Below, one piece after another: positions 1-64,000 of a stretch of DNA of 64,000 nucleotides (positions are counted from its first letter, which is position 1; every line of letters starts with the position of its first letter). The notes under the pieces are model-generated. The model was given only the letters and a program-made list of their open reading frames with translations. It did no database searches and was not told where the DNA came from. Source of the DNA: Hyphobacterium sp. CCMP332 (GTDB lineage: Bacteria > Bacteroidota > Bacteroidia > Cytophagales > CCMP332); assembly GCA_014323545.1 (NCBI GenBank), contig CP058647.1, positions 1,776,001 to 1,840,000 on the forward strand, read 5' to 3'. The position numbers and the translations under genes are program-made.

Positions 1-1705
1 GTTTTTTACTTTCGTAGCTGACTGATGATGTGCTCAGGGTTTTCTTTTCTTCTTTAACATCTTCATCTTCTTCAACAAATATTGGAGTTCCGTCCTCTTT
101 AAGAGTGATTTCTTTGTTTTGATAGGCAACCAGGTCACTACCTCTTCTCAGACTCATCGATTCTACGTATTTCCAATATCCCGGAGATTCTATTCTCAAC
201 ATGTACATATCATTTTCTTTGGCGAGAAACACGGTAAGTCCGCGATCAATTTCCACATTCATTTTATCAATCATCTCACCGCTTTTCATATGCTCAAGTG
301 AAACCGTAAAATTTTCTAATGGCTCAAGTCCGTTCTCTGTTTCTTTCTTTACAAACACGTTTAGAGATATTTGATTAAAGTCCATGTAATAAATATCGGT
401 TGCACCTTTGGTTCCCATCCGGTGCGAAGAAAAATAGGCTCTTCTGCCATCTGCTGTCCAGGTAAAATAAATATCATCATAAGCAGAATTAATTGGCATT
501 GCCAGATTTTCAGGTGATGTCCAATTACCTTCTTCCAATGTAGACTTGAACACATCGTAGCCACCGACATCTTTGTGGCCTCGCGAACTAAAGTAAATAG
601 TAGGCTCATCATAAAGCACAAAGGGAGCATCTTCATCAAAAGCAGTATTGATCACGGGCCCCAGGTTCTCGGGTTCGGACCATTTTCCTTTATCGTCCTT
701 TTTGGAGAGGTATAAATCAAGGCCTCCATATCCACCGGGTCTGTTACTGGAAAAGATTAATGTATTTTTATCAGGAAACATCGAAGCACTTGGCTCCCAA
801 TATTTAGAATTTATGCTTTTGGGAAAGCTTTTTCCAATCTCCCATTTGCCATTTACTTTTTCAACAACAAAGATGTCCCCATTATTTGATCTCGAATCGT
901 AGATCAATCCCAAATCATTGGAAGGCGCAATGTATAATGGAGCCACGTCTGCAAAAATGTCTTCGGTAATTACAATTTCAACAGGTTTTGACCATACATC
1001 TTGCTCGATCATCCTGGAATGGAAAAGCCTTTCCGCAAATTCGCCTTCTTCTACTTCTATTTTTGAAGAAAAATATAGTTCATCACCGGCCGCGTTGATT
1101 ACAGGGGCGTATTCAGGCCTTTCAGAGTTGATAACCTCACCGGCATTTTCCAAAGCAACTCTATTTGGGTTTCGTGACAATTGAATACCGTATTCGCATG
1201 AGGCAATTAACTTTTTAATGGCATCCTCAATACTTATTGGTTCCTCAAGTGTAGCTGCAGAACCACCATAAATTGCAGGAAGCACGACCTCCGCCTCTAA
1301 AGTCCTGTCAAAATTATCGAGACTGGCTTTATAGGTATCTATGTACGACTGATAATTTATAATGGCTTTTCCAAAAGTATGATCCAGATGATAGGCCCTG
1401 GCAAGATAAAATATCCGGTGCAGGTTTTCTGAAGGATCTTCAAGGCTACCCACCTGTACAATTAATCTAAGCGCTTCTTCTTCTTCCTGTGTAAATAAAT
1501 AGCATAAGGCTAATCTGTACTTATAAAAATCATTCTCCATTTCAGAATAATAAAGATCGTGAAAGCTTTTTTTAGCATCTTCAAAATAACCTTCTTCAAA
1601 TAATCTTTCAGCCTCTTCTAAATTCTGAGATTTTGCAGATTGGAGAAAAAGGAATTGAATAAACAGGGCTAATACAATTGGGATATTTAACGAAAGCGAC
1701 TTCAT
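1..1705 (-). CDS. PorE/OmpA-family-like TPR + PD40 beta-propeller envelope protein (C-terminus outside window)
   Basis: One open frame of 568 codons runs from an ATG at 1705 to the left edge with no stop, so the protein is truncated by the window. Residues 1-27 form a signal peptide ending in ...QSAKSQ. Residues about 28-150 are helical and TPR-like. From about residue 200 there are PD40/WD40-like blades, recognisable by repeated IFSSNRPGG, YFSSRGHKDVGGYD and YFSSHRMG motifs. After about residue 435 comes a beta-rich region like the carboxypeptidase-regulatory domain of PorE-type proteins. By family knowledge, the missing part probably carries an OmpA-like peptidoglycan-binding domain. PorE links the type IX secretion machinery to the cell wall; many paralogues of unknown role share this architecture, so the exact role is uncertain. 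The 99 bases upstream hold no clear promoter. Confidence 0.75.
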   Translation of the reverse strand, partial: MKSLSLNIPIVLALFIQFLFLQSAKSQNLEEAERLFEEGYFEDAKKSFHDLYYSEMENDFYKYRLALCYLFTQEEEEALRLIVQVGSLEDPSENLHRIFYLARAYHLDHTFGKAIINYQSYIDTYKASLDNFDRTLEAEVVLPAIYGGSAATLEEPISIEDAIKKLIASCEYGIQLSRNPNRVALENAGEVINSERPEYAPVINAAGDELYFSSKIEVEEGEFAERLFHSRMIEQDVWSKPVEIVITEDIFADVAPLYIAPSNDLGLIYDSRSNNGDIFVVEKVNGKWEIGKSFPKSINSKYWEPSASMFPDKNTLIFSSNRPGGYGGLDLYLSKKDDKGKWSEPENLGPVINTAFDEDAPFVLYDEPTIYFSSRGHKDVGGYDVFKSTLEEGNWTSPENLAMPINSAYDDIYFTWTADGRRAYFSSHRMGTKGATDIYYMDFNQISLNVFVKKETENGLEPLENFTVSLEHMKSGEMIDKMNVEIDRGLTVFLAKENDMYMLRIESPGYWKYVESMSLRRGSDLVAYQNKEITLKEDGTPIFVEEDEDVKEEKKTLSTSSVSYESKK

Positions 1706-1804
1706 TACACACAATGAGTTTACCGATAATTCAACATGAATATATGAAGATTTTCATCTTATCGCAATTATACTAGATTACTTAACCAGTTGCTTTGCAC
1801 TATT

Positions 1805-2752
1805 TCATGATGGCATTGCCAAAATAAAACTGAGCTCTATTAACTCTTTCAGACTTCGATTTAAAGAAATAATATTATCGGATAAGTCTTTTTTCAAATT
1901 GAATGAAGCATAATCTGTATTCCAGTATTGATTCAAATAAACATGTTTTCTTCTGATTGAAAGCGATATGGGTTTCGAGGATGCAGACTTTATTTTGGCA
2001 ACTTTATTAAGCACCAACTGATCAAGTATGTTTTGCGGATTTTCTATTGGGGTGTAAAAATTATATTGTCTTTTTAATCCAATGTCATCGCTGCTCAATG
2101 GTTTCCATTTGGCGTTGGATTTATAATATTGGTCCAAGCGGATCAGATCCTCGTCTTCTCCTTTCTCAACTACAACAATTCCATTTAAATGAGGGACCAG
2201 GTTTTTGACCATTATTTGAATTCCTGTATATCCGTTAAACACAGAACGACTGGATATCATACTTAAAGGCGATTCACCGACTTTATCGATGTATTCAGCT
2301 TCTACAAACCAGGCAATAAAAGGCAGTTTTTTTGCAATCCCCGAAAAGAAATGTTTACCATTTAAATTGCTCAATGAAAATGGATAAAGACGGCTTGCCT
2401 GAAACTCTCTTAAATGTGGTTTGGCTTTATATTCATATTCGATGTTCCAGGTGTTTAAATGGATTAACAAAGGAATGCTGAGCGCAGATATTTCAGCATA
2501 ATTATAGATTGGATTTTTTAGCTGAAAATAGGCAAAATAAAAAGCGCCAATTCCAAGAATTCCTGGAATTAAGGACAGCTCAAAGCTATAATCAAATGCA
2601 GAAAAGTATAGTGCTATTGCCAGAAGGATAAATGCAATTGAAACAATAATTAAAAACCGTCTGAGTTTGAGCTGAAAATACAACTTTTTAAGTCGTGCCC
2701 ATTCGGCAGGAAAACTTTCCTGAAATTCATTAATCAAGCTTGCATCATCCAT
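1805..2752 (-). CDS. DUF3137-like membrane protein
   Basis: A 315-residue protein. A soluble N-terminal stretch is followed by two membrane segments at about residues 33-50 and 57-76, then a large soluble domain. The domain has the pattern I associate with DUF3137: a FSG-containing strand (HFFSGIAKK), then a YNFYTPIENPQNILDQL segment (the FxVYsddp-like part), then a final helix. The function of this family is not known. The gene overlaps the end of the upstream ligase gene by 8 bases and is the last gene of the polysaccharide run, so it is probably translated together with it. That position suggests, but does not prove, a role in envelope polysaccharide. Confidence 0.6.
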   Translation of the reverse strand: MDDASLINEFQESFPAEWARLKKLYFQLKLRRFLIIVSIAFILLAIALYFSAFDYSFELSLIPGILGIGAFYFAYFQLKNPIYNYAEISALSIPLLIHLNTWNIEYEYKAKPHLREFQASRLYPFSLSNLNGKHFFSGIAKKLPFIAWFVEAEYIDKVGESPLSMISSRSVFNGYTGIQIMVKNLVPHLNGIVVVEKGEDEDLIRLDQYYKSNAKWKPLSSDDIGLKRQYNFYTPIENPQNILDQLVLNKVAKIKSASSKPISLSIRRKHVYLNQYWNTDYASFNLKKDLSDNIISLNRSLKELIELSFILAMPS

Positions 2753-4049
2753 TTTTAAATTGGGCTTTTATCCATGCGATGATACTATTGTTGTTTCCGG
2801 GAACACTGAAGAAATGAAATACCGAATAGAATAATGCAAAAAAGAATATCCCCCAACGTCTTCCAAACATTGATTCTGATAGAATACACAAGGCAAACAA
2901 AGCGACAAAGGCAAGAAACACATCATTGTTATAGTCAAAGGCTTTTTTCGCAGAATAAATAAGCAATAAAATCAAAAGAGCCAGTCCGGGTAAGCCTATT
3001 TGACCAATTGTATTTAAATATTGGTTATGACTGTTAAACCTGTGAAACAGCGCTGCATCAATAGAGCGCGATTTATAACATTTTAATAACTCTGCTTTTA
3101 AATCTCCGGCACCAACCCCCAAAACTGGCGATTGAGAAAAGACTTCAATTGAACATTTCCATTTTTCAATTCTGATAGATCTACCTCCGTATTGGTCAGT
3201 TTGATAATTGGATTTTGGATTTAGCGCTTCTTCAAATCGTTTTTTATTGACTGGGTTAAAAACTATAATGACCATTGCGGTTATTAGGAAAAAACTGAAA
3301 GAAAGGCCTTGATAAATAAATTTTCGGTTTTTTAATGCCAGGATGACGTTGTAAACCGCAAAAATCAGAAAGAAGGCCAGGGTGGTCATTCTGGATGATA
3401 GCATTATCATGTAAATAAATAAGAGTACGATCAGCAGAATTTGGGCAATCCCCGTTTTGTAAACCCTTTGTATTTCAAATAAGAAAAACAGGGCCATTGC
3501 TATAAACATGGAGAAATATAAAGGTTGAACCCCCACACCGCTTACCAAACTTTCATAACTGAGGGCTAACCAATTAAACTCAAACGCTCCTCCATTAAAC
3601 ATGCTTGAAACAGAATAAACTACTGTAAACAATGCGAGCAATGAAACTGAAATTATAAAATGCCATTTCAGCTTTTCTAATTGAAAAGTGTCAATCTTAG
3701 GGCCCATTGCAAAAAACAATGGGAAAAAACCGATGGCCGCCAGCTTTTCAACTTCTTTAAATGCGGTCTGTTTATCTTCGGAGTATAACACGCTTACCAA
3801 GTATAAAATCCAGAATATTAAAGGGAATAAAACGGCAGGGTTTCTTATGGCTTGTTTAAAATCAGATACCAAAGTATTGCTACATAGAGCATTTATTCCA
3901 ATGAGCAATAAAAAGGGATTATTGTATTCCGGAGGTAGTAGAATGGTCATTAATGCTCCTGAAACAAAGTAAAAATGAAGCCTCTTTTTAAGCTCGGAGT
4001 TTTTATTAAAAAGATTGGCGATATTGTTTTTTTCCAGATCAGTAAGCAT
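2745..4049 (-). CDS. O-antigen ligase/polymerase family protein (Wzy/WaaL-like)
   Basis: A 434-residue multi-spanning membrane protein with about ten to twelve hydrophobic segments and a large loop before the last ones, as in the O-antigen ligase (Wzy_C) family. The loop contains a GGRSIRIEKWKCSIEVF segment followed by SPVLGVGAGDLK and HNQYLNTIGQIGLPG; the G-x-G-x-GD and HNxYL patterns are typical. These enzymes polymerise repeat units or ligate glycans on undecaprenyl carriers at the periplasmic face. I chose the ATG at 4049; a longer reading to 4124 would run deeper into the upstream gene. It overlaps the sugar transferase gene by 11 bases. Polymerase and ligase cannot be told apart from sequence, but the Wzx flippase in the same run favours a polymerase role. 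Confidence 0.8.
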   Translation of the reverse strand: MLTDLEKNNIANLFNKNSELKKRLHFYFVSGALMTILLPPEYNNPFLLLIGINALCSNTLVSDFKQAIRNPAVLFPLIFWILYLVSVLYSEDKQTAFKEVEKLAAIGFFPLFFAMGPKIDTFQLEKLKWHFIISVSLLALFTVVYSVSSMFNGGAFEFNWLALSYESLVSGVGVQPLYFSMFIAMALFFLFEIQRVYKTGIAQILLIVLLFIYMIMLSSRMTTLAFFLIFAVYNVILALKNRKFIYQGLSFSFFLITAMVIIVFNPVNKKRFEEALNPKSNYQTDQYGGRSIRIEKWKCSIEVFSQSPVLGVGAGDLKAELLKCYKSRSIDAALFHRFNSHNQYLNTIGQIGLPGLALLILLLIYSAKKAFDYNNDVFLAFVALFALCILSESMFGRRWGIFFFALFYSVFHFFSVPGNNNSIIAWIKAQFKNG

Positions 4050-5436
4050 AATCCTGCTTTTTGAAGGCAAGCAAAGCAGTTTCAAATATAATTTTAATAT
4101 CCAACCATAATGACCAATGCTCAATATAAATTTTATCCATTTTTACCCGGGTTTTCATAAGAGCAGGGTCAGCTGTTTCGCCGCGATAACCATTTACCTG
4201 TGCCAGTCCTGTAATACCTGGTTTAACAAAATGCCTGATCATGTAATTATCGATGGTTTGCGAATAAGCGGCCGTTTGAAAAAGCATATGTGGCCTGGGG
4301 CCAACTATGGACATCTCACCGATTAAAACATTAAAAAACTGGGGCAGCTCGTCAAGGCTGGTTTTTCGTAATAAACTTCCAATCCTTGTTATTCTTCTAT
4401 CATCTTTGCTGGCCTGAATGGAATCGGATAACTGGTTTACAACCATGGTCCTGAGTTTGTACACTTTAAACACATTATTCTTAAATCCTGACCTGCTTTG
4501 AACAAAAAAGCCGGGCCCTTTTGAATCAATTTTTATAATTATTACCAAAATTGGAATTAACCAGGAAAGAATAAATACGATTACAATAAAAGAAAAAAGA
4601 ATATCAAAGGCCCTTTTTATAAACCGGTTAAAGGGATCAGTTAAAGGATCACTTAAAGTAGATAATACGGGAATATTATTATAGAATTCCAGTTTGACCC
4701 TTTTGTAATAAAATGACCTGAAATCGGGTATTAGCGAAAAACGAATTAAATTATTCTGACAAAATTCATTTATTTTTTCAACAGATTGAGTTTCTGTATC
4801 TGGAAGAGAACAATAGACTTCATCTATTTCATTTGATATTAAGTAATCATCCAGCTCATCCAAATTCCCGATTATTTCCTTGCTTTTAGAATTTGAGGCA
4901 TCAAAAAAGCCCAAACATTTAGATCCTAATTCAGGATGCTCAGAAAAATACTGATATAGCTCTTTTCCCACTTCTCCAAAGCCCACGATTATGACTTTTT
5001 TCTGAAATAAGCCTTTGCTCTGCGATACTCTAAAAAAGAAATGCATTCCCAACCGCCAGACAAACATGATGGACAGATAAATAAGGAAGGAAGAAAAGAA
5101 AAACTGTCTGGAGATGTCTTTTCGCTCCGCCAAAATGAAATAAACAGTCATAATGGCCAGGTGAAAAATAAATACCTTTAAAATGTTAAATAATAGTTTT
5201 CTTGTTTGTACAAAACGAAAAGGGCGGTAAAAACTAAAGCCTATGCTTATAAGAACCCAACTCAGATTATATACAAGAAATAAGGGGTAATAGAGTGGCC
5301 GAAAATAGTCCTCATCAAATATTAATTCGATTGAATTAAAGCGAATAACAAATGCCAGTACAAAAGCCAGATTGACAACAACTAAGTCGCCGGAAAAATA
5401 AAGAACTCGAAGAAACCTGTTATACTGTTTTCCCAC
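4039..5436 (-). CDS. Undecaprenyl-phosphate sugar phosphotransferase (WcaJ/WbaP type, polyprenol glycosylphosphotransferase)
   Basis: Starts glycan assembly by moving a sugar-1-phosphate from a nucleotide sugar to undecaprenyl phosphate. It is 465 residues long: four N-terminal membrane helices, a CoA-binding-like Rossmann region (IIVGFGEVGKELYQYF) near residues 148-163, a fifth membrane helix at about 280-300, and the C-terminal catalytic domain. Hallmarks of the bacterial sugar transferase domain are present: KLRTM, LRKTSLDELPQ (catalytic Asp-Glu pair), GEMSIVGPRPH and KPGITGLAQVNGYRGET. The likely start is GTG at 5436; an in-frame stop lies 24 bases upstream and no ATG fits. It follows a 53-base gap that contains a possible -7 promoter element. 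The sugar it uses cannot be read from the sequence. Confidence 0.9.
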   Translation of the reverse strand: MGKQYNRFLRVLYFSGDLVVVNLAFVLAFVIRFNSIELIFDEDYFRPLYYPLFLVYNLSWVLISIGFSFYRPFRFVQTRKLLFNILKVFIFHLAIMTVYFILAERKDISRQFFFSSFLIYLSIMFVWRLGMHFFFRVSQSKGLFQKKVIIVGFGEVGKELYQYFSEHPELGSKCLGFFDASNSKSKEIIGNLDELDDYLISNEIDEVYCSLPDTETQSVEKINEFCQNNLIRFSLIPDFRSFYYKRVKLEFYNNIPVLSTLSDPLTDPFNRFIKRAFDILFSFIVIVFILSWLIPILVIIIKIDSKGPGFFVQSRSGFKNNVFKVYKLRTMVVNQLSDSIQASKDDRRITRIGSLLRKTSLDELPQFFNVLIGEMSIVGPRPHMLFQTAAYSQTIDNYMIRHFVKPGITGLAQVNGYRGETADPALMKTRVKMDKIYIEHWSLWLDIKIIFETALLAFKKQDYAY

Positions 5437-5452
5437 AATGATTATTCTCAGG

Positions 5453-5460
5453 CAAATTTA
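5453..5460 (-). promoter_or_regulatory. Candidate -7 promoter element before the sugar transferase gene
   Basis: On the minus strand the sequence reads TAAATTTG, matching the Bacteroidota -7 consensus TAnnTTTG. It lies in the only sizeable gap (53 bases) of the polysaccharide run and 17 bases before the GTG start. No TTG is found about 19 bases further upstream, so the -33 part is missing and the call is weak. Confidence 0.3.
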
Positions 5461-5489
5461 TCATTATTTAAAGATTTGCCTTAAAAGAA

Positions 5490-6584
5490 TCAATTACATA
5501 GGGACAAAAATAGATTTTCATACCTTGAGTTAATTTCAGGCTCATTGAATTTTTCTCGAATCTTGGCCAAATTATTTTCAAGCATCGTTTTTCTATCAAT
5601 TTCATTATTATTAATACTATTTGATATATCTGATTCACTTTGAAAATAAAGGGCATCGTTGCCGAGTATACTTTTATTAAAAATGTTGTCATGGGCGCAA
5701 ATTAATGCTGAGGAGGCCATGGCTTCCAATAATGATGGATTTGTGCCTCCCACAGAATGGCCGTGAAAATACATTTTTGAAAAATACCTCAAATTGTTCA
5801 AGGCTTCCTGATTATAAACAGCACCAAGAAAGCGAATACTTTTTTCGTTAAACCGGGTTTTTATATAGGCCCCGTAGCTTTTATTAATACTTCCAATCAC
5901 AATAAAAGGCAGTTCGCTTTTGCTCTGACAATAGCCCTCCAAAATTGTCTCAATATTGTTTTCAGGCTCCATTCTGGCGATAAGCAAATAATATTTATCA
6001 GAAACGAGTTGATATTCACCCAATACGGATTTGTCAGCATTATTAAATACACGTGCTCCATATGGGATATAAGTAGAGTCTTTGTTCAATTCTGATTTGA
6101 GATGTTCTTGTATACCAATTGAATCTGCAACTAGGTGATCGCCGCTATTGGCAGCAATTCTTTCGGACCATTTCAAGAATTTCTGAACGGGTTTTGAATA
6201 CTTGCTGCGCTTCCATTCCAAACCATCCATGTTTGTGACAATCAATGAATTTTTGGAAAATAAAAAGTTCCAGATAGCACTTGAGGTATATCCCAATTGT
6301 AAAATAATGTCAAATTTTGATTTTCGGGAGTGAAGAATACAATTCAAATCGTAAATAAACTGCCCGGCCGTGCCGATTTTGTTTTCAGGATCAAAACGAG
6401 GAATGATATTTATACCATTCCATATCTTCTCCTTATTGGGATGCAGGCTTGAATTATAAACACTTACAATATGGCCTTTGTCTGCAAGATACAATGCGAG
6501 GCTTTCGGCAAACTGTTCGAATCCACCGTATGAATTTGGTATCCCCCGGCTTCCCAAAATCCCAATTTTTAATTTCTTTTTCAT
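5490..6584 (-). CDS. DUF1972-containing glycosyltransferase (GT4-like)
   Basis: A 364-residue GT-B glycosyltransferase. The N-terminal signature (residues about 6-25) KIGILGSRGIPNSYGGFEQ is characteristic of DUF1972 proteins, often annotated as rhamnosyltransferases. The C-terminal half has LLIARMEPENNIETILEG and the acceptor/donor site FHGHSVGGTNPSLLEAMA with the expected Glu. It is probably cytosolic and extends the lipid-linked repeat unit. The start at 6584 overlaps the stop of the upstream glycosyltransferase by four bases (ATGA). Donor and acceptor sugars are unknown. Confidence 0.88.
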   Translation of the reverse strand: MKKKLKIGILGSRGIPNSYGGFEQFAESLALYLADKGHIVSVYNSSLHPNKEKIWNGINIIPRFDPENKIGTAGQFIYDLNCILHSRKSKFDIILQLGYTSSAIWNFLFSKNSLIVTNMDGLEWKRSKYSKPVQKFLKWSERIAANSGDHLVADSIGIQEHLKSELNKDSTYIPYGARVFNNADKSVLGEYQLVSDKYYLLIARMEPENNIETILEGYCQSKSELPFIVIGSINKSYGAYIKTRFNEKSIRFLGAVYNQEALNNLRYFSKMYFHGHSVGGTNPSLLEAMASSALICAHDNIFNKSILGNDALYFQSESDISNSINNNEIDRKTMLENNLAKIREKFNEPEINSRYENLFLSLCN

Positions 6585-7666
6585 GAATTGAAATTCAAGA
6601 TTAATCCAGCCAGTGAATCGGCACTTTTATCCCAGCTGTATTTGCTTTCAATTTGTTCGGCGATTGCCCCCAGATCTGTTTTTATATGTCCATTTAGAAA
6701 TCCCAAGATCGTCTCTTGCAGCTCGCTTTGATTCTCCGGGTTTATATGTCCCTCACCAAAAAAATCATATTCGCGCATGCTCGTTTTATTTGAGCAAATG
6801 ACCGGTTTCATTCTCAAAGCGGCTTCCAAAGGAGGTATTCCAAAACCTTCCGCTGAAGATGGATATACAAAGAGACAACATGCATCGATCAAATTATTTT
6901 TCTCTTCTTCGCTGATGTTCTCCTTTATAATTATGGAGCCGGGATGTACTCTGAGTATTTCTTTTTTCAAAGAATTAAATGTAGTGTTTGCTATGCTCTC
7001 CTTTCCTACGATTATCAGTTTATATCCTTTTTCAAAAAGCCCGAGGTTTTTCATTGCAGCCAAAAGCATATGATGATTTTTTCTGGGTTCAATTCTGCTT
7101 ACATATAATAAATATGCTTCATCTGGCTTATCCGTCTTTAACACTTCAACATTATTCACTCCATTAAAGGTAATGTGAATGTCCTTTTTATTAATCTTAT
7201 AAAAATGAGCTATTTCATTTTTTGAATACCGGGATACCGTCGTTAATAAATCTGAATTTTTAGCAGATCGCTTAAAAAGCAAGTGCTTACTGAGTCGGTA
7301 GGAAAGAGGAAAATACTGAGGAAACCTTTCGAATAACACATCATGACAGGTTACAATGTATTTGCAGGCTTTAAACAAAGGGGATATGTATTGAAAATGC
7401 GCCCAATCTATTTTGTTTTGCTTAATCAAACTTGGGTACTCAAATAGCAATCTCGAATACTTATTTGTAGACTTTAATTGAAGGTATTCATTTCCATCAC
7501 CAAATATTATCTTTAGTGTGCCAATATTATGTGCTGCAAAATAAAATTGGAATTTATCCGAATATTTATTGATAAGCGCTTTGTAAATATTTTCAATGAA
7601 TGTTCTGGACCCTTGAAACTCTCCATCAAAGACATGCGCATCTACAAGAATTTTTATTCTGGACAT
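6581..7666 (-). CDS. Glycosyltransferase family 4 protein
   Basis: 361 residues with the GT-B fold. Features include a N-terminal HFQYISPLFKA/VTCHDVLFERFP region, YVSRIEPRKNHHMLLAA at the start of the nucleotide-sugar domain, and VYPSSAEGFGIPPLEAA with the E-x7-E pattern of family GT4. It shares one base with the stop of the preceding GT2 gene and four with the next gene, so the block is translated as a unit. It probably adds one sugar of the repeat unit; specificity cannot be inferred. Confidence 0.9.
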   Translation of the reverse strand: MSRIKILVDAHVFDGEFQGSRTFIENIYKALINKYSDKFQFYFAAHNIGTLKIIFGDGNEYLQLKSTNKYSRLLFEYPSLIKQNKIDWAHFQYISPLFKACKYIVTCHDVLFERFPQYFPLSYRLSKHLLFKRSAKNSDLLTTVSRYSKNEIAHFYKINKKDIHITFNGVNNVEVLKTDKPDEAYLLYVSRIEPRKNHHMLLAAMKNLGLFEKGYKLIIVGKESIANTTFNSLKKEILRVHPGSIIIKENISEEEKNNLIDACCLFVYPSSAEGFGIPPLEAALRMKPVICSNKTSMREYDFFGEGHINPENQSELQETILGFLNGHIKTDLGAIAEQIESKYSWDKSADSLAGLILNFNS

Positions 7667-8568
7667 TACAATTTCCCTGTTTTACCAATGATGAAATGAC
7701 TTAGCCCAAGCATGATACCTTGTGCTCTTTTAAAACGCATGCTAATAATTCTGAGTAAAAACCTAAAAATGTGCATTAAGATATTTACTAAAAGAAGTTG
7801 AGCTTCAAATTCTTTTCTGTAGATCAACCCATTTCTTGTGTAATAGTATTCAGCGATCATGCCCTTGCCAATGCTGGTACTTCCTTTATCCCAGACTTTT
7901 ACATTATAGTTTATTTTTAGATCGACATTCTTTTGCCTTGCGAGCTTACACCAGTGTGTTTCTTCCCAATAGAGAAAATATTTTTCAGGAAAGAGATCCA
8001 GAACTTTCAATAGCTCACATGAAAAAAACATACTTCCTCCATTGATATAATCGAAGCGCTTATTGCTGTTTTTTATAAACTCCACGGTAGCCGATAGCTT
8101 TTTTACTCTCGCCACACCTAAATGAAGCATTTTGTCTTTGGAATTGGCCATATAGGTCGGTGTTGCCTGAATTTGAATACCCGTTTTTGCGCCCGTTAAT
8201 TCCAGCAAAGCATTTTTTGAAACAATCATATCCGGATTTAGTAACCAGATAAACTCATTTTTTTTGTTTTTTAATTGATTGAGTACAATATTATTGCCTC
8301 CCCCAAATCCAAGGTTTTCCCTGGATTTTAGCAGAACGATTGAATTTATCTTAAGTGGTAAAGGATTTGAAGCTTCCACCAAGGAAAAATTAGATTGTGT
8401 ATTCCCCCAGCTTAATAGTTTTTCAATCTCTTCATTTTTTGACAGGTTATCCAGAATATAAACATTAAAGTTTGGATAGTCCATTTGCAATAGACTCTCA
8501 ACACATTCTATACAATCATCAGAAGAGTTGAAATTGATAATTACAATATGTACCAGCGGAGTATCTAT
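7666..8568 (-). CDS. Glycosyltransferase family 2 protein with a probable ATA start
   Basis: A GT-A glycosyltransferase. The first beta-strand of the fold (VHIVIINFNSSDDCIECVE) is encoded upstream of the first conventional start at 8490, so the real gene must begin earlier. In that frame the nearest upstream stop is TAA at 8575-8577 and no ATG, GTG or TTG lies between it and the strand. ATA at 8566-8568 overlaps the stop TAG of the upstream gene (ATAG), just like the ATGA junctions of this run, and would give MDTPLVHIVII and 300 residues. CTG at 8554-8556 is the alternative. Later motifs are RENLGFGGGNN and WLLNPDMIV (the metal-binding DxD equivalent NPD), then NGGSMFFSCELL and YWEETHWC. A short hydrophobic tail may touch the membrane. 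Confidence 0.82.
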   Translation of the reverse strand: MDTPLVHIVIINFNSSDDCIECVESLLQMDYPNFNVYILDNLSKNEEIEKLLSWGNTQSNFSLVEASNPLPLKINSIVLLKSRENLGFGGGNNIVLNQLKNKKNEFIWLLNPDMIVSKNALLELTGAKTGIQIQATPTYMANSKDKMLHLGVARVKKLSATVEFIKNSNKRFDYINGGSMFFSCELLKVLDLFPEKYFLYWEETHWCKLARQKNVDLKINYNVKVWDKGSTSIGKGMIAEYYYTRNGLIYRKEFEAQLLLVNILMHIFRFLLRIISMRFKRAQGIMLGLSHFIIGKTGKL

Positions 8569-9479
8569 TTCGAATTAAAGATTAATTGTTTCAGCTTTTT
8601 CGCCTTGTTAATAATTCTTAAATGAATAGGCGGCATGCTGTTAGTAATTTCTAAAAATCTTGTCTCTGCCTTTTTATCGATATTGAGGTGATTGGGAAAA
8701 GCTTTAAAGTCAAAGGATTCCAAAGGAAGATTTGCAAGAGGATTATTTGGGTCAATTGAATGTGTGGCCCTATTTCCAAAACCAATATTGGAAATGAGAT
8801 TATAATTGGGGATCACAGATACTCCGCCATAAATTATATTTGAATAGGTCCATTGGAAATCCCAGGTGTCAACGCCATTGTAAATTTTTCTGTAAAGTTT
8901 TATATAGCGATCTCTCAAGGCTTTGTCTTTGATTATATCATCGAGGTATTTTCCAGAGCTAAATTCATCAAAACGTTTCATTTCCGGATCGTATAGATCC
9001 CATGCCCTTTTCCATGTTGCCCAGCCCCAGATATTTGGAAGTCGGGAAAAATAAACGCTCTCATCTCCATTACCCCCTGATATTTGCAGATTGGAACCAG
9101 AGATATGCATGACTTTAGGGTTCTCGCGATAGTATTTAAGAGCGTTCTCGCAATATTTAAAAAAACTTTCATCCGGCAAACAATCGTCTTCGAGGATAAT
9201 GCCTTCATTTTCATTGTCAAAAAACCAATTAATGGCCCCTATGACTCCTTTTTTACAACCGAGATTTTTATCTCTCCAAAGGAATTCGGTCTTTGTCGCT
9301 TTGGTTTTATCTAGCACTAATTTTCGTGTGGCTTCAACCAGCTCCTTATTAACAGGGTTATTCGGCCCATCACCGGCGACATACAGTTTTTGCGGTTTTG
9401 AGGCCAATATGCGATCAAGAACCCTGGCTGTAGTATCCGGACGATTAAAAACGATAAATAAGATGGGTGCCCTGCTCAT
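8565..9479 (-). CDS. Nucleotide-diphospho-sugar transferase (HlpA-like GT-A glycosyltransferase)
   Basis: 304 residues. The N-terminal pattern PILFIVFNRPDTTARVLDRI, the YVAGDGP strand, WRDKNLGCKKGV and INWFFDNENEGIILEDDC are typical of the family annotated as hemolytic protein HlpA-like or GT-A sugar transferase; EDDC holds the metal-binding acidic residues. A WGWATWKRAWD motif follows. The role is probably addition of one sugar in the cytosol. ATG at 9479 overlaps the upstream methyltransferase stop by four bases (ATGA). Confidence 0.85.
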   Translation of the reverse strand: MSRAPILFIVFNRPDTTARVLDRILASKPQKLYVAGDGPNNPVNKELVEATRKLVLDKTKATKTEFLWRDKNLGCKKGVIGAINWFFDNENEGIILEDDCLPDESFFKYCENALKYYRENPKVMHISGSNLQISGGNGDESVYFSRLPNIWGWATWKRAWDLYDPEMKRFDEFSSGKYLDDIIKDKALRDRYIKLYRKIYNGVDTWDFQWTYSNIIYGGVSVIPNYNLISNIGFGNRATHSIDPNNPLANLPLESFDFKAFPNHLNIDKKAETRFLEITNSMPPIHLRIINKAKKLKQLIFNSK

Positions 9480-10141
9480 TTTTTAATGGCAATAACAAAG
9501 TGTTGAACTGTTAAAAACTCTTCAAATAACCTGAAAGTTAATTTATTGAAAATAGTTCTCCAGGATTTGTCATGAACAGTTTGAAAATTGGACATAACCG
9601 AAATAATTTTTAAATCAGAACCTGCCACAAGGTCGATGACATCTTTCCTGCAAAAAAAGCGTAGATGTGTTTTATCCATAATGCCTCCTTCCGGCCGGTA
9701 TTCAAAGCGACCTTTAAAAAATATCTTAGACAAAGAGGATATTTCTCTGATATTCGGAATGCTTAACAAGAAAAGTCCATCCGGCTTCAGCCATCTTTCA
9801 ATTTTTTGCATCGCTGTCCAGGGATCAACCAGGTGCTCAAGTACATCGGCACAAATGATACAATCAAATGATTTTTCAGCTATTCCAAAGTCTTCATTTT
9901 CAATATTGCCTATCCAGAAATTCTCTATGCGGGGATCATTCTGAAAAGCATTATCTAGTTTTGTAATATCAATTCCATTGACTTTTTTAGCCAAACTGTT
10001 TTCAAGCACATAAATTAAACTTGCGCCGCCGCCCGCGCCTATTTCAAGCAAATTGTCAAATGACCTTTTATTCAATAAAGAAATAAGGTCTATTCTAACG
10101 TTGGAGAAATAAGACTTGTCTTTTTCCTGATATAAATTCAA
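9476..10141 (-). CDS. Class I SAM-dependent methyltransferase
   Basis: 221 residues of the Methyltransf_23/11 kind. Motif I is NLLEIGAGGGASLIYVLE (residues about 31-48). The acidic end of the next strand is GIDI, and FDCIICADVLEHLVDPW is motif IV/V with the usual LEH. Then come LKPDGLFLLSIPN and HLRFFCRKDV. Enzymes like this in polysaccharide clusters often cap or modify the chain, but the substrate is not visible. The start is TTG at 10141 in a TTGA overlap with the flippase stop; there is no in-frame ATG nearby. Confidence 0.88.
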   Translation of the reverse strand: MNLYQEKDKSYFSNVRIDLISLLNKRSFDNLLEIGAGGGASLIYVLENSLAKKVNGIDITKLDNAFQNDPRIENFWIGNIENEDFGIAEKSFDCIICADVLEHLVDPWTAMQKIERWLKPDGLFLLSIPNIREISSLSKIFFKGRFEYRPEGGIMDKTHLRFFCRKDVIDLVAGSDLKIISVMSNFQTVHDKSWRTIFNKLTFRLFEEFLTVQHFVIAIKK

Positions 10142-11421
10142 AGTTTCAATGCCTTTGGAACAAAAATGTTAAAAATTTCCGCTCTTTTCCAATACCGGCC
10201 GAGCAGCAAAAACAGCCCAAAGGTGAGGATAATTTCTGTAATTAATATGGCAATTGCGGTTCCATATTGCAGGAGATAAACAACCAGTAAAAAATTGAGA
10301 ATTAAATTGGAAATTGCTGCGATTAAAAACACAAGACTGTACTTCCTGCTTTCGTTCATGGCCATAATTGTGTGATTTGGAGCAATATTAAGCCCTACTA
10401 CAAATAGCGCGGGAATTAGAATATAAAATACCCTTGTGATCTCTACATTGTAATCGCCCGTAAATATTAGTATTATGTAAGGGGCTAATGCATAGAGACT
10501 TAGGCAGGCCAGAATAACTAATAAATTGAAGTAAGCATAGGTGGACTTGAAGAATCCAATTAGTTTGCTTCTTGACTCTTTAATATAGAGACAAACCCTT
10601 GGATAGGTGCCCAAAGAAAACAGGCCGAGGATTTGTTTTAGGGTGGTATATATTTTTTCAGCAACGCCAAACTGCCCTACCACGGTATTCGTTGAAAAAA
10701 TCCCCAGAATCAGAATATTCGAATTGGTTAGGAAAGTAGAAGACAGCATCGAATAAAAAAGGTATTTATCCGCATTTAATCGCTTTAGGAATATAGTAGG
10801 AGAGACAAAGCTAAATTTAATACCGAGTTTTGATGAAGCATACAAGAGTATTAATAGCGATGCGAAAACATTGCTCATCCCCAAGGAAAAATTGACCCAT
10901 GCAAAGCTATCAGGACTTTTAAGTAGAAAAATGATTACTAATAAAAACGAGAGTTTAGAAATGAAATTGATGATGGTAATGAATTTCATTTTTTCCAAAC
11001 CCTGAAAAAGCCAAAATGGCAATAATGCCTGCCCAATGACAATAGGGAAACTCTTGACATACAAATCCAGGTTGTTTTTTAAGTCAGGAATTATGAAACA
11101 CAGGGCTGTAAACAATAAAAAGGAAACTATGATAAGGAATAATTTTGCGCTAATGGTCAAAGAAAAAATATCAGATACTTTTTTTATGTTTTCGCGGTTT
11201 TGCGAGATATCCCGGGTGCTGGTATAGTTGAATCCAAAATCGGTAATGACGGTAAAATAGGTGACAAGCGCTTGAGCGAAAAAAATCTTTCCCATGTTCT
11301 CGATACCCATAATCCGAATTAACAATGGATAGCTTATCAGGGGAAATAAATAATTCGTAGCTTGAAAAAAGCCAAGCGAGAGAAAATTTTTAAAAAGAGG
11401 TTTTTCTAAAAGTCTCTTCAA
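10138..11421 (-). CDS. Lipid-linked oligosaccharide flippase (Wzx-like, MATE/MOP superfamily)
   Basis: 427 residues with about 12 to 14 hydrophobic segments and the N-terminal signature SLGFFQATNYLFPLISYPLLIRIMG of Wzx/RfbX flippases. It moves undecaprenyl-linked repeat units across the inner membrane and is the first gene of the glycan block. The start is TTG at 11421, ten bases after the stop of the preceding gene; an in-frame stop lies just upstream and no ATG fits the family's N-terminus. Together with the ligase/polymerase it points to Wzx/Wzy-dependent export. No chain-length regulator (Wzz) or outer-membrane exporter (Wza) is in this window. Confidence 0.9.
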   Translation of the reverse strand: MKRLLEKPLFKNFLSLGFFQATNYLFPLISYPLLIRIMGIENMGKIFFAQALVTYFTVITDFGFNYTSTRDISQNRENIKKVSDIFSLTISAKLFLIIVSFLLFTALCFIIPDLKNNLDLYVKSFPIVIGQALLPFWLFQGLEKMKFITIINFISKLSFLLVIIFLLKSPDSFAWVNFSLGMSNVFASLLILLYASSKLGIKFSFVSPTIFLKRLNADKYLFYSMLSSTFLTNSNILILGIFSTNTVVGQFGVAEKIYTTLKQILGLFSLGTYPRVCLYIKESRSKLIGFFKSTYAYFNLLVILACLSLYALAPYIILIFTGDYNVEITRVFYILIPALFVVGLNIAPNHTIMAMNESRKYSLVFLIAAISNLILNFLLVVYLLQYGTAIAILITEIILTFGLFLLLGRYWKRAEIFNIFVPKALKL

Positions 11422-11431
11422 ACGATTTTAA

Positions 11432-11875
11432 TCAGGGTTCAATTTGCACAGCATCTTCCAAAATGTACATTAAATGATCATAATCATTATCATTTAATTT
11501 TAATCTTCCCTTAACCCATATCGGTTTTTCAGAAAACTCTATATCTTCTTTAGTATACACCTCCATTACTGTTTCGGGTCCTGCGGCACCACAAAAAAAG
11601 CAAACATTATATGGCAAAGCGGAGAGCACAAAAAAATTATGTCCTCTGTATTCCTCCAGGGGAACCATATAACCTTTAACTCTTACTATTTTTCCTTCAA
11701 GGGTCTTGCTTTCTTCACCAAAAACAGGGTAATCGACTTCGTACTTTAATTTTTCATCATAACGGGTTTTGTAATTGACATTCGCGAGAATCTTCCAAAG
11801 GGACCTATCCTGTGCGACAAGCGATGTTGTAATTAAAATTAATGCCAATATGGTGACCTTATTAAGTACTTGCAT
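11432..11875 (-). CDS. Secreted DUF3299-like CxxC protein next to an ABC exporter
   Basis: 147 residues from ATG at 11875 (a longer reading to 11926 would precede the signal peptide). Residues 1-21 form a signal peptide (TILALILITTSLVAQ) without a lipobox cysteine. The mature part has the order seen in DUF3299-like proteins: EGKIVRVKGYMVPLEEY, then a strand FFVLSALP, then a cysteine pair C92/C95 (CFFCGAAGPE), then WVKGRLKLND and a final strand. The fold looks like a small beta-barrel, and the cysteines could bind a metal. It overlaps the permease gene by 14 bases, so it is very likely a periplasmic partner of that transporter. Function is unknown. Confidence 0.65.
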   Translation of the reverse strand: MQVLNKVTILALILITTSLVAQDRSLWKILANVNYKTRYDEKLKYEVDYPVFGEESKTLEGKIVRVKGYMVPLEEYRGHNFFVLSALPYNVCFFCGAAGPETVMEVYTKEDIEFSEKPIWVKGRLKLNDNDYDHLMYILEDAVQIEP

Positions 11876-13043
11876 TTGCCAAAGTTTCAGAAATATCTGT
11901 ATTATAAGCTTTGAGGGCTGGAACAATTGCAGCTAAAGTAGCAATAACAAGTCCAAATAGGAAAAGATAAGTTTCTTCCTTTACCCAATAAAACACTTCA
12001 AGGGAGTAGGCATTGATATCCGAATTAAAGAATCCATAAGCGAACAAGCCGAGATGGCACAGAACGATACCCAGGAAATAACCTGACAAACTGAGGAGAA
12101 TTGCTTCCAAAAATACCACTGAAAACACATATATGCGACTGCCACCAAAACTTCGAATGATAGCCAATTCATATTTACGGTCTTTTAAGGCAATAAAAAG
12201 CGAAATAAATATGCTCAATCCGGCCATTACCATAATTCCCGCACCAATGTATTTTAAAACATCTATACCCTTATTGAGCAATGAAAAGAGACGGGCAGCT
12301 TCAAAAGAAGGAGAGGCAGCCTGAAGATTTGATTTGGAATTGATTTGTCTGGGCAGTTGAACCGCTGCTAGTGGATTTCGAAATTGCAATAACAAAGCTG
12401 TAATTTCTTTCTTATCTTCTTCACTGCTATGGTGAAGTTTTCTGATGCTTTCATTTGAGCAAAGTATAAGTTGATCAAGTACAGTATTGCTTTCTTTTAG
12501 GATGCCCACAATTGTCAGATCCGCTTCTTCATGGCCCATAATATCATTTTCTTCCATGCCATGCGTACTGTGAAAATGATCCCCAATATTAAGACCTAAT
12601 GACTTGGCAACTCCTGCACCAAGGACCATCTCAAAATCCGAGTTGAATAGGCTTCCTTTTTGAATCTCAGTTTGGTATAATTCTAAATAATCTTTACTGC
12701 AACCTACGATTCTAAAATTTTTATAGCTGTCTCCCAATGATATTGGGATGGCATTTTTTATAAGTCGATTTTTTCTCAGCCACTCTACATCCTCTAATTT
12801 GATATTACCGGTGGGGTAATCGATATGAAAAATAGTACATAAAATGATCTGCAAAGGCGAACCTTTGGCACCAACAACCAGATCAATTCCCGAAAGGTTT
12901 TTTTGAAATTGTGATTCAATTTGGCGACTGACATTAAGCAATAAAGATATGAGAGCCACCCCGAAAGCCATTAATATCAAACTCAAAAGACTGTTGAGCT
13001 TTTTATTTATAAGATTGCTTACACTGATATAGATCGCATTCAT
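11862..13043 (-). CDS. ABC transporter permease, FtsX/MacB type
   Basis: 393 residues. One N-terminal membrane helix (residues about 16-38) is followed by a periplasmic domain of about 220 residues, then three C-terminal helices of the FtsX domain (around residues 270-385). The motif NLINKKLNSLLSLILMAFGVALISLL at the N-terminus and LKDRKYELAIIRSFGGSR in the cytosolic loop are typical of LolC/E- and MacB-like permeases. These usually power lipoprotein or small-molecule extrusion rather than uptake. It starts in an ATGA overlap with the ATPase stop. The substrate is unknown; the CxxC protein encoded next hints at a metal or a redox link. Confidence 0.88.
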   Translation of the reverse strand: MNAIYISVSNLINKKLNSLLSLILMAFGVALISLLLNVSRQIESQFQKNLSGIDLVVGAKGSPLQIILCTIFHIDYPTGNIKLEDVEWLRKNRLIKNAIPISLGDSYKNFRIVGCSKDYLELYQTEIQKGSLFNSDFEMVLGAGVAKSLGLNIGDHFHSTHGMEENDIMGHEEADLTIVGILKESNTVLDQLILCSNESIRKLHHSSEEDKKEITALLLQFRNPLAAVQLPRQINSKSNLQAASPSFEAARLFSLLNKGIDVLKYIGAGIMVMAGLSIFISLFIALKDRKYELAIIRSFGGSRIYVFSVVFLEAILLSLSGYFLGIVLCHLGLFAYGFFNSDINAYSLEVFYWVKEETYLFLFGLVIATLAAIVPALKAYNTDISETLANAST

Positions 13044-13672
13044 TTCAGCGCTATAGTTTTATTAAAAAATGGCCGCAGCCTCTTGTCATGGCTTACAACT
13101 ATGAAAGTGGTATTGAAATTTTGCGATATTTTAAGCATTTCATTTAGTACCTGTTCACAGTTTTTATCATCCAATGCCGAACTAGGCTCATCAGCTATTA
13201 CAATTTTTGGATGGTTTAAAAAAGCTCTTGCAATAGAAACGCGTTGTTGCTCTCCAACACTAAGTTGCTTTACATTTTTGTTTTTCTTGGACTCAATTCC
13301 AAATATTTTGAGGAGTTCGATTGCAGTAGCTTTGAGCTCTTTATTTTGATTTTGGAATCTGCCTGCAAGCGTAATATTGTCAAGAACATCTAGTCCCGAT
13401 AGAAAAAAAGATTTCTGATAAACGATACCAATATTTTCAGCCCTAAAGCGATCGAGTTCTTTGGGGTTTAGTAATTTTAGGTCGGTTCCATCTATAATTA
13501 TTTTTCCTTTTTGAATGGACTTCAAGCCTGCTATCAAATGTAATAGCGTGGTTTTTCCTACCCCTGATGGGCCGTGGATAAGCGCATTTTCATTTATACT
13601 AAAATCGGGGAAAAGAATTTCTTCTTCTCCCGGATAGTTGTAAATGAGTTGATTAACTTCTAAAAACGACAT
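13040..13672 (-). CDS. ABC transporter ATP-binding protein, LolD/MacB type
   Basis: 210 residues, a stand-alone nucleotide-binding domain. Walker A is GPSGVGKT (residues 34-41), the Q-loop is YQKSF, the signature is LSVGEQQRVSIARA, Walker B is IVIADEPSSALD and the H-loop is VVSHD. The signature carries V where most families have G (LSVGE), a common variant in LolD-like ATPases. It pairs with the FtsX permease encoded immediately after. I prefer ATG at 13672 over the TTG five codons upstream because GAGTAAAGAAAT lies just before it. Confidence 0.88.
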   Translation of the reverse strand: MSFLEVNQLIYNYPGEEEILFPDFSINENALIHGPSGVGKTTLLHLIAGLKSIQKGKIIIDGTDLKLLNPKELDRFRAENIGIVYQKSFFLSGLDVLDNITLAGRFQNQNKELKATAIELLKIFGIESKKNKNVKQLSVGEQQRVSIARAFLNHPKIVIADEPSSALDDKNCEQVLNEMLKISQNFNTTFIVVSHDKRLRPFFNKTIALK

Positions 13673-13695
13673 TATTTCTTTACTCAAATGACAAT

Positions 13696-16569
13696 TTATT
13701 CTGTCATTTCAGTTACGGCATACGATTCGATAGGTGCACAGGTACAAACTAGATTTCTATCGCCATAGGCATTATCGATTCGACTTACAGAAGGCCAGAA
13801 TTTTTGTTCCTTGATATAAGGAACAGGATACGCCGCTTTTTCACGAGAATAAGAATGCTTCCATTCATCTGCGCAAATGACTTTAGCAGAATGAGGAGCA
13901 TTTTTCAAAACATTATCTTCTTTATCTGCTTTACCTTCCACGACTTCCCGAATTTCATTTCTGATTTGAAGCATCGCTTCACAAAATCTGTCAAGTTCCT
14001 GTTTCGTTTCACTTTCAGTAGGTTCGATCATAATTGTACCGGCTACGGGGAAAGACATGGTCGGCGCATGAAAACCATAATCCATAAGCCTCTTTGCAAT
14101 ATCTTCGGCTTCAATATTATAATGTTTGAATTCTCTCAGATCTACGATCATCTCGTGGGCAGACATTCCGTTTTTACCTAAATAGAGAATTTTGTAATCA
14201 TTTTCGAGAAGAGCTCTTATATAATTGGCATTTAGAATAGCAATCCTGGTAGCATTAGTCAAACCTTTAGGACCCATCAAGGATATATAAGCATAAGAAA
14301 TAGGCAAAATACTAGCGCTTCCCCAGGGAGCTGAATTAACTGCGCTAATGCCCTTTTCTCCTCCTGTTAAGATAATCGAATGGCCGGGCAGAAATGGAAC
14401 TAGCTGTTTGGCTACTCCAATTGGACCCATTCCAGGACCACCACCACCGTGAGGTATGCAAAAAGTTTTATGCAAGTTTAGATGGCAGACATCCGCGCCG
14501 ATTCTTCCCGGACTTGTCAATCCGACCTGGGCGTTCATATTGGCACCATCCATATAAACCTGTCCGCCATGCTGATGAATAATATCACAAATTTCCGTGA
14601 TGGCTTCTTCGAAGACACCATGTGTTGATGGGTAGGTAACCATCAAAGCGGCAAGGTTTTTTGAATTGGCCTCAGCCTTAGATTTGAGATCATCCACATC
14701 AATATTTCCATGATCATCGCATTTCACAATTACCACTTTCATTCCTGCCATGACAGCACTCGCAGGATTGGTACCGTGCGCCGATGAAGGAATTAAGGCT
14801 ACGTTTCGATGCGATTCATCTCGGCTTCCATGATAAGCCGCAATTACGGCAAGACCCGTATATTCTCCCTGTGCACCGGAATTGGGTTGAAGAGAAACTG
14901 CTTCGAAACCTGTTATTTCACAAAGCCAGTTTTCCAGGTTTTTGAACATAGCCTGATAACCCGAAGTCTGCTCAATTGGAGCAAAGGGATGAAGGTTCGA
15001 AACTTCCGGCCATGTTACGGGGATCATTTCTGTTGTAGCATTGAGCTTCATGGTGCAAGAACCGAGAGAAATCATGGAGTGCGTCAAAGAAAGGTCTTTG
15101 TTCTCCAGTCGTTTCAAATACCTGAGCATTTCGTGTTCCGATTGATAGAGTTTAAACACTTCTTCCTGAAGAAATGTACTTTTTCTGGCCAAAGCGGAAT
15201 CGAGTTTTATATTCGATTTTCTATCAATTTCAGTGGCTTCATCATTAAAAATTTCAAGTATCTCAGAAAGATCCTCAGGTCTGGTGGTTTCATCAAGAGA
15301 GATTGAAATAAAGCCATTTTCGTATCTAAAATTCACTTCCTTGGCCAGAGCCCTTGCTTTAATCTCTTTTTGAATAACCGCATCAACAGGTATTCTAAGC
15401 GTATCAAAATAATCACCATTTAATTGTTTAAACCCCGATTTAAGTAATTCTTTTTCCAGCAGTTTGGCCAAACCGTGAATTCTTCCGGCAATTGTTTTTA
15501 ATCCTTCGGGGCCATGATATACAGCGTAGGCTGCAGACATCACAGCAAGCAATACCTGGGCAGTACAAATATTTGATGTTGCTTTTTCACGACGAATGTG
15601 TTGTTCCCTGGTTTGAAGTGCCATGCGATAAGCGGGATCGCCTTGTGCATCTACAGAAACACCAATTATTCTTCCGGGAATATTTCTTTTAAAGGCTTCC
15701 CGTGTTGCAAAAAATCCGGCATGAGGACCACCATAACCCATTGGGACTCCAAATCTTTGAGATGAACCAATGACGGCATCTGCCCCCATTTCACCCGGAG
15801 GTGAAAATAAGACTAGCGACATAAGATCGGAAGCAACGCAGACCTTAACATCACATTCGTTGGCGCTTGCAATAAAACTTCTATAATCGTGCAATTCACC
15901 ATTTCCATCCGGATATTGTAGCAAAACACCGTATAGATCCGGATCTGTGAGATCTTTTTGAGTCCAATCCCCAATTTCCAGTTCAAATCCGGCAAAATGT
16001 GCCCTTGTTTTTACAACTTCTATGGTTTGAGGAAAGCAAGTATCTGATATAAAAAATTTCTCTGCATTTTTCTTGGTGCCCTTTCTAAGCGCGTGAAACA
16101 TCGACATGGCTTCGGCGGCGGCAGTTCCTTCATCCAGCAAACTTGCATTTGCAATTTCCATTCCTGTGAGTTCACTTATTACAGTCTGAAAGTTTATTAA
16201 CATTTCAAGACGGCCCTGGGCAATTTCGGCCTGATAGGGCGTGTAAGCTGTATACCAACCCGGATTTTCAAGTATATTTCTCTGAATCACAGTTGGCACC
16301 TGGCAATTGTAATACCCTTGGCCTATATAAGTTTTAAAAACTTTGTTTTCTGACATCAATTTTTTGAAATCAGATAAAAATTGCAGTTCTGAAAGCGCTT
16401 CCGGTATATCCAGTTTATTTTTAAGCTTGATATTCGAAGGAATGGTCAGATCAATCAGTTTATCCAAACTATCGACTCCAATGGTTTGAAGCATTGCTGC
16501 GATGTCCGATTCCTGTGGCCCGTTATGTCTGTTCTCAAATGCCTCTCGATGAAAAATATCTAAATTCAT
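13696..16569 (-). CDS. gcvP: Glycine dehydrogenase (decarboxylating), P-protein of the glycine cleavage system
   Basis: 957 residues, the normal length for the single-chain P-protein. It decarboxylates glycine with pyridoxal phosphate and passes the aminomethyl group to the H-protein lipoyl arm. The N-terminal half starts with [17 protein letters not shown] and contains [13 protein letters not shown]; the PLP lysine lies in [19 protein letters not shown] at about residue 700. The C-terminus ends in [17 protein letters not shown]. No gcvT or gcvH is in the window. Related neighbours are far away: glyA (54662-55933) works on the same one-carbon pool and lipB (61350-62072) makes the lipoyl cofactor. 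A -7 box lies 25 bases upstream. The ABC ATPase gene follows after 23 bases. Confidence 0.97.
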
Positions 16570-16593
16570 TATATCGTATTAAAATTCAGGCCG

Positions 16594-16601
16594 CAAAGTT
16601 A
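16594..16601 (-). promoter_or_regulatory. Candidate -7 promoter element for gcvP
   Basis: The minus strand reads TAACTTTG followed by CGGCC, a good match to TAnnTTTG, 25 bases before the gcvP ATG. The -33 position has no clean TTG. The same 15-base stretch (aggccgcaaagttaa on the plus strand) recurs before the gene starting at 18644. Confidence 0.5.
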
Positions 16602-16691
16602 ATTGAATTGGCCAGAAATATTAAGATTAAAGAGTGATTTTAGGAGAACAACATATTCGTATATTTAAAGTTTCCAAATCAAATTAGTCTC

Positions 16692-17144
16692 ATGAATATT
16701 CATCAGGCAGAACGATCCCATATCGAAGATATCGTTGATTTTCAGGTAGTCATGGCCAGAGAAACAGAGGACCTGATTTTGAATCACGGAACCGTAAGAA
16801 AAGGCGTTGAAAGTCTTTTCGATGATCCCAGCAAAGGCCAGTATTATGTTGTGACAGAAAACAAAAAAACCATAGCCTGTACTTTAACCGTACCGGAATG
16901 GAGCGACTGGAGAAACGGAACCGTCTTGTGGATTCACTCTGTTTATGTAATACCGGAGCATCGGAGAAAGGGAATTTTTCGACTTATTTATGAATACTTA
17001 AAAAATAAGGTGATTGTCAATGAATCGCTGATGGGTTTGCGACTGTATGTGGAAAAAAGCAATTCCAAAGCTCAAAATGTATATGAATCTCTCGGGATGA
17101 ATGGCGAACATTACCGCATGTACGAATGGCTCAAATACGAATAG
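16692..17144 (+). CDS. GNAT-family N-acetyltransferase
   Basis: 150 residues. It starts with IHQAERSHIEDIVDFQVVMARETE, then LWIHSVYVIPEHRRKGIFRLIYEYL, where the RRKGI segment is the acetyl-CoA pyrophosphate loop (usually RGxG), then LRLYVEKSNSKAQNVYESLGM, the classical last motif. The loop carries KGI rather than QGIG, a mild deviation. It stands alone between divergent gcvP and convergent cutA. The substrate is unknown. Confidence 0.9.
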   Translation: MNIHQAERSHIEDIVDFQVVMARETEDLILNHGTVRKGVESLFDDPSKGQYYVVTENKKTIACTLTVPEWSDWRNGTVLWIHSVYVIPEHRRKGIFRLIYEYLKNKVIVNESLMGLRLYVEKSNSKAQNVYESLGMNGEHYRMYEWLKYE

Positions 17145-17145
17145 G

Positions 17146-17448
17146 CTATTTCAATGCCTGAGTCACCCAATTGGCATATGCTGAATTGGCTTCTACATCA
17201 AAATTCACAATGCATGGAACTTCATATTGATGATTGGACTGAACCAGACTTTCTATATCTTTTAAATTATCCTTATTTGTTTTAGCCCAAAGCACGAATT
17301 CGGATTCGTCCGCGATCTCGCCTTTCCAGGTATACAAGCTATCTATAGCGTAAATATTTGCGCAGGCAATCAGCTTTCCTTTCAATAATAGCCTCGCCAT
17401 TGCTTTAGCTGATTTCTTATTTGGGAAAGTAATGTAAACTACTTTCAT
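17146..17448 (-). CDS. cutA: CutA-like divalent cation tolerance protein
   Basis: 100 residues, the usual length of trimeric CutA1. Recognisable parts are VYITFPNKKSAKAMARLLLKGKLIACANI, IDSLYTWKGEI and LWAKTNKDNLKDIESLVQSNHQYEVPCIV. The name comes from copper tolerance in E. coli, but the cellular role is still unclear. It follows ribH by six bases and probably shares its transcript. Confidence 0.93.
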   Translation of the reverse strand: MKVVYITFPNKKSAKAMARLLLKGKLIACANIYAIDSLYTWKGEIADESEFVLWAKTNKDNLKDIESLVQSNHQYEVPCIVNFDVEANSAYANWVTQALK

Positions 17449-17454
17449 GATTAT

Positions 17455-17931
17455 TCAGAAATTAAGCATTTTAACGGCAGTAATACCGGCTTCATAACCT
17501 TTATTGCCATGTTTCCCGCCCGCACGCTCAAGTGCTTGTTTCTGGTCATTTGTAGTCAATACGCCAAAAACAACGGGTTTGTTATGTTTGACAGAAACAT
17601 AAGTGGCTCCATGGGCAACAGCCATACTTATAAAATCAAAATGTTTTGTTTCGCCCTGAATGATGCATCCAAGACAAATGACAGCATCTATATCATCATA
17701 GGCAGCCATAATGTTCGAACCATGGGTCAGTTCGAAACTTCCGGGCACGTATTTCACTATCAGTTCAGATTCCCTGGCTCCGTTTTCAGTAAGAGCTTTT
17801 TTACAGCCTTCAAGAAGCGCTTCAGTAATTTCAGAATTCCACTCAGAAACCACAATGGCAAGCTTTTTACCGCTTATGTTTTCGAGGTTTCTGTCTTTGT
17901 GAAGATTTAGGTTTTTGTCTGCACTAGACAT
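17455..17931 (-). CDS. ribH: 6,7-dimethyl-8-ribityllumazine synthase
   Basis: Penultimate step of riboflavin synthesis: joins the ribityl-uracil amine with dihydroxybutanone phosphate. It is 158 residues long. Motifs are VSEWNSEITEALLEG, VPGSFELTHGSN, AVICLGCIIQGETKHFDFI (with the active-site His after the GETxH turn), PVVFGVLTTNDQKQALERAGG and HGNKGYEAGITAVKM. Its ATG shares one base with the stop of the upstream TPR gene. No other rib genes are nearby. Confidence 0.97.
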   Translation of the reverse strand: MSSADKNLNLHKDRNLENISGKKLAIVVSEWNSEITEALLEGCKKALTENGARESELIVKYVPGSFELTHGSNIMAAYDDIDAVICLGCIIQGETKHFDFISMAVAHGATYVSVKHNKPVVFGVLTTNDQKQALERAGGKHGNKGYEAGITAVKMLNF

Positions 17932-18644
17932 TATGATGCTTGTCTTTGCGCTTCGGTTTCAGCCCTGGCTTTAAATCTTTTAGCATCCTGTATTTGACTC
18001 GCATTCGGGTAAGTAGAGATCAGCTCTTCATAAACCTCCGCAGCATTTGACCAGTCACCCATGGTTTCATAGGCAAGGGCGAGTTTCATCATGTATGTTG
18101 GTGTAAAGGATTTATTGGGCTCATAATTCACGGCTTTTTTGTAATGCGATATAGCTTCACCGGGAAGTTCCAGTTCCATGTTTGCATCAGCAATTAGGCT
18201 GAATGCTCTGGCCTGTAAAACCCAATCATTGGCACTAAACGCACTCAGGTATTCGATGGCATCTTCGTATTGCCCCAATTTCATATAGCAAACACCTGCA
18301 TAAAAATTAGCAAGGTTTCCAGCTTCGGTCCAACTGTATTCATTGGCAATATCTAAAAAACCAAGACTCGCCCCATCGCCATTTAAGGCGAGATTGAAGG
18401 AATCTTTATCAAAATAGAACTGAGCCGGAAACATTTCAACCTGAGCCTCATTGCTTTGGTCTTCGTAATAACCATAAGCAAACCAGCCTATTAAAATTAA
18501 AGCTCCAATTACTCCACCTATATAGGTTACAAGCTTTCTATTATTCTCTATGAACGCTTCAGCTTTGTTAATCTTTTCTGAAGTCACCTTTTCCGGGTTT
18601 TCCAAAAGATCCTCATTCTGCTCTTTACGCGTATTTTTTGCCAT
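17931..18644 (-). CDS. Membrane-anchored tetratricopeptide-repeat protein (YfgM-like)
   Basis: 237 residues. A charged N-terminus and one membrane helix at about residues 38-60 (LVTYIGGVIGALILIGWFAYGYY) are followed by TPR-like helices, for example LANFYAGVCYMKLGQYEDAIEYL and LALAYETMGDWSNAAEVYEELI, that would face the periplasm. The architecture resembles YfgM, a helper of envelope protein assembly, and is frequent in Bacteroidota. It leads a transcript with ribH and cutA. The function is not shown by the sequence. Confidence 0.82.
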   Translation of the reverse strand: MAKNTRKEQNEDLLENPEKVTSEKINKAEAFIENNRKLVTYIGGVIGALILIGWFAYGYYEDQSNEAQVEMFPAQFYFDKDSFNLALNGDGASLGFLDIANEYSWTEAGNLANFYAGVCYMKLGQYEDAIEYLSAFSANDWVLQARAFSLIADANMELELPGEAISHYKKAVNYEPNKSFTPTYMMKLALAYETMGDWSNAAEVYEELISTYPNASQIQDAKRFKARAETEAQRQAS

Positions 18645-18663
18645 CTTCCTGATTTTAAGGCCG

Positions 18664-18671
18664 CAAAGTTA
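18664..18671 (-). promoter_or_regulatory. Candidate -7 promoter element for the TPR-ribH-cutA transcript
   Basis: The minus strand reads TAACTTTG followed by CGGCC, 20 bases before the ATG at 18644. It matches TAnnTTTG and shares 15 identical bases with the element before gcvP. No TTG stands at the -33 position. Confidence 0.5.
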
Positions 18672-18695
18672 AAAAAATTGTTTTATGATTTTAAG

Positions 18696-19748
18696 CTATT
18701 CGATAATAAAGGGATAGTCTTCTTCAGCATATATTCCTTTATATGCTTCTTCCGCCTCGGGCCATGGGGATTCATCGGCAAATTTAACCGCCTCATCCAC
18801 TATATCTTTTATTTTTTTATCGATCTTCTTAAGGTCTTCTTCTGTTGCTGTTTTCTCTTTTAAAATGAAATCTTTTACATAAGAAATCGGATCCTGTTTT
18901 TTGTATTCTTCCACTTCATCGCGAGTTCTGTATTTTGCCGGATCCGACATGGAATGACCCTTGTATCTGTAAGTCCTGAATTCCAAAAATGTTGGGCCAT
19001 CGCCTTTTCTAGCTCTTTCAGCTGCTTCCGAGGTAGCATTGTGTACTTCATCAACCTTCATCGCATCTACCGGAAAAGAAGGCATATCATATGCACTTCC
19101 CAATTGATATAAATTCGTAACATTTGAAGTCCGTGCAACCGAGGTGCCCATGGCATAACCGTTGTTTTCCACCACAAAAATTACAGGAAGCTTCCAGGTC
19201 ATTGCCATATTAAATGCCTCGTGAAAAGCACCCTGACGAACGGCACCGTCTCCCATAAAGCAAATGCAAAGATTTTTTGTCTTTTTGTATTTCTCGGCAA
19301 AACCAATTCCCGCACCCAGTGGAACTTGAGCCCCAACGATTCCGTGACCTCCCATGAAATTGACTTCTTTGTCAAACATGTGCATGGATCCGCCTTTTCC
19401 TTTGGTGCATCCGGTGGCTTTTCCGAACAATTCCGCCATCACAGCATTAGGATCTGTACCCAATGCCAAGGGGTGGCCGTGATCGCGATATGCGGTAATC
19501 CATTTATCCTCTTTGTCCAATGCTGTGGCTGCACCAACGGCACTGGCTTCCTGGCCAATATATAAATGACAAAAGCCTCTGATTTTTTGTTGTCCGTACA
19601 GCTGACCTGATTTTTGTTCGAAAACTCTGATCAATTGCATTCTTTCGTACCAGAATAATTGGGTTTCTTTGGAGAATCCTTTTTTTGCACTGGATTTTTT
19701 ACTGGAAGTACTGGAACTTTTTTTTGTAGACGTCTTAGCCTTGGCCAT
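18696..19748 (-). CDS. pdhA: Pyruvate dehydrogenase E1 component, alpha subunit
   Basis: 350 residues. It performs thiamine-diphosphate-dependent decarboxylation of pyruvate in the PDH complex together with a beta subunit that is not encoded nearby. The core begins at about residue 25 with SKETQLFWYERM. The cofactor motif is CFMGDGAVRQGAFHEAFNMA ... VVENNGYAMGTS, and the phosphorylation-loop equivalent is TYRYKGHSMSDPAKYR. The first 24 residues are almost only Lys, Ser, Thr and Ala, a disordered tail. I use ATG at 19748; the TTG at 19763 would add five residues without support. Confidence 0.94.
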   Translation of the reverse strand: MAKAKTSTKKSSSTSSKKSSAKKGFSKETQLFWYERMQLIRVFEQKSGQLYGQQKIRGFCHLYIGQEASAVGAATALDKEDKWITAYRDHGHPLALGTDPNAVMAELFGKATGCTKGKGGSMHMFDKEVNFMGGHGIVGAQVPLGAGIGFAEKYKKTKNLCICFMGDGAVRQGAFHEAFNMAMTWKLPVIFVVENNGYAMGTSVARTSNVTNLYQLGSAYDMPSFPVDAMKVDEVHNATSEAAERARKGDGPTFLEFRTYRYKGHSMSDPAKYRTRDEVEEYKKQDPISYVKDFILKEKTATEEDLKKIDKKIKDIVDEAVKFADESPWPEAEEAYKGIYAEEDYPFIIE

Positions 19749-19777
19749 AAAATGTGTATTCAATTAATTCCGGATAG

Positions 19778-19806
19778 CGAAATTAGGTAAAATGAAAGAA
19801 TAACAA
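19778..19806 (-). promoter_or_regulatory. Candidate promoter for pdhA
   Basis: On the minus strand TTG (19804-19806) is followed after 18 bases by TAATTTCG (19778-19785), one base off the Bacteroidota -7 consensus TAnnTTTG and with near-ideal spacing. It lies in the 63-base divergent gap between pdhA and recF. Confidence 0.4.
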
Positions 19807-19811
19807 TAGAA

Positions 19812-20915
19812 ATGCACCTTAAAACACTCATCCTCGAAAACTTTAAGAACTACAATACCACAGAGATGGAATTTGTAAAAGGGATCAATTGTGTGGTAGG
19901 GCCAAACGGCAGCGGTAAAACCAATTTGCTCGATGCCATCCACATGCTTTCTATGACCAAGAGCGCTTTTAACTATATCGACCAGGATTTGATTCGAAAA
20001 GATCAGCACTACATGCGATTGCTCGCAGATTTGATAAAAGTGAAAGAGGAAAAAATAGAAATCAGATTAAAACAAAAGGAAAAGAAGCAGGTCTTTTGGA
20101 ATGATAACGAATACGAAAAACTTAGCCATCACATTGGCAAAATGCCTCTGGTTCTTATTTCACCTAATGATACCGATATTATCCGACAGGGAAGCGAGGG
20201 GCGAAGACGCTTTTTTGATTCGATGATTTCAACGATTAAGCCCGATTACTTAAAGGCATTGTCAGAATATCAGAAAATTCTAAGACAGAGAAATGCATTG
20301 CTTAAACAGATGGCAGAAAAAAAGAGCAAATCATTTTCACTTCTGGAAATATACGATGAACAACTGATCCCCTTAAATCAATTCATCAATAGGGGCAGAT
20401 CGGAATTGATAAAAAGCCATGAAAAAGATTTTCAAAATTTCTATTCGATTTTAAGCGATAAAAAAGAAAAGTTACAATGGGTGTATGAATCAAAAGCCGG
20501 GGAGAAAGATTTTAGAGATAAATTTAAAAATAGCCTTGAACGCGATTTGATATTTCAAAGAACCAATGTAGGAATCCATAAAGATGACTATGAATTTTTT
20601 ATAGATGGGAAACAGGTTAAGAAATACGCATCTCAAGGTCAGCAAAAATCAACGGTATTGGCATTAAAGCTTATACAATTTATCGTTTTCAAAAATCATT
20701 TTAACTATTCACCAATACTCTTACTCGATGATATCTTTGACAAACTGGATTCAGGAAGAATGGAAAGACTCATGTCCATCATCTCAAAACAGGATTTCAT
20801 ACAGATTTTTGTAAGCGACGCACATCCGGAAAGAAGTATCGAGATATTTAATAAATCAAATGCCGATATTCGTATCTTCGAAATTGAAAATGGCGAGGTA
20901 AAAAATGTCAGATAG
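19812..20915 (+). CDS. recF: DNA replication and repair protein RecF
   Basis: An ABC-type ATPase that loads RecA at single-strand gaps together with RecO and RecR. It is 367 residues long. Walker A is GPNGSGKT (30-37) followed by NLLDAIHMLSMTKS, the signature is YASQGQQKSTVLALKL, and Walker B is ILLLDDIFDKLDSGRM. recR also occurs in the window (45624-46232). The last 11 bases overlap the DUF721 gene, a pairing often seen near the replication genes of Bacteroidota. Confidence 0.96.
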   Translation: MHLKTLILENFKNYNTTEMEFVKGINCVVGPNGSGKTNLLDAIHMLSMTKSAFNYIDQDLIRKDQHYMRLLADLIKVKEEKIEIRLKQKEKKQVFWNDNEYEKLSHHIGKMPLVLISPNDTDIIRQGSEGRRRFFDSMISTIKPDYLKALSEYQKILRQRNALLKQMAEKKSKSFSLLEIYDEQLIPLNQFINRGRSELIKSHEKDFQNFYSILSDKKEKLQWVYESKAGEKDFRDKFKNSLERDLIFQRTNVGIHKDDYEFFIDGKQVKKYASQGQQKSTVLALKLIQFIVFKNHFNYSPILLLDDIFDKLDSGRMERLMSIISKQDFIQIFVSDAHPERSIEIFNKSNADIRIFEIENGEVKNVR

Positions 20916-21204
20916 GGAAAGAGGTAAAGTTCATAGTGTTAAGGAATCCATTGATGAGTTTTTGGATAAATACGCATTGCGCGAATCCTATAACCTCAGC
21001 GAAATAAAAACACTCTGGACCGGTGTAATGGGACAAACCGTAGCCAAAAGAACCAGTAATTTCTTTTTCCGTGATCAAAAGTTAATGGTGCAAATTGATT
21101 CTGCCGCCTTGAAACACCAGCTTCATATGAACCGCAGTAATATTCGCGAAAAACTCAATAAGGCAATTGGAAAAGAATACATTGCCGAAGTCGTGATACT
21201 ATAA
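20905..21204 (+). CDS. DUF721 (DciA-like) protein
   Basis: 99 residues consisting of a single DUF721 domain: IDEFLDKYALRESYNLSEIKTLWTGVMGQTVAKRTS, then FFRDQKLMVQIDSAALKHQLHMNRSNI. The W-x3-MG-x3-A and final LxVxxxSxxxxxxL patterns fit. Proteins with this domain (DciA) load the replicative helicase in bacteria that lack DnaC; whether this short form does so is inference. It starts inside the recF end, so translation is coupled. Its last six bases overlap the convergent mazG. Confidence 0.85.
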   Translation: MSDRERGKVHSVKESIDEFLDKYALRESYNLSEIKTLWTGVMGQTVAKRTSNFFFRDQKLMVQIDSAALKHQLHMNRSNIREKLNKAIGKEYIAEVVIL

Positions 21205-22020
21205 TTTTTTGGCTTCGTTCCAGATGGCATCCATTTCCGAAAGTGTCATATCCTTTAATGCTTTGCCTAGTTTCTTGCTTTCTTTTTCAAGATGATTAAA
21301 ACGCTTTATAAATTTCTTATTGGTTTTTTCCAATGCATCTTCTGGGTTGATATCAATAAATCGCGCGTAATTGATCAGCGAAAATAAGAGGTCGCCAAAC
21401 TCGCCTTCTGCTCTTTCACGGTCGAATGAATCGCTCTCTTCGGCATTAAACTCATTTTTAAATTCCTGCATTTCTTCTTCCACCTTTTCCCAAACCTGTT
21501 TGCGTTCTTCCCAGTCAAAACCAACACCTCTGGCTTTATCCTGAATTCTATGTGCTTTAACCATGGCCGGCAAACTGGAAGGTACTCCGGCGAGTACGCC
21601 TTTATTTCCCTTTTCCTTTAATTTAATTTCCTCCCAATTGGCTTTTACGGCCGCTTCATCATCGGCTTTAACATTTCCATAAATATGCGGATGTCGCTTT
21701 ATTAATTTATCAGAAATTTTATTCAGTATGCTTTCTATATCAAATGCATTTTTTTCACTTCCGATTCTCGCATAGAAAACGATGTGTAGCATCAAATCAC
21801 CCAGCTCGCCTTCAACTGCATCAAGGTCATTGTCCAAAATGCTGTCGCCCAACTCATACACTTCTTCAATAGAGACATGTCTCAAACTTTCGAGCGTTTG
21901 CTTTTTATCCCAGGGACAATTTTCTCTCAACTCATCCATAATGCTCAGGAGCCTGTCAAAAGCTTTTAATTTTTGTTCTCTTCTTGTATCGGGTTTTGGA
22001 ATATTCTGAATTGGCGGCAT
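21199..22020 (-). CDS. mazG: Nucleoside triphosphate pyrophosphohydrolase MazG
   Basis: 273 residues with two MazG domains. The first has CPWDKKQTLESLRHVSIEEVYELGDSI and EGELGDLMLHIVFYARIG (acidic EExxE/ExxD metal ligands). The second has VGFDWEERKQVWEKVEEEMQEFKNEF and EGEFGDLLFSLINYARF. The linker includes RHPHIYGNVKADDE. It hydrolyses NTPs or dNTPs to monophosphates and is linked to nucleotide-pool cleaning. It stands as a single gene, divergent from the small membrane protein gene at 22093. Confidence 0.96.
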   Translation of the reverse strand: MPPIQNIPKPDTRREQKLKAFDRLLSIMDELRENCPWDKKQTLESLRHVSIEEVYELGDSILDNDLDAVEGELGDLMLHIVFYARIGSEKNAFDIESILNKISDKLIKRHPHIYGNVKADDEAAVKANWEEIKLKEKGNKGVLAGVPSSLPAMVKAHRIQDKARGVGFDWEERKQVWEKVEEEMQEFKNEFNAEESDSFDRERAEGEFGDLLFSLINYARFIDINPEDALEKTNKKFIKRFNHLEKESKKLGKALKDMTLSEMDAIWNEAKKL

Positions 22021-22065
22021 ATTTTGAAACTATGTTAGTACTGCTGTAGTTCTACAAACAAATAT

Positions 22066-22073
22066 TAGATTTG
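22066..22073 (+). promoter_or_regulatory. Candidate -7 promoter element for the small membrane protein gene
   Basis: TAGATTTG followed by CAT fits TAnnTTTG and lies 19 bases before the ATG at 22093. The -33 position is not a clear TTG. Confidence 0.45.
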
Positions 22074-22092
22074 CATAAAATTATAAAATAGA

Positions 22093-22320
22093 ATGACCAC
22101 AGTACTTTTTGCCATAGGATTAATTGCACTATTCTTTATAGGAATGTCAGTAAGACTTATACTTCTTAAAAACGGCGAATTCAAAGGTACCTGTGCTTCT
22201 CAAAATCCTTATTTAAACAAAGAAGGGACAACCTGTGGCTATTGTGGCAAACCTGTCGGCGCTTGCGAAACTGATGAAAACCCTCAAAACGAAGTAGATA
22301 AGGTTTTGTCTAAATTCTAA
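22093..22320 (+). CDS. Small single-pass membrane protein with four cysteines
   Basis: 75 residues. One membrane helix spans about residues 3-25. The rest is a short soluble tail with C34, the pair C48-x2-C51 (TCGYCGKP) and C58, a layout able to hold one metal ion or an iron-sulfur cluster. The length, the clean start and the -7 box argue that it is a true gene. Similar short proteins occur in Bacteroidota as uncharacterised membrane proteins; I know of no assigned function. Confidence 0.7.
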   Translation: MTTVLFAIGLIALFFIGMSVRLILLKNGEFKGTCASQNPYLNKEGTTCGYCGKPVGACETDENPQNEVDKVLSKF

Positions 22321-22404
22321 TATCCACTTATTTCTATGTTTGCCCGCTTATTAGCCCCAAAGCAGGCTTAATACACATTCGCTTTAAAACTGCAATATCT
22401 TGGA

Positions 22405-22412
22405 TATCTTTG
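22405..22412 (+). promoter_or_regulatory. Candidate -7 promoter element for the T9SS cargo gene
   Basis: TATCTTTG matches TAnnTTTG, 23 bases before the ATG at 22436. The expected -33 position reads TTT rather than TTG. Confidence 0.45.
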
Positions 22413-22435
22413 AATACTGAATTATTTCTTCAAGT

Positions 22436-24205
22436 ATGAAAAGAGTTTTTTACGTACTATTTGTTGCCGTATTGGCAACGCAGTTAAGAGCAAGCCATTT
22501 AATAACTACACATATTCAAATTTCACATCTGCAAAATTTTGATTACGAACTAAAAGTAGTTTTATACACAGATCCGCAGGCAATTCCGGCACCACAATCA
22601 ATTTCGGTTTCATCCTATCAAAGACAGGGAGCTACATTTATTCAATCCTTCAATCTTTCAAAAGACACATCTTATACCAGTCCCAGCTCAAATGTAGGCT
22701 GCCCGCCCACACTTTACGATTACGATATGAATGTGTATACAAGCCAGATAAATTTATCGGCAAGCACTTATAATCATGCCGGAGGCTATTTATTTCAATA
22801 TAATAATTGCTGCCGATCCGGAGGGATTCACAATATTCAAAACCCAACTTCAAGCGGTTCTTCGGGGCTATTGCTTTTTCCACCTGTTGTAGATGGTTCG
22901 GGAAATCAGATTATTAACAGCAGTCCTGTCTTGAATGACCCTGTTAATGAAGTTATCGTAAATCAGCATCCTTTTTATAATTTTTATGGGGGCTTTGATC
23001 CCGATGGCGACTCAATTGCCTATCATTTATATACGCCATTCGGTGGAAATACGGTAAGTGCTGGTACAGTCAACCCCATTTCTTCGCCCTATCCCGATCC
23101 AAGTACACAGGTTGCTCCGGTAAATTGGGCAATTGGTTATTCCATAGACGATCAAATACACGGAATGGGAACCAATCCATCCTCTAACCGATTTCAAATT
23201 GACCCCCTAAGCGGAATGGCAAATTTATATGCCGATGAAAACTCACCCGGATATGTGATCGTAGGAATTTGGAGTCAGGAATTTAGAAACGGGCAATTGA
23301 TCGGAAGTACTTTCAGAGATTTTGTCTATTTCGTTTCAGATTCAGTACTTACTCCCAATAACCCGCCCGATTTAAGTGTACAAACACAAAGTTTGGCCTC
23401 ATGGAATGGAGATACTCTGGAATTTAGCGGATCACCGGTATGTGTTCAGGTGGAAGTTACCGACCAGGATGACATTGCTGATATCAGTTTGATTGTTAGG
23501 CAAAGCGACTATGATGAAAGCGATTACAATTTTGTACAGAGCAGTGCGATACTTCAAGGACAAGACACATTTATTACAGCTTTGTGTTTTCAGCCCGATA
23601 GTTTTTTAAGCTACCCCAGCAAAGTTGTTTTAGTTGCCATGGATAATAAATGCTATGAATCGGCTTTTGACACATTGGATTTTTACATCCGCTTTAACAG
23701 CTATTCCAATGCAGGAAGCGGCGGCAACGTGAGCATTCCAATCACACCTACATTGGGTAATTTAGCTTTATACAGCTACCTGGGAGGAAGTCCTAATCCC
23801 GGGGGTACCTGGCTTGATTTAGACAATTCAGGACTTATTAGCAACGGAATTTTCGATGCCAGTAGCATCAATTCGGATATTACTTATCGCGTTGCTTATA
23901 TTGATCAACAACCCAATTATCCACCCGATACGGCTTATTTAACCTTGAATTTTGTCTATCCAAATTCAATTGAGGATCACTACAAGACCACAATTGAAGT
24001 GTATCCAAATCCTGCAAATGATGTCTTAACCATTTCTGTATTATCAGAGAATACCGCTTTTGAAATAGTTGACATTCAGGGTAGAAAAGTTAGATCAAAA
24101 TTAATAAGCACGGAGCAGAATACAGTTAATACCGCAGGGTTGAAGGATGGGCTGTATTTCTATCAATGCCAAAACCAAAGAGGAAAATTCTTAATTCAGC
24201 GATAG
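22436..24205 (+). CDS. T9SS-secreted surface protein with type A sorting domain
   Basis: 589 residues. A signal peptide (residues 1-19, ending TQLRAS) is followed by ASHLITTHIQISHLQNFDYEL, the N-terminal pattern of large Bacteroidota surface proteins that begin with a SHIVGG-like strand, and by the FQYNNCCRSGGIHNI motif. The middle part contains Ig/FN3-like strands. The last about 70 residues (VYPNPANDVLTISV ... GLYFYQCQNQRGKFLIQR) are a type A T9SS C-terminal domain, so the protein should be exported across the outer membrane and displayed or released. It could be an adhesin or gliding-related protein; no enzyme motif was seen. Confidence 0.85.
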   Translation: MKRVFYVLFVAVLATQLRASHLITTHIQISHLQNFDYELKVVLYTDPQAIPAPQSISVSSYQRQGATFIQSFNLSKDTSYTSPSSNVGCPPTLYDYDMNVYTSQINLSASTYNHAGGYLFQYNNCCRSGGIHNIQNPTSSGSSGLLLFPPVVDGSGNQIINSSPVLNDPVNEVIVNQHPFYNFYGGFDPDGDSIAYHLYTPFGGNTVSAGTVNPISSPYPDPSTQVAPVNWAIGYSIDDQIHGMGTNPSSNRFQIDPLSGMANLYADENSPGYVIVGIWSQEFRNGQLIGSTFRDFVYFVSDSVLTPNNPPDLSVQTQSLASWNGDTLEFSGSPVCVQVEVTDQDDIADISLIVRQSDYDESDYNFVQSSAILQGQDTFITALCFQPDSFLSYPSKVVLVAMDNKCYESAFDTLDFYIRFNSYSNAGSGGNVSIPITPTLGNLALYSYLGGSPNPGGTWLDLDNSGLISNGIFDASSINSDITYRVAYIDQQPNYPPDTAYLTLNFVYPNSIEDHYKTTIEVYPNPANDVLTISVLSENTAFEIVDIQGRKVRSKLISTEQNTVNTAGLKDGLYFYQCQNQRGKFLIQR

Positions 24206-24252
24206 CTTAGCGATGATCTTCTAAATTTATATTTTTGCCAAAAATTTGACAT

Positions 24253-25641
24253 TTGGCACTTATAAAATCCATTTCAGGAATACGCGGAACCATTGGCGGT
24301 AAACCATCCGAAAACCTGACTCCAATCGATATTGTACTTTTTACTTCTGCATTTGGCACAATCTTAAAAAGAGAAGAAAACGCAAAAACCATCATTATTG
24401 GCAGAGATGCACGTCCTTCCGGCGATATGGTATCCAGCATAGTGGCTTCTACTTTGACCGGTTTGGGCTTAAATGTGATCGATCTTGGGATTTCCACTAC
24501 GCCAACTGTGGAAATGGCGGTCGCCAATGAAAAAGCCGACGGAGGGATAATTATTACAGCAAGCCATAACCCTGTGCAATGGAATGCGCTCAAACTATTA
24601 AATGGGAAAGGGGAGTTCATTTCAGGCCAGCTTGGGGAAAAGGTTTTGCAAATAGCAGAAAGAGCAGATTTTGATTATGCCGATGTAATGGAGCTTGGTT
24701 CTTTCACATATCTGCCTGATTATGTTGATAAACACATTGCGCAAATCCTTGATTTACCTTTGGTCGATAAAGCACTCATTGCTTCAAGGAATTTCAAGAT
24801 TGTCGTAGATTCCGTTAACTCTTCCGGGGGAATTGCGATTCCAAGATTATTAAATGCATTAGGCCTTGAAGTGATAAAAGAAATTAATTGTCAACCGACT
24901 GGGTTTTTTGCGCACAATCCTGAGCCATTGCCTGAAAACCTAAAAGAGATTTCAGAAACAATGCAAAAAGGCAATTACGATTTGGGAATTGTTGTTGACC
25001 CTGATGTGGATAGACTGGCACTTATTTGCGAAGATGGCTCTCCTTTTGGAGAAGAATACACCCTGGTGGCAGTTTCGGATTATATTTTGCAGAATACGCC
25101 GGGAAATACGGTTTCCAACATGTCGTCAACTCGTGCCTTGCGCGATATTACTGAAAAACATGGGCAATCTTATGCTGCTTCAGCCGTAGGAGAGGTAAAT
25201 GTGGTTGAAATGATGAAAGAAACAAAGGCTATAATCGGTGGTGAAGGAAATGGCGGGATTATCTATCCCGAACTGCATTACGGCAGGGATGCCTTGGTAG
25301 GTATTGCTCTTTTTTTAACACATTTGGCTAAATTTGATAAGCCGGTAAGTGCATTGAGAGCATCTTATCCGAATTATGTGATATCAAAAAATAAAATTGA
25401 ACTCACAGCGGATTTAAATGTTGATGAAATTCTGAAGGCCGTAAAAAATAAGTATTCGGATCAAAAAGTCAGTACTATTGATGGTGTCAAAATAGATTTC
25501 GAAAATGAATGGATCCATTTGAGAAAGTCAAATACAGAACCGATTATTCGAATTTATGCAGAATCAAATACGATTGAAAAGGCCGAAAAACTCGCCGAGA
25601 GTATTATGAAGGAGATAAGAGAATTGAGTAAATCTTTATAA
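24253..25641 (+). CDS. glmM: Phosphoglucosamine mutase / phosphomannomutase family
   Basis: 462 residues of the alpha-D-phosphohexomutase family, probably converting glucosamine-6-phosphate to the 1-phosphate for UDP-GlcNAc. The phosphoserine is S104 in TASHNPVQWNALK, the metal loop is DPDVDR (249-254), the sugar loop is GEGNGGIIYPELHYGRDA and the phosphate loop is RKSNTEPIIRIYAES. The start is TTG at 24253: the frame has a TGA two codons before it, and the family's N-terminus (ALIKSISGIRGTIGG) begins exactly there. A phosphomannomutase role is possible as well. The cysteine desulfurase gene follows after one base. Confidence 0.88.
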   Translation: MALIKSISGIRGTIGGKPSENLTPIDIVLFTSAFGTILKREENAKTIIIGRDARPSGDMVSSIVASTLTGLGLNVIDLGISTTPTVEMAVANEKADGGIIITASHNPVQWNALKLLNGKGEFISGQLGEKVLQIAERADFDYADVMELGSFTYLPDYVDKHIAQILDLPLVDKALIASRNFKIVVDSVNSSGGIAIPRLLNALGLEVIKEINCQPTGFFAHNPEPLPENLKEISETMQKGNYDLGIVVDPDVDRLALICEDGSPFGEEYTLVAVSDYILQNTPGNTVSNMSSTRALRDITEKHGQSYAASAVGEVNVVEMMKETKAIIGGEGNGGIIYPELHYGRDALVGIALFLTHLAKFDKPVSALRASYPNYVISKNKIELTADLNVDEILKAVKNKYSDQKVSTIDGVKIDFENEWIHLRKSNTEPIIRIYAESNTIEKAEKLAESIMKEIRELSKSL

Positions 25642-25642
25642 G

Positions 25643-26785
25643 ATGAAAGTATATTTAGACAATGCCGCAACCACTCCAATCGACCCGCAAGTCATAGAAG
25701 CGATGATGCCCTATTTAAGGGAGATTTACGGAAACCCATCTTCAACCCATGCACATGGAAGAATGGCAAAGTCAGCCCTTGAAAAGGGAAGAAAGCGTTT
25801 AGCTAATCTTATCAATGCCTCGCCTTCTGAAGTCTTTTTTACTTCAGGTGGAACCGAAGCCGATAATACGGCCATCTGTTGTACCATACGCTCTAAAAAC
25901 ATCAAACACGCAATCACCTCTCCGATAGAACATCATGCCGTTTTGCATACGCTGGAAAATGAAGAAAAGCTTGGAAATGTTAAGTTATCAAAAGTAAATG
26001 TGGACCGAAATGGCAACATTGACTTTGAGCATTTGACAAATCTTGTCGCGCAAAATCCGGGTTCATTGATATCGCTGATGCACGCCAATAACGAAATTGG
26101 AAATTTAAATCCAATTGAAGCCATTGCGCAATTGTCTAAAGAACATAATTGTTATTTTCATACGGATACGGTTCAAACAATGGGGCATTATTTAAAAGAT
26201 GTCCATAAAATAGGCATGGATTTCATGGTTGGTTCTGCCCATAAATTTCATGGCCCAAAAGGAGTGGGATTTTTATACGTCAATAAGGATTTAAAAATTT
26301 CACCATTTATTCAGGGAGGCTCCCAGGAAAGAAACATGCGTGGGGGGACAGAAAACATTGCAGGAATCATGGGAATGATTAAGGCCCTGGAATTGGCATG
26401 CGCCGATATCGAAAGACATCAGGCACATGTACAGGGATTGAAGTCGAGGATGATGAAAAAACTAAAAGAGAACATTCCGGAAATTGAATTTAATGGCAAT
26501 CCGGAGGATGAGAGGAACAGTTTGTATACCGTATTGAATGTATGTCTGCCCGAATCGGATGATAACGATATGTTGCTTTTTAATCTGGATCTTGCGGGAA
26601 TATCCTGTTCTGCAGGCAGCGCCTGTACCAGCGGTTCAAATTTGGGCTCGCATGTATTAACCGCCATAGGTGCCAATCCCAACCGTGGGGCGGTCCGGTT
26701 TTCTTTCTCTAAATTCAATACAGTGGAAGAGGTGGATTATGCGGTTGAAAAACTGGCGGAAATTTACGCACCGGTCACTCAATAA
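25643..26785 (+). CDS. Cysteine desulfurase (NifS/IscS family)
   Basis: 380 residues. A PLP enzyme that takes sulfur from cysteine for Fe-S clusters and thio-modifications. It begins YLDNAATTPIDPQVIEAM. Further motifs are GNPSSTHAHGR, SGGTEADN, HADTVQ-like YFHTDTVQTMGH, the PLP lysine in GSAHKFHGPKGVG (about residue 199) and the persulfide cysteine in SAGSACTSGS (about residue 326). The short active-site loop fits the NifS/IscS group rather than SufS. No iscU or other partner is nearby. Its end overlaps the convergent lipoprotein gene by seven bases. Confidence 0.93.
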   Translation: MKVYLDNAATTPIDPQVIEAMMPYLREIYGNPSSTHAHGRMAKSALEKGRKRLANLINASPSEVFFTSGGTEADNTAICCTIRSKNIKHAITSPIEHHAVLHTLENEEKLGNVKLSKVNVDRNGNIDFEHLTNLVAQNPGSLISLMHANNEIGNLNPIEAIAQLSKEHNCYFHTDTVQTMGHYLKDVHKIGMDFMVGSAHKFHGPKGVGFLYVNKDLKISPFIQGGSQERNMRGGTENIAGIMGMIKALELACADIERHQAHVQGLKSRMMKKLKENIPEIEFNGNPEDERNSLYTVLNVCLPESDDNDMLLFNLDLAGISCSAGSACTSGSNLGSHVLTAIGANPNRGAVRFSFSKFNTVEEVDYAVEKLAEIYAPVTQ

Positions 26786-27321
26786 ATACCGACGAGTCTG
26801 TAGAAATCAACCATTGTAATTCTGAAGGCTTCTCTTTGATCAGAGTTAGTAAATAATGCTTTGTCCTCGTTCAAAAGTTTGAAACTGTATTTTCTTAACA
26901 AGCCTTCATAAATAGCAGAGGCAAAGTAAAACTGCTCATTCATGCTGCTGGTCTTGTTAAATTCTAGCAATTCTGTACTTCCATCTTCTTTAAGCATTTC
27001 TATATTAAGTGTATCGATATCATTAAAATACGGAGAAAGTGATATCATTGGGTAAGCGCGATCCTGAAACCAGTTATTGATGATATAAACATTGATTATT
27101 GCCTCAGTACTATCTTCAATGCGCCGTCCCAGTTTTAATACCTGTATTTTCCCCTCATTTTTTTCTTCCAGATCATAATATAGCAATCGGACATTTTTAA
27201 AAAATAAGCGACTGGCATCTGTGGTTTTGAACTTTGGTTCATTTCTATTTACGATTCTGTTCTTATCAGGATTGCATGAAGTAAGAAGAACAATCGTAGC
27301 AATTAAGTAGAATACTCTCAT
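26779..27321 (-). CDS. Putative lipoprotein of unknown function
   Basis: 180 residues. The signal peptide MRVFYLIATIVLLTSC ends in a lipobox (LTSC), so the protein should be lipid-anchored. The mature part is mixed alpha/beta with FKNVRLLYYDLEEKNEGKI and FYFASAIYEGLLRKYSFKL. I do not recognise a family. It is last in a three-gene run after the rhodanese and the DUF2064 protein, with two bases between stop and start. Confidence 0.7.
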   Translation of the reverse strand: MRVFYLIATIVLLTSCNPDKNRIVNRNEPKFKTTDASRLFFKNVRLLYYDLEEKNEGKIQVLKLGRRIEDSTEAIINVYIINNWFQDRAYPMISLSPYFNDIDTLNIEMLKEDGSTELLEFNKTSSMNEQFYFASAIYEGLLRKYSFKLLNEDKALFTNSDQREAFRITMVDFYRLVGIY

Positions 27322-27323
27322 TA

Positions 27324-27920
27324 CTATATAACCCGATTAAGGAGCGCAGGTTCTTTCTGAAGGTCTTCAAAAGTATCGATATCATTTAGTTTGTCAAGGA
27401 TTTTAACTTTCTGACCTTTTATTTTTTCAATGGTTTTCGCGTATACATCCTCCCTGCTCCATGCTATGTTTTCAAAAATATCGGGATTGTTTTCTTTCAT
27501 TCCCAGAAGATAATAGCCACCATCTTCAGATGGACCAATGATAAAATCATTTTCATTTAATTCTTCAAAAGCTTTTTCAAGAATATCATGTCTTAAGGAA
27601 AAGCAATCGCTGCCGATAATTACAGCTTTTTTATAACCTTGTGCAAAAACATATTCAAAGGCATTTCGCATGCATTCACCCAAGTCATCGCCTTTTTGAA
27701 TTTGCGAATTTGCATTAATCCAGGGAATTGAATCTGGAATTTCCGGAGTGTAAAATGGCAATACATCTACATTAAGGTTTTTACTTTCCTGATATGTTTT
27801 TTCAACAAGTATATTATAAATGGCCATTGCTTTTTCATCGCCAATTTTCCGGGCGAGCCTGGTTTTTACTTTAGATATTTCCGGTTTTCGGAGAAAAACA
27901 ATTAATGCGGAATCAGTCAT
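27324..27920 (-). CDS. DUF2064 / TIGR04282-type glycosyltransferase
   Basis: 198 residues from ATG at 27920; a longer reading to 28043 would overlap the upstream gene by over 100 bases and lacks family support. Motifs are LIVFLRKPEISKVKTRLARKIGDEKA, KGDDLGECMRNAFEYVF, IIGSDCFSLRHDILEKAFE and IIGPSEDGGYYLLGM, all typical of DUF2064. The family is named for arsenosugar biosynthesis, but most members, this one included, have no arsenic genes next to them. It overlaps the rhodanese gene by eight bases. Confidence 0.88.
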   Translation of the reverse strand: MTDSALIVFLRKPEISKVKTRLARKIGDEKAMAIYNILVEKTYQESKNLNVDVLPFYTPEIPDSIPWINANSQIQKGDDLGECMRNAFEYVFAQGYKKAVIIGSDCFSLRHDILEKAFEELNENDFIIGPSEDGGYYLLGMKENNPDIFENIAWSREDVYAKTIEKIKGQKVKILDKLNDIDTFEDLQKEPALLNRVI

Positions 27921-28419
27921 AAATTTTTTCTCCGTTTTGTAACCAAATACCCCAGTTTTTGTTAAAAGCATGAACCTTATTAGTGCTGTCGCCTTGATTA
28001 TTGACAACAGGGAAGCCTTTGTTTTTCCATTCGAAAATCCCACCTCTGAGGTTTTTTACATTTTGGAAACCCATCTTTTCCAGTTTTTCACCAATTTTTT
28101 CACTCCTATAGCCCACAGAACAATAAACGATCACTTCTTTGTCCTTATCCATGTCCATAATGGCGCTCTTTCTGAAATTATCATAACCAACGTATTTTGC
28201 ACCTTGAATGTGGCTGACTTCAAATTCATTTTTTTCGCGGGCGTCGAGAATAATCAGATCCTCCTTGTCTATTTTCTTGCTCAGCACTTCAACATCAATT
28301 TGCTCAACTGAATTTGAAAGCAATGTATTCAGCATTATATTAAAAGATTCATCTTTTACCTGGGCGCAAGAATGATGAATAAGAAAAAGAAATAATAATA
28401 AGGTCTTAAAAAATCTCAT
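27913..28419 (-). CDS. Secreted rhodanese-like domain protein
   Basis: 168 residues. A signal peptide (LLLFLFLIHHSCAQ) with a possible lipobox-like cysteine at residue 18 precedes a rhodanese domain: EDLIILDAREKNEFEVSHIQGAKYVGYDNF, then the active-site loop VIVYCSVGYRSEKIGEKL with the catalytic cysteine, then NLRGGIFEWKNKGFPVVN. It probably acts in the periplasm on sulfur compounds. It leads a small transcript with the DUF2064 enzyme and a lipoprotein. Its start lies only 12 bases from the divergent VOC gene. Confidence 0.88.
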   Translation of the reverse strand: MRFFKTLLLFLFLIHHSCAQVKDESFNIMLNTLLSNSVEQIDVEVLSKKIDKEDLIILDAREKNEFEVSHIQGAKYVGYDNFRKSAIMDMDKDKEVIVYCSVGYRSEKIGEKLEKMGFQNVKNLRGGIFEWKNKGFPVVNNQGDSTNKVHAFNKNWGIWLQNGEKIYD

Positions 28420-28431
28420 AATTTAGCTCTA

Positions 28432-29118
28432 ATGCAAAATGGACAAAATTACACTTTCAAAACTATAACATTAAAAACGGCTCATTTGTCTGAGCAATAT
28501 CATTTTTATGCAGAACAGTTGGGATTCGAATGTATTTCCAAAAATCCTGAAAGATTTGAGATAAAATGCGGTAAGAGCCATTTAATATTTGAAGATTGGA
28601 ATGAGAACTGTAATTATCACTTTGCTTTCAATATTCCTGAAAACCAGGTATTGGATTCGGCCAATTGGATCAGAAGGTATGTGGATATAATTGCATTTGA
28701 AGAAAAAGAAATCGTTGATTTCCCAAATTGGAATGCCCATTCGGTCTATTTTAAAGATCCGTCGGGAAACATACTCGAATTTATTGCAAGGCACAACCTT
28801 AAAAACCAAAGCAAAGAAAAATTTGATGCACAAAGTATATTAGAAATTAGCGAGATAGGCATTGCAACGGAAAATATTTCAAAAATGTACAGCAAATTAA
28901 AAGACGAACTCAGTTTTAATTTGTATTGGGGAGACATGGAAAAATTTGCGGCAATAGGGCATGAAAAATGTCTTTTTATTACAGTTCCTTTAGACCGGCC
29001 CTGGTTTCCTTGCGATGATGTACTAAGTAAAAAATGGCCGATTGAGCTTGAAATTTCTAAGGGAGAATCAGTAAAAACACTTAGAAAAGTAAATTCTGAC
29101 TATTTATTCTTCAAATAG
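28432..29118 (+). CDS. VOC (glyoxalase/bleomycin-resistance) superfamily protein
   Basis: 228 residues. The N-terminal half is a clear VOC module: TFKTITLKTAHLSEQYHFYAEQLGFECISKN, then HFAFNIPENQV and VYFKDPSGNILEFIARHNL with metal-ligand-like H and E. The second half (ISEIGIATENISKMYSKLKDEL ...) looks like another half-module, giving the paired arrangement of two-domain glyoxalases. The substrate is unknown. It is a single gene, divergent from the rhodanese. Confidence 0.82.
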   Translation: MQNGQNYTFKTITLKTAHLSEQYHFYAEQLGFECISKNPERFEIKCGKSHLIFEDWNENCNYHFAFNIPENQVLDSANWIRRYVDIIAFEEKEIVDFPNWNAHSVYFKDPSGNILEFIARHNLKNQSKEKFDAQSILEISEIGIATENISKMYSKLKDELSFNLYWGDMEKFAAIGHEKCLFITVPLDRPWFPCDDVLSKKWPIELEISKGESVKTLRKVNSDYLFFK

Positions 29119-29255
29119 TCATATTTAAATAAGAAAATGACTTACTTTGACTTTGATTTGATTATGTTTATATTGTGTGCTAGAGTGCAGATACCTGAAT
29201 TCTGTAAATGGCTTTAAAGGAAAATTGAAACGAACTACTTATTAATTACTACGGT

Positions 29256-30107
29256 ATGATGGCTAAGATTAAAAATCTAATTCTGATGACTCTGGTTATG
29301 GGTCTCTCTTCGAATTTAGTATACGGACAAGCATCAAGAATTCTGACAAACCGTTCAGGAAATGAAATGCTTGACTCGTGGTTGGATAATGGCAAATATG
29401 TTGCCCTGGGAATTCTGGCCATAGCGGCTGCTTTATTTCTATTCACTATAGTAGAAAAAGTTATAAAAAGCGAACCCAAAGAAAAATATGACTATATCAA
29501 TAATTCACAAAAGAGGTTGTACATGTGGACAGCAGATTTAATAGTTCTGGCCTTTTGTGTTTATATGACCGCTACTGTATTAGGCGGTAAATTTATCTGG
29601 GTTTATTACACAGCGCAGGTAGGTGTTGCAGTGATCTTCTCAGGGATGTTGATCTTCGCCCTAAAGTTTACCTTCCAGTTTTACTACCCTACTATGGTGG
29701 AAAAGAGACTAAAAAAACTGAGATATCAACCTCGCTATGACAGCAACGGACATGAAATGACATTACTTTCAGAAGATGAAGAAGATGATTATCTCGACGA
29801 AGGTATGCAGGCTGAAGAGAATGCATTTTCAGTAGACTACGACGTTTGGATCAGCAAAGCATCTGGTGAGGTGAAAATTGAAAAATACGACGGTTATCTT
29901 CATTCGGAAAAATGCCCGAGTTGTGGCTACCAAACTTATCAGCTAGTAAAAGAAGAATTGGTTAAAAAGCCAACGGCTTCAAGAGAAGGAAAAGCATACA
30001 AATATTACAGCTGCTCTTACTGCGGCCATAAAGGAAAAAGAGCTCATCGCATTCATCCGACACATACAAAATCGAGAACGAAGATGTCGGAAGACAGCAG
30101 CCAATAA
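29256..30107 (+). CDS. Membrane protein with C-terminal zinc ribbon
   Basis: 283 residues from ATG at 29256 (a second ATG follows directly). There is a signal peptide ending VYGQA, then three hydrophobic segments at about 48-66, 93-111 and 117-138, an acidic linker (SEDEEDDYLDE), and a C-terminal zinc ribbon with C220-x2-C223 and C253-x2-C256 and a basic, His-rich end (KRAHRIHPTHTKSRTK). The tail looks able to bind metal or nucleic acid. It resembles uncharacterised Bacteroidota membrane proteins; no function is known to me. A strong terminator follows. The 137-base gap upstream shows no clear promoter. Confidence 0.75.
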   Translation: MMAKIKNLILMTLVMGLSSNLVYGQASRILTNRSGNEMLDSWLDNGKYVALGILAIAAALFLFTIVEKVIKSEPKEKYDYINNSQKRLYMWTADLIVLAFCVYMTATVLGGKFIWVYYTAQVGVAVIFSGMLIFALKFTFQFYYPTMVEKRLKKLRYQPRYDSNGHEMTLLSEDEEDDYLDEGMQAEENAFSVDYDVWISKASGEVKIEKYDGYLHSEKCPSCGYQTYQLVKEELVKKPTASREGKAYKYYSCSYCGHKGKRAHRIHPTHTKSRTKMSEDSSQ

Positions 30108-30111
30108 TATC

Positions 30112-30137
30112 AAGGGCCTCGAAAGAGGCCTTTTTTT
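30112..30137 (+). terminator. Rho-independent terminator after the zinc-ribbon membrane protein gene
   Basis: A stem GGCCTC (30115-30120), loop GAAA and GAGGCC (30125-30130), extended by A-A-G/T-T-T pairs, is followed by seven T. The T run reaches the stop codon of the convergent aldehyde dehydrogenase. In the other direction the hairpin is not followed by T, so it works mainly for the plus strand. Confidence 0.85.
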
Positions 30138-31581
30138 ATAACTTAATACAAATATTCTTAGCCTCGGTAAAAAACCGAAGTGCTTCAAAGCCACCTTCAC
30201 GTCCAACACCAGAATTTTTCATTCCACCAAAAGGGGTTCTCAAGTCCCTCAAAAGCCAGGTATTAATCCAGATTACACCACTTTGTACAGCATGGGCCAC
30301 CCTGTGTGCTTTATCCAGATTGCTTGTCCAAATACTGGCTGCGAGGCCGTATTCTGTGATATTGGCATATGAAATTACTTCATCTTCGCTTTCAAATGGA
30401 GTAATTGTAATTACCGGTCCGAATATTTCTTCCAGATTGGTGCGGCATGCAACCGGAAGGTTCTCAATAATGGTTGGTTCAATAAAATAACCATTTTCAC
30501 ATCGACCTGGGAGTTTTATTTGTTTACCACCACAAAGAATTTTTCCACCCTCTTTTTGTGCCAAATCTATATATGAAAGAATTTTCTCCATATGACCTTT
30601 TGAAACGATTGCGCCGATTTGCACATCCTCTTCCTGGGGATCTCCAATTCGCAAAGCTTTTGTTTTTTTGATCAATTCTGTTTTGAATTTCTCGTAAATG
30701 CCCTTCTGAATAAATACCCTTGATCCGCAAAGGCAAATTTGTCCCTGATTGGCAAATGAAGAAAGCATGCTTGTAGAAAGAGCTTTGTCAAAGTCACAAT
30801 CCTCAAATATGATATTTGGATTTTTACCTCCTAATTCAAGCGATAATTTTTTAAACATCGGCGCAGCCGTTTTTGCTATTTGCTCACCGGTTTTTGTGCC
30901 TCCTGTAAATGAAATGGCTTTTATACCCTTATGCTCTGACAGGGCCTGTCCTACTTTTGGGCCCAGACCGTAAATTATATTTAACACTCCGGGAGGAAGC
31001 CCTGCTTTTATACAAATATCAGAAAGCAAAAAGGCCGTCATCGGTGTGATTTCTGAAGGTTTGGCGATAACACAATTACCACTTGCCAATGCAGGTGCTA
31101 TTTTCCATGTAAATAGATAGAGCGGCAAATTCCATGGAGAAATACAGGCAACTACACCCAGGGGTCTTCTGAGGGTATAATTGACTGCAGGCTGCTCTTC
31201 CATATAATGAGATAAGGAAGAATCGTGCAAAATGGCCGTGGCAAAAAAATGAAAATTGCTGCTGGCTCTTGGTATATCAACTCTTTTTGCAAGATTTATT
31301 GGCTTGCCATTATCAATGGATTCTGCCACGGCAAGACCTTCCAGGTTTTCATCGATTAGCCTTGAAATATTAAGTAGTATTTCTGAACGATCTTTAATGG
31401 ATGTTTGGCTCCATTTGGGAAACGCTTTTTCTGCCGCCTGATAGGCAAGCTCTACATCTTCTGAGTCAGAATCGGGAATTTGAGCATAAACGGTCCCAGT
31501 AGCCGGGTCAACATTGTCGAGGTAGTTTTGGCTTTTGGGCGCTACTAATTTTCCACCAATATAATTGTATAACTTTTCCAT
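30136..31581 (-). CDS. Aldehyde dehydrogenase, ALDH8 / 2-aminomuconic-semialdehyde dehydrogenase type
   Basis: 481 residues of NAD(P)-dependent aldehyde dehydrogenase. Diagnostic parts are ISPWNLPLYLFTWKIAPALASGNCVIAKPSE, the glycine motif SFTGGTKTGEQI, the catalytic Glu in LSLELGGKNPNIIFED and the catalytic Cys in FANQGQICLCGSRVFIQK. The wording throughout (AESIDNGKPINLAKRVDIPRA and others) is close to animal ALDH8A1 and bacterial aminomuconate semialdehyde dehydrogenases of tryptophan/kynurenine breakdown. No other gene of that route is in the window, so the substrate remains open. It is a single gene. Confidence 0.92.
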   Translation of the reverse strand: MEKLYNYIGGKLVAPKSQNYLDNVDPATGTVYAQIPDSDSEDVELAYQAAEKAFPKWSQTSIKDRSEILLNISRLIDENLEGLAVAESIDNGKPINLAKRVDIPRASSNFHFFATAILHDSSLSHYMEEQPAVNYTLRRPLGVVACISPWNLPLYLFTWKIAPALASGNCVIAKPSEITPMTAFLLSDICIKAGLPPGVLNIIYGLGPKVGQALSEHKGIKAISFTGGTKTGEQIAKTAAPMFKKLSLELGGKNPNIIFEDCDFDKALSTSMLSSFANQGQICLCGSRVFIQKGIYEKFKTELIKKTKALRIGDPQEEDVQIGAIVSKGHMEKILSYIDLAQKEGGKILCGGKQIKLPGRCENGYFIEPTIIENLPVACRTNLEEIFGPVITITPFESEDEVISYANITEYGLAASIWTSNLDKAHRVAHAVQSGVIWINTWLLRDLRTPFGGMKNSGVGREGGFEALRFFTEAKNICIKL

Positions 31582-31618
31582 TAAACCCTGTTTAGCGGTT
31601 TAAATTACAAAAAGCATT

Positions 31619-32836
31619 TTAATCAAAATCGGTTGTCAATTTGAATCGCAGAATTCTCCCGTTACCGGCATCTGCCACAAAGAGAATTTTATCAATATAA
31701 GCGACAGCCGTGGGTCGGTTAAATTCTGATAAACCCGAACCGGAGCCGCCAAAAGAAACATTTATGTTTTTATTTGAAGATGATCCCGGCGGAGCCTGTA
31801 CTCCTTCAAGACCGGTCAGGGTAAAAAGATATACAGAGTCCTTAATGGCATCCGGAATGATAAGATAATTGGTGCCGTCGCCGGTTATTACAGGGCGTTT
31901 TGGATTTGCAAAACGGTCAGGAGTGTATAAAAAACCATCAGCCCTGCTGGTATCTCCAACCGGTAAATTTAAGCCTATGTATCCCAACTCGTTTTCAGTG
32001 GCTATAAAATCAATAATCTGAGTTTTAAGAACGGTATTCGGATCATTGGAGCTAAAAATAAAATCATAATTCTGCACCTCTTGAATTCTTTGAGGGGGTT
32101 GATTAGAATTGGTTATTCCGAAAGGTTTTTTGAAAAAATCCGATCGATTACCAGAAACCGTGGTCGATACATTGATTCCGGAAACAAAACGATCATCGCG
32201 ATTGAATATTAGAACGGCATCATCAGGACCACCGAATTGATTTAAATCGTTAATTGGGCCATTTCTTGTGACATAATACTCCCCATTGGCCATTATGGTG
32301 ATATCGTTAAATTTAACCTGCTCCAGGAGGTCTTTGCCTTTTCCAAGACTTGAAGTCAAATAAAAAGGGTGTACGATCACTTTTTCTATAACTGCGTCCT
32401 CTAAGCCTTCATAAGACACGTCCTGATTGGGATTGGTATTTAGCTTATATATAGCGTCAAGCCTGTAATCAACATCGGACACAGTGGTATCCTTAATACC
32501 CAAAACAAATAGTGTTAAATCCCTACCCTGAGCTATGGCTTTGGCGCCCGGAATCACTCTTCTTCCAACTTCAACCAAACTGAAATCATAGGCAATGACT
32601 TCTGAACTCGAAGAATCCACCACGTAAATAAGTTGATCAAAGCCTGCAATAATATCGGTTGGATTGCCAAATCCTTCAATAGTCGGCAAGATGGGCACAT
32701 AGGCCACGGGGCGGATTTGAAAATCGGGCTCCCCGAGAAAATCGAGACCTGTCTTTTTACCAAAAAAGTCCTGGCATGCGCTAATCCCCAGTCCAATGGT
32801 CAATAGTAAGATAATATTGATCCAGTTATTCTTCAT
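31619..32836 (-). CDS. NHL-type beta-propeller lipoprotein
   Basis: 405 residues. The signal peptide LLLTIGLGISAC ends in a lipobox. The mature part has propeller-like repeats such as GFGNPTDIIAGFDQLIYVVDSSSSEVIAYDF and the C-terminal FNRPTAVAYIDKILFVADAGNGRILRFKL, the NHL pattern. Middle sections are strongly beta. It is the last gene of the surface locus and overlaps the PorV/Q-like gene by 11 bases. It could cap or recruit partners at the outer membrane; no enzyme site is evident. Confidence 0.8.
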   Translation of the reverse strand: MKNNWINIILLLTIGLGISACQDFFGKKTGLDFLGEPDFQIRPVAYVPILPTIEGFGNPTDIIAGFDQLIYVVDSSSSEVIAYDFSLVEVGRRVIPGAKAIAQGRDLTLFVLGIKDTTVSDVDYRLDAIYKLNTNPNQDVSYEGLEDAVIEKVIVHPFYLTSSLGKGKDLLEQVKFNDITIMANGEYYVTRNGPINDLNQFGGPDDAVLIFNRDDRFVSGINVSTTVSGNRSDFFKKPFGITNSNQPPQRIQEVQNYDFIFSSNDPNTVLKTQIIDFIATENELGYIGLNLPVGDTSRADGFLYTPDRFANPKRPVITGDGTNYLIIPDAIKDSVYLFTLTGLEGVQAPPGSSSNKNINVSFGGSGSGLSEFNRPTAVAYIDKILFVADAGNGRILRFKLTTDFD

Positions 32837-33836
32837 CTCTTCCGGTATTATTTAAAGTAAAGCTTATTCCTGCGGAGTGTTGTATACCAAGAAAATTTGT
32901 AGGATTTATTGCATAATCGATTCGCAAGGGGTGTTTTCCTATTCTTGTTTTAAGGCCTGCTCCGAAACTCGGTAAAGTTTGGCCCAATACATTAAGTTTA
33001 TAACCACCTCGCAAAAACAAAAACTCCCTGTACATGTATTCCAGCCCCAGACGAATATTTTCTGCATTATCATTGGGGTGGTTAAGTTGTATTCCGGTAA
33101 TAAGAACATGATCTCCCTTTTCTAAGGGCCGCATGCTCATTCCCAGTTTAAACACCGTTGCCGGAGAATTACTGCTGAGGTCATAATTGCTTCTGTTAAA
33201 ATCCAACTCAAGAAAATCACCGGATAAACTGCTGTTTGTTCCGAAATTTTGTAGTAAAATGGCAAACTGCAGGGCTTTAAAATCTGTGCGATAGAGAAAA
33301 CCCAGATCTATGGCTGCGCTGTGATCTATGTATTCTGCAAGCCTTTCCTGAATGTATTTTATTTGAATTCCAAAACTGAATTTATCGGACAACGTTTTTC
33401 CATATGCCGCACCTGCAGCAATACTGCTTGCGTAAAAATACTCTCCCGTACCACCGGGTTGAAACTCGGTTCTTCTTTCCATTTTTTCGGAAGTCTGTGC
33501 GGTCACTTGCATTCCCCAGGCACCGCCGTTTTCGGTTGGTAGAATTGCACTGAAATAACTTTGATTTAAACCTTGTATGATAAATTGATTGGAGCTTGCA
33601 AGGCTAAGATTTTTAACATCAGTCATTGAAGCCGGATTGGTATAGAGCGAGTAAGCATCCCCTTCAATGCCAACATGAAAACCTCCCATGGCTATAGAGC
33701 GGGGACTCATGTTATTTTTCAAAAATGTGAGTGAAGATATGCCCGTTCTTTGGCCACCCAAATTAGGAATAAGCTGCGCTTGTAACTCAGCAACAGCGAC
33801 AATTGATATAAGCGATATGATGAATAACTTTCTCAT
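32826..33836 (-). CDS. PorV/PorQ-family outer-membrane beta-barrel protein
   Basis: 336 residues. After the signal peptide (ending AELQAQ) comes GQRTGISSLTFLKNNMSPRSIAMGGFHVGIEGDAYSLYTNPASM, the hallmark of the PorV/PorQ (UPF0164-like) barrels, followed by alternating strands and a C-terminal SAGISFTLNN strand. PorV carries T9SS cargo from the SprA translocon to the attachment complex; this is a paralogue or a relative, since the genuine porV usually lies next to porU. Its ATG shares one base with the stop of the TonB receptor gene (TAATG), which strongly suggests a functional pair. Confidence 0.87.
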   Translation of the reverse strand: MRKLFIISLISIVAVAELQAQLIPNLGGQRTGISSLTFLKNNMSPRSIAMGGFHVGIEGDAYSLYTNPASMTDVKNLSLASSNQFIIQGLNQSYFSAILPTENGGAWGMQVTAQTSEKMERRTEFQPGGTGEYFYASSIAAGAAYGKTLSDKFSFGIQIKYIQERLAEYIDHSAAIDLGFLYRTDFKALQFAILLQNFGTNSSLSGDFLELDFNRSNYDLSSNSPATVFKLGMSMRPLEKGDHVLITGIQLNHPNDNAENIRLGLEYMYREFLFLRGGYKLNVLGQTLPSFGAGLKTRIGKHPLRIDYAINPTNFLGIQHSAGISFTLNNTGRDEE

Positions 33837-36712
33837 TAAAAATTAAAGCTTAAACCTGCAAGTATCTGTCTTGGTTGTCTCCACCTGGCCGGATTAAATG
33901 GCGGTTGTGAATTGTTTTCAGGATCCGGATATAATGGATCTCTGTCACTTATTGGAAGCGGATCTCCAAATTCATAGGCCCTTCCTGTTACCGGGTTGAT
34001 AATTTGAGAGTTAAGGTTATTTAATAGATTCTTTACTTCAAAACTAAGCGAGACTGAACTCCTGGCAGAAATTGGAAAATCTCTTGAAATTCTCAAATCG
34101 AGCCAAAACCAATTTTCACCTACTTCTTCAAATGGAGCATCAACTACTCTCTCGTATTGAGGCCTTCCATTTGGTGCTACACCGGTTTGTACATAAGGGG
34201 TGTAGCGAAGACCTGATTTCCAGTTGGCGCTTAAATAAACTTTGAAATTGTTAAAATTGACTTTGCCGATTCTAAAGGTGGTATCGGGTTTGAAAAGAAT
34301 TCCCGCTTTAAACTCAAAGGGTCTGTCCCAGGCGAGATAGTTTTCTTCCGTTGCATTGACAAAACCCTGAGTATTGATTTGTAACTCTGATTCTGCCGCT
34401 GTATTGGATTTCCCTGTAGCAATTTGATAAGCAAATGAAGCATTGGTCCTGAACCATTTTCCAATTCGTTGATTATAGCCCAGTTCTACACCTCTGATTC
34501 GGGCATAGTCCTGATTTATATAGAATTGCTTTTCCACAAATTGACCGGTTTGATCCCGAACCTGAATTCTTCTTGACACAATATAGTCAAATCGATCATT
34601 GTAAAATGCCGTTACGGTGAAGGCTAAATCCCTTGTAATTTGTGTTTTTAAACCCAGTTCATAAGACACCGATACCTCGGGATCGATATCGGGGTTTCCG
34701 AGATTGGAAAGAAAACTTCTATTTTGATATACTTTATCCAGTCCCTGATATATAAACCGAGGATGCGCCAAACGCATGGAATGCCCATAATTGAAATAAA
34801 GTACATTGTTTTCTGTAATAGGGAAGGAGACATTGAGTTTTGGCAACAAACGCGCTTTCCACCTTAATCCGGCCACCTGAACTGTTTTGTCTTTATAGTC
34901 CTGCCTGATTTGATCCAGTACAGGGGATTCCGGGTCATCCACTACATCATCGACAAATTTGCCCGGTGCCCAATATTTAAATAGTACCCCAAAGGTGGCA
35001 ATCAGGCCTTTGTATTTAATCTGATCCTCCGCAAAAATCCCACCTTCCTGTGGTTTTACTGCCCAAACATCACTTGTAGAACCTATAGAAATTAGTGGTG
35101 TAGTAAGTGTGTCATTGACTTTTATTGGGGCTCCTACCCAAGGGTCTTCAACATCAATCCACTGGTATTCCTGTAATTTATGTTCGATGCCAAAAGTGTA
35201 AAAATGAGTATTGTTTTTGGAGATGTATTTGAATTTGGTTTTAAAGGTGTATTCCTGAACATAATGATCGTGCCAGAGGCTGGCAATTCCATTGTTATTG
35301 GCTAATCCCGGACCAGGAAGTACAAATACAATACTATCGGCCGGGTTGAAGAGATTAATAGGGTCTGAAACAATGCTTTCAGCATCCAGAATTCCTGAGA
35401 CTGTTTCTTCCCTGAATGGCCTTCCATTGGCATCGGCTCTAAGATTGACAAATAATCGTCCAACAGAAGTTTCTACCCTCAATCGTTCCTTAAAAACATG
35501 AGAGAAGTTAAGCGCTGTTAAATTCGATCGGTGTGTATAGGTATTTGCATTGTCTAAATCTCGACTGAAGAAATACTGAAACCCCGGTGTGATGATGGCA
35601 TCATTTCCCACTATTTGTAAGGACCTGGTACTTTGATTGACATTAATGCTGTGTTGATTTGTAATGGTGAGTTTTGTGTTGTTCTGTATTTTGTAACTTA
35701 GTTTTAAAGTATGCGACCATTTGTTCGCCTGTCGCGGTGCCCAAAATGTTTGATTTGTAGCAGATCGATTAAATAATCTATTGGAGCCCTCAACCAAGCC
35801 ACTACTGTTATTCTGAAAGAGCGAGCTGTTCAATTGATCGGCTGTAGGGCCAAAATAATTATCAGTAATAAACATATTGGCGCTGGTAAAAAATGTAGCT
35901 TTTCCTGAAGTGAATGGAATTGGCCCGCTAAGCCCCAAATCCACGATATCGGTGTTCCATTGTGTGGTATCATTAAAACCCAGATTATCCCTTTGCCAGG
36001 ATCCGGTCACAGAATATTTTTTGCCCCCTTCTCGAATTCTGGTCAAGATCACTCCTGAAGTAGAGCCTCCAAATTCTGCATTTCCTCCACCGGTTATCAA
36101 TTCTACGTCCTTAATCGAGGAACTGGCCACTTCCACTCCAAAACCAGTACCCGAAAGAGGATCCGATGCAGATATACCCTCGACAACGTATGACGTTTCA
36201 TAGACTCTGCCCCCGCGAATCTGAATACCATCGGGAGTTTCGGTAACACCCGCCTGCATGGCAACTACATCCTGAACATTTCTGACGTTCATTTCCTGAA
36301 TCTCCGTGGCAGAAATCTTCACTTGCGATTTTCCGGACTCCAGATCAACCAAATTTTTGTCACCCACTACAACTACCGTTTCTAAAGTTGTACCCAACTC
36401 TTCCAGTTTTACATTGAGTGTAGTCGTTTGCCCTTTTTTGATTCTTATTCCGTTGAACTGCTTCTCATTGTAACCCAAATAAGTTACACGTATGGTATAA
36501 TCACCGGGTTTGAGCTGATCAATGGTGTATTCCCCGTTGAAATCAGCTGCGGCCCCTTGGTAAGTTCCAACCACAAAGACATTGGCGCCAATAAGTGCTT
36601 CGCCGCTGCCGGAATCAATGATCTTGCCTTTCAATTTCCCCTGAGAAAAAGCAGAGACGCTCATAATTAGGAGTAGGATTGATATATAAAATCTACCAGT
36701 CAAATTCTTCAT
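33836..36712 (-). CDS. TonB-dependent receptor with N-terminal carboxypeptidase-regulatory-like domain
   Basis: 958 residues. It has a signal peptide to about residue 23, a CarboxypepD_reg-like domain (residues about 24-105, GKIIDSGSGEALIGANVFVVGTYQGA), then the plug (QDVVAMQAGVTETPDGIQIRGGRVYETSYVVEG ... VELITGGGNAEFGGSTSGVI) and a 22-strand barrel ending RQILAGLSFNF with the terminal aromatic. It moves or gates a substrate through the outer membrane using TonB energy. No SusD-type lipoprotein is encoded beside it; instead it is flanked by an FN3 lipoprotein (20-base overlap) and a PorV/Q barrel (one-base overlap). The substrate is unknown. Confidence 0.93.
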   Translation of the reverse strand: MKNLTGRFYISILLLIMSVSAFSQGKLKGKIIDSGSGEALIGANVFVVGTYQGAAADFNGEYTIDQLKPGDYTIRVTYLGYNEKQFNGIRIKKGQTTTLNVKLEELGTTLETVVVVGDKNLVDLESGKSQVKISATEIQEMNVRNVQDVVAMQAGVTETPDGIQIRGGRVYETSYVVEGISASDPLSGTGFGVEVASSSIKDVELITGGGNAEFGGSTSGVILTRIREGGKKYSVTGSWQRDNLGFNDTTQWNTDIVDLGLSGPIPFTSGKATFFTSANMFITDNYFGPTADQLNSSLFQNNSSGLVEGSNRLFNRSATNQTFWAPRQANKWSHTLKLSYKIQNNTKLTITNQHSINVNQSTRSLQIVGNDAIITPGFQYFFSRDLDNANTYTHRSNLTALNFSHVFKERLRVETSVGRLFVNLRADANGRPFREETVSGILDAESIVSDPINLFNPADSIVFVLPGPGLANNNGIASLWHDHYVQEYTFKTKFKYISKNNTHFYTFGIEHKLQEYQWIDVEDPWVGAPIKVNDTLTTPLISIGSTSDVWAVKPQEGGIFAEDQIKYKGLIATFGVLFKYWAPGKFVDDVVDDPESPVLDQIRQDYKDKTVQVAGLRWKARLLPKLNVSFPITENNVLYFNYGHSMRLAHPRFIYQGLDKVYQNRSFLSNLGNPDIDPEVSVSYELGLKTQITRDLAFTVTAFYNDRFDYIVSRRIQVRDQTGQFVEKQFYINQDYARIRGVELGYNQRIGKWFRTNASFAYQIATGKSNTAAESELQINTQGFVNATEENYLAWDRPFEFKAGILFKPDTTFRIGKVNFNNFKVYLSANWKSGLRYTPYVQTGVAPNGRPQYERVVDAPFEEVGENWFWLDLRISRDFPISARSSVSLSFEVKNLLNNLNSQIINPVTGRAYEFGDPLPISDRDPLYPDPENNSQPPFNPARWRQPRQILAGLSFNF

Positions 36713-38159
36713 TTAATGCAGTCTCAAAAAAGGTTTGAAGTCCCTGCGGGTTGCCGTTAAATTTGTGCAATTCGATAGAAAAGAAAATAAAATTGGTTTG
36801 TCCTGAACCGTTTTCCACTTTGGCACCAATGACTTCCGGTCCATCCCAACCATTCAATTTTAATGGTTCGGATAAAAATAATGCCGTGCTACCTAAAGAA
36901 TTGTGAAAAGGGGCCGCATTGGCAATATTCGCTGTGCATATCAAACTGTCATAAGCAGGCAATTGAGGTCTTGCTACAGATCCATTCACATATCTTGCCT
37001 GTGACACACCATTTTTTGGTGATATACTATCGATCGGTGCAAAATTAAATATGGGTGAGCTTTGATCCGCATCACCAGTTAAAAAAGCCGAAATAATCAA
37101 TTTGCCGCCATCGTCTAAATAAGGCTGAAGCCCGGAAATGGCAACTTCTAATAATGGTGAACCGGAAGAAAAGTTTTCATCAGATGAATACCAAAAAAGA
37201 GAAGGGTAGAGATCTATAAGCAGTGGAAAATTAAAATTCCAGAATCTAATATTTGAACCGGCCTCATTATCTAATATATCAATAAAGTCCGCCGGATTAC
37301 CGGATGCATTAATGATTGAATTGTATGTTGACCTTAAAGACTTATCAAAATGCGCAGCTATTATTAATAAGTCAGATGTTTTAGATTTCAAATAAAAAGT
37401 GCTAGTGGTATCCACATCACTCAGAGAACCGGCATTATCTCTTGTTTGTATGTATACTGTGTTGATATCATTTAATTTTAATCCGGAAATGGTGGTATTC
37501 AATTCGCTTTCAGAATTGATTACAAAAGAAGGTGAAATAGTACTGCTTAATAATATTCTGGTTTCAACCTCGCCGGTAGCCGTTGGATCTACAGGTATAA
37601 AACGGGCGGCATTTTTTTGTCCATCTATAGGAAACCATGGCCCCTCGTTTATTTTTATGAAAGTCGAATCGATGGTTTCTTCCCCGTCGAGATCAAGCGT
37701 ATTCCAAATCAATGAAAACACCGTATTGCTCGTATCAACAGGGAAAAAGTCCTCATCAAATTGTATTTCAGGAGCCGTGTTACGGATTGGAATTTGTAAG
37801 TAGGCCGGACTTGGGTCAATGAGCCCGTCATTGTCGATTGCCCTCACAAAGAAGTCAATGTTTGCTGTATCGGACCCTTCCGATATGGTGAAATTAAAGG
37901 TGCTATCTGTGCTTGTTGTTCTCGACCAAATGATTTCATCAAAAGAGATTTCATATTCCTTGACAAAACCGTCTTTATCCGTTCCGAGCCAATTTAAACT
38001 CACGACACTGGTTAATCGATCCTGACCAACAAGATCTATCTTATTAATAAAGATGGAAGTATCCGGTGGTGTTTTTGGAAGGGGACTACCCTCATCGCAT
38101 GAGGACAACGCCAGAACAATCAACCAAGGAAAATATTTGTGAAATTGCTTTCTCAACAA
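36693..38159 (-). CDS. FN3-containing surface lipoprotein with amidotransferase-like C-terminal region
   Basis: 488 residues. The signal peptide ends ALSSC (lipobox). Two FN3/FlexFN3-like modules follow (SLNWLGTDKDGFVKEYEISFD ... FFVRAIDNDGLIDPSPA; and SLIWNTLDLDGEETIDSTFIKINEG). From about residue 270 there is an alpha/beta region: SDLLIIAAHFDKSLRSTYNSI, then LFWYSSDENFSSGSPLLEVAISGLQPYLDDGGKLIISAFL, resembling glutamine-amidotransferase-like or DUF4350-like folds, without a visible catalytic triad. No ATG is available: the frame opens at TAA (38166-38168) and the first start is TTG at 38159 (or 38156). A hairpin lies just upstream. Confidence 0.78.
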   Translation of the reverse strand: MLRKQFHKYFPWLIVLALSSCDEGSPLPKTPPDTSIFINKIDLVGQDRLTSVVSLNWLGTDKDGFVKEYEISFDEIIWSRTTSTDSTFNFTISEGSDTANIDFFVRAIDNDGLIDPSPAYLQIPIRNTAPEIQFDEDFFPVDTSNTVFSLIWNTLDLDGEETIDSTFIKINEGPWFPIDGQKNAARFIPVDPTATGEVETRILLSSTISPSFVINSESELNTTISGLKLNDINTVYIQTRDNAGSLSDVDTTSTFYLKSKTSDLLIIAAHFDKSLRSTYNSIINASGNPADFIDILDNEAGSNIRFWNFNFPLLIDLYPSLFWYSSDENFSSGSPLLEVAISGLQPYLDDGGKLIISAFLTGDADQSSPIFNFAPIDSISPKNGVSQARYVNGSVARPQLPAYDSLICTANIANAAPFHNSLGSTALFLSEPLKLNGWDGPEVIGAKVENGSGQTNFIFFSIELHKFNGNPQGLQTFFETALNEEFDW

Positions 38160-38163
38160 GCTT

Positions 38164-38200
38164 AATTAAAACCCCTTCCCAATGATTTAATGGAAAGGGG
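38164..38200 (-). terminator. Hairpin followed by T-rich stretch between the OB-domain protein and the FN3 lipoprotein genes
   Basis: Read on the minus strand, CCCCTTTCC and GGGAAGGGG form a nine-pair stem (one T-G pair) around an 11-base loop, followed by TTTTAATT. It could be a terminator or an attenuator that lowers expression of the four downstream genes compared with the two secreted proteins upstream. The next gene starts five bases after the hairpin's T tract. Confidence 0.6.
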
Positions 38201-38208
38201 AAATTAAA

Positions 38209-40377
38209 TTATCTATTTATAATCAATTGGAAGGACTCAATAAAATTACCTTCTTCCATTACCTTCATAATGTACTGGCCATTTTGCATCATTCTAAGAT
38301 TGAATTTGCTCAGTTTTCCATTAGCTTGATTCTCCCAAACTTTTTGTCCAAGTGTATTGTAGATTTCAACCTGATATGATTTATTATCAAAAGCAGAAAC
38401 CAGGCTCAATTCATCTGAACTTGGGTTTGGATAGATTTTTAAGGTTCTATCAGCAACTTCATTTCTATCAATTCTTGTAATACTATTGTTTTCAAAGTCA
38501 CTATTACTTCTGGGTAGCAATTTGAAGTTTCCAAATGAGTAATACATGACTCCCGTTAAACCCGTCATCCTATCACCAACTTCAACCGGGATTTGAGTAA
38601 TGGAGTAATTTGGATCGAGCTGTACATTAGGCGTTGTAAAGGAAACATTTATTGATCCTCCGCCACGTCCGACCAATACTCTTGAACCATTATTTGGATT
38701 AAACTTATCCAAGCCAACTCTAAATTCTCCAAAATCACTTGGAGCATCTGCATTATCTTCAACTATGTAAACACTGTCGCCTGGATTTGTACCAACAAAC
38801 TTCAGCAACAAACCTTCATATTTTTCATTTGCTAAACTATAAGAAGTAAAATCTCCCGGATCTTTTTCGATAGGTGCTGGCGCACCAACCGTTGTAACTG
38901 TTGTAAAATCAGCATCATCCTGAACTTCAATTTGAGTAAAACCAAAGCTTTCCTGAACTATTCCGGTTACCTGAACTAATTCACCTTTGGGTGTATTTGA
39001 AAAGTTTTGAGGGTTTCCACCACCAAAAGCAACTCTAATTCCACCCCATTCCGTTACATTGACATCTTGAATCCAGTTAAAACTTTCAAAATCACCATCG
39101 GCGATAGAAGCAGAAACAACTCCCTGAACAGTTACGGTTTCGCCTAAATAACCGGATTCCCCATCATTGTAAATGGTATATTGTAAATCCCTTACAGTTA
39201 ACAGACCAGTGTTACGAACAAAGTAAAAAAACTTTTTATCATTAGCCCCAGCGCTTGGAACAGATGTAGTATTGTTATCGTTGTCAGTTGCTTGTAAGTA
39301 GTATTTTACCATTTGGCCATCAGATGCTGCCGGTATAATTGCAGTATACAAATTGTTTGATCCGGTAAAGGTCATACTTACCGGCGTAAAGTTTGTATTG
39401 GCTTCTCCAAAAGCATAAAACAACTGAGGAACGCCAACAATTGAACCACCATTATCCGCTATTGTTGCCGTTACTGTTACCTGATCTGCATCGGTAGGCA
39501 CCTGAATATTCCTAAATACATTAGTGATTTTGGGTGCAGAAGGCCCATATACATAATGAGTTGTATCAAAAGGAGCAATGGCATATGGTGGTGAGTTTCC
39601 AAAATTTCTACCATCAATAATTCCTTTTAGCGTGTCAAAAATATCTCCAATTACCGGCGGATTAAATGGAGGATATGGAATTTGATTATTTCCGGATACT
39701 ACAGATGGTTGTTGTACCGTATATGTATCATAAACTTCTACCTCATTATTGTTAGCATCCTTTACCGTAAAGCGAATATCTGTAGAAGTTGCTACAACAT
39801 TGGTTACTTCAACGCCAATAAATTCTGCAAACGAAGCTTCAAGCGGCTCTCCGGATACCGAGCTTGGTATAGCAGGATTACTTAATTGAAATACACTTAG
39901 ATCGGAGTATTTATTTGTAAGAACAGGTCTTAAACCACTAACACCGGTCAAAATGGCAAACCCTCCACTTGGAAGCGGGTCAATCTGAGTTTCATTTAAG
40001 AATTCACTAATGACTCCGGTAATTTCAACAGAATCTCCAGGTACTACATTGAGCATATCATCCGGAGTAGTAGCCCCAACGCTTTGTGAATTTGAATAAC
40101 GGACATTAATTCCGGACCAAGGGCCGTTTCCATCCTGTATCCAAATCCATCTTCCTTGTGTTGAACTTGAAACTCCAACGCCCGGAGGTGTAACTACAAC
40201 ACCACGAATTGTTACTGTATCTCCATTATATGGTGATAAATCACCAGTAGTGGTAGTCCCAAGACTATCATTTGGAACCTGCTGAACCTGCTGAATAGTA
40301 AGTAAAGGAAAGGGCTGTGAGAAGGCACTCAAAACACTGAATGTCAAAATTGATAATAGTAGATAAAATCGCTTCAT
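38209..40377 (-). CDS. T9SS-secreted protein with two OB-like domains
   Basis: 722 residues. Signal peptide (ending SAFSQ). Two related modules occur at about residues 45-130 (NGDTVTIRGVVVTPPGVGV ... RWIWIQDGNGPWSGINVRY) and 400-480 (LGETVTVQGVVSASIADGD ... FNWIQDVNVTEWGGIRVAF), both of the OB-fold type found before extracellular nucleases. Between them lies an Ig-like part, and the C-terminus (LKIYPNPSSDELSLVS ... QYIMKVMEEGNFIESFQLIINR) is a type A T9SS sorting domain. It therefore goes to the cell surface or medium. No catalytic residues were identified; binding to a polymer is the best guess. Confidence 0.82.
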   Translation of the reverse strand: MKRFYLLLSILTFSVLSAFSQPFPLLTIQQVQQVPNDSLGTTTTGDLSPYNGDTVTIRGVVVTPPGVGVSSSTQGRWIWIQDGNGPWSGINVRYSNSQSVGATTPDDMLNVVPGDSVEITGVISEFLNETQIDPLPSGGFAILTGVSGLRPVLTNKYSDLSVFQLSNPAIPSSVSGEPLEASFAEFIGVEVTNVVATSTDIRFTVKDANNNEVEVYDTYTVQQPSVVSGNNQIPYPPFNPPVIGDIFDTLKGIIDGRNFGNSPPYAIAPFDTTHYVYGPSAPKITNVFRNIQVPTDADQVTVTATIADNGGSIVGVPQLFYAFGEANTNFTPVSMTFTGSNNLYTAIIPAASDGQMVKYYLQATDNDNNTTSVPSAGANDKKFFYFVRNTGLLTVRDLQYTIYNDGESGYLGETVTVQGVVSASIADGDFESFNWIQDVNVTEWGGIRVAFGGGNPQNFSNTPKGELVQVTGIVQESFGFTQIEVQDDADFTTVTTVGAPAPIEKDPGDFTSYSLANEKYEGLLLKFVGTNPGDSVYIVEDNADAPSDFGEFRVGLDKFNPNNGSRVLVGRGGGSINVSFTTPNVQLDPNYSITQIPVEVGDRMTGLTGVMYYSFGNFKLLPRSNSDFENNSITRIDRNEVADRTLKIYPNPSSDELSLVSAFDNKSYQVEIYNTLGQKVWENQANGKLSKFNLRMMQNGQYIMKVMEEGNFIESFQLIINR

Positions 40378-40385
40378 AAGATTGA

Positions 40386-42521
40386 TTATTTAATAATTAC
40401 AAATTGTCCGTTAAAAGTTTTTCCTGTTTCAAGGTCTTCTACTGAAAAAAGGTAGAGTCCTCTTGAAATTATCTGATTGTCTTTGCTCAATAAATCCCAG
40501 GAATGTTCACCCCCGGAAAATTCAGTTTGATTGCTGGCAGAATAAGTATCGTACCATCTGATATCACTGCCATCATAGGCGCCGTCATGTCTGAACTCAT
40601 CGACCAAATCACCTGCATTGGAAAATATTCGCACCACACATTTTGCCGGAAGGTTGGCAAAGTTTAATTTTCTATCTTCTTCAAAAATACTTGGCCCTTC
40701 CCAGGATGCGCCGGCATAATAGGGATTAGGGTAAACAAAGGGATCTTTTTTTTCTATATCAGGATTTTCACGCGTACCCGGATAAACACGCTTTAGAGCT
40801 CCTAATGCACTTGATTCCAAAGAGCTTATACCGTTTTCCTTATCCCCTCTGTCAAAAGCGGTTACACTGACTGCGTATTGCCAGCCATTGAGAATATTAT
40901 CAATTCTTAATCTGTAGAAATACTGATTGGTATCTCCTTCAAACTGAATCGGAGAATCAAGCCTTATACTATCAAAACCATTGTCAAAAAATATTTGATT
41001 GTCTTTAATATCATATTGCTTAAACAACACTAAAGATTGCTGAACATTGCTTTGGTTCTCTACATCAAATCCCAATTTAGATAAGTAAATTTTGTAACCT
41101 TCAAAATCCATCTCCTGAGAAATTGGATCAATCGACGTTTCAGAATTAGCAGTCCAGTAGATGTCTATAAAATTATCTCCTGACTCGATTTTAGTATTTG
41201 GAATATCGGGAGGAGTGGGCAAGATGTACCTTGTGATTTTTCCGTTTTGATCAAGGTCTTCTCCTTCATCCAAAACTCCATTAAAATTGGCATCTTCTCC
41301 ATTAAATGCCGTCTGAGCCCATCCTGCATTCGTAACAAATTGCACTCTTTCTTCGGGCAAATCAAGGTTTTGCGTTTCAGAGCTATTTATTGTTTTTACC
41401 ATTGGCGCATACACCATGGCAAAGGCTACATTAACAGTATCACCCGGTAAAGTTTGAGCAAATGGACCAACTGAAATCAGATTTGACCTGTTTCCGGGTT
41501 CTCTTAACTCTTCCCAATACGATTTCCCCGAGCTCGTTCCGCCATTGGCCTGACAATCGGGATCATTTACATCGTAAAAACAGGGTAATTGATTTAATCC
41601 CTGTGTCATTTTTTGATAGCGTTTTTGCTCTGTATCCGGAAAAGAATAAAACAGACTGTTTGTATTTCTAAAAAACCAGGAAGAATAATGCAATTTAAAA
41701 TTAGGATCTATTAAAGGGTGTTTAAAGCCTTCCTTGTCAGAAGCACCTAAAAACTTTTCACCCTGATAAGAATCAGAAAAACCCACATCTCCGGCTGCAT
41801 CAAAATCATAACTCATGTATAATGAGTCAAGATAACCATTTCCACCTTGAGAATAGAAAACGCTTCCACCCGGTGGAGTAAGGTTTACATTGCGGACTAC
41901 ACCATTTACAAGGATCCCAACATACATCGAATCCAAAGTATTATTTCCGTTATTAATAATTTGAAAATCAAGAATCACAAAAAAATCAGCAAAAGGGAAA
42001 TTCCAATTATATACCTCGTATTTAACCTCCAATCCCATTGGATTATCGTGACCACTAATTTGGGTATTGTCCGTTCCGGGAACCGTTATATTTTTATCAG
42101 TAAAATAACTAACAAAATCCTGTTGTGAAACGGCATTTGGTGAATAAAATGGACTATTGACTTCGTTGGATCTTTCGGTAATACCGGAACCGACCTCCGC
42201 AGTCATTTCAAAATTAGGCGCCCCTGTTGTGTAGCCATTGGGTGCATCGGAATAAGCGGTGGATACAGCGACCTGATTTCCGTTAAGCAATGCCCCAATC
42301 CAAATACCACCTTGAAATGCATGTTCTACACCTGAATTAAGCGGAAATTCAGCAGAAGGAGAGCCGATCAAATTGAAATCGCCCTTAAAGGCATTTCCAA
42401 TCATTCCAAGATTATTGATTGTTAGACCTACATTGCATACTTCCGTTACTCTTTCCTCGAAAGACTGAGAATAGCATGTTACGGACATGAAAGTCAATAT
42501 AAAAAGTGAGAATGATCGCAT
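40386..42521 (-). CDS. T9SS-associated surface protein with FlgD/Por-like C-terminal domain
   Basis: 711 residues. Signal peptide (ending TCYSQ). The N-terminal part NVGLTINNLGMIGNAFKG ... GVEHAFQGGIWIGAL is a pattern I know only from uncharacterised surface proteins of Bacteroidota and relatives. A calcium-like loop (NFNGVLDEGEDLDQNGKIT) sits near residue 415. An FN3-like module follows. The tail VYPNPYYAGASWEG ... LNFANLPAKCVVRIFSNAGDLVDEF ... SRGLYLFSVEDLETGKTFNGQFVIIK is a FlgD-like/T9SS sorting domain. It leads the second part of the surface locus behind a -7 box and is followed after eight bases by the OB-domain gene. Confidence 0.8.
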   Translation of the reverse strand: MRSFSLFILTFMSVTCYSQSFEERVTEVCNVGLTINNLGMIGNAFKGDFNLIGSPSAEFPLNSGVEHAFQGGIWIGALLNGNQVAVSTAYSDAPNGYTTGAPNFEMTAEVGSGITERSNEVNSPFYSPNAVSQQDFVSYFTDKNITVPGTDNTQISGHDNPMGLEVKYEVYNWNFPFADFFVILDFQIINNGNNTLDSMYVGILVNGVVRNVNLTPPGGSVFYSQGGNGYLDSLYMSYDFDAAGDVGFSDSYQGEKFLGASDKEGFKHPLIDPNFKLHYSSWFFRNTNSLFYSFPDTEQKRYQKMTQGLNQLPCFYDVNDPDCQANGGTSSGKSYWEELREPGNRSNLISVGPFAQTLPGDTVNVAFAMVYAPMVKTINSSETQNLDLPEERVQFVTNAGWAQTAFNGEDANFNGVLDEGEDLDQNGKITRYILPTPPDIPNTKIESGDNFIDIYWTANSETSIDPISQEMDFEGYKIYLSKLGFDVENQSNVQQSLVLFKQYDIKDNQIFFDNGFDSIRLDSPIQFEGDTNQYFYRLRIDNILNGWQYAVSVTAFDRGDKENGISSLESSALGALKRVYPGTRENPDIEKKDPFVYPNPYYAGASWEGPSIFEEDRKLNFANLPAKCVVRIFSNAGDLVDEFRHDGAYDGSDIRWYDTYSASNQTEFSGGEHSWDLLSKDNQIISRGLYLFSVEDLETGKTFNGQFVIIK

Positions 42522-42534
42522 GTGCTTTGGACTA

Positions 42535-42542
42535 CAAAAGTA
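42535..42542 (-). promoter_or_regulatory. Candidate -7 promoter element inside the surface locus
   Basis: The minus strand reads TACTTTTG, matching TAnnTTTG, 13 bases before the ATG at 42521 and within the 54-base gap after the nuclease-like gene. It suggests a separate transcript for the six genes 42521 to 31619. No clear -33 TTG. Confidence 0.45.
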
Positions 42543-42575
42543 AGCAGGGAATCTATTTCCTTTATTATGAAAAAG

Positions 42576-43838
42576 TTATTTTTTCAGAATTTTAATTTTT
42601 CCACAATTTCCATCTTCACTTATCCAGCTTAAAATATAAATTCCACTTTCTTCATTAAAGGGTAATGCTAAGGTCTGAGCATCATTTATTCGATAGTCAC
42701 CAATTATTTTTCCCTGAATAGTGTTGATCTGAATGCTGTAATTTTTTCGACTTAAAAAACTCAATTTAATTTCATTGTCAATGGGGTTTGAACTCAGTTT
42801 TACCTCATCCTTAATTGTACTTTTTGAAAGGGCCACCATACCCGTACTTTCAATTTCCAGATCAAGATAAACAGGCAAATGATCGGAGAGGTCAAATAAG
42901 GCATCGGCAATGGAATCCGGAACAGCTGAATTCGTTCCTGCATTGATGGAGCTGTTAAATCGATTTCCGTCCTGGCCATAAGCAGTGTAAGTGCCCGGGA
43001 TATATTCTATGTTCGCAGAATCTCCCATGATGTATTCCGAGGCAAAGATCACATCAAAACGATCATCCATTCCGCCACCTGCACCACAGCCACTGCTGGT
43101 ATAGGTAGATTGCGTGTGAATGGGGGCAAAGCTTGAATTGTTGTTCCAGAATCCAAGACTATTGATGGGGTCAATGAATTTTACTTTTGGATCGGAAGGG
43201 TTCAATAAATTTTGAATACCTGCTTCATTGCTCGAACGTGAATTGAAATCACCCATCACCAAATAATTATCCCGCACTCCTTTTGATACAAGCGTATTGA
43301 TTATGTTTTGAGTTTGTTGATCTCTCGTATTCTGATCTGAACCCGTTGAGCCCGCTTTTAAATGTGCATTGATTATCGTAAGAAAAACCGTGTCTGCTCC
43401 CTGAGCCAAAAGCGGGTCTTTATAATAAAAGCGGGCCAGATTAATATCCCTCAAAACGCCATTAATGATTTCTTCCGAGGCAATGCCAAATTTTTGTGAA
43501 TTGTAAAAAAACATGTTCACAATTTCTGACCCGGCGGTATTGCTGTATTGTCCTCTTTGATAGTAATTGACTCCATTGGTGTTCAAAACATTTTGCAAAA
43601 TCCTATCCGCATAAAGCGAATTATTGGCCATTTCATTGATGCCGAGAATATCGGGTTTTGTGCTATGGGCTATCTTTTTAAATGCGGCATCCTGAATAGC
43701 CATGGCAGCGCTGGAATTGGAACATCCCCCTGAATTACTTCCGTAAAAAAGAATATTGTATTGCATCACCCGGGCTGTGTCGATGGATTGTCCGATGGAA
43801 ATATTTGAAACAAAAAGGAGTAAAATAATTAATCTCAA
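42576..43838 (-). CDS. Secreted endonuclease/exonuclease/phosphatase-family enzyme with T9SS sorting domain
   Basis: 420 residues. A signal peptide (ending SIGQS) is followed by an EEP domain with an intact-looking active site: N28 in MQYNIL, E69 in GINEMANN, H159 in INAHLKAG, D197 and N199 in MGDFNSR, and D319/H320 in SDHLPVYL. It should cleave phosphoester bonds (DNA, RNA, phospholipid or sugar phosphate cannot be told apart). The last about 85 residues form a weak type A T9SS tail (LSSNPIDNEIKLSFL ... ESGIYILSWISEDGNCGKIKILKK). The start is TTG at 43838 in a TTGA overlap with the symporter stop, so both are made together. Confidence 0.87.
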   Translation of the reverse strand: MRLIILLLFVSNISIGQSIDTARVMQYNILFYGSNSGGCSNSSAAMAIQDAAFKKIAHSTKPDILGINEMANNSLYADRILQNVLNTNGVNYYQRGQYSNTAGSEIVNMFFYNSQKFGIASEEIINGVLRDINLARFYYKDPLLAQGADTVFLTIINAHLKAGSTGSDQNTRDQQTQNIINTLVSKGVRDNYLVMGDFNSRSSNEAGIQNLLNPSDPKVKFIDPINSLGFWNNNSSFAPIHTQSTYTSSGCGAGGGMDDRFDVIFASEYIMGDSANIEYIPGTYTAYGQDGNRFNSSINAGTNSAVPDSIADALFDLSDHLPVYLDLEIESTGMVALSKSTIKDEVKLSSNPIDNEIKLSFLSRKNYSIQINTIQGKIIGDYRINDAQTLALPFNEESGIYILSWISEDGNCGKIKILKK

Positions 43839-45280
43839 GGCCTTCGATTTTTAAGCAAAAGTAACCCTAAAAATGTAAAGGCCCCATTAATTATCAAAAC
43901 CGTAAAACCGAGGCTAAAACCTTCAAACCAAATGGGCAACATGTGATCCAAAAAGTATGATATAGCCGGACTTATTAAAACCACTATTGGTACGTATTTA
44001 TCCTTGATTGAATAACGCGTAAAAATGCCGAAAGTGAATAAACCCAAAATTGGGCCATAGGTATAACCGGCCACTTTGAAAATGGCACTAATAACGGTGT
44101 CATCGTTTAAAATTCTGAAGACGACTATTACCATAAAAAGCAATACAGAGAAACCCAGGTGAGTTTTAAGCCTGATTTTGCGTTTTTGCTTTTCGTCATC
44201 AATTTTTTTGAAGTTTAAAAAATCAACACAAAATGATGTAGTAAGGGAGGTTAGGGCTGAATCGGCACTGGAATAGGCTGCGGCCGTCATTCCCAACAGG
44301 AAGATAATTCCGGCATAAGTTGGAAAATGATGAACAGCCAGAAACGGGAATAGGTCATCGCTTCTTTCCGGAAGGGAAATGCTATGAAAATCAGTGTAAT
44401 TGTAAAGTAAAAGCCCGAGTATTAGAAAGAGTAGATTTACAAATACCAAACTCGAACTGAACCAATACATGTTTTTCTTGGCATCTTTTAAATTGCGGCA
44501 GGTGAGATTTTTCTGCATCATGTCCTGATCGAGCCCGGTCATGGCAATGGCAATGAATGTGCCCGCAAAAAACTGTTTAAAGAAATTTTGAGAGCTATTC
44601 CAGTCCCACTCAAAAATTCTGGACATTTCCTGATCCGCAATAAATCCAGGTAGTGAGGTTAAATCAATATTAAGATCGTTTGAAATCACATAAATGCTTA
44701 CAAAAACAGCAATTAACATGAACAGGGTTTGCAAGGTATCCGTCCATACGATTGTTTTTATTCCTCCGCGATAAGTATACACCCAAATGAGAAGGATGGT
44801 AATGGCCACAGTTGCCATAAAAGGAACCTCCCAGGCATCAAAAAGAGATATTTGCAAGACCATTGCAACAAGGTAAAGACGAAAAGCCGCACCAATGGTC
44901 CTGGACAAAAGGAAAAATGCAGCACCGCTTTTATAACTAAAAAAACCAAATCGGGATTCCAGGTAAGTATAAATAGAGGTAAGATTAAGCTTATAATAAA
45001 TGGATAAAAGAACGTTGGCAATTACAAAATAACCCACCAAATAGCCCAAGACAATCTGCATATAGCTAAAATTGGACGATCCCACCCAACCGGGTACTGA
45101 AATAAACGTCACTCCAGAGAGCGAAGCACCAATCATTCCAAAAGCCACCAAATACCAGGGGGAGTTTTTATTGGCAGTAAAAAAAGAATCAGAATCTCCC
45201 TTTCCGGCAGTTAAACGAGCCAAAATGATCAATAGGAGGAAATACGAAGCGATTATGAAAAAAACTAATCCTGGTGACAT
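43835..45280 (-). CDS. Sodium:solute symporter (SSS family)
   Basis: 481 residues with about 13 membrane helices. It starts GLVFFIIASYFLLLIILARLTAGKGDSDSFFTANKNSPWYLVAFGMIGASLSGVTFISVPG, where the GxxxxSGxTF part is the SSS family signature, and has GLDQDMMQKNLTCRNLKDAKKN and GMTAAAYSSADSALTSLTTSF, the Na+-site region. It brings a solute in with sodium. The substrate is unknown; the coupled secreted phosphoesterase suggests uptake of a product released by it, which is inference. Confidence 0.9.
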   Translation of the reverse strand: MSPGLVFFIIASYFLLLIILARLTAGKGDSDSFFTANKNSPWYLVAFGMIGASLSGVTFISVPGWVGSSNFSYMQIVLGYLVGYFVIANVLLSIYYKLNLTSIYTYLESRFGFFSYKSGAAFFLLSRTIGAAFRLYLVAMVLQISLFDAWEVPFMATVAITILLIWVYTYRGGIKTIVWTDTLQTLFMLIAVFVSIYVISNDLNIDLTSLPGFIADQEMSRIFEWDWNSSQNFFKQFFAGTFIAIAMTGLDQDMMQKNLTCRNLKDAKKNMYWFSSSLVFVNLLFLILGLLLYNYTDFHSISLPERSDDLFPFLAVHHFPTYAGIIFLLGMTAAAYSSADSALTSLTTSFCVDFLNFKKIDDEKQKRKIRLKTHLGFSVLLFMVIVVFRILNDDTVISAIFKVAGYTYGPILGLFTFGIFTRYSIKDKYVPIVVLISPAISYFLDHMLPIWFEGFSLGFTVLIINGAFTFLGLLLLKNRRP

Positions 45281-45313
45281 TTGCTCAAAATGATAATTGC
45301 GGGGATTTTTTTA

Positions 45314-45321
45314 TAATTTTG
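45314..45321 (+). promoter_or_regulatory. Candidate -7 promoter element for clpS-recR
   Basis: TAATTTTG matches TAnnTTTG. A transcript starting about seven bases downstream would begin after the GTG at 45323, which favours ATG 45347 as the clpS start. A TTG lies only 14 bases upstream, so the -33 part is not convincing. Confidence 0.45.
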
Positions 45322-45346
45322 CGTGAAATTAATCAATTCAACTTCT

Positions 45347-45622
45347 ATGCATAATCATAAGGAAGAAGAAATTGAACTTCTGGAAGAAGTCGGTACAGAC
45401 CTTGACCGTGATCTGATTGTATTCAACGACGATTTTAACACTTTTGACCATGTGATTGAAACGCTTATAAAAATCTGTAGACACAGCGCAGAACAGGCCG
45501 AACAATGCACCTGGATCATTCATTACAATGGTAAATGCAGTGTTAAAAAAGGGAATGAGCAAAAACTTATTCCTATGCGAAATGCAATTTGCGACAGAGG
45601 AATATCTGCGGAGGTAATCTAG
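45347..45622 (+). CDS. clpS: ATP-dependent Clp protease adaptor ClpS
   Basis: 91 residues from ATG at 45347. It delivers N-end-rule substrates to ClpA/ClpC-ClpP. The core [25 protein letters not shown] (with the NDDxxTxxxVI pattern) and [24 protein letters not shown] (the A-x7-H-x2-G strand-helix) are typical. The N-terminal arm is acidic and disordered. A GTG at 45323 would add eight residues, but it lies at the -7 box and is unlikely. recR follows with one base between. Confidence 0.9.
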
Positions 45623-45623
45623 T

Positions 45624-46232
45624 ATGCAATACCCATCCCGTCTAATTGAAAAAGCCGTAGAAGAATTTTCAAGGCTTCCGGGAATTGGAAGTAAAACTGC
45701 CCTTCGATTGGTTTTACATCTTTTAAAAAAGGACAAGTCACAATCTCAGGCGCTATCAGAATCCATACAGGAATTGCGTGAAAAAATTCGCTATTGTGAG
45801 AAATGCTGCAATATTTCAGATAAAAATGTTTGTGAAATCTGTGCCAATCCTGGAAGAGATACAGAAATACTTTGTGTAGTACAGGACGTAAGGGATGTCA
45901 TGGCCATTGAAAATACCGGCCAATATCGCGGTTTATATCATGTTTTGGGAGGAATTATTTCTCCTATTGAAGGCATAAGCCCTAATGAATTGAATATAGA
46001 TTCTTTGCTTAAAAGAGTGAAAGAAGAGGCTATAAAAGAAATTATATTTGCACTCAGCAGTACAATGGAAGCTGATACCACAGCTTTTTATATTTCAAAG
46101 AAATTGAAAGATAATGATGTCAAAATGAGTTCCATCGCCAGAGGGATACCAATCGGTGGGGAATTAGAATACGCCGATGAAATTACGCTCGCCAGAAGTA
46201 TTTCTCAAAGAATGACTTACAGAACCGACTGA
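45624..46232 (+). CDS. recR: Recombination protein RecR
   Basis: 202 residues, normal length. An HhH region ([28 protein letters not shown]), a four-cysteine zinc finger ([24 protein letters not shown]), and a Toprim domain ([29 protein letters not shown]) are followed by [14 protein letters not shown] and [23 protein letters not shown]. It works with RecF and RecO in gap repair. It is flanked by clpS and a glycosyltransferase in a tight run. Confidence 0.97.
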
Positions 46233-46233
46233 T

Positions 46234-47349
46234 ATGGCTGAAAAACAGCTTTCAGTTATCATTGTTTCTCACAATGCCCTGTTATATCTCGACCTGACAC
46301 TCAGATCGCTCATCGAAGCTACTGATCATATACAATCTGAGATTATTCTTGTTGATAATGCTAGTACAGAACCCGTTGTAAATTGGGTACGCGAACATTT
46401 TTCCGAAGTTGTATTAATTGCTTCCGAACGAAACCTCGGATTTGGCAAGGCCAATAACCGTGGCTTAAAGGAAGCGAAGTCCAAAAGAATTTTATTCTTA
46501 AATCCCGACACTATTGTTTCTAAAAGGAATATTGATTCATCGCTGGAATTATTTGATCGCGATGCAAAAATAGGAGCAATTGGATTGAGAATGATCAATG
46601 GGATGGGTCTTTTTTTACCCGAATCAAAGCGATCGGTACCGGGACTTTGGTCCTCATTTTCGAGGGTTTTGGGATTAAGCAGTTTATTTCCAAAAAGCAG
46701 GCTTTTCGCATCTTACAGAATGGGAAATATTCCGGAAAAAGCAAGTGCAGAAGTAGAGGTCCTTTCGGGAGCTTGCATGTTTTTAAATGTAAAGGAAAAA
46801 GAGCTACAGCAATTTGATACTGACTATTTCATGTATGGCGAAGACATCGATATTTCATATCGAATCAAAAAAGCGGGCTATTCGGTCAGATATCTTGGCG
46901 AAGAAACGATGGTGCATTTTAAAGGGGAAAGCACCAATAAAAAAGCATGGTGGTATTATTATTGGTTTTATAAAACCATGTGGATTTTTAGGAAAAAGCA
47001 TTTCAGAAATTTCCACCATCAAATAATCAATGCGCTTCTCTTTCCGGCAATTTGGGGTTTAATGTTCCTGGGCTATTTAAAAGGACAAATACCAGAGAAA
47101 AAGCCTTCTGGCAAATCTGGATTTAAATCTTATCATATTGTAGGAAATAAGAGTCTAAAACTTGAATTGAGTTTGCAAAAGTTTCAGAACAAGGCCAGGG
47201 AAATTGAACTTCGAAAAGCCGAGCTGATAATCATCGATGTGGACTACACCGGATACAGCGAAGTCATAGAATTACTTGATTTAAAACCGGATGATCAAAA
47301 AGTTATTTTTTGGAACGAAGAAATGGGCAAATTCTTTGGGGCCTATTAA
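46234..47349 (+). CDS. Glycosyltransferase family 2 protein with extra C-terminal region
   Basis: 371 residues. The GT-A domain covers residues about 5-240: LSVIIVSHNALLYLDLTLRSL, IILVDNASTEPVVNWV, RNLGFGKANNRGL, LFLNPDTIVSK (metal site NPD), VLSGACMFLN and DYFMYGEDIDISYRIKKAGY. A short hydrophobic stretch follows (ALLFPAIWGLMFLGYL). Residues about 300-371 form an extra piece with alternating strand-helix character (ELIIIDVDYTGYSEVIELL ... KVIFWNEEMGKFFGAY). It begins one base after recR and is separate from the polysaccharide cluster. Donor and acceptor unknown. Confidence 0.88.
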   Translation: MAEKQLSVIIVSHNALLYLDLTLRSLIEATDHIQSEIILVDNASTEPVVNWVREHFSEVVLIASERNLGFGKANNRGLKEAKSKRILFLNPDTIVSKRNIDSSLELFDRDAKIGAIGLRMINGMGLFLPESKRSVPGLWSSFSRVLGLSSLFPKSRLFASYRMGNIPEKASAEVEVLSGACMFLNVKEKELQQFDTDYFMYGEDIDISYRIKKAGYSVRYLGEETMVHFKGESTNKKAWWYYYWFYKTMWIFRKKHFRNFHHQIINALLFPAIWGLMFLGYLKGQIPEKKPSGKSGFKSYHIVGNKSLKLELSLQKFQNKAREIELRKAELIIIDVDYTGYSEVIELLDLKPDDQKVIFWNEEMGKFFGAY

Positions 47350-47354
47350 AATCC

Positions 47355-50276
47355 TTAGGTTAAAAGGGATTCTATATCATCTTTACTAAGAGATTTCATC
47401 ATACCTTCTTCTGTAGTAATTAGTTCTTCGGCTAATTTTTTCTTCTTTTTCTGAAGTTTAAGAATTTTCTCTTCTACGGTATTTCTTGTTATAAACCGGT
47501 AGATCATTACATTTTGTGTCTGTCCAATGCGATGAGCTCTGTCAATGGCCTGAGATTCTACGGCCGGATTCCACCAGGGATCCAATAAAAATACATAATC
47601 TGCTGCGGTGAGATTTAAGCCTGTTCCTCCTGCTTTTAAGGAAATGAGGAATACTTTAATATCTTCATTTTGCTGAAAAAGATCTACCTGGCCTTGGCGG
47701 TCTTTGGTGGTACCGTCCAGGTAGGCGTAAGAAATGGCATATTTATCAAGGTGTTTCCTTACAATCGACAAGTGTTTTACAAATTGACTAAAAATTAAAA
47801 TTTTATGCCCTTCAAGGACGGCGGATTCAATCATGTGCCGTAGAGTTTCCATCTTACCCGAATCTTCGGAATACATGTCATCGACCATAGAAGGGTGATT
47901 GGCCAGTTGCCTCAATTTAGATAAACCCTGCAATAACACGATTTGTGATTTTCCATTTCCATGTGTTTCAAAATGACTTAAAATTTGATTTCTGTAATAG
48001 GATTTGGCCTCTTCGTATTTCTTCTCTTGCTCGGCCGTCATATCGCAATATTTTACGTTTTCAGTTTTGGGTGGCAGCTCTTTGGCCACCTGCGATTTAT
48101 GTCGTCTTAAAATAAATGGCTTAATAATGGTATAGAGGCGATGCGATTTTAATTCATCCTGATTTTTTTCAATGGGAATTAAGAATTCATTTTTGAAAAA
48201 CTTTTGCTCTCCAAGTAGTCCCGGATTTATAAAGGTCATCTGCGACCAGATATCCAAGGAGCTGTTCTCCAGGGGTGTACCTGTAAGCGTCAGCTTAAAG
48301 GAAGACTTTAAGTCCGTCACCGATTGAAAGATATTGGAACTAGGGTTTTTAATGGCCTGGGATTCATCGAGAATAATATAATTAAAGTAAAATTCTTTCA
48401 AGATGTCCTTATCAATTCGTGTTATCCCGTACGAAGTCAAAATGAGATCATAATCTCCAAAACGACTGATGTCTTTATTTCTATTGGTTCCCACATAAGG
48501 GTGAATCTTTAGTTTTGGCGTAAATTTTTTGGCCTCGAGCATCCAGTTATAAACTAGGGATGTTGGTAAAATCAAAATGGATGTTCCGCCTTCATTTTCT
48601 TTTAAAGATTGCAGTAGAGCCAATGTCTGAATGGTCTTTCCCAAGCCCATATCATCAGCCAGACACCCACCAAATCTGAACTTATTTAGGAAACGCAACC
48701 AATTGTATCCAGCTTTTTGATAAGGGCGGAGTTTTCCTTTAAATCCTTCGGGCAATTCGTATTCTTCAATGGTCTCAAAACTGCGAAGTTGTTGAAGTTT
48801 TTTGCTCATGGAAACCTTGGCGAGGTTTCCGGATTGCATTTCATTAACCAGCGATAAGTGATGCTTTTTAAGTGTAATGCCGGAACCATTTTCTTTATCA
48901 ATGAAGGTAAAAAGCTCGGAATAATTGGAAAACCATTCTTCCGGAATTACTGCATATTCTCCGTTTGGCAAACGAAACTCCCGGCGTTTACTCATGATAT
49001 GTTCCCTTAGCTCAATAAAAGGAATCTCAAAGTCACCGAATTGCACTTTGGCACGTATGTCAAACCAGTCGTTGTTTTCAGAAATGTCTATATCCAGACT
49101 CGAGTTACCAAAGAAGAATCGCTTTTCATCTTTCTTAGTCTGCTGTATGATAAAGCCAATATCCATTAGCAATTCTTTATTCTGATTTAACCAAGCCAGA
49201 AACTGGCTCTTTGGCATCAGACATTTGTAGTTTTTAAGCGGCAAATTGAGTCGAAGTAATCGTTCCAGACGTTCTTTTTCCCAGTCGAACTTCCTCATGA
49301 TTTTATGAAAGGTAAACTGCTCCCCTTCTTTGCTCAGCTTAACGCTCTTACTTTGCTTTTCATCTCCATTTATTTCGTAGTCATTGTAGCGAAATTTCAG
49401 TTGAAGCAAAAATTTACTGTTATAATTTTCTTTGCCATTTGAATTCTGAAAAAGATCCATACTCGGCGATGAATCTTCAAATTCCGCAATAGAAAGTACA
49501 GCTCGGGGTTGGTCTCTTTCCACTTTTATTTCAAATCCCTTGGCATATACATCATAACTGGCGACCAGCGGTGCCACGAATTTTTTATAATAGTCGTCCT
49601 CCAGATTTTTAGGGATGACTATAAATTTTTTATTGAGAAAGGGGATCAGTTTTTTCCCGTCGACATTTTTTTCAAAATTGTAAATGTTATTTTCCAAAAG
49701 CATCCATGCCGGTTTTTTGCAAAGAATTTGGGCTCCTTTGTACTGAAACTCCAATTTTTCACCCATATGCTTTATGGTTGGGAAATAATGCGTATTGTCT
49801 TCGTTTCTTCTAAAATGAAATAGCACCGTTGCTTTTTCCTTCATAACCGCCAAAGGATTGGCCGTAGGCTCACCGTCATTGCCCATTTCAAAGACCAGTT
49901 TATCTTTTAGCAGTTTTAATATTTTAGCCCTGCGCTCATCTAAAAATTCTGCAATGGCCTGCTGCAAAGGCTTGTCTCCCTTTTCCTTATTAAAAACTTT
50001 GAGAAAAAACTCCGCCGGAGCTACACGTTTGTGATAAAACTTTCGAACAATGGTCTCCTGATTCATCACATCCATGAGCTCGATTAGCTCATAATCTATC
50101 TCATCCAGCCCATGTCTGAATTCTTCCGCATTTTGACTCGAAATATTTTGGTGTTTTAAACTTAAGCGGCCCTCCTGATCGAGTTCTACAATATAAGATT
50201 CAAATAAATGCCCAAGGAATTCATGCTGGTATAGTGAATAGATGACTTTAAAAGAATTTTGGGGCGAAATTTTCAT
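47355..50276 (-). CDS. SNF2-family DEAD/H-box helicase
   Basis: 973 residues. An N-terminal half of about 500 residues lacks known motifs. The SNF2 core has FGGCLADDMGLGKTIQTLAL (Walker A, about residue 545), IILDESQAIKNP (motif II, DESQ, about 637), LTGTPLENSSLDIWSQM and, in the helicase C domain, FLISLKAGGTGLNLTAADYVF and DPWWNPAVESQAIDRAHRIGQ (about 912). I saw no SWIM zinc finger. A role in transcription (RapA-like) or repair is possible. The start is ATG at 50276; TTG at 50282 would add two residues. A good promoter precedes it. Confidence 0.92.
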   Translation of the reverse strand: MKISPQNSFKVIYSLYQHEFLGHLFESYIVELDQEGRLSLKHQNISSQNAEEFRHGLDEIDYELIELMDVMNQETIVRKFYHKRVAPAEFFLKVFNKEKGDKPLQQAIAEFLDERRAKILKLLKDKLVFEMGNDGEPTANPLAVMKEKATVLFHFRRNEDNTHYFPTIKHMGEKLEFQYKGAQILCKKPAWMLLENNIYNFEKNVDGKKLIPFLNKKFIVIPKNLEDDYYKKFVAPLVASYDVYAKGFEIKVERDQPRAVLSIAEFEDSSPSMDLFQNSNGKENYNSKFLLQLKFRYNDYEINGDEKQSKSVKLSKEGEQFTFHKIMRKFDWEKERLERLLRLNLPLKNYKCLMPKSQFLAWLNQNKELLMDIGFIIQQTKKDEKRFFFGNSSLDIDISENNDWFDIRAKVQFGDFEIPFIELREHIMSKRREFRLPNGEYAVIPEEWFSNYSELFTFIDKENGSGITLKKHHLSLVNEMQSGNLAKVSMSKKLQQLRSFETIEEYELPEGFKGKLRPYQKAGYNWLRFLNKFRFGGCLADDMGLGKTIQTLALLQSLKENEGGTSILILPTSLVYNWMLEAKKFTPKLKIHPYVGTNRNKDISRFGDYDLILTSYGITRIDKDILKEFYFNYIILDESQAIKNPSSNIFQSVTDLKSSFKLTLTGTPLENSSLDIWSQMTFINPGLLGEQKFFKNEFLIPIEKNQDELKSHRLYTIIKPFILRRHKSQVAKELPPKTENVKYCDMTAEQEKKYEEAKSYYRNQILSHFETHGNGKSQIVLLQGLSKLRQLANHPSMVDDMYSEDSGKMETLRHMIESAVLEGHKILIFSQFVKHLSIVRKHLDKYAISYAYLDGTTKDRQGQVDLFQQNEDIKVFLISLKAGGTGLNLTAADYVFLLDPWWNPAVESQAIDRAHRIGQTQNVMIYRFITRNTVEEKILKLQKKKKKLAEELITTEEGMMKSLSKDDIESLLT

Positions 50277-50286
50277 GGGCAAACAA

Positions 50287-50316
50287 CAAAACTATGTATT
50301 TTTTAAAAACGCCCAA
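50287..50316 (-). promoter_or_regulatory. Promoter of the SNF2 helicase gene (TTG-N19-TAGTTTTG)
   Basis: On the minus strand TTG (50314-50316) is followed after exactly 19 bases by TAGTTTTG (50287-50294), the full Bacteroidota form of TTG-N19-TAnnTTTG. It lies 11 bases before the ATG at 50276. It is the best promoter match in the window. Confidence 0.75.
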
Positions 50317-50338
50317 TTCGAAAATTGTAATTTTTATT

Positions 50339-51568
50339 TTAAGTGTAAAGTGCTTTTAAACTTTGACTTTTCCTGGCGAGAATGGCGGGGTTCAGACTTG
50401 ATAGAAATGTAATGAAGCTAATAACACATGCCGTGCTGAAAAAGTCCATCCAATGTATTTCCAGAGGGTAGGCATCGGCAACAGCCATTTCAAGTCCCAT
50501 GGATACCCATCCATAGTTTTCCTGCCCATAGCATAAAATATAACCGATTACCAATCCCAATAACATTCCACTTAAACCGATAATCATGCCTTCTATGAGA
50601 AAAATGTTGGAAACTGTTTTTCTTGAAGCTCCCATGGCAAAGAGCATGGAGATGTCTTTTTTCTTTTCGAGCGCCAGCATGGATAAGGCAAAAAAGATAT
50701 TAAAGGAAATTATGATCAGAATAAATATAAAAGCCAGGTTGACAAATAATTTCTCCACCTTAATGGCTTTATAAAGGGCTTCGTGCTGCTCATCTGAATT
50801 TTTAACTAAAAATTTATTACCTACAATGCTTCGAATTTGATTTTGAATTTCCGAAAGTGATGCATTTTCTTCGAGAAGGACTTCCATGGAAGTCAACTTG
50901 CTTTCAAAACCAAATAAATCTTCAGCGAATGTGAGAGGGACGAATACATAATTATTATCGTAATATTCCTCTAAAGCAAATACACCCACCGCAGAAATGT
51001 TTTTTGAAGTTAAGGCCGTTTCAGGATTAAGGGATAATCGCTTTAGGTTTCTGGGGTAAATGACCTGTAATGGTAAAAAACCATCGCCTAGTGGTGCCCC
51101 GAGTTTATACTGTATGCCTCTTCCCAATATAGCTTTTGGGTTGCTGTTGACTTCGAGAAGAAAAGCACCTTCCACAATATTTTTTTTGAGATCTTCTCTT
51201 TCGATAATGTTGGAGGAAACACCTTTTATTCGAACAACACTCTGATTATCTCGAAATTTAATCAAAGCATTGTCTTCAACTACTCGTACAACAAATGCAA
51301 CTCCTTTGGTATTCTCTATCTCGGAAATTACGTCAGAATCATAGTCAAATGTTTTACCTTCAGCCGCAACAATTTGAAGGTCGGGATCAAAACTGCCAAA
51401 GAGAGATCGAAGCAGACCCTCTAATCCATTAAAAACTGATAATACTACAACCAGAGCCATGGTGCCCAATGCAACTCCAAAAAGGGCTATAAAAGACAAA
51501 ATGTTTATAAAATTTTGCTTTTTTCTACTTAGAAAGTAGCGTCTTGCAATAAACCAGGCTGCTTTCAT
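50339..51568 (-). CDS. FtsX-like ABC transporter permease (LolC/LolE type)
   Basis: 409 residues. An N-terminal helix follows the signature AAWFIARRYFLSRKKQNFINILSFIALFGVALGTMALVVVLSVFNGLEGL, typical of LolC/E. A periplasmic domain of about 240 residues follows, then three FtsX helices with ALEKKKDISMLFAMGASRKTVSNIFLIEGM. It probably extracts lipoproteins from the inner membrane with a LolD ATPase encoded elsewhere. It begins in an ATGA overlap with rbfA, a frequent pairing in Bacteroidota. Confidence 0.9.
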   Translation of the reverse strand: MKAAWFIARRYFLSRKKQNFINILSFIALFGVALGTMALVVVLSVFNGLEGLLRSLFGSFDPDLQIVAAEGKTFDYDSDVISEIENTKGVAFVVRVVEDNALIKFRDNQSVVRIKGVSSNIIEREDLKKNIVEGAFLLEVNSNPKAILGRGIQYKLGAPLGDGFLPLQVIYPRNLKRLSLNPETALTSKNISAVGVFALEEYYDNNYVFVPLTFAEDLFGFESKLTSMEVLLEENASLSEIQNQIRSIVGNKFLVKNSDEQHEALYKAIKVEKLFVNLAFIFILIIISFNIFFALSMLALEKKKDISMLFAMGASRKTVSNIFLIEGMIIGLSGMLLGLVIGYILCYGQENYGWVSMGLEMAVADAYPLEIHWMDFFSTACVISFITFLSSLNPAILARKSQSLKALYT

Positions 51569-51930
51569 GATTCATTGTCTTCCGGAGGTATATCCAGGTT
51601 ATCGATGATTTTACTTATGTTTTGGGCATACTGCGCCGTTTCATCAAGAAAAAAATGGAATTCGGGAATTTTACGCAATTGATTTCGTATTAAAGTGCCG
51701 ATTTCTCCGCGAATGCTGCTTGTTTTTTCAACCACCTTATCTATTACTTGTTGTGGGTTTTTTGTACCAATTAGGCTTAAATAAACTCTTGCAATACTCA
51801 AGTCGGATGTAATTTTTACTTCAGTAACTGTTATTAAAGCCCCATTTCCATAGTGAGCGTTTCTTTGGAAAAACTCTGAAATCTCTTTTTGTAATAAACG
51901 ATTGACTTTATTTTGACGCCTGCTGTCCAT
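51565..51930 (-). CDS. rbfA: 30S ribosome-binding factor RbfA
   Basis: 121 residues. RQNKVNRLLQKEISEFFQR, LITVTEVKITSDLSIARVYLSLIG and RGEIGTLIRNQLRKIPEFHFFLDETAQYAQNI are the family's three blocks (KH-like fold, ending with the P-E-L/F-x-F-x-x-D strand). It helps mature the 16S rRNA 5' end at low temperature. It leads a two-gene unit with the permease. Confidence 0.95.
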   Translation of the reverse strand: MDSRRQNKVNRLLQKEISEFFQRNAHYGNGALITVTEVKITSDLSIARVYLSLIGTKNPQQVIDKVVEKTSSIRGEIGTLIRNQLRKIPEFHFFLDETAQYAQNISKIIDNLDIPPEDNES

Positions 51931-52003
51931 GCCTTCTGCTTCCTTTTTTAATATTCCCGATGCAAATTAGGATTTATTCACGAAAATAAAGGTATTTCGC
52001 GCT

Positions 52004-53404
52004 ATGCTCTCTTTTTTCAGGATCAACGATATTTCGAGGGTCATTATTTTAGGTATATTCCTGGCATTGATTCGTCTTCCCTTTTGGATTAAGGGAATAC
52101 CGGTATTGGAAACGGTTTTTGAGTTCCGCTTGCTGTCTGAAGCATTATCGGAGGGGAGATTGATTTATGCTGAAGTCTGGCACTTTACTTCCCCATTGAG
52201 TGCATTAATTCTTCAGTTAATAGGAGAATTGTTTGGCCGCAGTTTTATTGCTTTTCAAATTTTTGGTTTTGTCCTCCTGTTTTTACAGGCTATTTATTTT
52301 AATTCCATTTTGAATCGATTGGATGCGCTGAAAGAACGCAGCTATATTCCTGCTGTATTCTATATATTTTATGGATCCCTTCTGGTCGAACAATTCGCTC
52401 TTGGACCTGAATTATTGGCCATGTTCCCGCTTCTTTTTATGTTCAGTTTAATTTTAGAGCAGATTCGATTTGGCGCTGAGGACGAAAAGTTTTTTACAAT
52501 AGGATTTGTATTTTCCATTACCTTACTCCTCAACGGGGCAATGATATGGATACTTTTTTTCCTGCTTTTGTATTTCCCATTCGTATTTGTCATGAATGGA
52601 AAGCGCTTTTCACTTTTTATAATTGGAGTGGTTTTTCCACTGATTTCCACTGCTTTGTACTTTTACCTCAGGGGGGCATTTTCTGAATTTTGGATTTACT
52701 ATTTATCAGAACTGTTTGTTCCATTTTATAATAATTATTTAAGCCTGACCCAGTACATTATAATTTTAAGTATACCGGTATTGCTTTTTATTATAAGTTT
52801 TTTCCAAAGCCTGATCCGACTGCGATTCTTAAATTATCAGGTGAGTTTCAATGCTTTTTTTCTTTGGCTTATCCCCCTTTCTATCCCTGTAATTTTCTTT
52901 TCAAAAGAGCTGAGTATAAAAAGTTTTTATATTCTGTTGCCCATTTTGACATTGTATGTTTCACATCTTTATTTGTCATTCAGGAGAAGGGGAATCAATG
53001 AATTGATTTTTAACGCTTTACTAATTTTGCTTGTTGTCATCAATTTTGGATTTACCTATAAAGCGTTTTTTAATCCAAATGCCATTAACATTGATCGATT
53101 AGCTGTAAAAGTCAAAACAGAGCATAAAGAGAAAAAGATAGCTGTATTGAACAATGAGTTCGGTTATTGGTATGAAAATGAATATTCAGGCCCATTTTTG
53201 TTTCACCCATATACTCAAAGATATTTTAAGAAAGAATTAAGCAATCAGAAAATTTCATCACTGCACGATTATTTTATGAAGGAAGCCCCTTCTCATGTTA
53301 TAGACCCGCATGATTATTTTGAGAAATACCGCGATTTTGATTTAAAGGTATTTAGAACTTACAGGAAAATAAGTCCTTCGGAGTTTATAAGAACAGCAGA
53401 TTAG
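52004..53404 (+). CDS. Polytopic membrane protein, DUF6427-like
   Basis: 466 residues with about eleven hydrophobic segments. It starts MLSFFRINDISRVIILGIFLALIRLPFW, which resembles Bacteroidota membrane proteins filed under DUF6427 and distantly the GT39/GT83-type membrane glycosyltransferases. The C-terminal about 100 residues are soluble (VKVKTEHKEKKIAVLNNEFGYWYENEY ...). I did not see a firm catalytic motif. It is a single gene between divergent rbfA and convergent rpiB, whose end it overlaps by four bases. Confidence 0.65.
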   Translation: MLSFFRINDISRVIILGIFLALIRLPFWIKGIPVLETVFEFRLLSEALSEGRLIYAEVWHFTSPLSALILQLIGELFGRSFIAFQIFGFVLLFLQAIYFNSILNRLDALKERSYIPAVFYIFYGSLLVEQFALGPELLAMFPLLFMFSLILEQIRFGAEDEKFFTIGFVFSITLLLNGAMIWILFFLLLYFPFVFVMNGKRFSLFIIGVVFPLISTALYFYLRGAFSEFWIYYLSELFVPFYNNYLSLTQYIIILSIPVLLFIISFFQSLIRLRFLNYQVSFNAFFLWLIPLSIPVIFFSKELSIKSFYILLPILTLYVSHLYLSFRRRGINELIFNALLILLVVINFGFTYKAFFNPNAINIDRLAVKVKTEHKEKKIAVLNNEFGYWYENEYSGPFLFHPYTQRYFKKELSNQKISSLHDYFMKEAPSHVIDPHDYFEKYRDFDLKVFRTYRKISPSEFIRTAD

Positions 53405-53835
53405 CAGGATATTTTATCCACGCGTCTTTGATGTCGGCCCCCTTCAAAATCAGCACTTAAAAAAGAAAGAACACAGGATTTGGCCATTTCCACATTGATA
53501 AATCGAGAGGGCAAACAAATCATATTTGCATCATTGTGTTGGCGGGCCAGACCGGCTAATTCGGGATTCCAACAGAGGGCTGCACGTACGTCCTGATGTT
53601 TATTTGCAGTCATTGCGACTCCGTTACCGCTTCCGCATATGGCTATGCCATAAGAAATTTTATTTTTCTCTACATCGCTGGCCATTGGATGAATATAATC
53701 GGGATAATCCACTGACTCTTCGGAATGGGTACCATAATCAATTATTTCATAGCCTTTTTTTTCAAGCATGGCCTTAATTGCCTTTTTGTATTCGTAACCG
53801 GCATGGTCACTACCGATTCCAAGTTTAATTTCCAT
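53401..53835 (-). CDS. rpiB: Ribose-5-phosphate isomerase B
   Basis: 144 residues. Interconverts ribulose-5-P and ribose-5-P. GIGSDHAGYEYKKAIKAMLE at the N-terminus (D10, H11), YDYPDY-like VDYPDYIHPMA, the catalytic C67 in GIAICGSGNGVAM, and H100 in ARQHNDANMI all fit RpiB/LacAB. It overlaps tatC by 11 bases and is last in the glyA-tatC-rpiB unit. Confidence 0.96.
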   Translation of the reverse strand: MEIKLGIGSDHAGYEYKKAIKAMLEKKGYEIIDYGTHSEESVDYPDYIHPMASDVEKNKISYGIAICGSGNGVAMTANKHQDVRAALCWNPELAGLARQHNDANMICLPSRFINVEMAKSCVLSFLSADFEGGRHQRRVDKISC

Positions 53836-54661
53836 CTTTTTTCAATTCTCTTTTACGTTCTTTTCGCACTACCATCCATGAAATAAATATACCCAATTCG
53901 TAAAGAAGGAACAGAGGCATTGCAATTAAAATTTGACTAACAACATCAGGAGGTGTAAGAATGGCGGATACAATTAAAATAATTACAATGGCCATTTTTC
54001 TAAAACTTCTCAAACTCGAGGGTCCGGCAAGGCCCGCTTTGGTCAAAAAATACATGACTACCGGCAACTGAAACATTATGCCGCAGGCCAGTACAATCAT
54101 GGCGATTGTTGAGACAAAGGAAGTTATATCTATTTCGTTTTGTATGCTTGGGTCAATGGAATAATTAGAAAGAAAGTTTATTGATAGCGGGGAAATAATA
54201 TAGTAACCAAAAAGGATACCTGAAATGAATAAAAAGGAAACAGAAAATACCGCCCCTCTGGAGGCACTTTGTTCTTTTTTGTGTAATCCCGGTTTGATAA
54301 ATCGCCAAACTTCCCAAAAGAAATACGGGAAAGCAAGGATTAATCCGATCACTACCGAGGCGAGTATGTGCATGGTAAACTGGCCGGTCATTACCCTGTT
54401 CTGCAAAATAAATGGAAGCTCCTCGATGCATAAGACTTCTGGCTTCTGTAACCAATATCCCATTTTACATAAAAGCTTGTAGGTGGGGAAATCTATTCTT
54501 GAGGGCGCCAGAACAATATGATGAAAAATTATACTTTTCGATAAAAAAGCAACAATAGCAAAAACACCAATGGACGCGACACCTCTGATCAAATGCCAAC
54601 GTAGTACTTCCAAATGCTCAACAAATGAAAGTTCCTTTTCCTGATCTAATGTTTTGCTCAT
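53825..54661 (-). CDS. tatC: Sec-independent (Tat) protein translocase subunit TatC
   Basis: 278 residues with six membrane helices. The N-terminus ELSFVEHLEVLRWHLIRGV carries the twin-arginine-binding pattern of the family (F-x-E-H-L-E-x-L-R). Later come FPYFFWEVWRFIKPGLHKKEQ and ILACGIMFQLPVV-like VLACGIMFQLPVVMYFLTKAGL. TatC recognises folded precursors with twin-arginine signals. No tatA/B is nearby. It begins directly after the glyA stop. Confidence 0.95.
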   Translation of the reverse strand: MSKTLDQEKELSFVEHLEVLRWHLIRGVASIGVFAIVAFLSKSIIFHHIVLAPSRIDFPTYKLLCKMGYWLQKPEVLCIEELPFILQNRVMTGQFTMHILASVVIGLILAFPYFFWEVWRFIKPGLHKKEQSASRGAVFSVSFLFISGILFGYYIISPLSINFLSNYSIDPSIQNEIDITSFVSTIAMIVLACGIMFQLPVVMYFLTKAGLAGPSSLRSFRKMAIVIILIVSAILTPPDVVSQILIAMPLFLLYELGIFISWMVVRKERKRELKKDGN

Positions 54662-55933
54662 TTAAGCTTTAAAAAGTGGGAAACTGTTCATCCAATCGTT
54701 GATTTCTTTTTTGATTGACTTTAACTCGGATGGATTATTTCTTGATACAAGAACCCTGTCAATATATTTAACGATTTTTTCCATATCATTTTCCATCAGA
54801 CCGCGCGTTGTAACAGCTGCAGTTCCCAACCTCATTCCTGAAGTAACAAAAGGTGATTTGTCATCAAAAGGAACCATGTTTTTATTGATGGTGATATCAG
54901 CTTCAATGAGTGAATTTTCTGCTTCCTTGCCGGTAATGTCTTTATTCCGAAGATCTATTAACATTAGATGATTATCAGAACCTCCTGAAATTATTTGATA
55001 ATCCTTATTTACAAGAGCTTTTGCCATAGCTTGTGAATTTTTTTGCACTTGCTTGATATAGCTTAGGTAGGAATCGCTCAAAGCCTCACCATAGGCAACA
55101 GCCTTGGCGGCAATGACATGTTCCAAAGGGCCTCCTTGTGTGCCCGGAAATACTCCGGAATCCAATAAGGATGACATCATCCTTAAATTTCCTTTTGGAC
55201 TTTTTAATCCAAAGGGGTTTTCAAAATCACTGCCCATCATGATCATTCCACCTCTTGGACCTCTTAAGGTTTTATGAGTCGTTGTGGTAATAATATGACA
55301 GTGCTTTAACGGATCATTCAGAAGTCCCCTTGCAATAAGACCTGAGGGATGTGAAATATCTGCCAATAACAATGCACCATTTTCATCGGCTGCTTTTCTC
55401 AAAGCTTCGTAGTCCCAATCTCTGGAATAGGCAGAGGCACCACAAATTATCATTTTAGGTTTTACCTCTCTGGCCTTGTCGATAACTTTATTCCAATCTA
55501 TTAACCCGGTCTCTTTTTCTACACCGTAAAAATTTGGTTTGTACAATTTCCCTGAGAAATTAACAGGTGATCCATGCGTTAGATGGCCTCCATGGCTGAG
55601 ATCAAATCCAAGTATGGAATCCCCGGGATTTAAACAGGCTAGCATTACAGCAGCATTGGCCTGTGCTCCTGAATGAGGCTGTACATTGACCCATTCCGCG
55701 CCAAACAATTCTTTTGCACGATCTCTCGCAATATTTTCAACTTCGTCGACGACTTCGCAACCCCCATAGTAGCGCTTTCCGGGAAGGCCTTCTGCATATT
55801 TGTTTGTAAGAACCGAACCCATTGCTTTCATCACTTCTTCGCTTGCGAAGTTTTCGGAAGCAATCAATTCAATGCCACTCGTTTGTCTTTCTTTTTCTTT
55901 GTGAATCAGGTCAAATATTAGCTTGTCTTGCAT
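54662..55933 (-). CDS. glyA: Serine hydroxymethyltransferase
   Basis: 423 residues. Converts serine and tetrahydrofolate to glycine and methylene-THF. Key parts: [49 protein letters not shown], the PLP lysine in [14 protein letters not shown] (about residue 221), and [20 protein letters not shown]. The ATG at 55966 would add 11 residues, but it lies upstream of the -7 box (55955-55962), so the ATG at 55933, starting [10 protein letters not shown], is chosen. It heads a unit with tatC and rpiB. It shares one-carbon metabolism with gcvP. Confidence 0.96.
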
Positions 55934-55954
55934 GTGGTTGATCTTTGAGGAATG

Positions 55955-55962
55955 CAAACTTA
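55955..55962 (-). promoter_or_regulatory. Candidate -7 promoter element for glyA-tatC-rpiB
   Basis: The minus strand reads TAAGTTTG followed by CATTCC, a TAnnTTTG match. A transcript would start about seven bases later, downstream of the ATG at 55966, which decides for the ATG at 55933. The -33 region reads TTT, not TTG. Confidence 0.5.
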
Positions 55963-55989
55963 GCATGCTTTATGGAATTTAAAAAGGCG

Positions 55990-56610
55990 TCAGAATATTC
56001 TGAATTCCATAATTTGATTTACAAATGACAGCAGTGTTTTAGGTTCAATTAAAACCGCAATAATGATCCCAAAAGCTGCACCAGTAAAATGCGCACTGTG
56101 ATTAATATTATCAGCTGCCTGTTTGTCGGCATAGGCGGAATAGATTAAATAAAGTATACCCAAAATAAAACCTGGGAGACAAAGGATTCCGTAAAGACAA
56201 ATACTCTCCAATGGAAAATATAATATGCTTATGAACAATATTGAACTGACACCTCCGGAAGCACCCAAACTGTTATAGCCCGGAAAATTTTTGTGTTTAA
56301 GAAAAGTAGGAATTTCTGAGATTATGACCCCTGCTAAAAAAAGAAGGACAAAAATTATACTTCCGACTACCAGGCCAAATTTTGAGACATATACAAACTC
56401 AACGTTTCTTCCAAAGAACAAAAATGTCAAGAGGTTGAATATTAGATGAGTCCAGCCACCGTGAACAAATCCGGATGTCAGAAAGCGGTAATACTCATTC
56501 CGCTCAGTTACCAAATAAGGATTAAAAACAAGTTTGGATAGAAACTCGCGGTTTTGAAAAGCGACATAGCTAACAATGCCTATAATTCCAATTAAAATGT
56601 ATGTCACCAT
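55990..56610 (-). CDS. Rhomboid-family intramembrane serine protease
   Basis: 206 residues with six helices. The catalytic serine is S118 in LGASGGVSS and the catalytic histidine H174 in NHSAHFTGAAFG; the front loop FVHGGWTHLIFNLLTFLFFG carries the H-x-x-x-N oxyanion residues. It therefore looks active. It lies directly after the polyprenyl synthase stop. Substrates unknown. Confidence 0.93.
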   Translation of the reverse strand: MVTYILIGIIGIVSYVAFQNREFLSKLVFNPYLVTERNEYYRFLTSGFVHGGWTHLIFNLLTFLFFGRNVEFVYVSKFGLVVGSIIFVLLFLAGVIISEIPTFLKHKNFPGYNSLGASGGVSSILFISILYFPLESICLYGILCLPGFILGILYLIYSAYADKQAADNINHSAHFTGAAFGIIIAVLIEPKTLLSFVNQIMEFRIF

Positions 56611-57585
56611 TTAGGAATCCCTTTTCATTAAGGATTGAAGGAAGCTCAATAAGGGTTGTTTACGCGATTCAGATACCGTAAACGATTTTAATAAGTTAAT
56701 GGATCTGTCAAAATAATTATTGACCAATTCCTGCGTGATTTTATCGATTTGTATTTCGGTAAATATTCTTTTTACAGATTCAACTTTTTCAGTTTCATTA
56801 AATGATTCCAATGACAACCAATTATCCAATTCTTTTCTTTGAGAACTATTGGCCAATTCAAGTGCTTTCAATAGCAAAAAGGTTTTTTTATTTGAGATAA
56901 TATCGCCACCAACTTGTTTTCCTACTTTTTCCTGGTCCCCAAATACATCCAGAAGATCATCCTTGAGCTGAAATCCCATTCCGGCATTGATGCCAATACT
57001 CCTCAACTGCTCGATTCTTTCCTGATCGGTTTTAGCAATTATCCCTCCAAGTTCCAGGCTAAATCCAAGTAGCACTGCTGTTTTTAACCGAATCATTTCG
57101 AGATAATCATCAACGCTGATATCATTTCTCGACTCGAAATTCATGTCGTATTGCTGGCCTTCGCAAACTTCCAGACCGGTTTTATTAAAAGCATTTAATA
57201 CAGCGGGCAATATGTCTTTGTTTACCGCAGAAATGGATTGATAGGCTTTAACAAGCATGGCATCGCCTGATAAAATGGCGATATGCTTATTCCATTTTTC
57301 ATGAACTGTGGCTTTTCCTCTGCGCAAGGGCGCTTCGTCCATTATATCATCGTGTAGTAGCGTGAAATTGTGAAAAAGCTCCACACCCAAAGAAGGCTCA
57401 AAAGACTCGAGGTATTCTTCGCTGAAAAGATAATGACTGAGAATCGTTAGAATAGGCCTTAGCCGTTTGCCTCCGAGTCCGGTAAAATAGCGTATAGGTT
57501 CATATAGCTCATTTGGCTTTTCACCAAAATTTCTTTTCGATAAAGCATCATTAATCTGATTCTGAAGCGCATTAATTTCCATCAT
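56611..57585 (-). CDS. Polyprenyl synthetase (short-chain trans-isoprenyl diphosphate synthase)
   Basis: 324 residues. The first aspartate-rich motif is DDIMD (79-83) followed by EAPLRRG, and the second is DDLLD (209-213). GGKRLRP near residue 38-44 binds isopentenyl diphosphate. A phenylalanine stands five residues before the first motif (F74), which often limits the product to C15-C20. Products would feed quinone, carotenoid or bactoprenol routes. Two adjacent ATG codons are possible starts (57585, 57582). It overlaps the rnr end by 14 bases. Confidence 0.92.
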   Translation of the reverse strand: MMEINALQNQINDALSKRNFGEKPNELYEPIRYFTGLGGKRLRPILTILSHYLFSEEYLESFEPSLGVELFHNFTLLHDDIMDEAPLRRGKATVHEKWNKHIAILSGDAMLVKAYQSISAVNKDILPAVLNAFNKTGLEVCEGQQYDMNFESRNDISVDDYLEMIRLKTAVLLGFSLELGGIIAKTDQERIEQLRSIGINAGMGFQLKDDLLDVFGDQEKVGKQVGGDIISNKKTFLLLKALELANSSQRKELDNWLSLESFNETEKVESVKRIFTEIQIDKITQELVNNYFDRSINLLKSFTVSESRKQPLLSFLQSLMKRDS

Positions 57586-59749
57586 CAGCTATTAGTAAAT
57601 CCATGGTTCTTCGATTGATATCGGTACTTTTCACTTTCACTCTTATTTTATCACCGAATTTTATGATTTTACCGCTCTTCTGTCCTACAATTCTGAATTT
57701 TTCGGGCTGTAATTCAAAGTAATCACTTTCTATGTCACGCATTCTTATCATGCCTTCGCACTTGGTTTCAACCAATTCAACATAAATTCCAAAATCATTC
57801 ATTCCTGAAATAATCCCGTCAAATTCTTCACCAACCATTTCCTGCATCCATTCTATTTGTTTGTATTTGGTGGATGCTCTTTCGGCGTCGGATGCCAATT
57901 TTTCCATCGCGGAGGAATGCTCACATTTCTTTTCCAATTCGGCTCGATTTGGATTTTTTCCATTGTTGAGATAATTGTCCAGGAGACGATGAACCATGGC
58001 ATCGGGATATCTTCTGATGGGCGATGTGAAATGCGTGTAGTGCTGAAAACCCAGTCCAAAATGCCCATTAGGCGCTGTCGTATAAACGGCTTTGGCCATG
58101 GCGCGAATGGCCAGACTTTGCAATATATTTTGTTCCGGCTTGCCTTCTACCTCTTGCGAAAGCTTATTCAGAGTTTTGGATAAGCCCTGCTCTTCGATGT
58201 TGATATTATGGCCAAAATTCTTTGCAAAAGCGGCAAAATTCATAAGTTTTTCATGATCGGGATAATCGTGCGTTCTGTAGACAAAGGTATATTGACCATT
58301 GGTGCCTTTGAAATTATGTATATATTCTGCCACACTTTTGTTTGCGAGCAACATAAAATCCTCAATCATTTTGTGGGCTTCCTTTCGAACTTTGGGAATC
58401 AGTCCAATGGGTTTTCCATTTTCGTCAAGGTCAAACTTAATTTCAGTGGATTCAAAAGCAATTGAGCCTTCATCAAAACGTTTTTTTCTAAGTTTTAGAG
58501 CAAGATTATTTAGTGTATTTATCTCTTCAAAATAATCGCCCTTTTTCCCCTCAATTAATTCCTGGGCTTCTTCATATGAAAATCGCCGGTCAGAATGAAT
58601 GATTGCTCTTCCAAACCACTTATTATAAACTTTCGCGTTTTTGTCCATCTCAAATACAGCAGAATAGCAAAGCCGGTCAACCTTCGGTTTTAATGAACAC
58701 AAATTGTTGGAAAGTTTTTCCGGCAACATTGGAACGGTGCGATCCACCAAATACACAGAAGTGGCTCTCTTATAAGCCTCCTTATCAAGAATACTGCCTT
58801 CTTTGAGAAAATAAGTAACATCGGCAATATGCACACCGATTTCAAAATTTCCATTTTCTAGTGTTCTTATGGAAAGCGCATCATCAAAATCCTTGGCATC
58901 TGCGGGGTCAATTGTAAAAGTGGTAATTGGCCTAAAATCCCTGCGTTTTTTTATTTCAGATTCAGGAATGCTTTCAGGAATTTGCTCAGCGATATTTAAT
59001 ATTTCCTTGCTAAATTCATAAGGCAGGCCAAACTCCAGCATGATAGCATGCATCTCAGCATCGTTTTCACCTACTTTCCCAAGAATCTTCTTTATCCTGC
59101 CTTCAGGATTTTTATTTGCTTTTTCTGGCCACCTGGTAATTTCGGCAATGACTAGGTCATCTTCTTTGGCATCTCCCAGTTTATTGCCCGGGATAAATAT
59201 ATCCTCATAAATTTTCCTGCTGTTTGGTATTACAAATCCGTACATTTCGGATAATTCCAGACTTCCGACAATTTCGGTATGTTTTCTCTCTATTATTTCT
59301 TTAACCTCTCCAGCTTTCCTTCCATCTCTTCCTTTCGCACCGGGAAATATTGAGATTTTTACGATGTCCCCATCAATTGCGCCGTTCAAATCCGGTGTTC
59401 GGATCATTACATCATTTTCATCTCCCTCCAGGGGAATGACAAAGGCAAAATGTGGGCTTACATGATCGACTCTACCGGTCATATTTACAGACGCTGATTT
59501 GCTTTGAAAATGCTTTCTGAATTGCTCTATTTTGCCCTGCTGAACAAGTTGGTGCAATGTGGCTTCTACATTGTTTTTATCTCTCTTATTTCTTGCATAT
59601 AAATGCTGCTGAACCTGCTTAAGCGTATATGCCCTGCCCGGATGTAAATCCAAAAGGTGCATTATTTGATTGGCGTATTGTGAGGCTGAAAATTTATTCT
59701 GATTGGATTCAGAATTGCCTTTTTTGGACTGTTTTTTTCTTTTGTTCAT
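57572..59749 (-). CDS. rnr: Ribonuclease R (RNB/S1 exoribonuclease)
   Basis: 725 residues. 3'-5' exoribonuclease with a basic, disordered N-terminus, a winged-helix-like region (YANQIMHLLDLHPGRAYTLKQVQQHL), cold-shock domains, the RNB core with TTFTIDPADAKDFDDALSI (metal-binding Asp residues), HYTHFTSPIRRYPDAMVHRLL, and a C-terminal S1 domain (FDGIISGMNDFGIYVELVETKCEGMIRM). The long lysine-rich tail of E. coli RNase R is absent; the protein stops after the S1 domain. It has its own promoter and leads a unit with the polyprenyl synthase and the rhomboid. Confidence 0.95.
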   Translation of the reverse strand: MNKRKKQSKKGNSESNQNKFSASQYANQIMHLLDLHPGRAYTLKQVQQHLYARNKRDKNNVEATLHQLVQQGKIEQFRKHFQSKSASVNMTGRVDHVSPHFAFVIPLEGDENDVMIRTPDLNGAIDGDIVKISIFPGAKGRDGRKAGEVKEIIERKHTEIVGSLELSEMYGFVIPNSRKIYEDIFIPGNKLGDAKEDDLVIAEITRWPEKANKNPEGRIKKILGKVGENDAEMHAIMLEFGLPYEFSKEILNIAEQIPESIPESEIKKRRDFRPITTFTIDPADAKDFDDALSIRTLENGNFEIGVHIADVTYFLKEGSILDKEAYKRATSVYLVDRTVPMLPEKLSNNLCSLKPKVDRLCYSAVFEMDKNAKVYNKWFGRAIIHSDRRFSYEEAQELIEGKKGDYFEEINTLNNLALKLRKKRFDEGSIAFESTEIKFDLDENGKPIGLIPKVRKEAHKMIEDFMLLANKSVAEYIHNFKGTNGQYTFVYRTHDYPDHEKLMNFAAFAKNFGHNINIEEQGLSKTLNKLSQEVEGKPEQNILQSLAIRAMAKAVYTTAPNGHFGLGFQHYTHFTSPIRRYPDAMVHRLLDNYLNNGKNPNRAELEKKCEHSSAMEKLASDAERASTKYKQIEWMQEMVGEEFDGIISGMNDFGIYVELVETKCEGMIRMRDIESDYFELQPEKFRIVGQKSGKIIKFGDKIRVKVKSTDINRRTMDLLIADDGN

Positions 59750-59757
59750 GTTTGATG

Positions 59758-59786
59758 CAAAGCTAAGCCAATTCTTTTAAAGCAAA
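59758..59786 (-). promoter_or_regulatory. Candidate promoter for rnr
   Basis: On the minus strand TTTG (59783-59786) is followed after 17 bases by TAGCTTTG (59758-59765), a TAnnTTTG -7 box, eight bases before the ATG at 59749. The spacer is two bases shorter than ideal. Confidence 0.55.
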
Positions 59787-59807
59787 ATATATAATGAAAT
59801 ATGCTCT

Positions 59808-61340
59808 TTATTGTTCTGAGATAATTTTACCATTTTCCAATCGAAGTATCCTATCGCAGAAATATTCTACGATATCATTGTCATGGCTTATAAACAAAAT
59901 ACTTAAACCTTTCTTTTCTCTAAGTGAACCCAATAAATCCAGAATTCCTCTTTTAATATTGGCATCAAGGGAGGATAAAGCTTCATCACAAATTAATATC
60001 TCAGGGCGCAATGAAAGGGCTCTCGCAATGCAAACCCTTTGTTTTTCCCCTCCTGAAAGCTCATCCGGTAGTCGCTTAGCAAAGCTTTGGTCCAAACCAA
60101 CCAATAATAATAGCTCTTTTATCTTATCATCAACTGATTCACCTTTTTCTAATAAGTCATGACTTAAAAATGGTTCTTTAAGACAATAACCAATATTAAT
60201 TCGCGGGTCAAGGGAAGCGGATGGATTTTGAAATATTATCTGGATTGATTTTCGCAAATTACGCAGATTTTTTCCATCCAAGTCGGAAATAGGGGTATCA
60301 TAAAATTTTATAGAACCGCTCTTCGACTTAATTAATTTTACAATAGCTTTTCCAATACTGGTCTTTCCGCTTCCACTTTTGCCAACCAAACCAAGAATTT
60401 CTCCCTTTTTTAATTTAAAAGATATTCGATCAACAGCAGTAAATGATTTTTGTCTGTTAAAAAAAAAGGATTGACCCTGATTATAAATGATTTCAAGTCC
60501 ACTTACGCTAAGAATGGATGAATTAGTGTTTGTTTTTTGTATCGCTTTATTAAAAACGGAATTTGAAAGTAAGGACTTGGTATATTTTTCTTCAGGCTCA
60601 GACAATATATTTGTTGCGGGTCCTTTTTCAACCTGATTTCCTTTATTTAATACTATTATTTCGTCAGAGAAATCTTGCAGTATTTTGATATCATGTGATA
60701 CAAAAAGAATAGAAAGTGACAATTCTGATTTTATCTTTAATAGCAAATTCAAAATTTCATCGCGTGTAGGGGAATCTAAATTGCTTGTAATTTCATCTGC
60801 TATCAATAAACTTGGTTTATTGATAATTGCGATGGCAATGGCTACTCTTTGAATTTGCCCACCTGATAATTCATGGGGATATGAATTATAAACTTTTTCA
60901 ACATTGTTCAATTGACATAAACTTAAAGTATTCAGGACCAATTTCTTTGACTCAGATGACGTTATTTTTTGATGCTTTTCTAAAGTTTCCTGAATCTGAA
61001 TACCGCATTTTCTAACGGGGTTTAATGAGGAAAGGGAATCCTGAAAAACCATTGAAATTTCATTTCCCAGAATTTGACTTAATTTATTCGAATCACAGGT
61101 AAGCAGATCAATTTTATTGTAAATGTTAGAATCAAATAATACTTCTCCTTCAATATTAGAATCTGCAAGCAAACGTGGAATTGCAAACGCCAGGCTGCTT
61201 TTTCCACTACCCGACTCTCCGGTTAAGGCTAAAATCTCAGATTTTTTGATGCTGAAGCTTATATTGTTAACAGCAAGTGTATCAGGATGGTATCTGACAC
61301 TTAGGTTTTTAACAGATAAAAGGCTGTCTTTACTATGCAT
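59808..61340 (-). CDS. ABC transporter ATP-binding protein with two nucleotide-binding domains (DppDF/YejF-like)
   Basis: 510 residues holding two complete ATPase domains. Domain 1: Walker A GESGSGKS (41-48), signature LSGGQ (158-162), Walker B LLIADEITSNLD. Domain 2: Walker A GKSGSGKT (320-327), signature LSGGEKQRVCIARA, Walker B ILICDEALSSLD. Both resemble oligopeptide/nickel importer ATPases (FQDSLSSLNPVRKCGIQIQE; FQNPSASLDPRINIGY). The chain is shorter than two separate DppD/DppF subunits because their C-terminal extensions are missing. No permease or binding protein is encoded nearby. It follows lipB by nine bases. Confidence 0.9.
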   Translation of the reverse strand: MHSKDSLLSVKNLSVRYHPDTLAVNNISFSIKKSEILALTGESGSGKSSLAFAIPRLLADSNIEGEVLFDSNIYNKIDLLTCDSNKLSQILGNEISMVFQDSLSSLNPVRKCGIQIQETLEKHQKITSSESKKLVLNTLSLCQLNNVEKVYNSYPHELSGGQIQRVAIAIAIINKPSLLIADEITSNLDSPTRDEILNLLLKIKSELSLSILFVSHDIKILQDFSDEIIVLNKGNQVEKGPATNILSEPEEKYTKSLLSNSVFNKAIQKTNTNSSILSVSGLEIIYNQGQSFFFNRQKSFTAVDRISFKLKKGEILGLVGKSGSGKTSIGKAIVKLIKSKSGSIKFYDTPISDLDGKNLRNLRKSIQIIFQNPSASLDPRINIGYCLKEPFLSHDLLEKGESVDDKIKELLLLVGLDQSFAKRLPDELSGGEKQRVCIARALSLRPEILICDEALSSLDANIKRGILDLLGSLREKKGLSILFISHDNDIVEYFCDRILRLENGKIISEQ

Positions 61341-61349
61341 AAAATGAAG

Positions 61350-62072
61350 CTAAAGAACAGGTATTTCTGCAAAATTATATTCAAATTGAAACAGGTCTTT
61401 TAATTGTAATACCAATTTCTTTCTTACTTCATCAATATTTAAATCCTCTTCAAGCTCATTGGCCAGACTCGTTACTGCTTTGTCATCAATTCCGCAAGGA
61501 ATAATATTGTCAAAGTAATTTAAATCTGTATTGATATTAAAGGCTAAACCGTGCATGGTTACCCATCTGCTGCTTTTAATGCCGATGGCACAAATTTTTC
61601 TGGGATTTGGACTGTTGTTTTTGTAATCCAGCCAAACGCCAGTTAGCCCTGGAATTCGACCTGAATCTATGTTATACTCTTTTAATGTAAGTATTACCGC
61701 TTCTTCAAGGGTTCTTAAATATTTACCCAAATCGGGTTCAAAATTTTCAAGGTCAAAAATAGGATATATCACTATCTGCCCCGGCCCGTGGTAGGTTATG
61801 TCACCGCCCCTGTTTATGGGAAAGTAATCGATCTTCTTTTGTTTTAACTCACTTTCACTAAGCAAAAGATTTTTTGGATCACCGCTTTTACCAAGTGTAT
61901 AAACATGAGGGTGTTCAACAATTAAAAGGTAATTTTTTGTGGTTTGACTTAGTGAGTTTCTCTTATTAGAAATTTTTATTTCAATGTTCCTGGCTAAAAG
62001 ATTTTCCTGAATATCCCAGGCTTCTTTAAAAGGCATTTTGCCTAAATCTATGAGATCTACTTGATTGTTCAA
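61350..62072 (-). CDS. lipB: Octanoyl-[ACP]:protein octanoyltransferase
   Basis: 240 residues. First step of lipoate synthesis: moves octanoyl from ACP to lipoyl domains such as GcvH and the PDH E2. Motifs are VEHPHVYTLGKSG, INRGGDITYHGPGQIVIYP (residues 86-104), the essential lysine K166 in CAIGIKSSRWVTMHGLAFN and the catalytic C193 in IIPCGID. The start is TTG at 62072, one base after the manA stop; no closer ATG suits the family. Confidence 0.95.
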   Translation of the reverse strand: MNNQVDLIDLGKMPFKEAWDIQENLLARNIEIKISNKRNSLSQTTKNYLLIVEHPHVYTLGKSGDPKNLLLSESELKQKKIDYFPINRGGDITYHGPGQIVIYPIFDLENFEPDLGKYLRTLEEAVILTLKEYNIDSGRIPGLTGVWLDYKNNSPNPRKICAIGIKSSRWVTMHGLAFNINTDLNYFDNIIPCGIDDKAVTSLANELEEDLNIDEVRKKLVLQLKDLFQFEYNFAEIPVL

Positions 62073-62073
62073 A

Positions 62074-63054
62074 TTATGGGATTTGACTTAGCAACAGTTC
62101 AACTCCGGAGTCGGTTTCCAGGACAAAGTTTTCTAATGAGGCAGGAATCAAAAATGTATCACCTATTTTAACATCAACAGATTCAAATTCACCCTTAATT
62201 TTACCTTTGCCTTCAATGCAAATAAGAACTTTAAAACTGTTTTTATCAGCGTATGAAAATTTTTGTTCTCCCTTGATCGTAAACCTGCTTGTTTTAAAGT
62301 GTTCTGATTCAACAAGTATAACTTCCTTATTTATTTCTTTAATGATATTTTTCTTCGTTCGCTCAACTGCCCGGAAGGTTAAGGCTTCGCAGGCGTCTTC
62401 AATATGTAAATCTCTTTTTTCCCCATCCGGACCTTTTCTGTCAAAGTCATATATCCGATATGTAGCATCAGAATTTTGTTGAATCTCTGCGAGCAAAATT
62501 CCTTTACCTATATTGTGAATAATACCTGCAGGCACATGAAGCACGTCGTCTTTTTCAACTTCAACAGTTTTTAAAAGATTTGTGATCGAAGTTTTCTCAA
62601 CAGATTCGAGAAATGTCTGTTTGTCGGTATCATTTATAAAACCCTTATACAAAGTGGCATTTTTTCGGGCATTCAATATATACCACATTTCATTTTTGCC
62701 ATTTTTGAGGCCTTTTTGCACGGCAAGCTTATCGTTGGGATGCACTTGAATGGAAAGATCTTTTTGTGCATCTAAAAATTTTATCAAGAGAGGAAATTTA
62801 TAATGGTATTTAGAAACCACTACAGTTCCGAGAAGCTCTTCTTTAAATATATCGATGCATTCTGAAAGAGTTTTATTTTTGAGTTCTCCATTGCTTACAA
62901 CAGAAATAAACCCTTCTACCTCAGAAATCTCCCAGGATTCACCGAAGCTTCCATTTTCGGGAAGGGGTTTCCCTAAATATTTTTGCATCATTCGGCCGCC
63001 CCAAATTTTTTCGACAAATTGAGGGTAAAATTTTAAAGGATATAGTTTAGCCAT
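62074..63054 (-). CDS. manA: Mannose-6-phosphate isomerase, class I (short type)
   Basis: 326 residues. Zinc enzyme joining fructose-6-P and mannose-6-P. Motifs: [40 protein letters not shown] (zinc ligands), [41 protein letters not shown]. The length matches the short Bacillus-type ManA. It overlaps pgi by eight bases, so glycolytic fructose-6-P can be diverted to GDP-mannose-type precursors for glycans. Confidence 0.95.
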
Positions 63055-64000
63055 TTCGAAATTTCTTAAAGGTATTTATCAGTCCGTTTGTGGAAGATAA
63101 GTGACTATTAATTGGCAAATCATTTTCCAATTCCGGTAATATACCCTGAGCGACCTGCTTACCCAGTTGTACGCCCCATTGATCAAATGAGTAAACGTTA
63201 AATAAAATTCCTTGCACAAATATTTTATGCTCATAAAGTGCCACTAGGCTTCCCATAATCTCAGGACTTAACTTTTTGATAAGAATTGAATTGCTTGGAA
63301 TATTTCCTTGAAACACCTTATAGGGTAAAATTTTATCTCTTTTTTCAGGAGCCAGATCTTTAATTTCCTCAAAGACTTCATTCTCTGATTTTCCCTTCAT
63401 CAAAGCTTCAGTTTGCGCAAAAAAATTAGCCAATAGTTTATTGTGATGATCTTGTAGATGATGATGTGGAATTGATGCTGCGATAAAATCTGATGGTATG
63501 AGTTTTGTTCCCTGATGAATTAATTGATAAAAAGCATGTTGACCGTTAGTTCCGGGTTCACCCCAAATAATGGAGCCGGTTTGGTAATCAATGCTTTTGC
63601 CATTTCGATCAACGCTTTTTCCATTGCTTTCCATATCTCCCTGCTGAAGATAAGCTGCAAAACGATGCAAATATTGATCGTAGCAAAGAATCGAATGCGT
63701 TTCACACTTGAAGAAATTATTATACCAAATTCCCAATAATGCAAGCAATACGGGCATGTTATTCTTAAAATCAGAATTGCGGAAATGTTTATCCATCTTT
63801 TCAGCGCCACGGAGCAAAGATTCGTAGTTGTCATAACCAATGGTACAGGCTATTGAAAGGCCAATGGATGACCACAACGAAAATCGTCCGCCTACCCAAT
63901 CCCAAAATTCAAACATATTTTTTGGGTCTATACCATAACTCCTTACCGCTTCTGTATTGGTTGATAAGGCCACAAAATGACTTTTAACTACAGAGTCTAC
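63047..64000 (-). CDS. pgi: Glucose-6-phosphate isomerase, C-terminal part (N-terminus outside window)
   Basis: The frame is open to the right edge: nine further codons (VDSVVKSHF) lie before the first apparent start at 63973, so the gene begins outside. The 317 codons seen contain [47 protein letters not shown] (with the catalytic Glu and His region) and [16 protein letters not shown], all PGI hallmarks. It interconverts glucose-6-P and fructose-6-P and heads, as far as can be seen, a unit with manA, lipB and the ABC ATPase. Confidence 0.95.

Follow-up and report, generated by a model that had tools for sequence, protein, structure and literature searches.

In the T9SS, PorU remains attached to PorV, and PorZ to PorQ (PMC10202324), and the genes for the cognate barrels of type B cargo adjoin the cargo genes (PMC12618676). 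Natural transformation of Riemerella requires the pair RA0C_RS04915/RS04920, an outer-membrane protein with a CarbopepD_reg domain and a DUF5689 protein (PMC8459023), and two of three tonB mutants had reduced transformation (PMC8383284). Here we analyse a six-gene locus (the block) in a 64,000-nucleotide stretch of Hyphobacterium sp. CCMP332 (contig CP058647.1; hereafter the window). Searches of open-access literature gave no title or passage that describes the locus.

Like PorU-PorV and PorZ-PorQ, the block encodes a PorV/Q-family barrel with a surface protein, P711, whose C-terminus is weakly PorZ-tail-like. Unlike these pairs, the barrel goes with a TonB receptor and a pair of lipoproteins, it is not PorV, PorQ or PorV2, and no sortase domain was found in P711. 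A CarbopepD_reg TonB receptor encoded with lipoproteins in one operon resembles SusCD uptake complexes, but the block lacks SusD, its SusC score is below the cut-off, and it adds a T9SS-delivered subunit and a PorV-type barrel. A cargo gene adjoining its own dedicated shuttle barrel is also the layout of type B cargo with PorP/SprF shuttles (available part of PMC12618676), but the block barrel is a PorV/Q-family member and the tail of the cargo gave no type B match. BamG-BamH, as far as the accessible text of PMC12578637 and PMC12611786 goes, likewise combines a FadL-type barrel with surface lipoproteins; the block barrel appears closer to PorV in sequence, no BamA was seen among nine scanned proteins and the distribution is patchy. 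The Riemerella pair (PMC8459023) shares with the block a CarbopepD_reg outer-membrane barrel and combines it with a DUF5689/OB-type protein, to which OB722 may correspond, and in a class sample several pairs of this type lie near EEP or PLD genes. It has two genes as against six, its barrel belongs to another clade, and no PorV/Q or NHL lipoprotein was detected beside such a pair.

Organization of the locus and its six proteins

The earlier note had described six genes for exported proteins, all in one direction, the last four overlapping by 20, 1 and 11 bases and without a SusD. An ORF check of the window returned all six on the minus strand at the positions given there (Table 1) with the same overlaps, and SusD families were absent among nine scanned proteins. 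The transcription unit is probably larger and also includes the EEP nuclease/phosphatase and the sodium:solute symporter. These two genes overlap, and symporter, EEP gene and block follow in identical order in the relatives L013 and L015. In four relatives with a visible downstream side (L015, L017, L018 and L019), the aldehyde dehydrogenase gene does not adjoin the block; in the window, terminator-like hairpins lie beyond this gene, at 30112-30133.

Table 1. Features of the block and adjoining genes (window positions).
Feature	Position	Strand	Evidence
NHL-propeller lipoprotein (NHLlp), final block gene	31619..32836	-	PF01436 E 2e-4; anchor Cys in 15/15 homologues; order in 34/34 loci
PorV/PorQ-family outer-membrane barrel, proposed dedicated shuttle/anchor	32826..33836	-	NF033709 150 bits; nearest solved structure PorV 6h3i, E 6.6e-19
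TonB-dependent receptor with CarbopepD_reg domain	33836..36712	-	PF00593, PF13715, PF07715
FN3lp, lipoprotein with FN3-like domains and GATase1-like domain	36693..38159	-	AlphaFold2 model; Foldseek; anchor Cys 44/44
OB722, secreted OB-fold-type protein with T9SS type A tail	38209..40377	-	TIGR04183 39.9 bits; ExeM/NucH; DUF5689 profile match
P711, secreted; beta-supersandwich, FN3-like part and PorZ/FlgD-like C-terminus	40386..42521	-	predicted model; fold matches
EEP-family nuclease/phosphatase, block-associated	42576..43838	-	PF03372 E 1e-5; NF033681 22 bits (cut-off 300)
Sodium:solute symporter, probably heading the transcription unit	43835..45280	-	PF00474 E 2.5e-18; 4-base overlap with EEP gene
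Aldehyde dehydrogenase, possibly co-transcribed, outside the conserved block	30136..31581	-	PF00171; 37-base gap to NHLlp

Both upstream genes had been taken for T9SS cargo. This stands for OB722, the tail of which matches the type A model TIGR04183 at 39.9 bits (cut-off 23). For P711 it stands only weakly: no T9SS sorting family reached its cut-off, TIGR04183 was unmatched at E up to 1 in the C-terminal 150 residues, and the tail gave a weak match to that of PorZ (15.3 bits, cut-off 260, E 0.0052). OB722 also contains an ExeM/NucH stretch (residues 459-643, E 1.4e-11), and its profile matched DUF5689 in one pairwise comparison (prob 88, E 3e-6), with no Pfam DUF5689 match at E up to 0.01. A Pfam search with P711 was empty at E up to 1, and the protein is assigned to no known family. 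In its predicted model (pLDDT 84.0), residues 18-435 resemble the beta-supersandwich N-terminal domains of the GH94/GH116 type (Z ∼ 13-19, maximum 19.1); these matches are at the level of the fold, span residues 15-435 and barely cover the remaining parts.

The AlphaFold2 model of FN3lp (pLDDT 89.7) has Foldseek matches that include FN3 tandems, and its residues 261-488 resemble GATase1 folds (Z up to 13.9) in a comparison that barely covers the residues before 260. The anchor cysteine is kept in all aligned homologues of NHLlp (15) and FN3lp (44), every one of which carries at least one acidic residue among the six that follow it. The receptor has the domains PF00593 (E 3.9e-26), CarbopepD_reg_2 (PF13715) and Plug (PF07715), and scores 77 bits with the SusC model TIGR04056 (cut-off 368).

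The barrel is a member of the PorV/PorQ subfamily (NF033709, 150.2 bits, cut-off 90), but remains under the NCBIfam equivalog cut-offs for PorV (45.7 of 250 bits), PorQ (76.3 of 220) and PorV2 (26 of 325). Because a genuine PorV (449 bits, adjoining PorU) and a genuine PorQ (308 bits) are encoded separately in the same genome, both above their cut-offs, the block barrel is a fourth paralogue, neither the PorV nor the PorQ of this genome. That it might be the sole PorV, a possibility raised by the earlier note, is thereby rejected. Its closest solved structure is PorV (6h3i, E 6.6e-19), ahead of other FadL-type chains; the outer membrane protein 9hiv_F, which we take to be BamG, gave E 0.35. 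A TonB receptor and a PorV-type barrel are also coupled in a second, simpler type of locus, with receptor, CTD protein and PorV/Q in that order in 16 of 20 regions hand-picked from tail matches. The tail of this CTD protein is nearest to PorZ and PorU, under their cut-offs. By analogy with PorQ and PorZ, the block barrel may be a dedicated shuttle and anchor for P711.

Conservation and co-occurrence of the block

The order P711, OB722, FN3lp, TonB receptor, PorV/Q, NHLlp on one strand was found in 34 of 34 complete loci, which is more than chance. The block extends from Cytophagales to Chlorobi, Ignavibacteriales, Calditrichota and Marinimicrobia, which rejects a restriction to close relatives. 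Culturable block-bearers include Salibacter halophilus KCTC 52047 (locus L041) and Acidiluteibacter ferrifornacis S-15 (locus L094). Receptor relatives 35-66% identical occur in at least 72 named loci, a figure that comes from a scan seeded by two short peptide patterns and is not a census. A single conserved type of block receptor runs through the phyla; when three candidates are scored in each genome, one of them matches at E ≤ 1e-140. It is present in 75 of 247 sampled genomes and absent from 172; all 75 have P711 (Fisher p 2e-63 over the 247 genomes, uncorrected for relatedness) and 74 have NHLlp. A PorV/Q match at E ≤ 1e-50 occurs in each of the 75 and directly adjoins the receptor in 71. 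PorV/Q matches are also found in 39 sampled genomes without the block, the best position being recorded only for the 75 block genomes of the 114 with a match. In the four f41 genomes the best PorV/Q match (301-341 bits) may be another paralogue, since block-less genomes reach 305 bits among the matches listed. OB722 was counted as part of a block only at 230-250 bits or more, because its model also caught proteins with just the T9SS tail in common, and one genome (G215) holding only a P711 fragment with a stop was left out of the counts.

Matrices of pairwise identity for the six proteins show correlations of 0.89-0.96, and the six genes are one evolutionary unit. The observation behind the earlier note, which had proposed to search other Bacteroidota for the four-gene block and its co-occurrence, turned out larger than described there; its interpretation is partly supported, holding for synteny, paralogue and receptor coupling, and only weakly for P711 as cargo. 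A single clade (21 members, support 1.0), nested among the block-bearers, unites the lone receptors, most of which are from Chitinophagales; yet 16 of 17 of these genomes that were tested encode P711 at another place, in one case split over contigs. In one clade, three loci (L042, L043 and L085) have P711, FN3lp and receptor without PorV/Q downstream. SprA was matched in 32 of 33 other genomes, the sole miss being the block genome G059 (an Ignavibacteriales MAG). ComEC gives no discrimination, as 243 of the 247 genomes carry it, including all 75 block-bearers.

Flanking phosphodiesterases and a candidate function

Phosphodiesterases recur at the block ends. At 39 of 67 loci the flanking genes include members of four families (EEP, endonuclease I, NPP, PLD), with an EEP gene at 29, and at 28 none was recognised. 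Among co-directional flanking genes 39 of 84 belong to these families, versus 2 of 304 other ORFs. The 67 loci come from 96 regions, the rest being without the receptor plus P711 or NHLlp after ORF picking; L149 was left out although an EEP gene lies upstream of its P711. A patatin/Omp85 protein and an ATP-grasp protein are among the other neighbours scanned. Nucleases that act outside the cell are in any case frequent cargo of the T9SS. Since enzyme types that cut nucleic acids often directly adjoin the block, we propose nucleic-acid import, and nucleic acid would be the substrate.

The earlier note had left export or display and uptake side by side. The phosphodiesterase neighbours, the OB-fold-type secreted OB722 and the likeness to the Riemerella pair favour uptake of nucleic acids over export. 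We suggest, tentatively and with a little less than even confidence, that the block proteins assemble into a single complex on the outer-membrane surface, which would capture nucleic acid or its fragments and import them via the TonB receptor; both the physical complex and the direction of transport are what we infer. P711 and OB722 would cross the outer membrane via the T9SS, and the PorV/Q paralogue would receive P711 from the translocon and hold its uncleaved C-terminal domain (cf. PorQ-PorZ, PorV-PorU). OB722 and the two surface lipoproteins might cover the receptor and bind the polymer, which a lineage-dependent phosphodiesterase (EEP in the window) would trim before import driven by TonB. 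If so, PorV/Q barrels would act beyond the T9SS core, as carriers dedicated to the assembly of TonB-dependent machines on the cell surface. This would newly connect protein secretion with uptake, and several conserved proteins without family assignment would gain functions.

The same kind of complex could serve another polymer such as a glycan, with the phosphodiesterases as passengers or acting on phosphorylated glycans or teichoic-like polymers. We consider this unlikely, although the first domain of P711 resembles domains of carbohydrate-active enzymes (GH94/GH116 and related, Z ∼ 13-19) and in the phylum glycans, vitamin B12 or iron-siderophores are taken up by TonB receptors with surface lipoproteins (PMC12578637). 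The four phosphodiesterase families at the block ends argue against it, and no glycoside hydrolase was seen in 20 neighbouring proteins scanned. Glycan receptors are also diversified, unlike the single receptor type of the block. Still less probable in our view is a cargo-specific device in which PorV/Q and receptor place P711 and OB722 on the surface, import not being its job. A shuttle barrel adjoining its own CTD cargo is indeed a known layout of dedicated T9SS shuttles (accessible parts of PMC12618676 and PMC10202324), but secretion should need neither a TonB receptor with a plug nor two lipoproteins and changing nucleases, and the OB722 tail is ordinary type A, the kind handled by PorV (PMC12618676, same part).

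We disfavour, as very improbable, an outer-membrane assembly factor akin to the canopy of the Bacteroidota BAM, where surface lipoproteins are held above the folding site by the FadL-type barrel BamG. This reading is favoured by two features described in PMC12578637: the FadL homologue BamG binds a surface lipoprotein, and a propeller domain is present in BamI. However, the block barrel is nearest to PorV and not to other FadL-type chains, no BamA-like gene was present among nine scanned proteins, and a receptor missing from most sampled genomes contrasts with BamG and BamH, reported phylum-wide in the accessible parts of PMC12578637 and PMC12611786.

Relation to DUF5689-linked barrels

A bolder form of nucleic-acid import, which we put forward as speculation and think rather unlikely, is that the block encodes an ancient, so far undescribed machine for DNA import in Bacteroidota and allied phyla. 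Its TonB-driven outer-membrane DNA channel would work with a surface DNA receptor that a PorV-type T9SS shuttle of its own puts in place. The machine would serve DNA scavenging or natural transformation independently of type IV pili, and would have been replaced by the Riemerella-type barrel/DUF5689 pair in many Bacteroidia. Were this true, a candidate outer-membrane DNA channel would be named, and DNA uptake by Bacteroidota without type IV pili would become directly testable through gene deletion in laboratory strains that bear the block.

The block receptor is not a direct ortholog of the DUF5689-linked barrel: the two score 41-73 bits against each other, whereas the group-1 pairs listed score mutually ∼ 390 bits or more, in a comparison that used DUF5689-linked barrels of the sampled genomes. 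None of the 40 genomes with strong matches to the DUF5689-linked barrel (> 600 bits) has the block receptor. At E ≤ 1e-60 this barrel occurs in 44 of 60 block-less genomes of the same order/class versus 2 of 50 block-receptor genomes, the latter being drawn differently, with lone receptors included, and, judged by record titles, only mostly of that class; 16 of the 60 have neither barrel nor block. General replacement is rejected, since the pattern holds within that class only: in other classes block and barrel are independent, with 12 genomes carrying both versus 13.5 expected.

Conservation of the block

The block consists, in transcription order on the minus strand, of genes for two large secreted proteins (P711, OB722), an FN3-type lipoprotein (FN3lp), a TonB receptor, a PorV/Q barrel and an NHL-propeller lipoprotein (NHLlp). 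Rechecked coordinates confirm the six ORFs and the overlaps of 20, 1 and 11 bases described in the earlier note. A pattern-based receptor scan of 84,980 genomes yielded 72 loci (73 with the window); PorV/Q adjoins the receptor in 42, is absent from 25 (scored where at least 1.2 kb of downstream sequence was visible) and is cut off in 6. The 34 complete loci, from Cytophagales, Flavobacteriales, Chlorobi, Ignavibacteriales, Calditrichota and Marinimicrobia, all have a single order on a single strand, so the synteny sought beyond close relatives extends to other phyla. Their FN3lp–receptor, receptor–PorV/Q and PorV/Q–NHLlp junctions overlap or span at most 20 bases in 32, 31 and 34 of 34 cases, respectively; the tight arrangement of these four genes is thus a conserved feature in its own right. 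Of 20 regions retrieved from genomes of other classes, 19 keep the six-gene order, OB722 not being recognised in the exception (L162). One locus (L049) carries within the block an extra 404-residue secreted protein, OB722-like by model (333 bits) and with no Pfam match.

Co-occurrence, also proposed as a check, was found in an independent sample of the phylum (247 genomes, completeness 90% or more): 75 genomes have the receptor, the same set has P711, and NHLlp is found in 74. One further genome (G215) contains a P711 fragment. In the genome missing NHLlp (G285), PorV/Q occupies positions 232-1299 of its contig, and the NHLlp gene may therefore be past the contig end. PorV/Q is matched in all 75 block genomes, directly adjoining the receptor in 71; a further 39 genomes have a PorV/Q match but no block. 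Where one contig carries receptor, P711, PorV/Q and NHLlp together (66 genomes), the four genes are always collinear and fall within 20 kb. Four genomes of family f41 (draft assemblies G254, G277, G289, G305) contain receptor, P711 and NHLlp, with block parts on separate contigs and one pair 212 kb apart; it is uncertain that their PorV/Q match is the block paralogue. Receptor matches in the sample come from other classes only, the window's own genome excepted, and the block is patchy within the window's class.

P711 was matched (E <= 0.001) in 33/33 genomes reached through the loci, by its tail only in G091 and divided between contigs in G065 and G085. In 16/17 lone-receptor genomes tested the P711 and receptor genes are apart, several P711 copies adjoining OB722, and G072 holds the block in two clean halves, EEP-P711-OB722 and FN3lp-receptor-PorV/Q-NHLlp. 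Because lone receptors, mostly from Chitinophagales MAGs, form one nested clade in the receptor tree, the separation looks secondary. The block is a real outer-membrane unit with deep evolutionary conservation, undescribed in the open-access literature searched.

Proteins, transcription unit and candidate carriers

In the window the unit probably extends beyond six genes, with two more same-strand ORFs before and one after (see table). The only intergenic terminator-like sites in the stretch lie past the last of these, the remaining sites predicted by this weak consensus scan falling within genes. An EEP gene (a phosphodiesterase family) upstream of the block recurs in L013, L015, L018 and L019, of which only L013 and L015 also have the symporter there. 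Elsewhere in the window, a 589-residue secreted protein scores 179 bits with the OB722 model, perhaps merely through a shared T9SS tail, and gives short BLAST matches to relatives' OB722 proteins.

Domain searches identify a barrel, a plug and a CarbopepD_reg domain in the receptor. The ExeM/NucH nuclease model aligns through its N-terminal part with OB722 and through its C-terminal part with the EEP protein. The claim that both upstream genes encode T9SS cargo holds for OB722, which has a type A tail; P711 (a beta-supersandwich domain and an FN3-like part) has a tail that is just weakly PorZ-like. FN3lp combines FN3-like domains with a class I amidotransferase-like domain. The lipid-anchor Cys is kept in 44/44 FN3lp homologues, where it is the only invariant Cys, and in 15/15 NHLlp homologues aligned. 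At least two acidic residues in the six following it, described as a sign of surface lipoproteins (PMC12578637), occur in 32/44 and 8/15, and at least one in all.

The block barrel scores 150 bits against the broad PorV/PorQ family and falls under the PorV, PorQ and PorV2 cut-offs in the family-model scan. It is not the sole genuine porV, an outcome the earlier note had considered: the genome has four family members, namely PorV (adjoining PorU), PorQ (neighbours resembling lon and clpX, judged by eye), the block barrel and one at a second receptor locus. This locus type, reached via P711-like tails, comprises a receptor, a CTD protein (about 1200–1500 residues) and a PorV/Q barrel, and is also present in L144. 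The CTD protein and PorV/Q occur in 17/20 further regions (not in L234-L236), the receptor being recognised in 16/17 (the exception is L221, with an unrecognised upstream ORF). The trio recurs in Bacteroidota genomes, three Chlorobi genomes and one Ignavibacteriales genome. In the window's genome the CTD-protein tail is closest to PorZ (24.7 bits) and PorU (20.7 bits), all under cut-off. Since PorU is described as remaining on PorV and PorZ on PorQ (PMC10202324), and type B cargo as having cognate barrels (PMC12618676), we infer by analogy that the PorV/Q paralogues of the block and second trio would be dedicated carriers of neighbouring proteins.

Features at and around the block
Feature	Location	Remark
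EEP nuclease/phosphatase	window 42576-43838	block strand; precedes block
Sodium:solute symporter	window 43835-45280	block strand; precedes block
Aldehyde dehydrogenase		block strand; begins 37 bases past last block gene
Terminator-like sites	window 30112-30133	
Secreted protein, 589 residues	window 22436-24205	
Secreted protein, 404 residues	L049:5036-6250	
Second trio, own genome	L021:780-10165 (C1:2824279-2833664)	receptor 1320 aa, CTD protein 1455 aa, PorV/Q barrel; consecutive
DUF5689-type barrel + NPP phosphodiesterase	L213:12600-16660; L214:12848-16793	directly past NHLlp
DUF5689-EEP nucleases, T9SS tails	L059:16731-19499; L063:15240-18230; L081:16805-19594	strand opposite to block
ComEA-like HHH protein	L020:3260-5308	own genome

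Phosphodiesterases and DNA uptake

Same-strand direct flanking genes encode phosphodiesterases in 39/84 cases (EEP 29, endonuclease I 5, NPP 3, PLD 2; 39/67 loci) against 2/304 among the remaining ORFs of those regions that are 200 residues or longer; the scan HMMs were partly built from these very genes, which favours the families initially spotted at these positions. The Pfam assignments do not depend on them. The best-supported mechanism, nucleic-acid uptake with a dedicated PorV-type carrier, has in our view slightly less than an even chance of being correct; that the block serves DNA uptake for transformation is possible, if unproven. In L213 and L214, scored as misses in the flanking-gene count, the block's direct neighbour is a barrel of the DUF5689-linked type, followed by an NPP gene, and both receptor kinds stand side by side. 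Three Chlorobi loci have DUF5689-EEP nucleases near the block.

A transposon screen in Riemerella anatipestifer, described as having no pilus homologues, reportedly identified two proteins of a predicted operon as essential for transformation, one a CarbopepD_reg outer-membrane protein and the other containing DUF5689 (PMC8459023). Two of three tonB mutants reportedly transform less well, the authors ascribing one such defect to poor iron use (PMC8383284). A single pairwise profile comparison relates OB722 to DUF5689, with no Pfam hit to that family at E up to 0.01. DUF5689 matches occur in 21/60 genomes of the class sample; many of these genes adjoin CarbopepD_reg-type barrels, and several have an EEP- or PLD-like gene close by. 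Loci L195-L206 and L208-L210 show DUF5689 genes next to, or a short distance from, barrels with a CarbopepD_reg or plug domain; several of these loci also contain EEP- or PLD-like genes, and the arrangement fits the published Riemerella operon. DUF5689-linked barrels and the block receptor form separate clades. Within the class such a barrel is found in 44/60 genomes without the block versus 2/50 with the block receptor (the 50 drawn differently and mostly of that class), and the two rarely occur together; in other classes both are present in 12 genomes (13.5 expected), that is, independently. The comparison supports analogy with the Riemerella pair, not membership. Another protein encoded in the window's genome, 682 residues long, has a ComEA-like helix-hairpin-helix domain; it may be comparable to the HHH protein that Riemerella requires for transformation.
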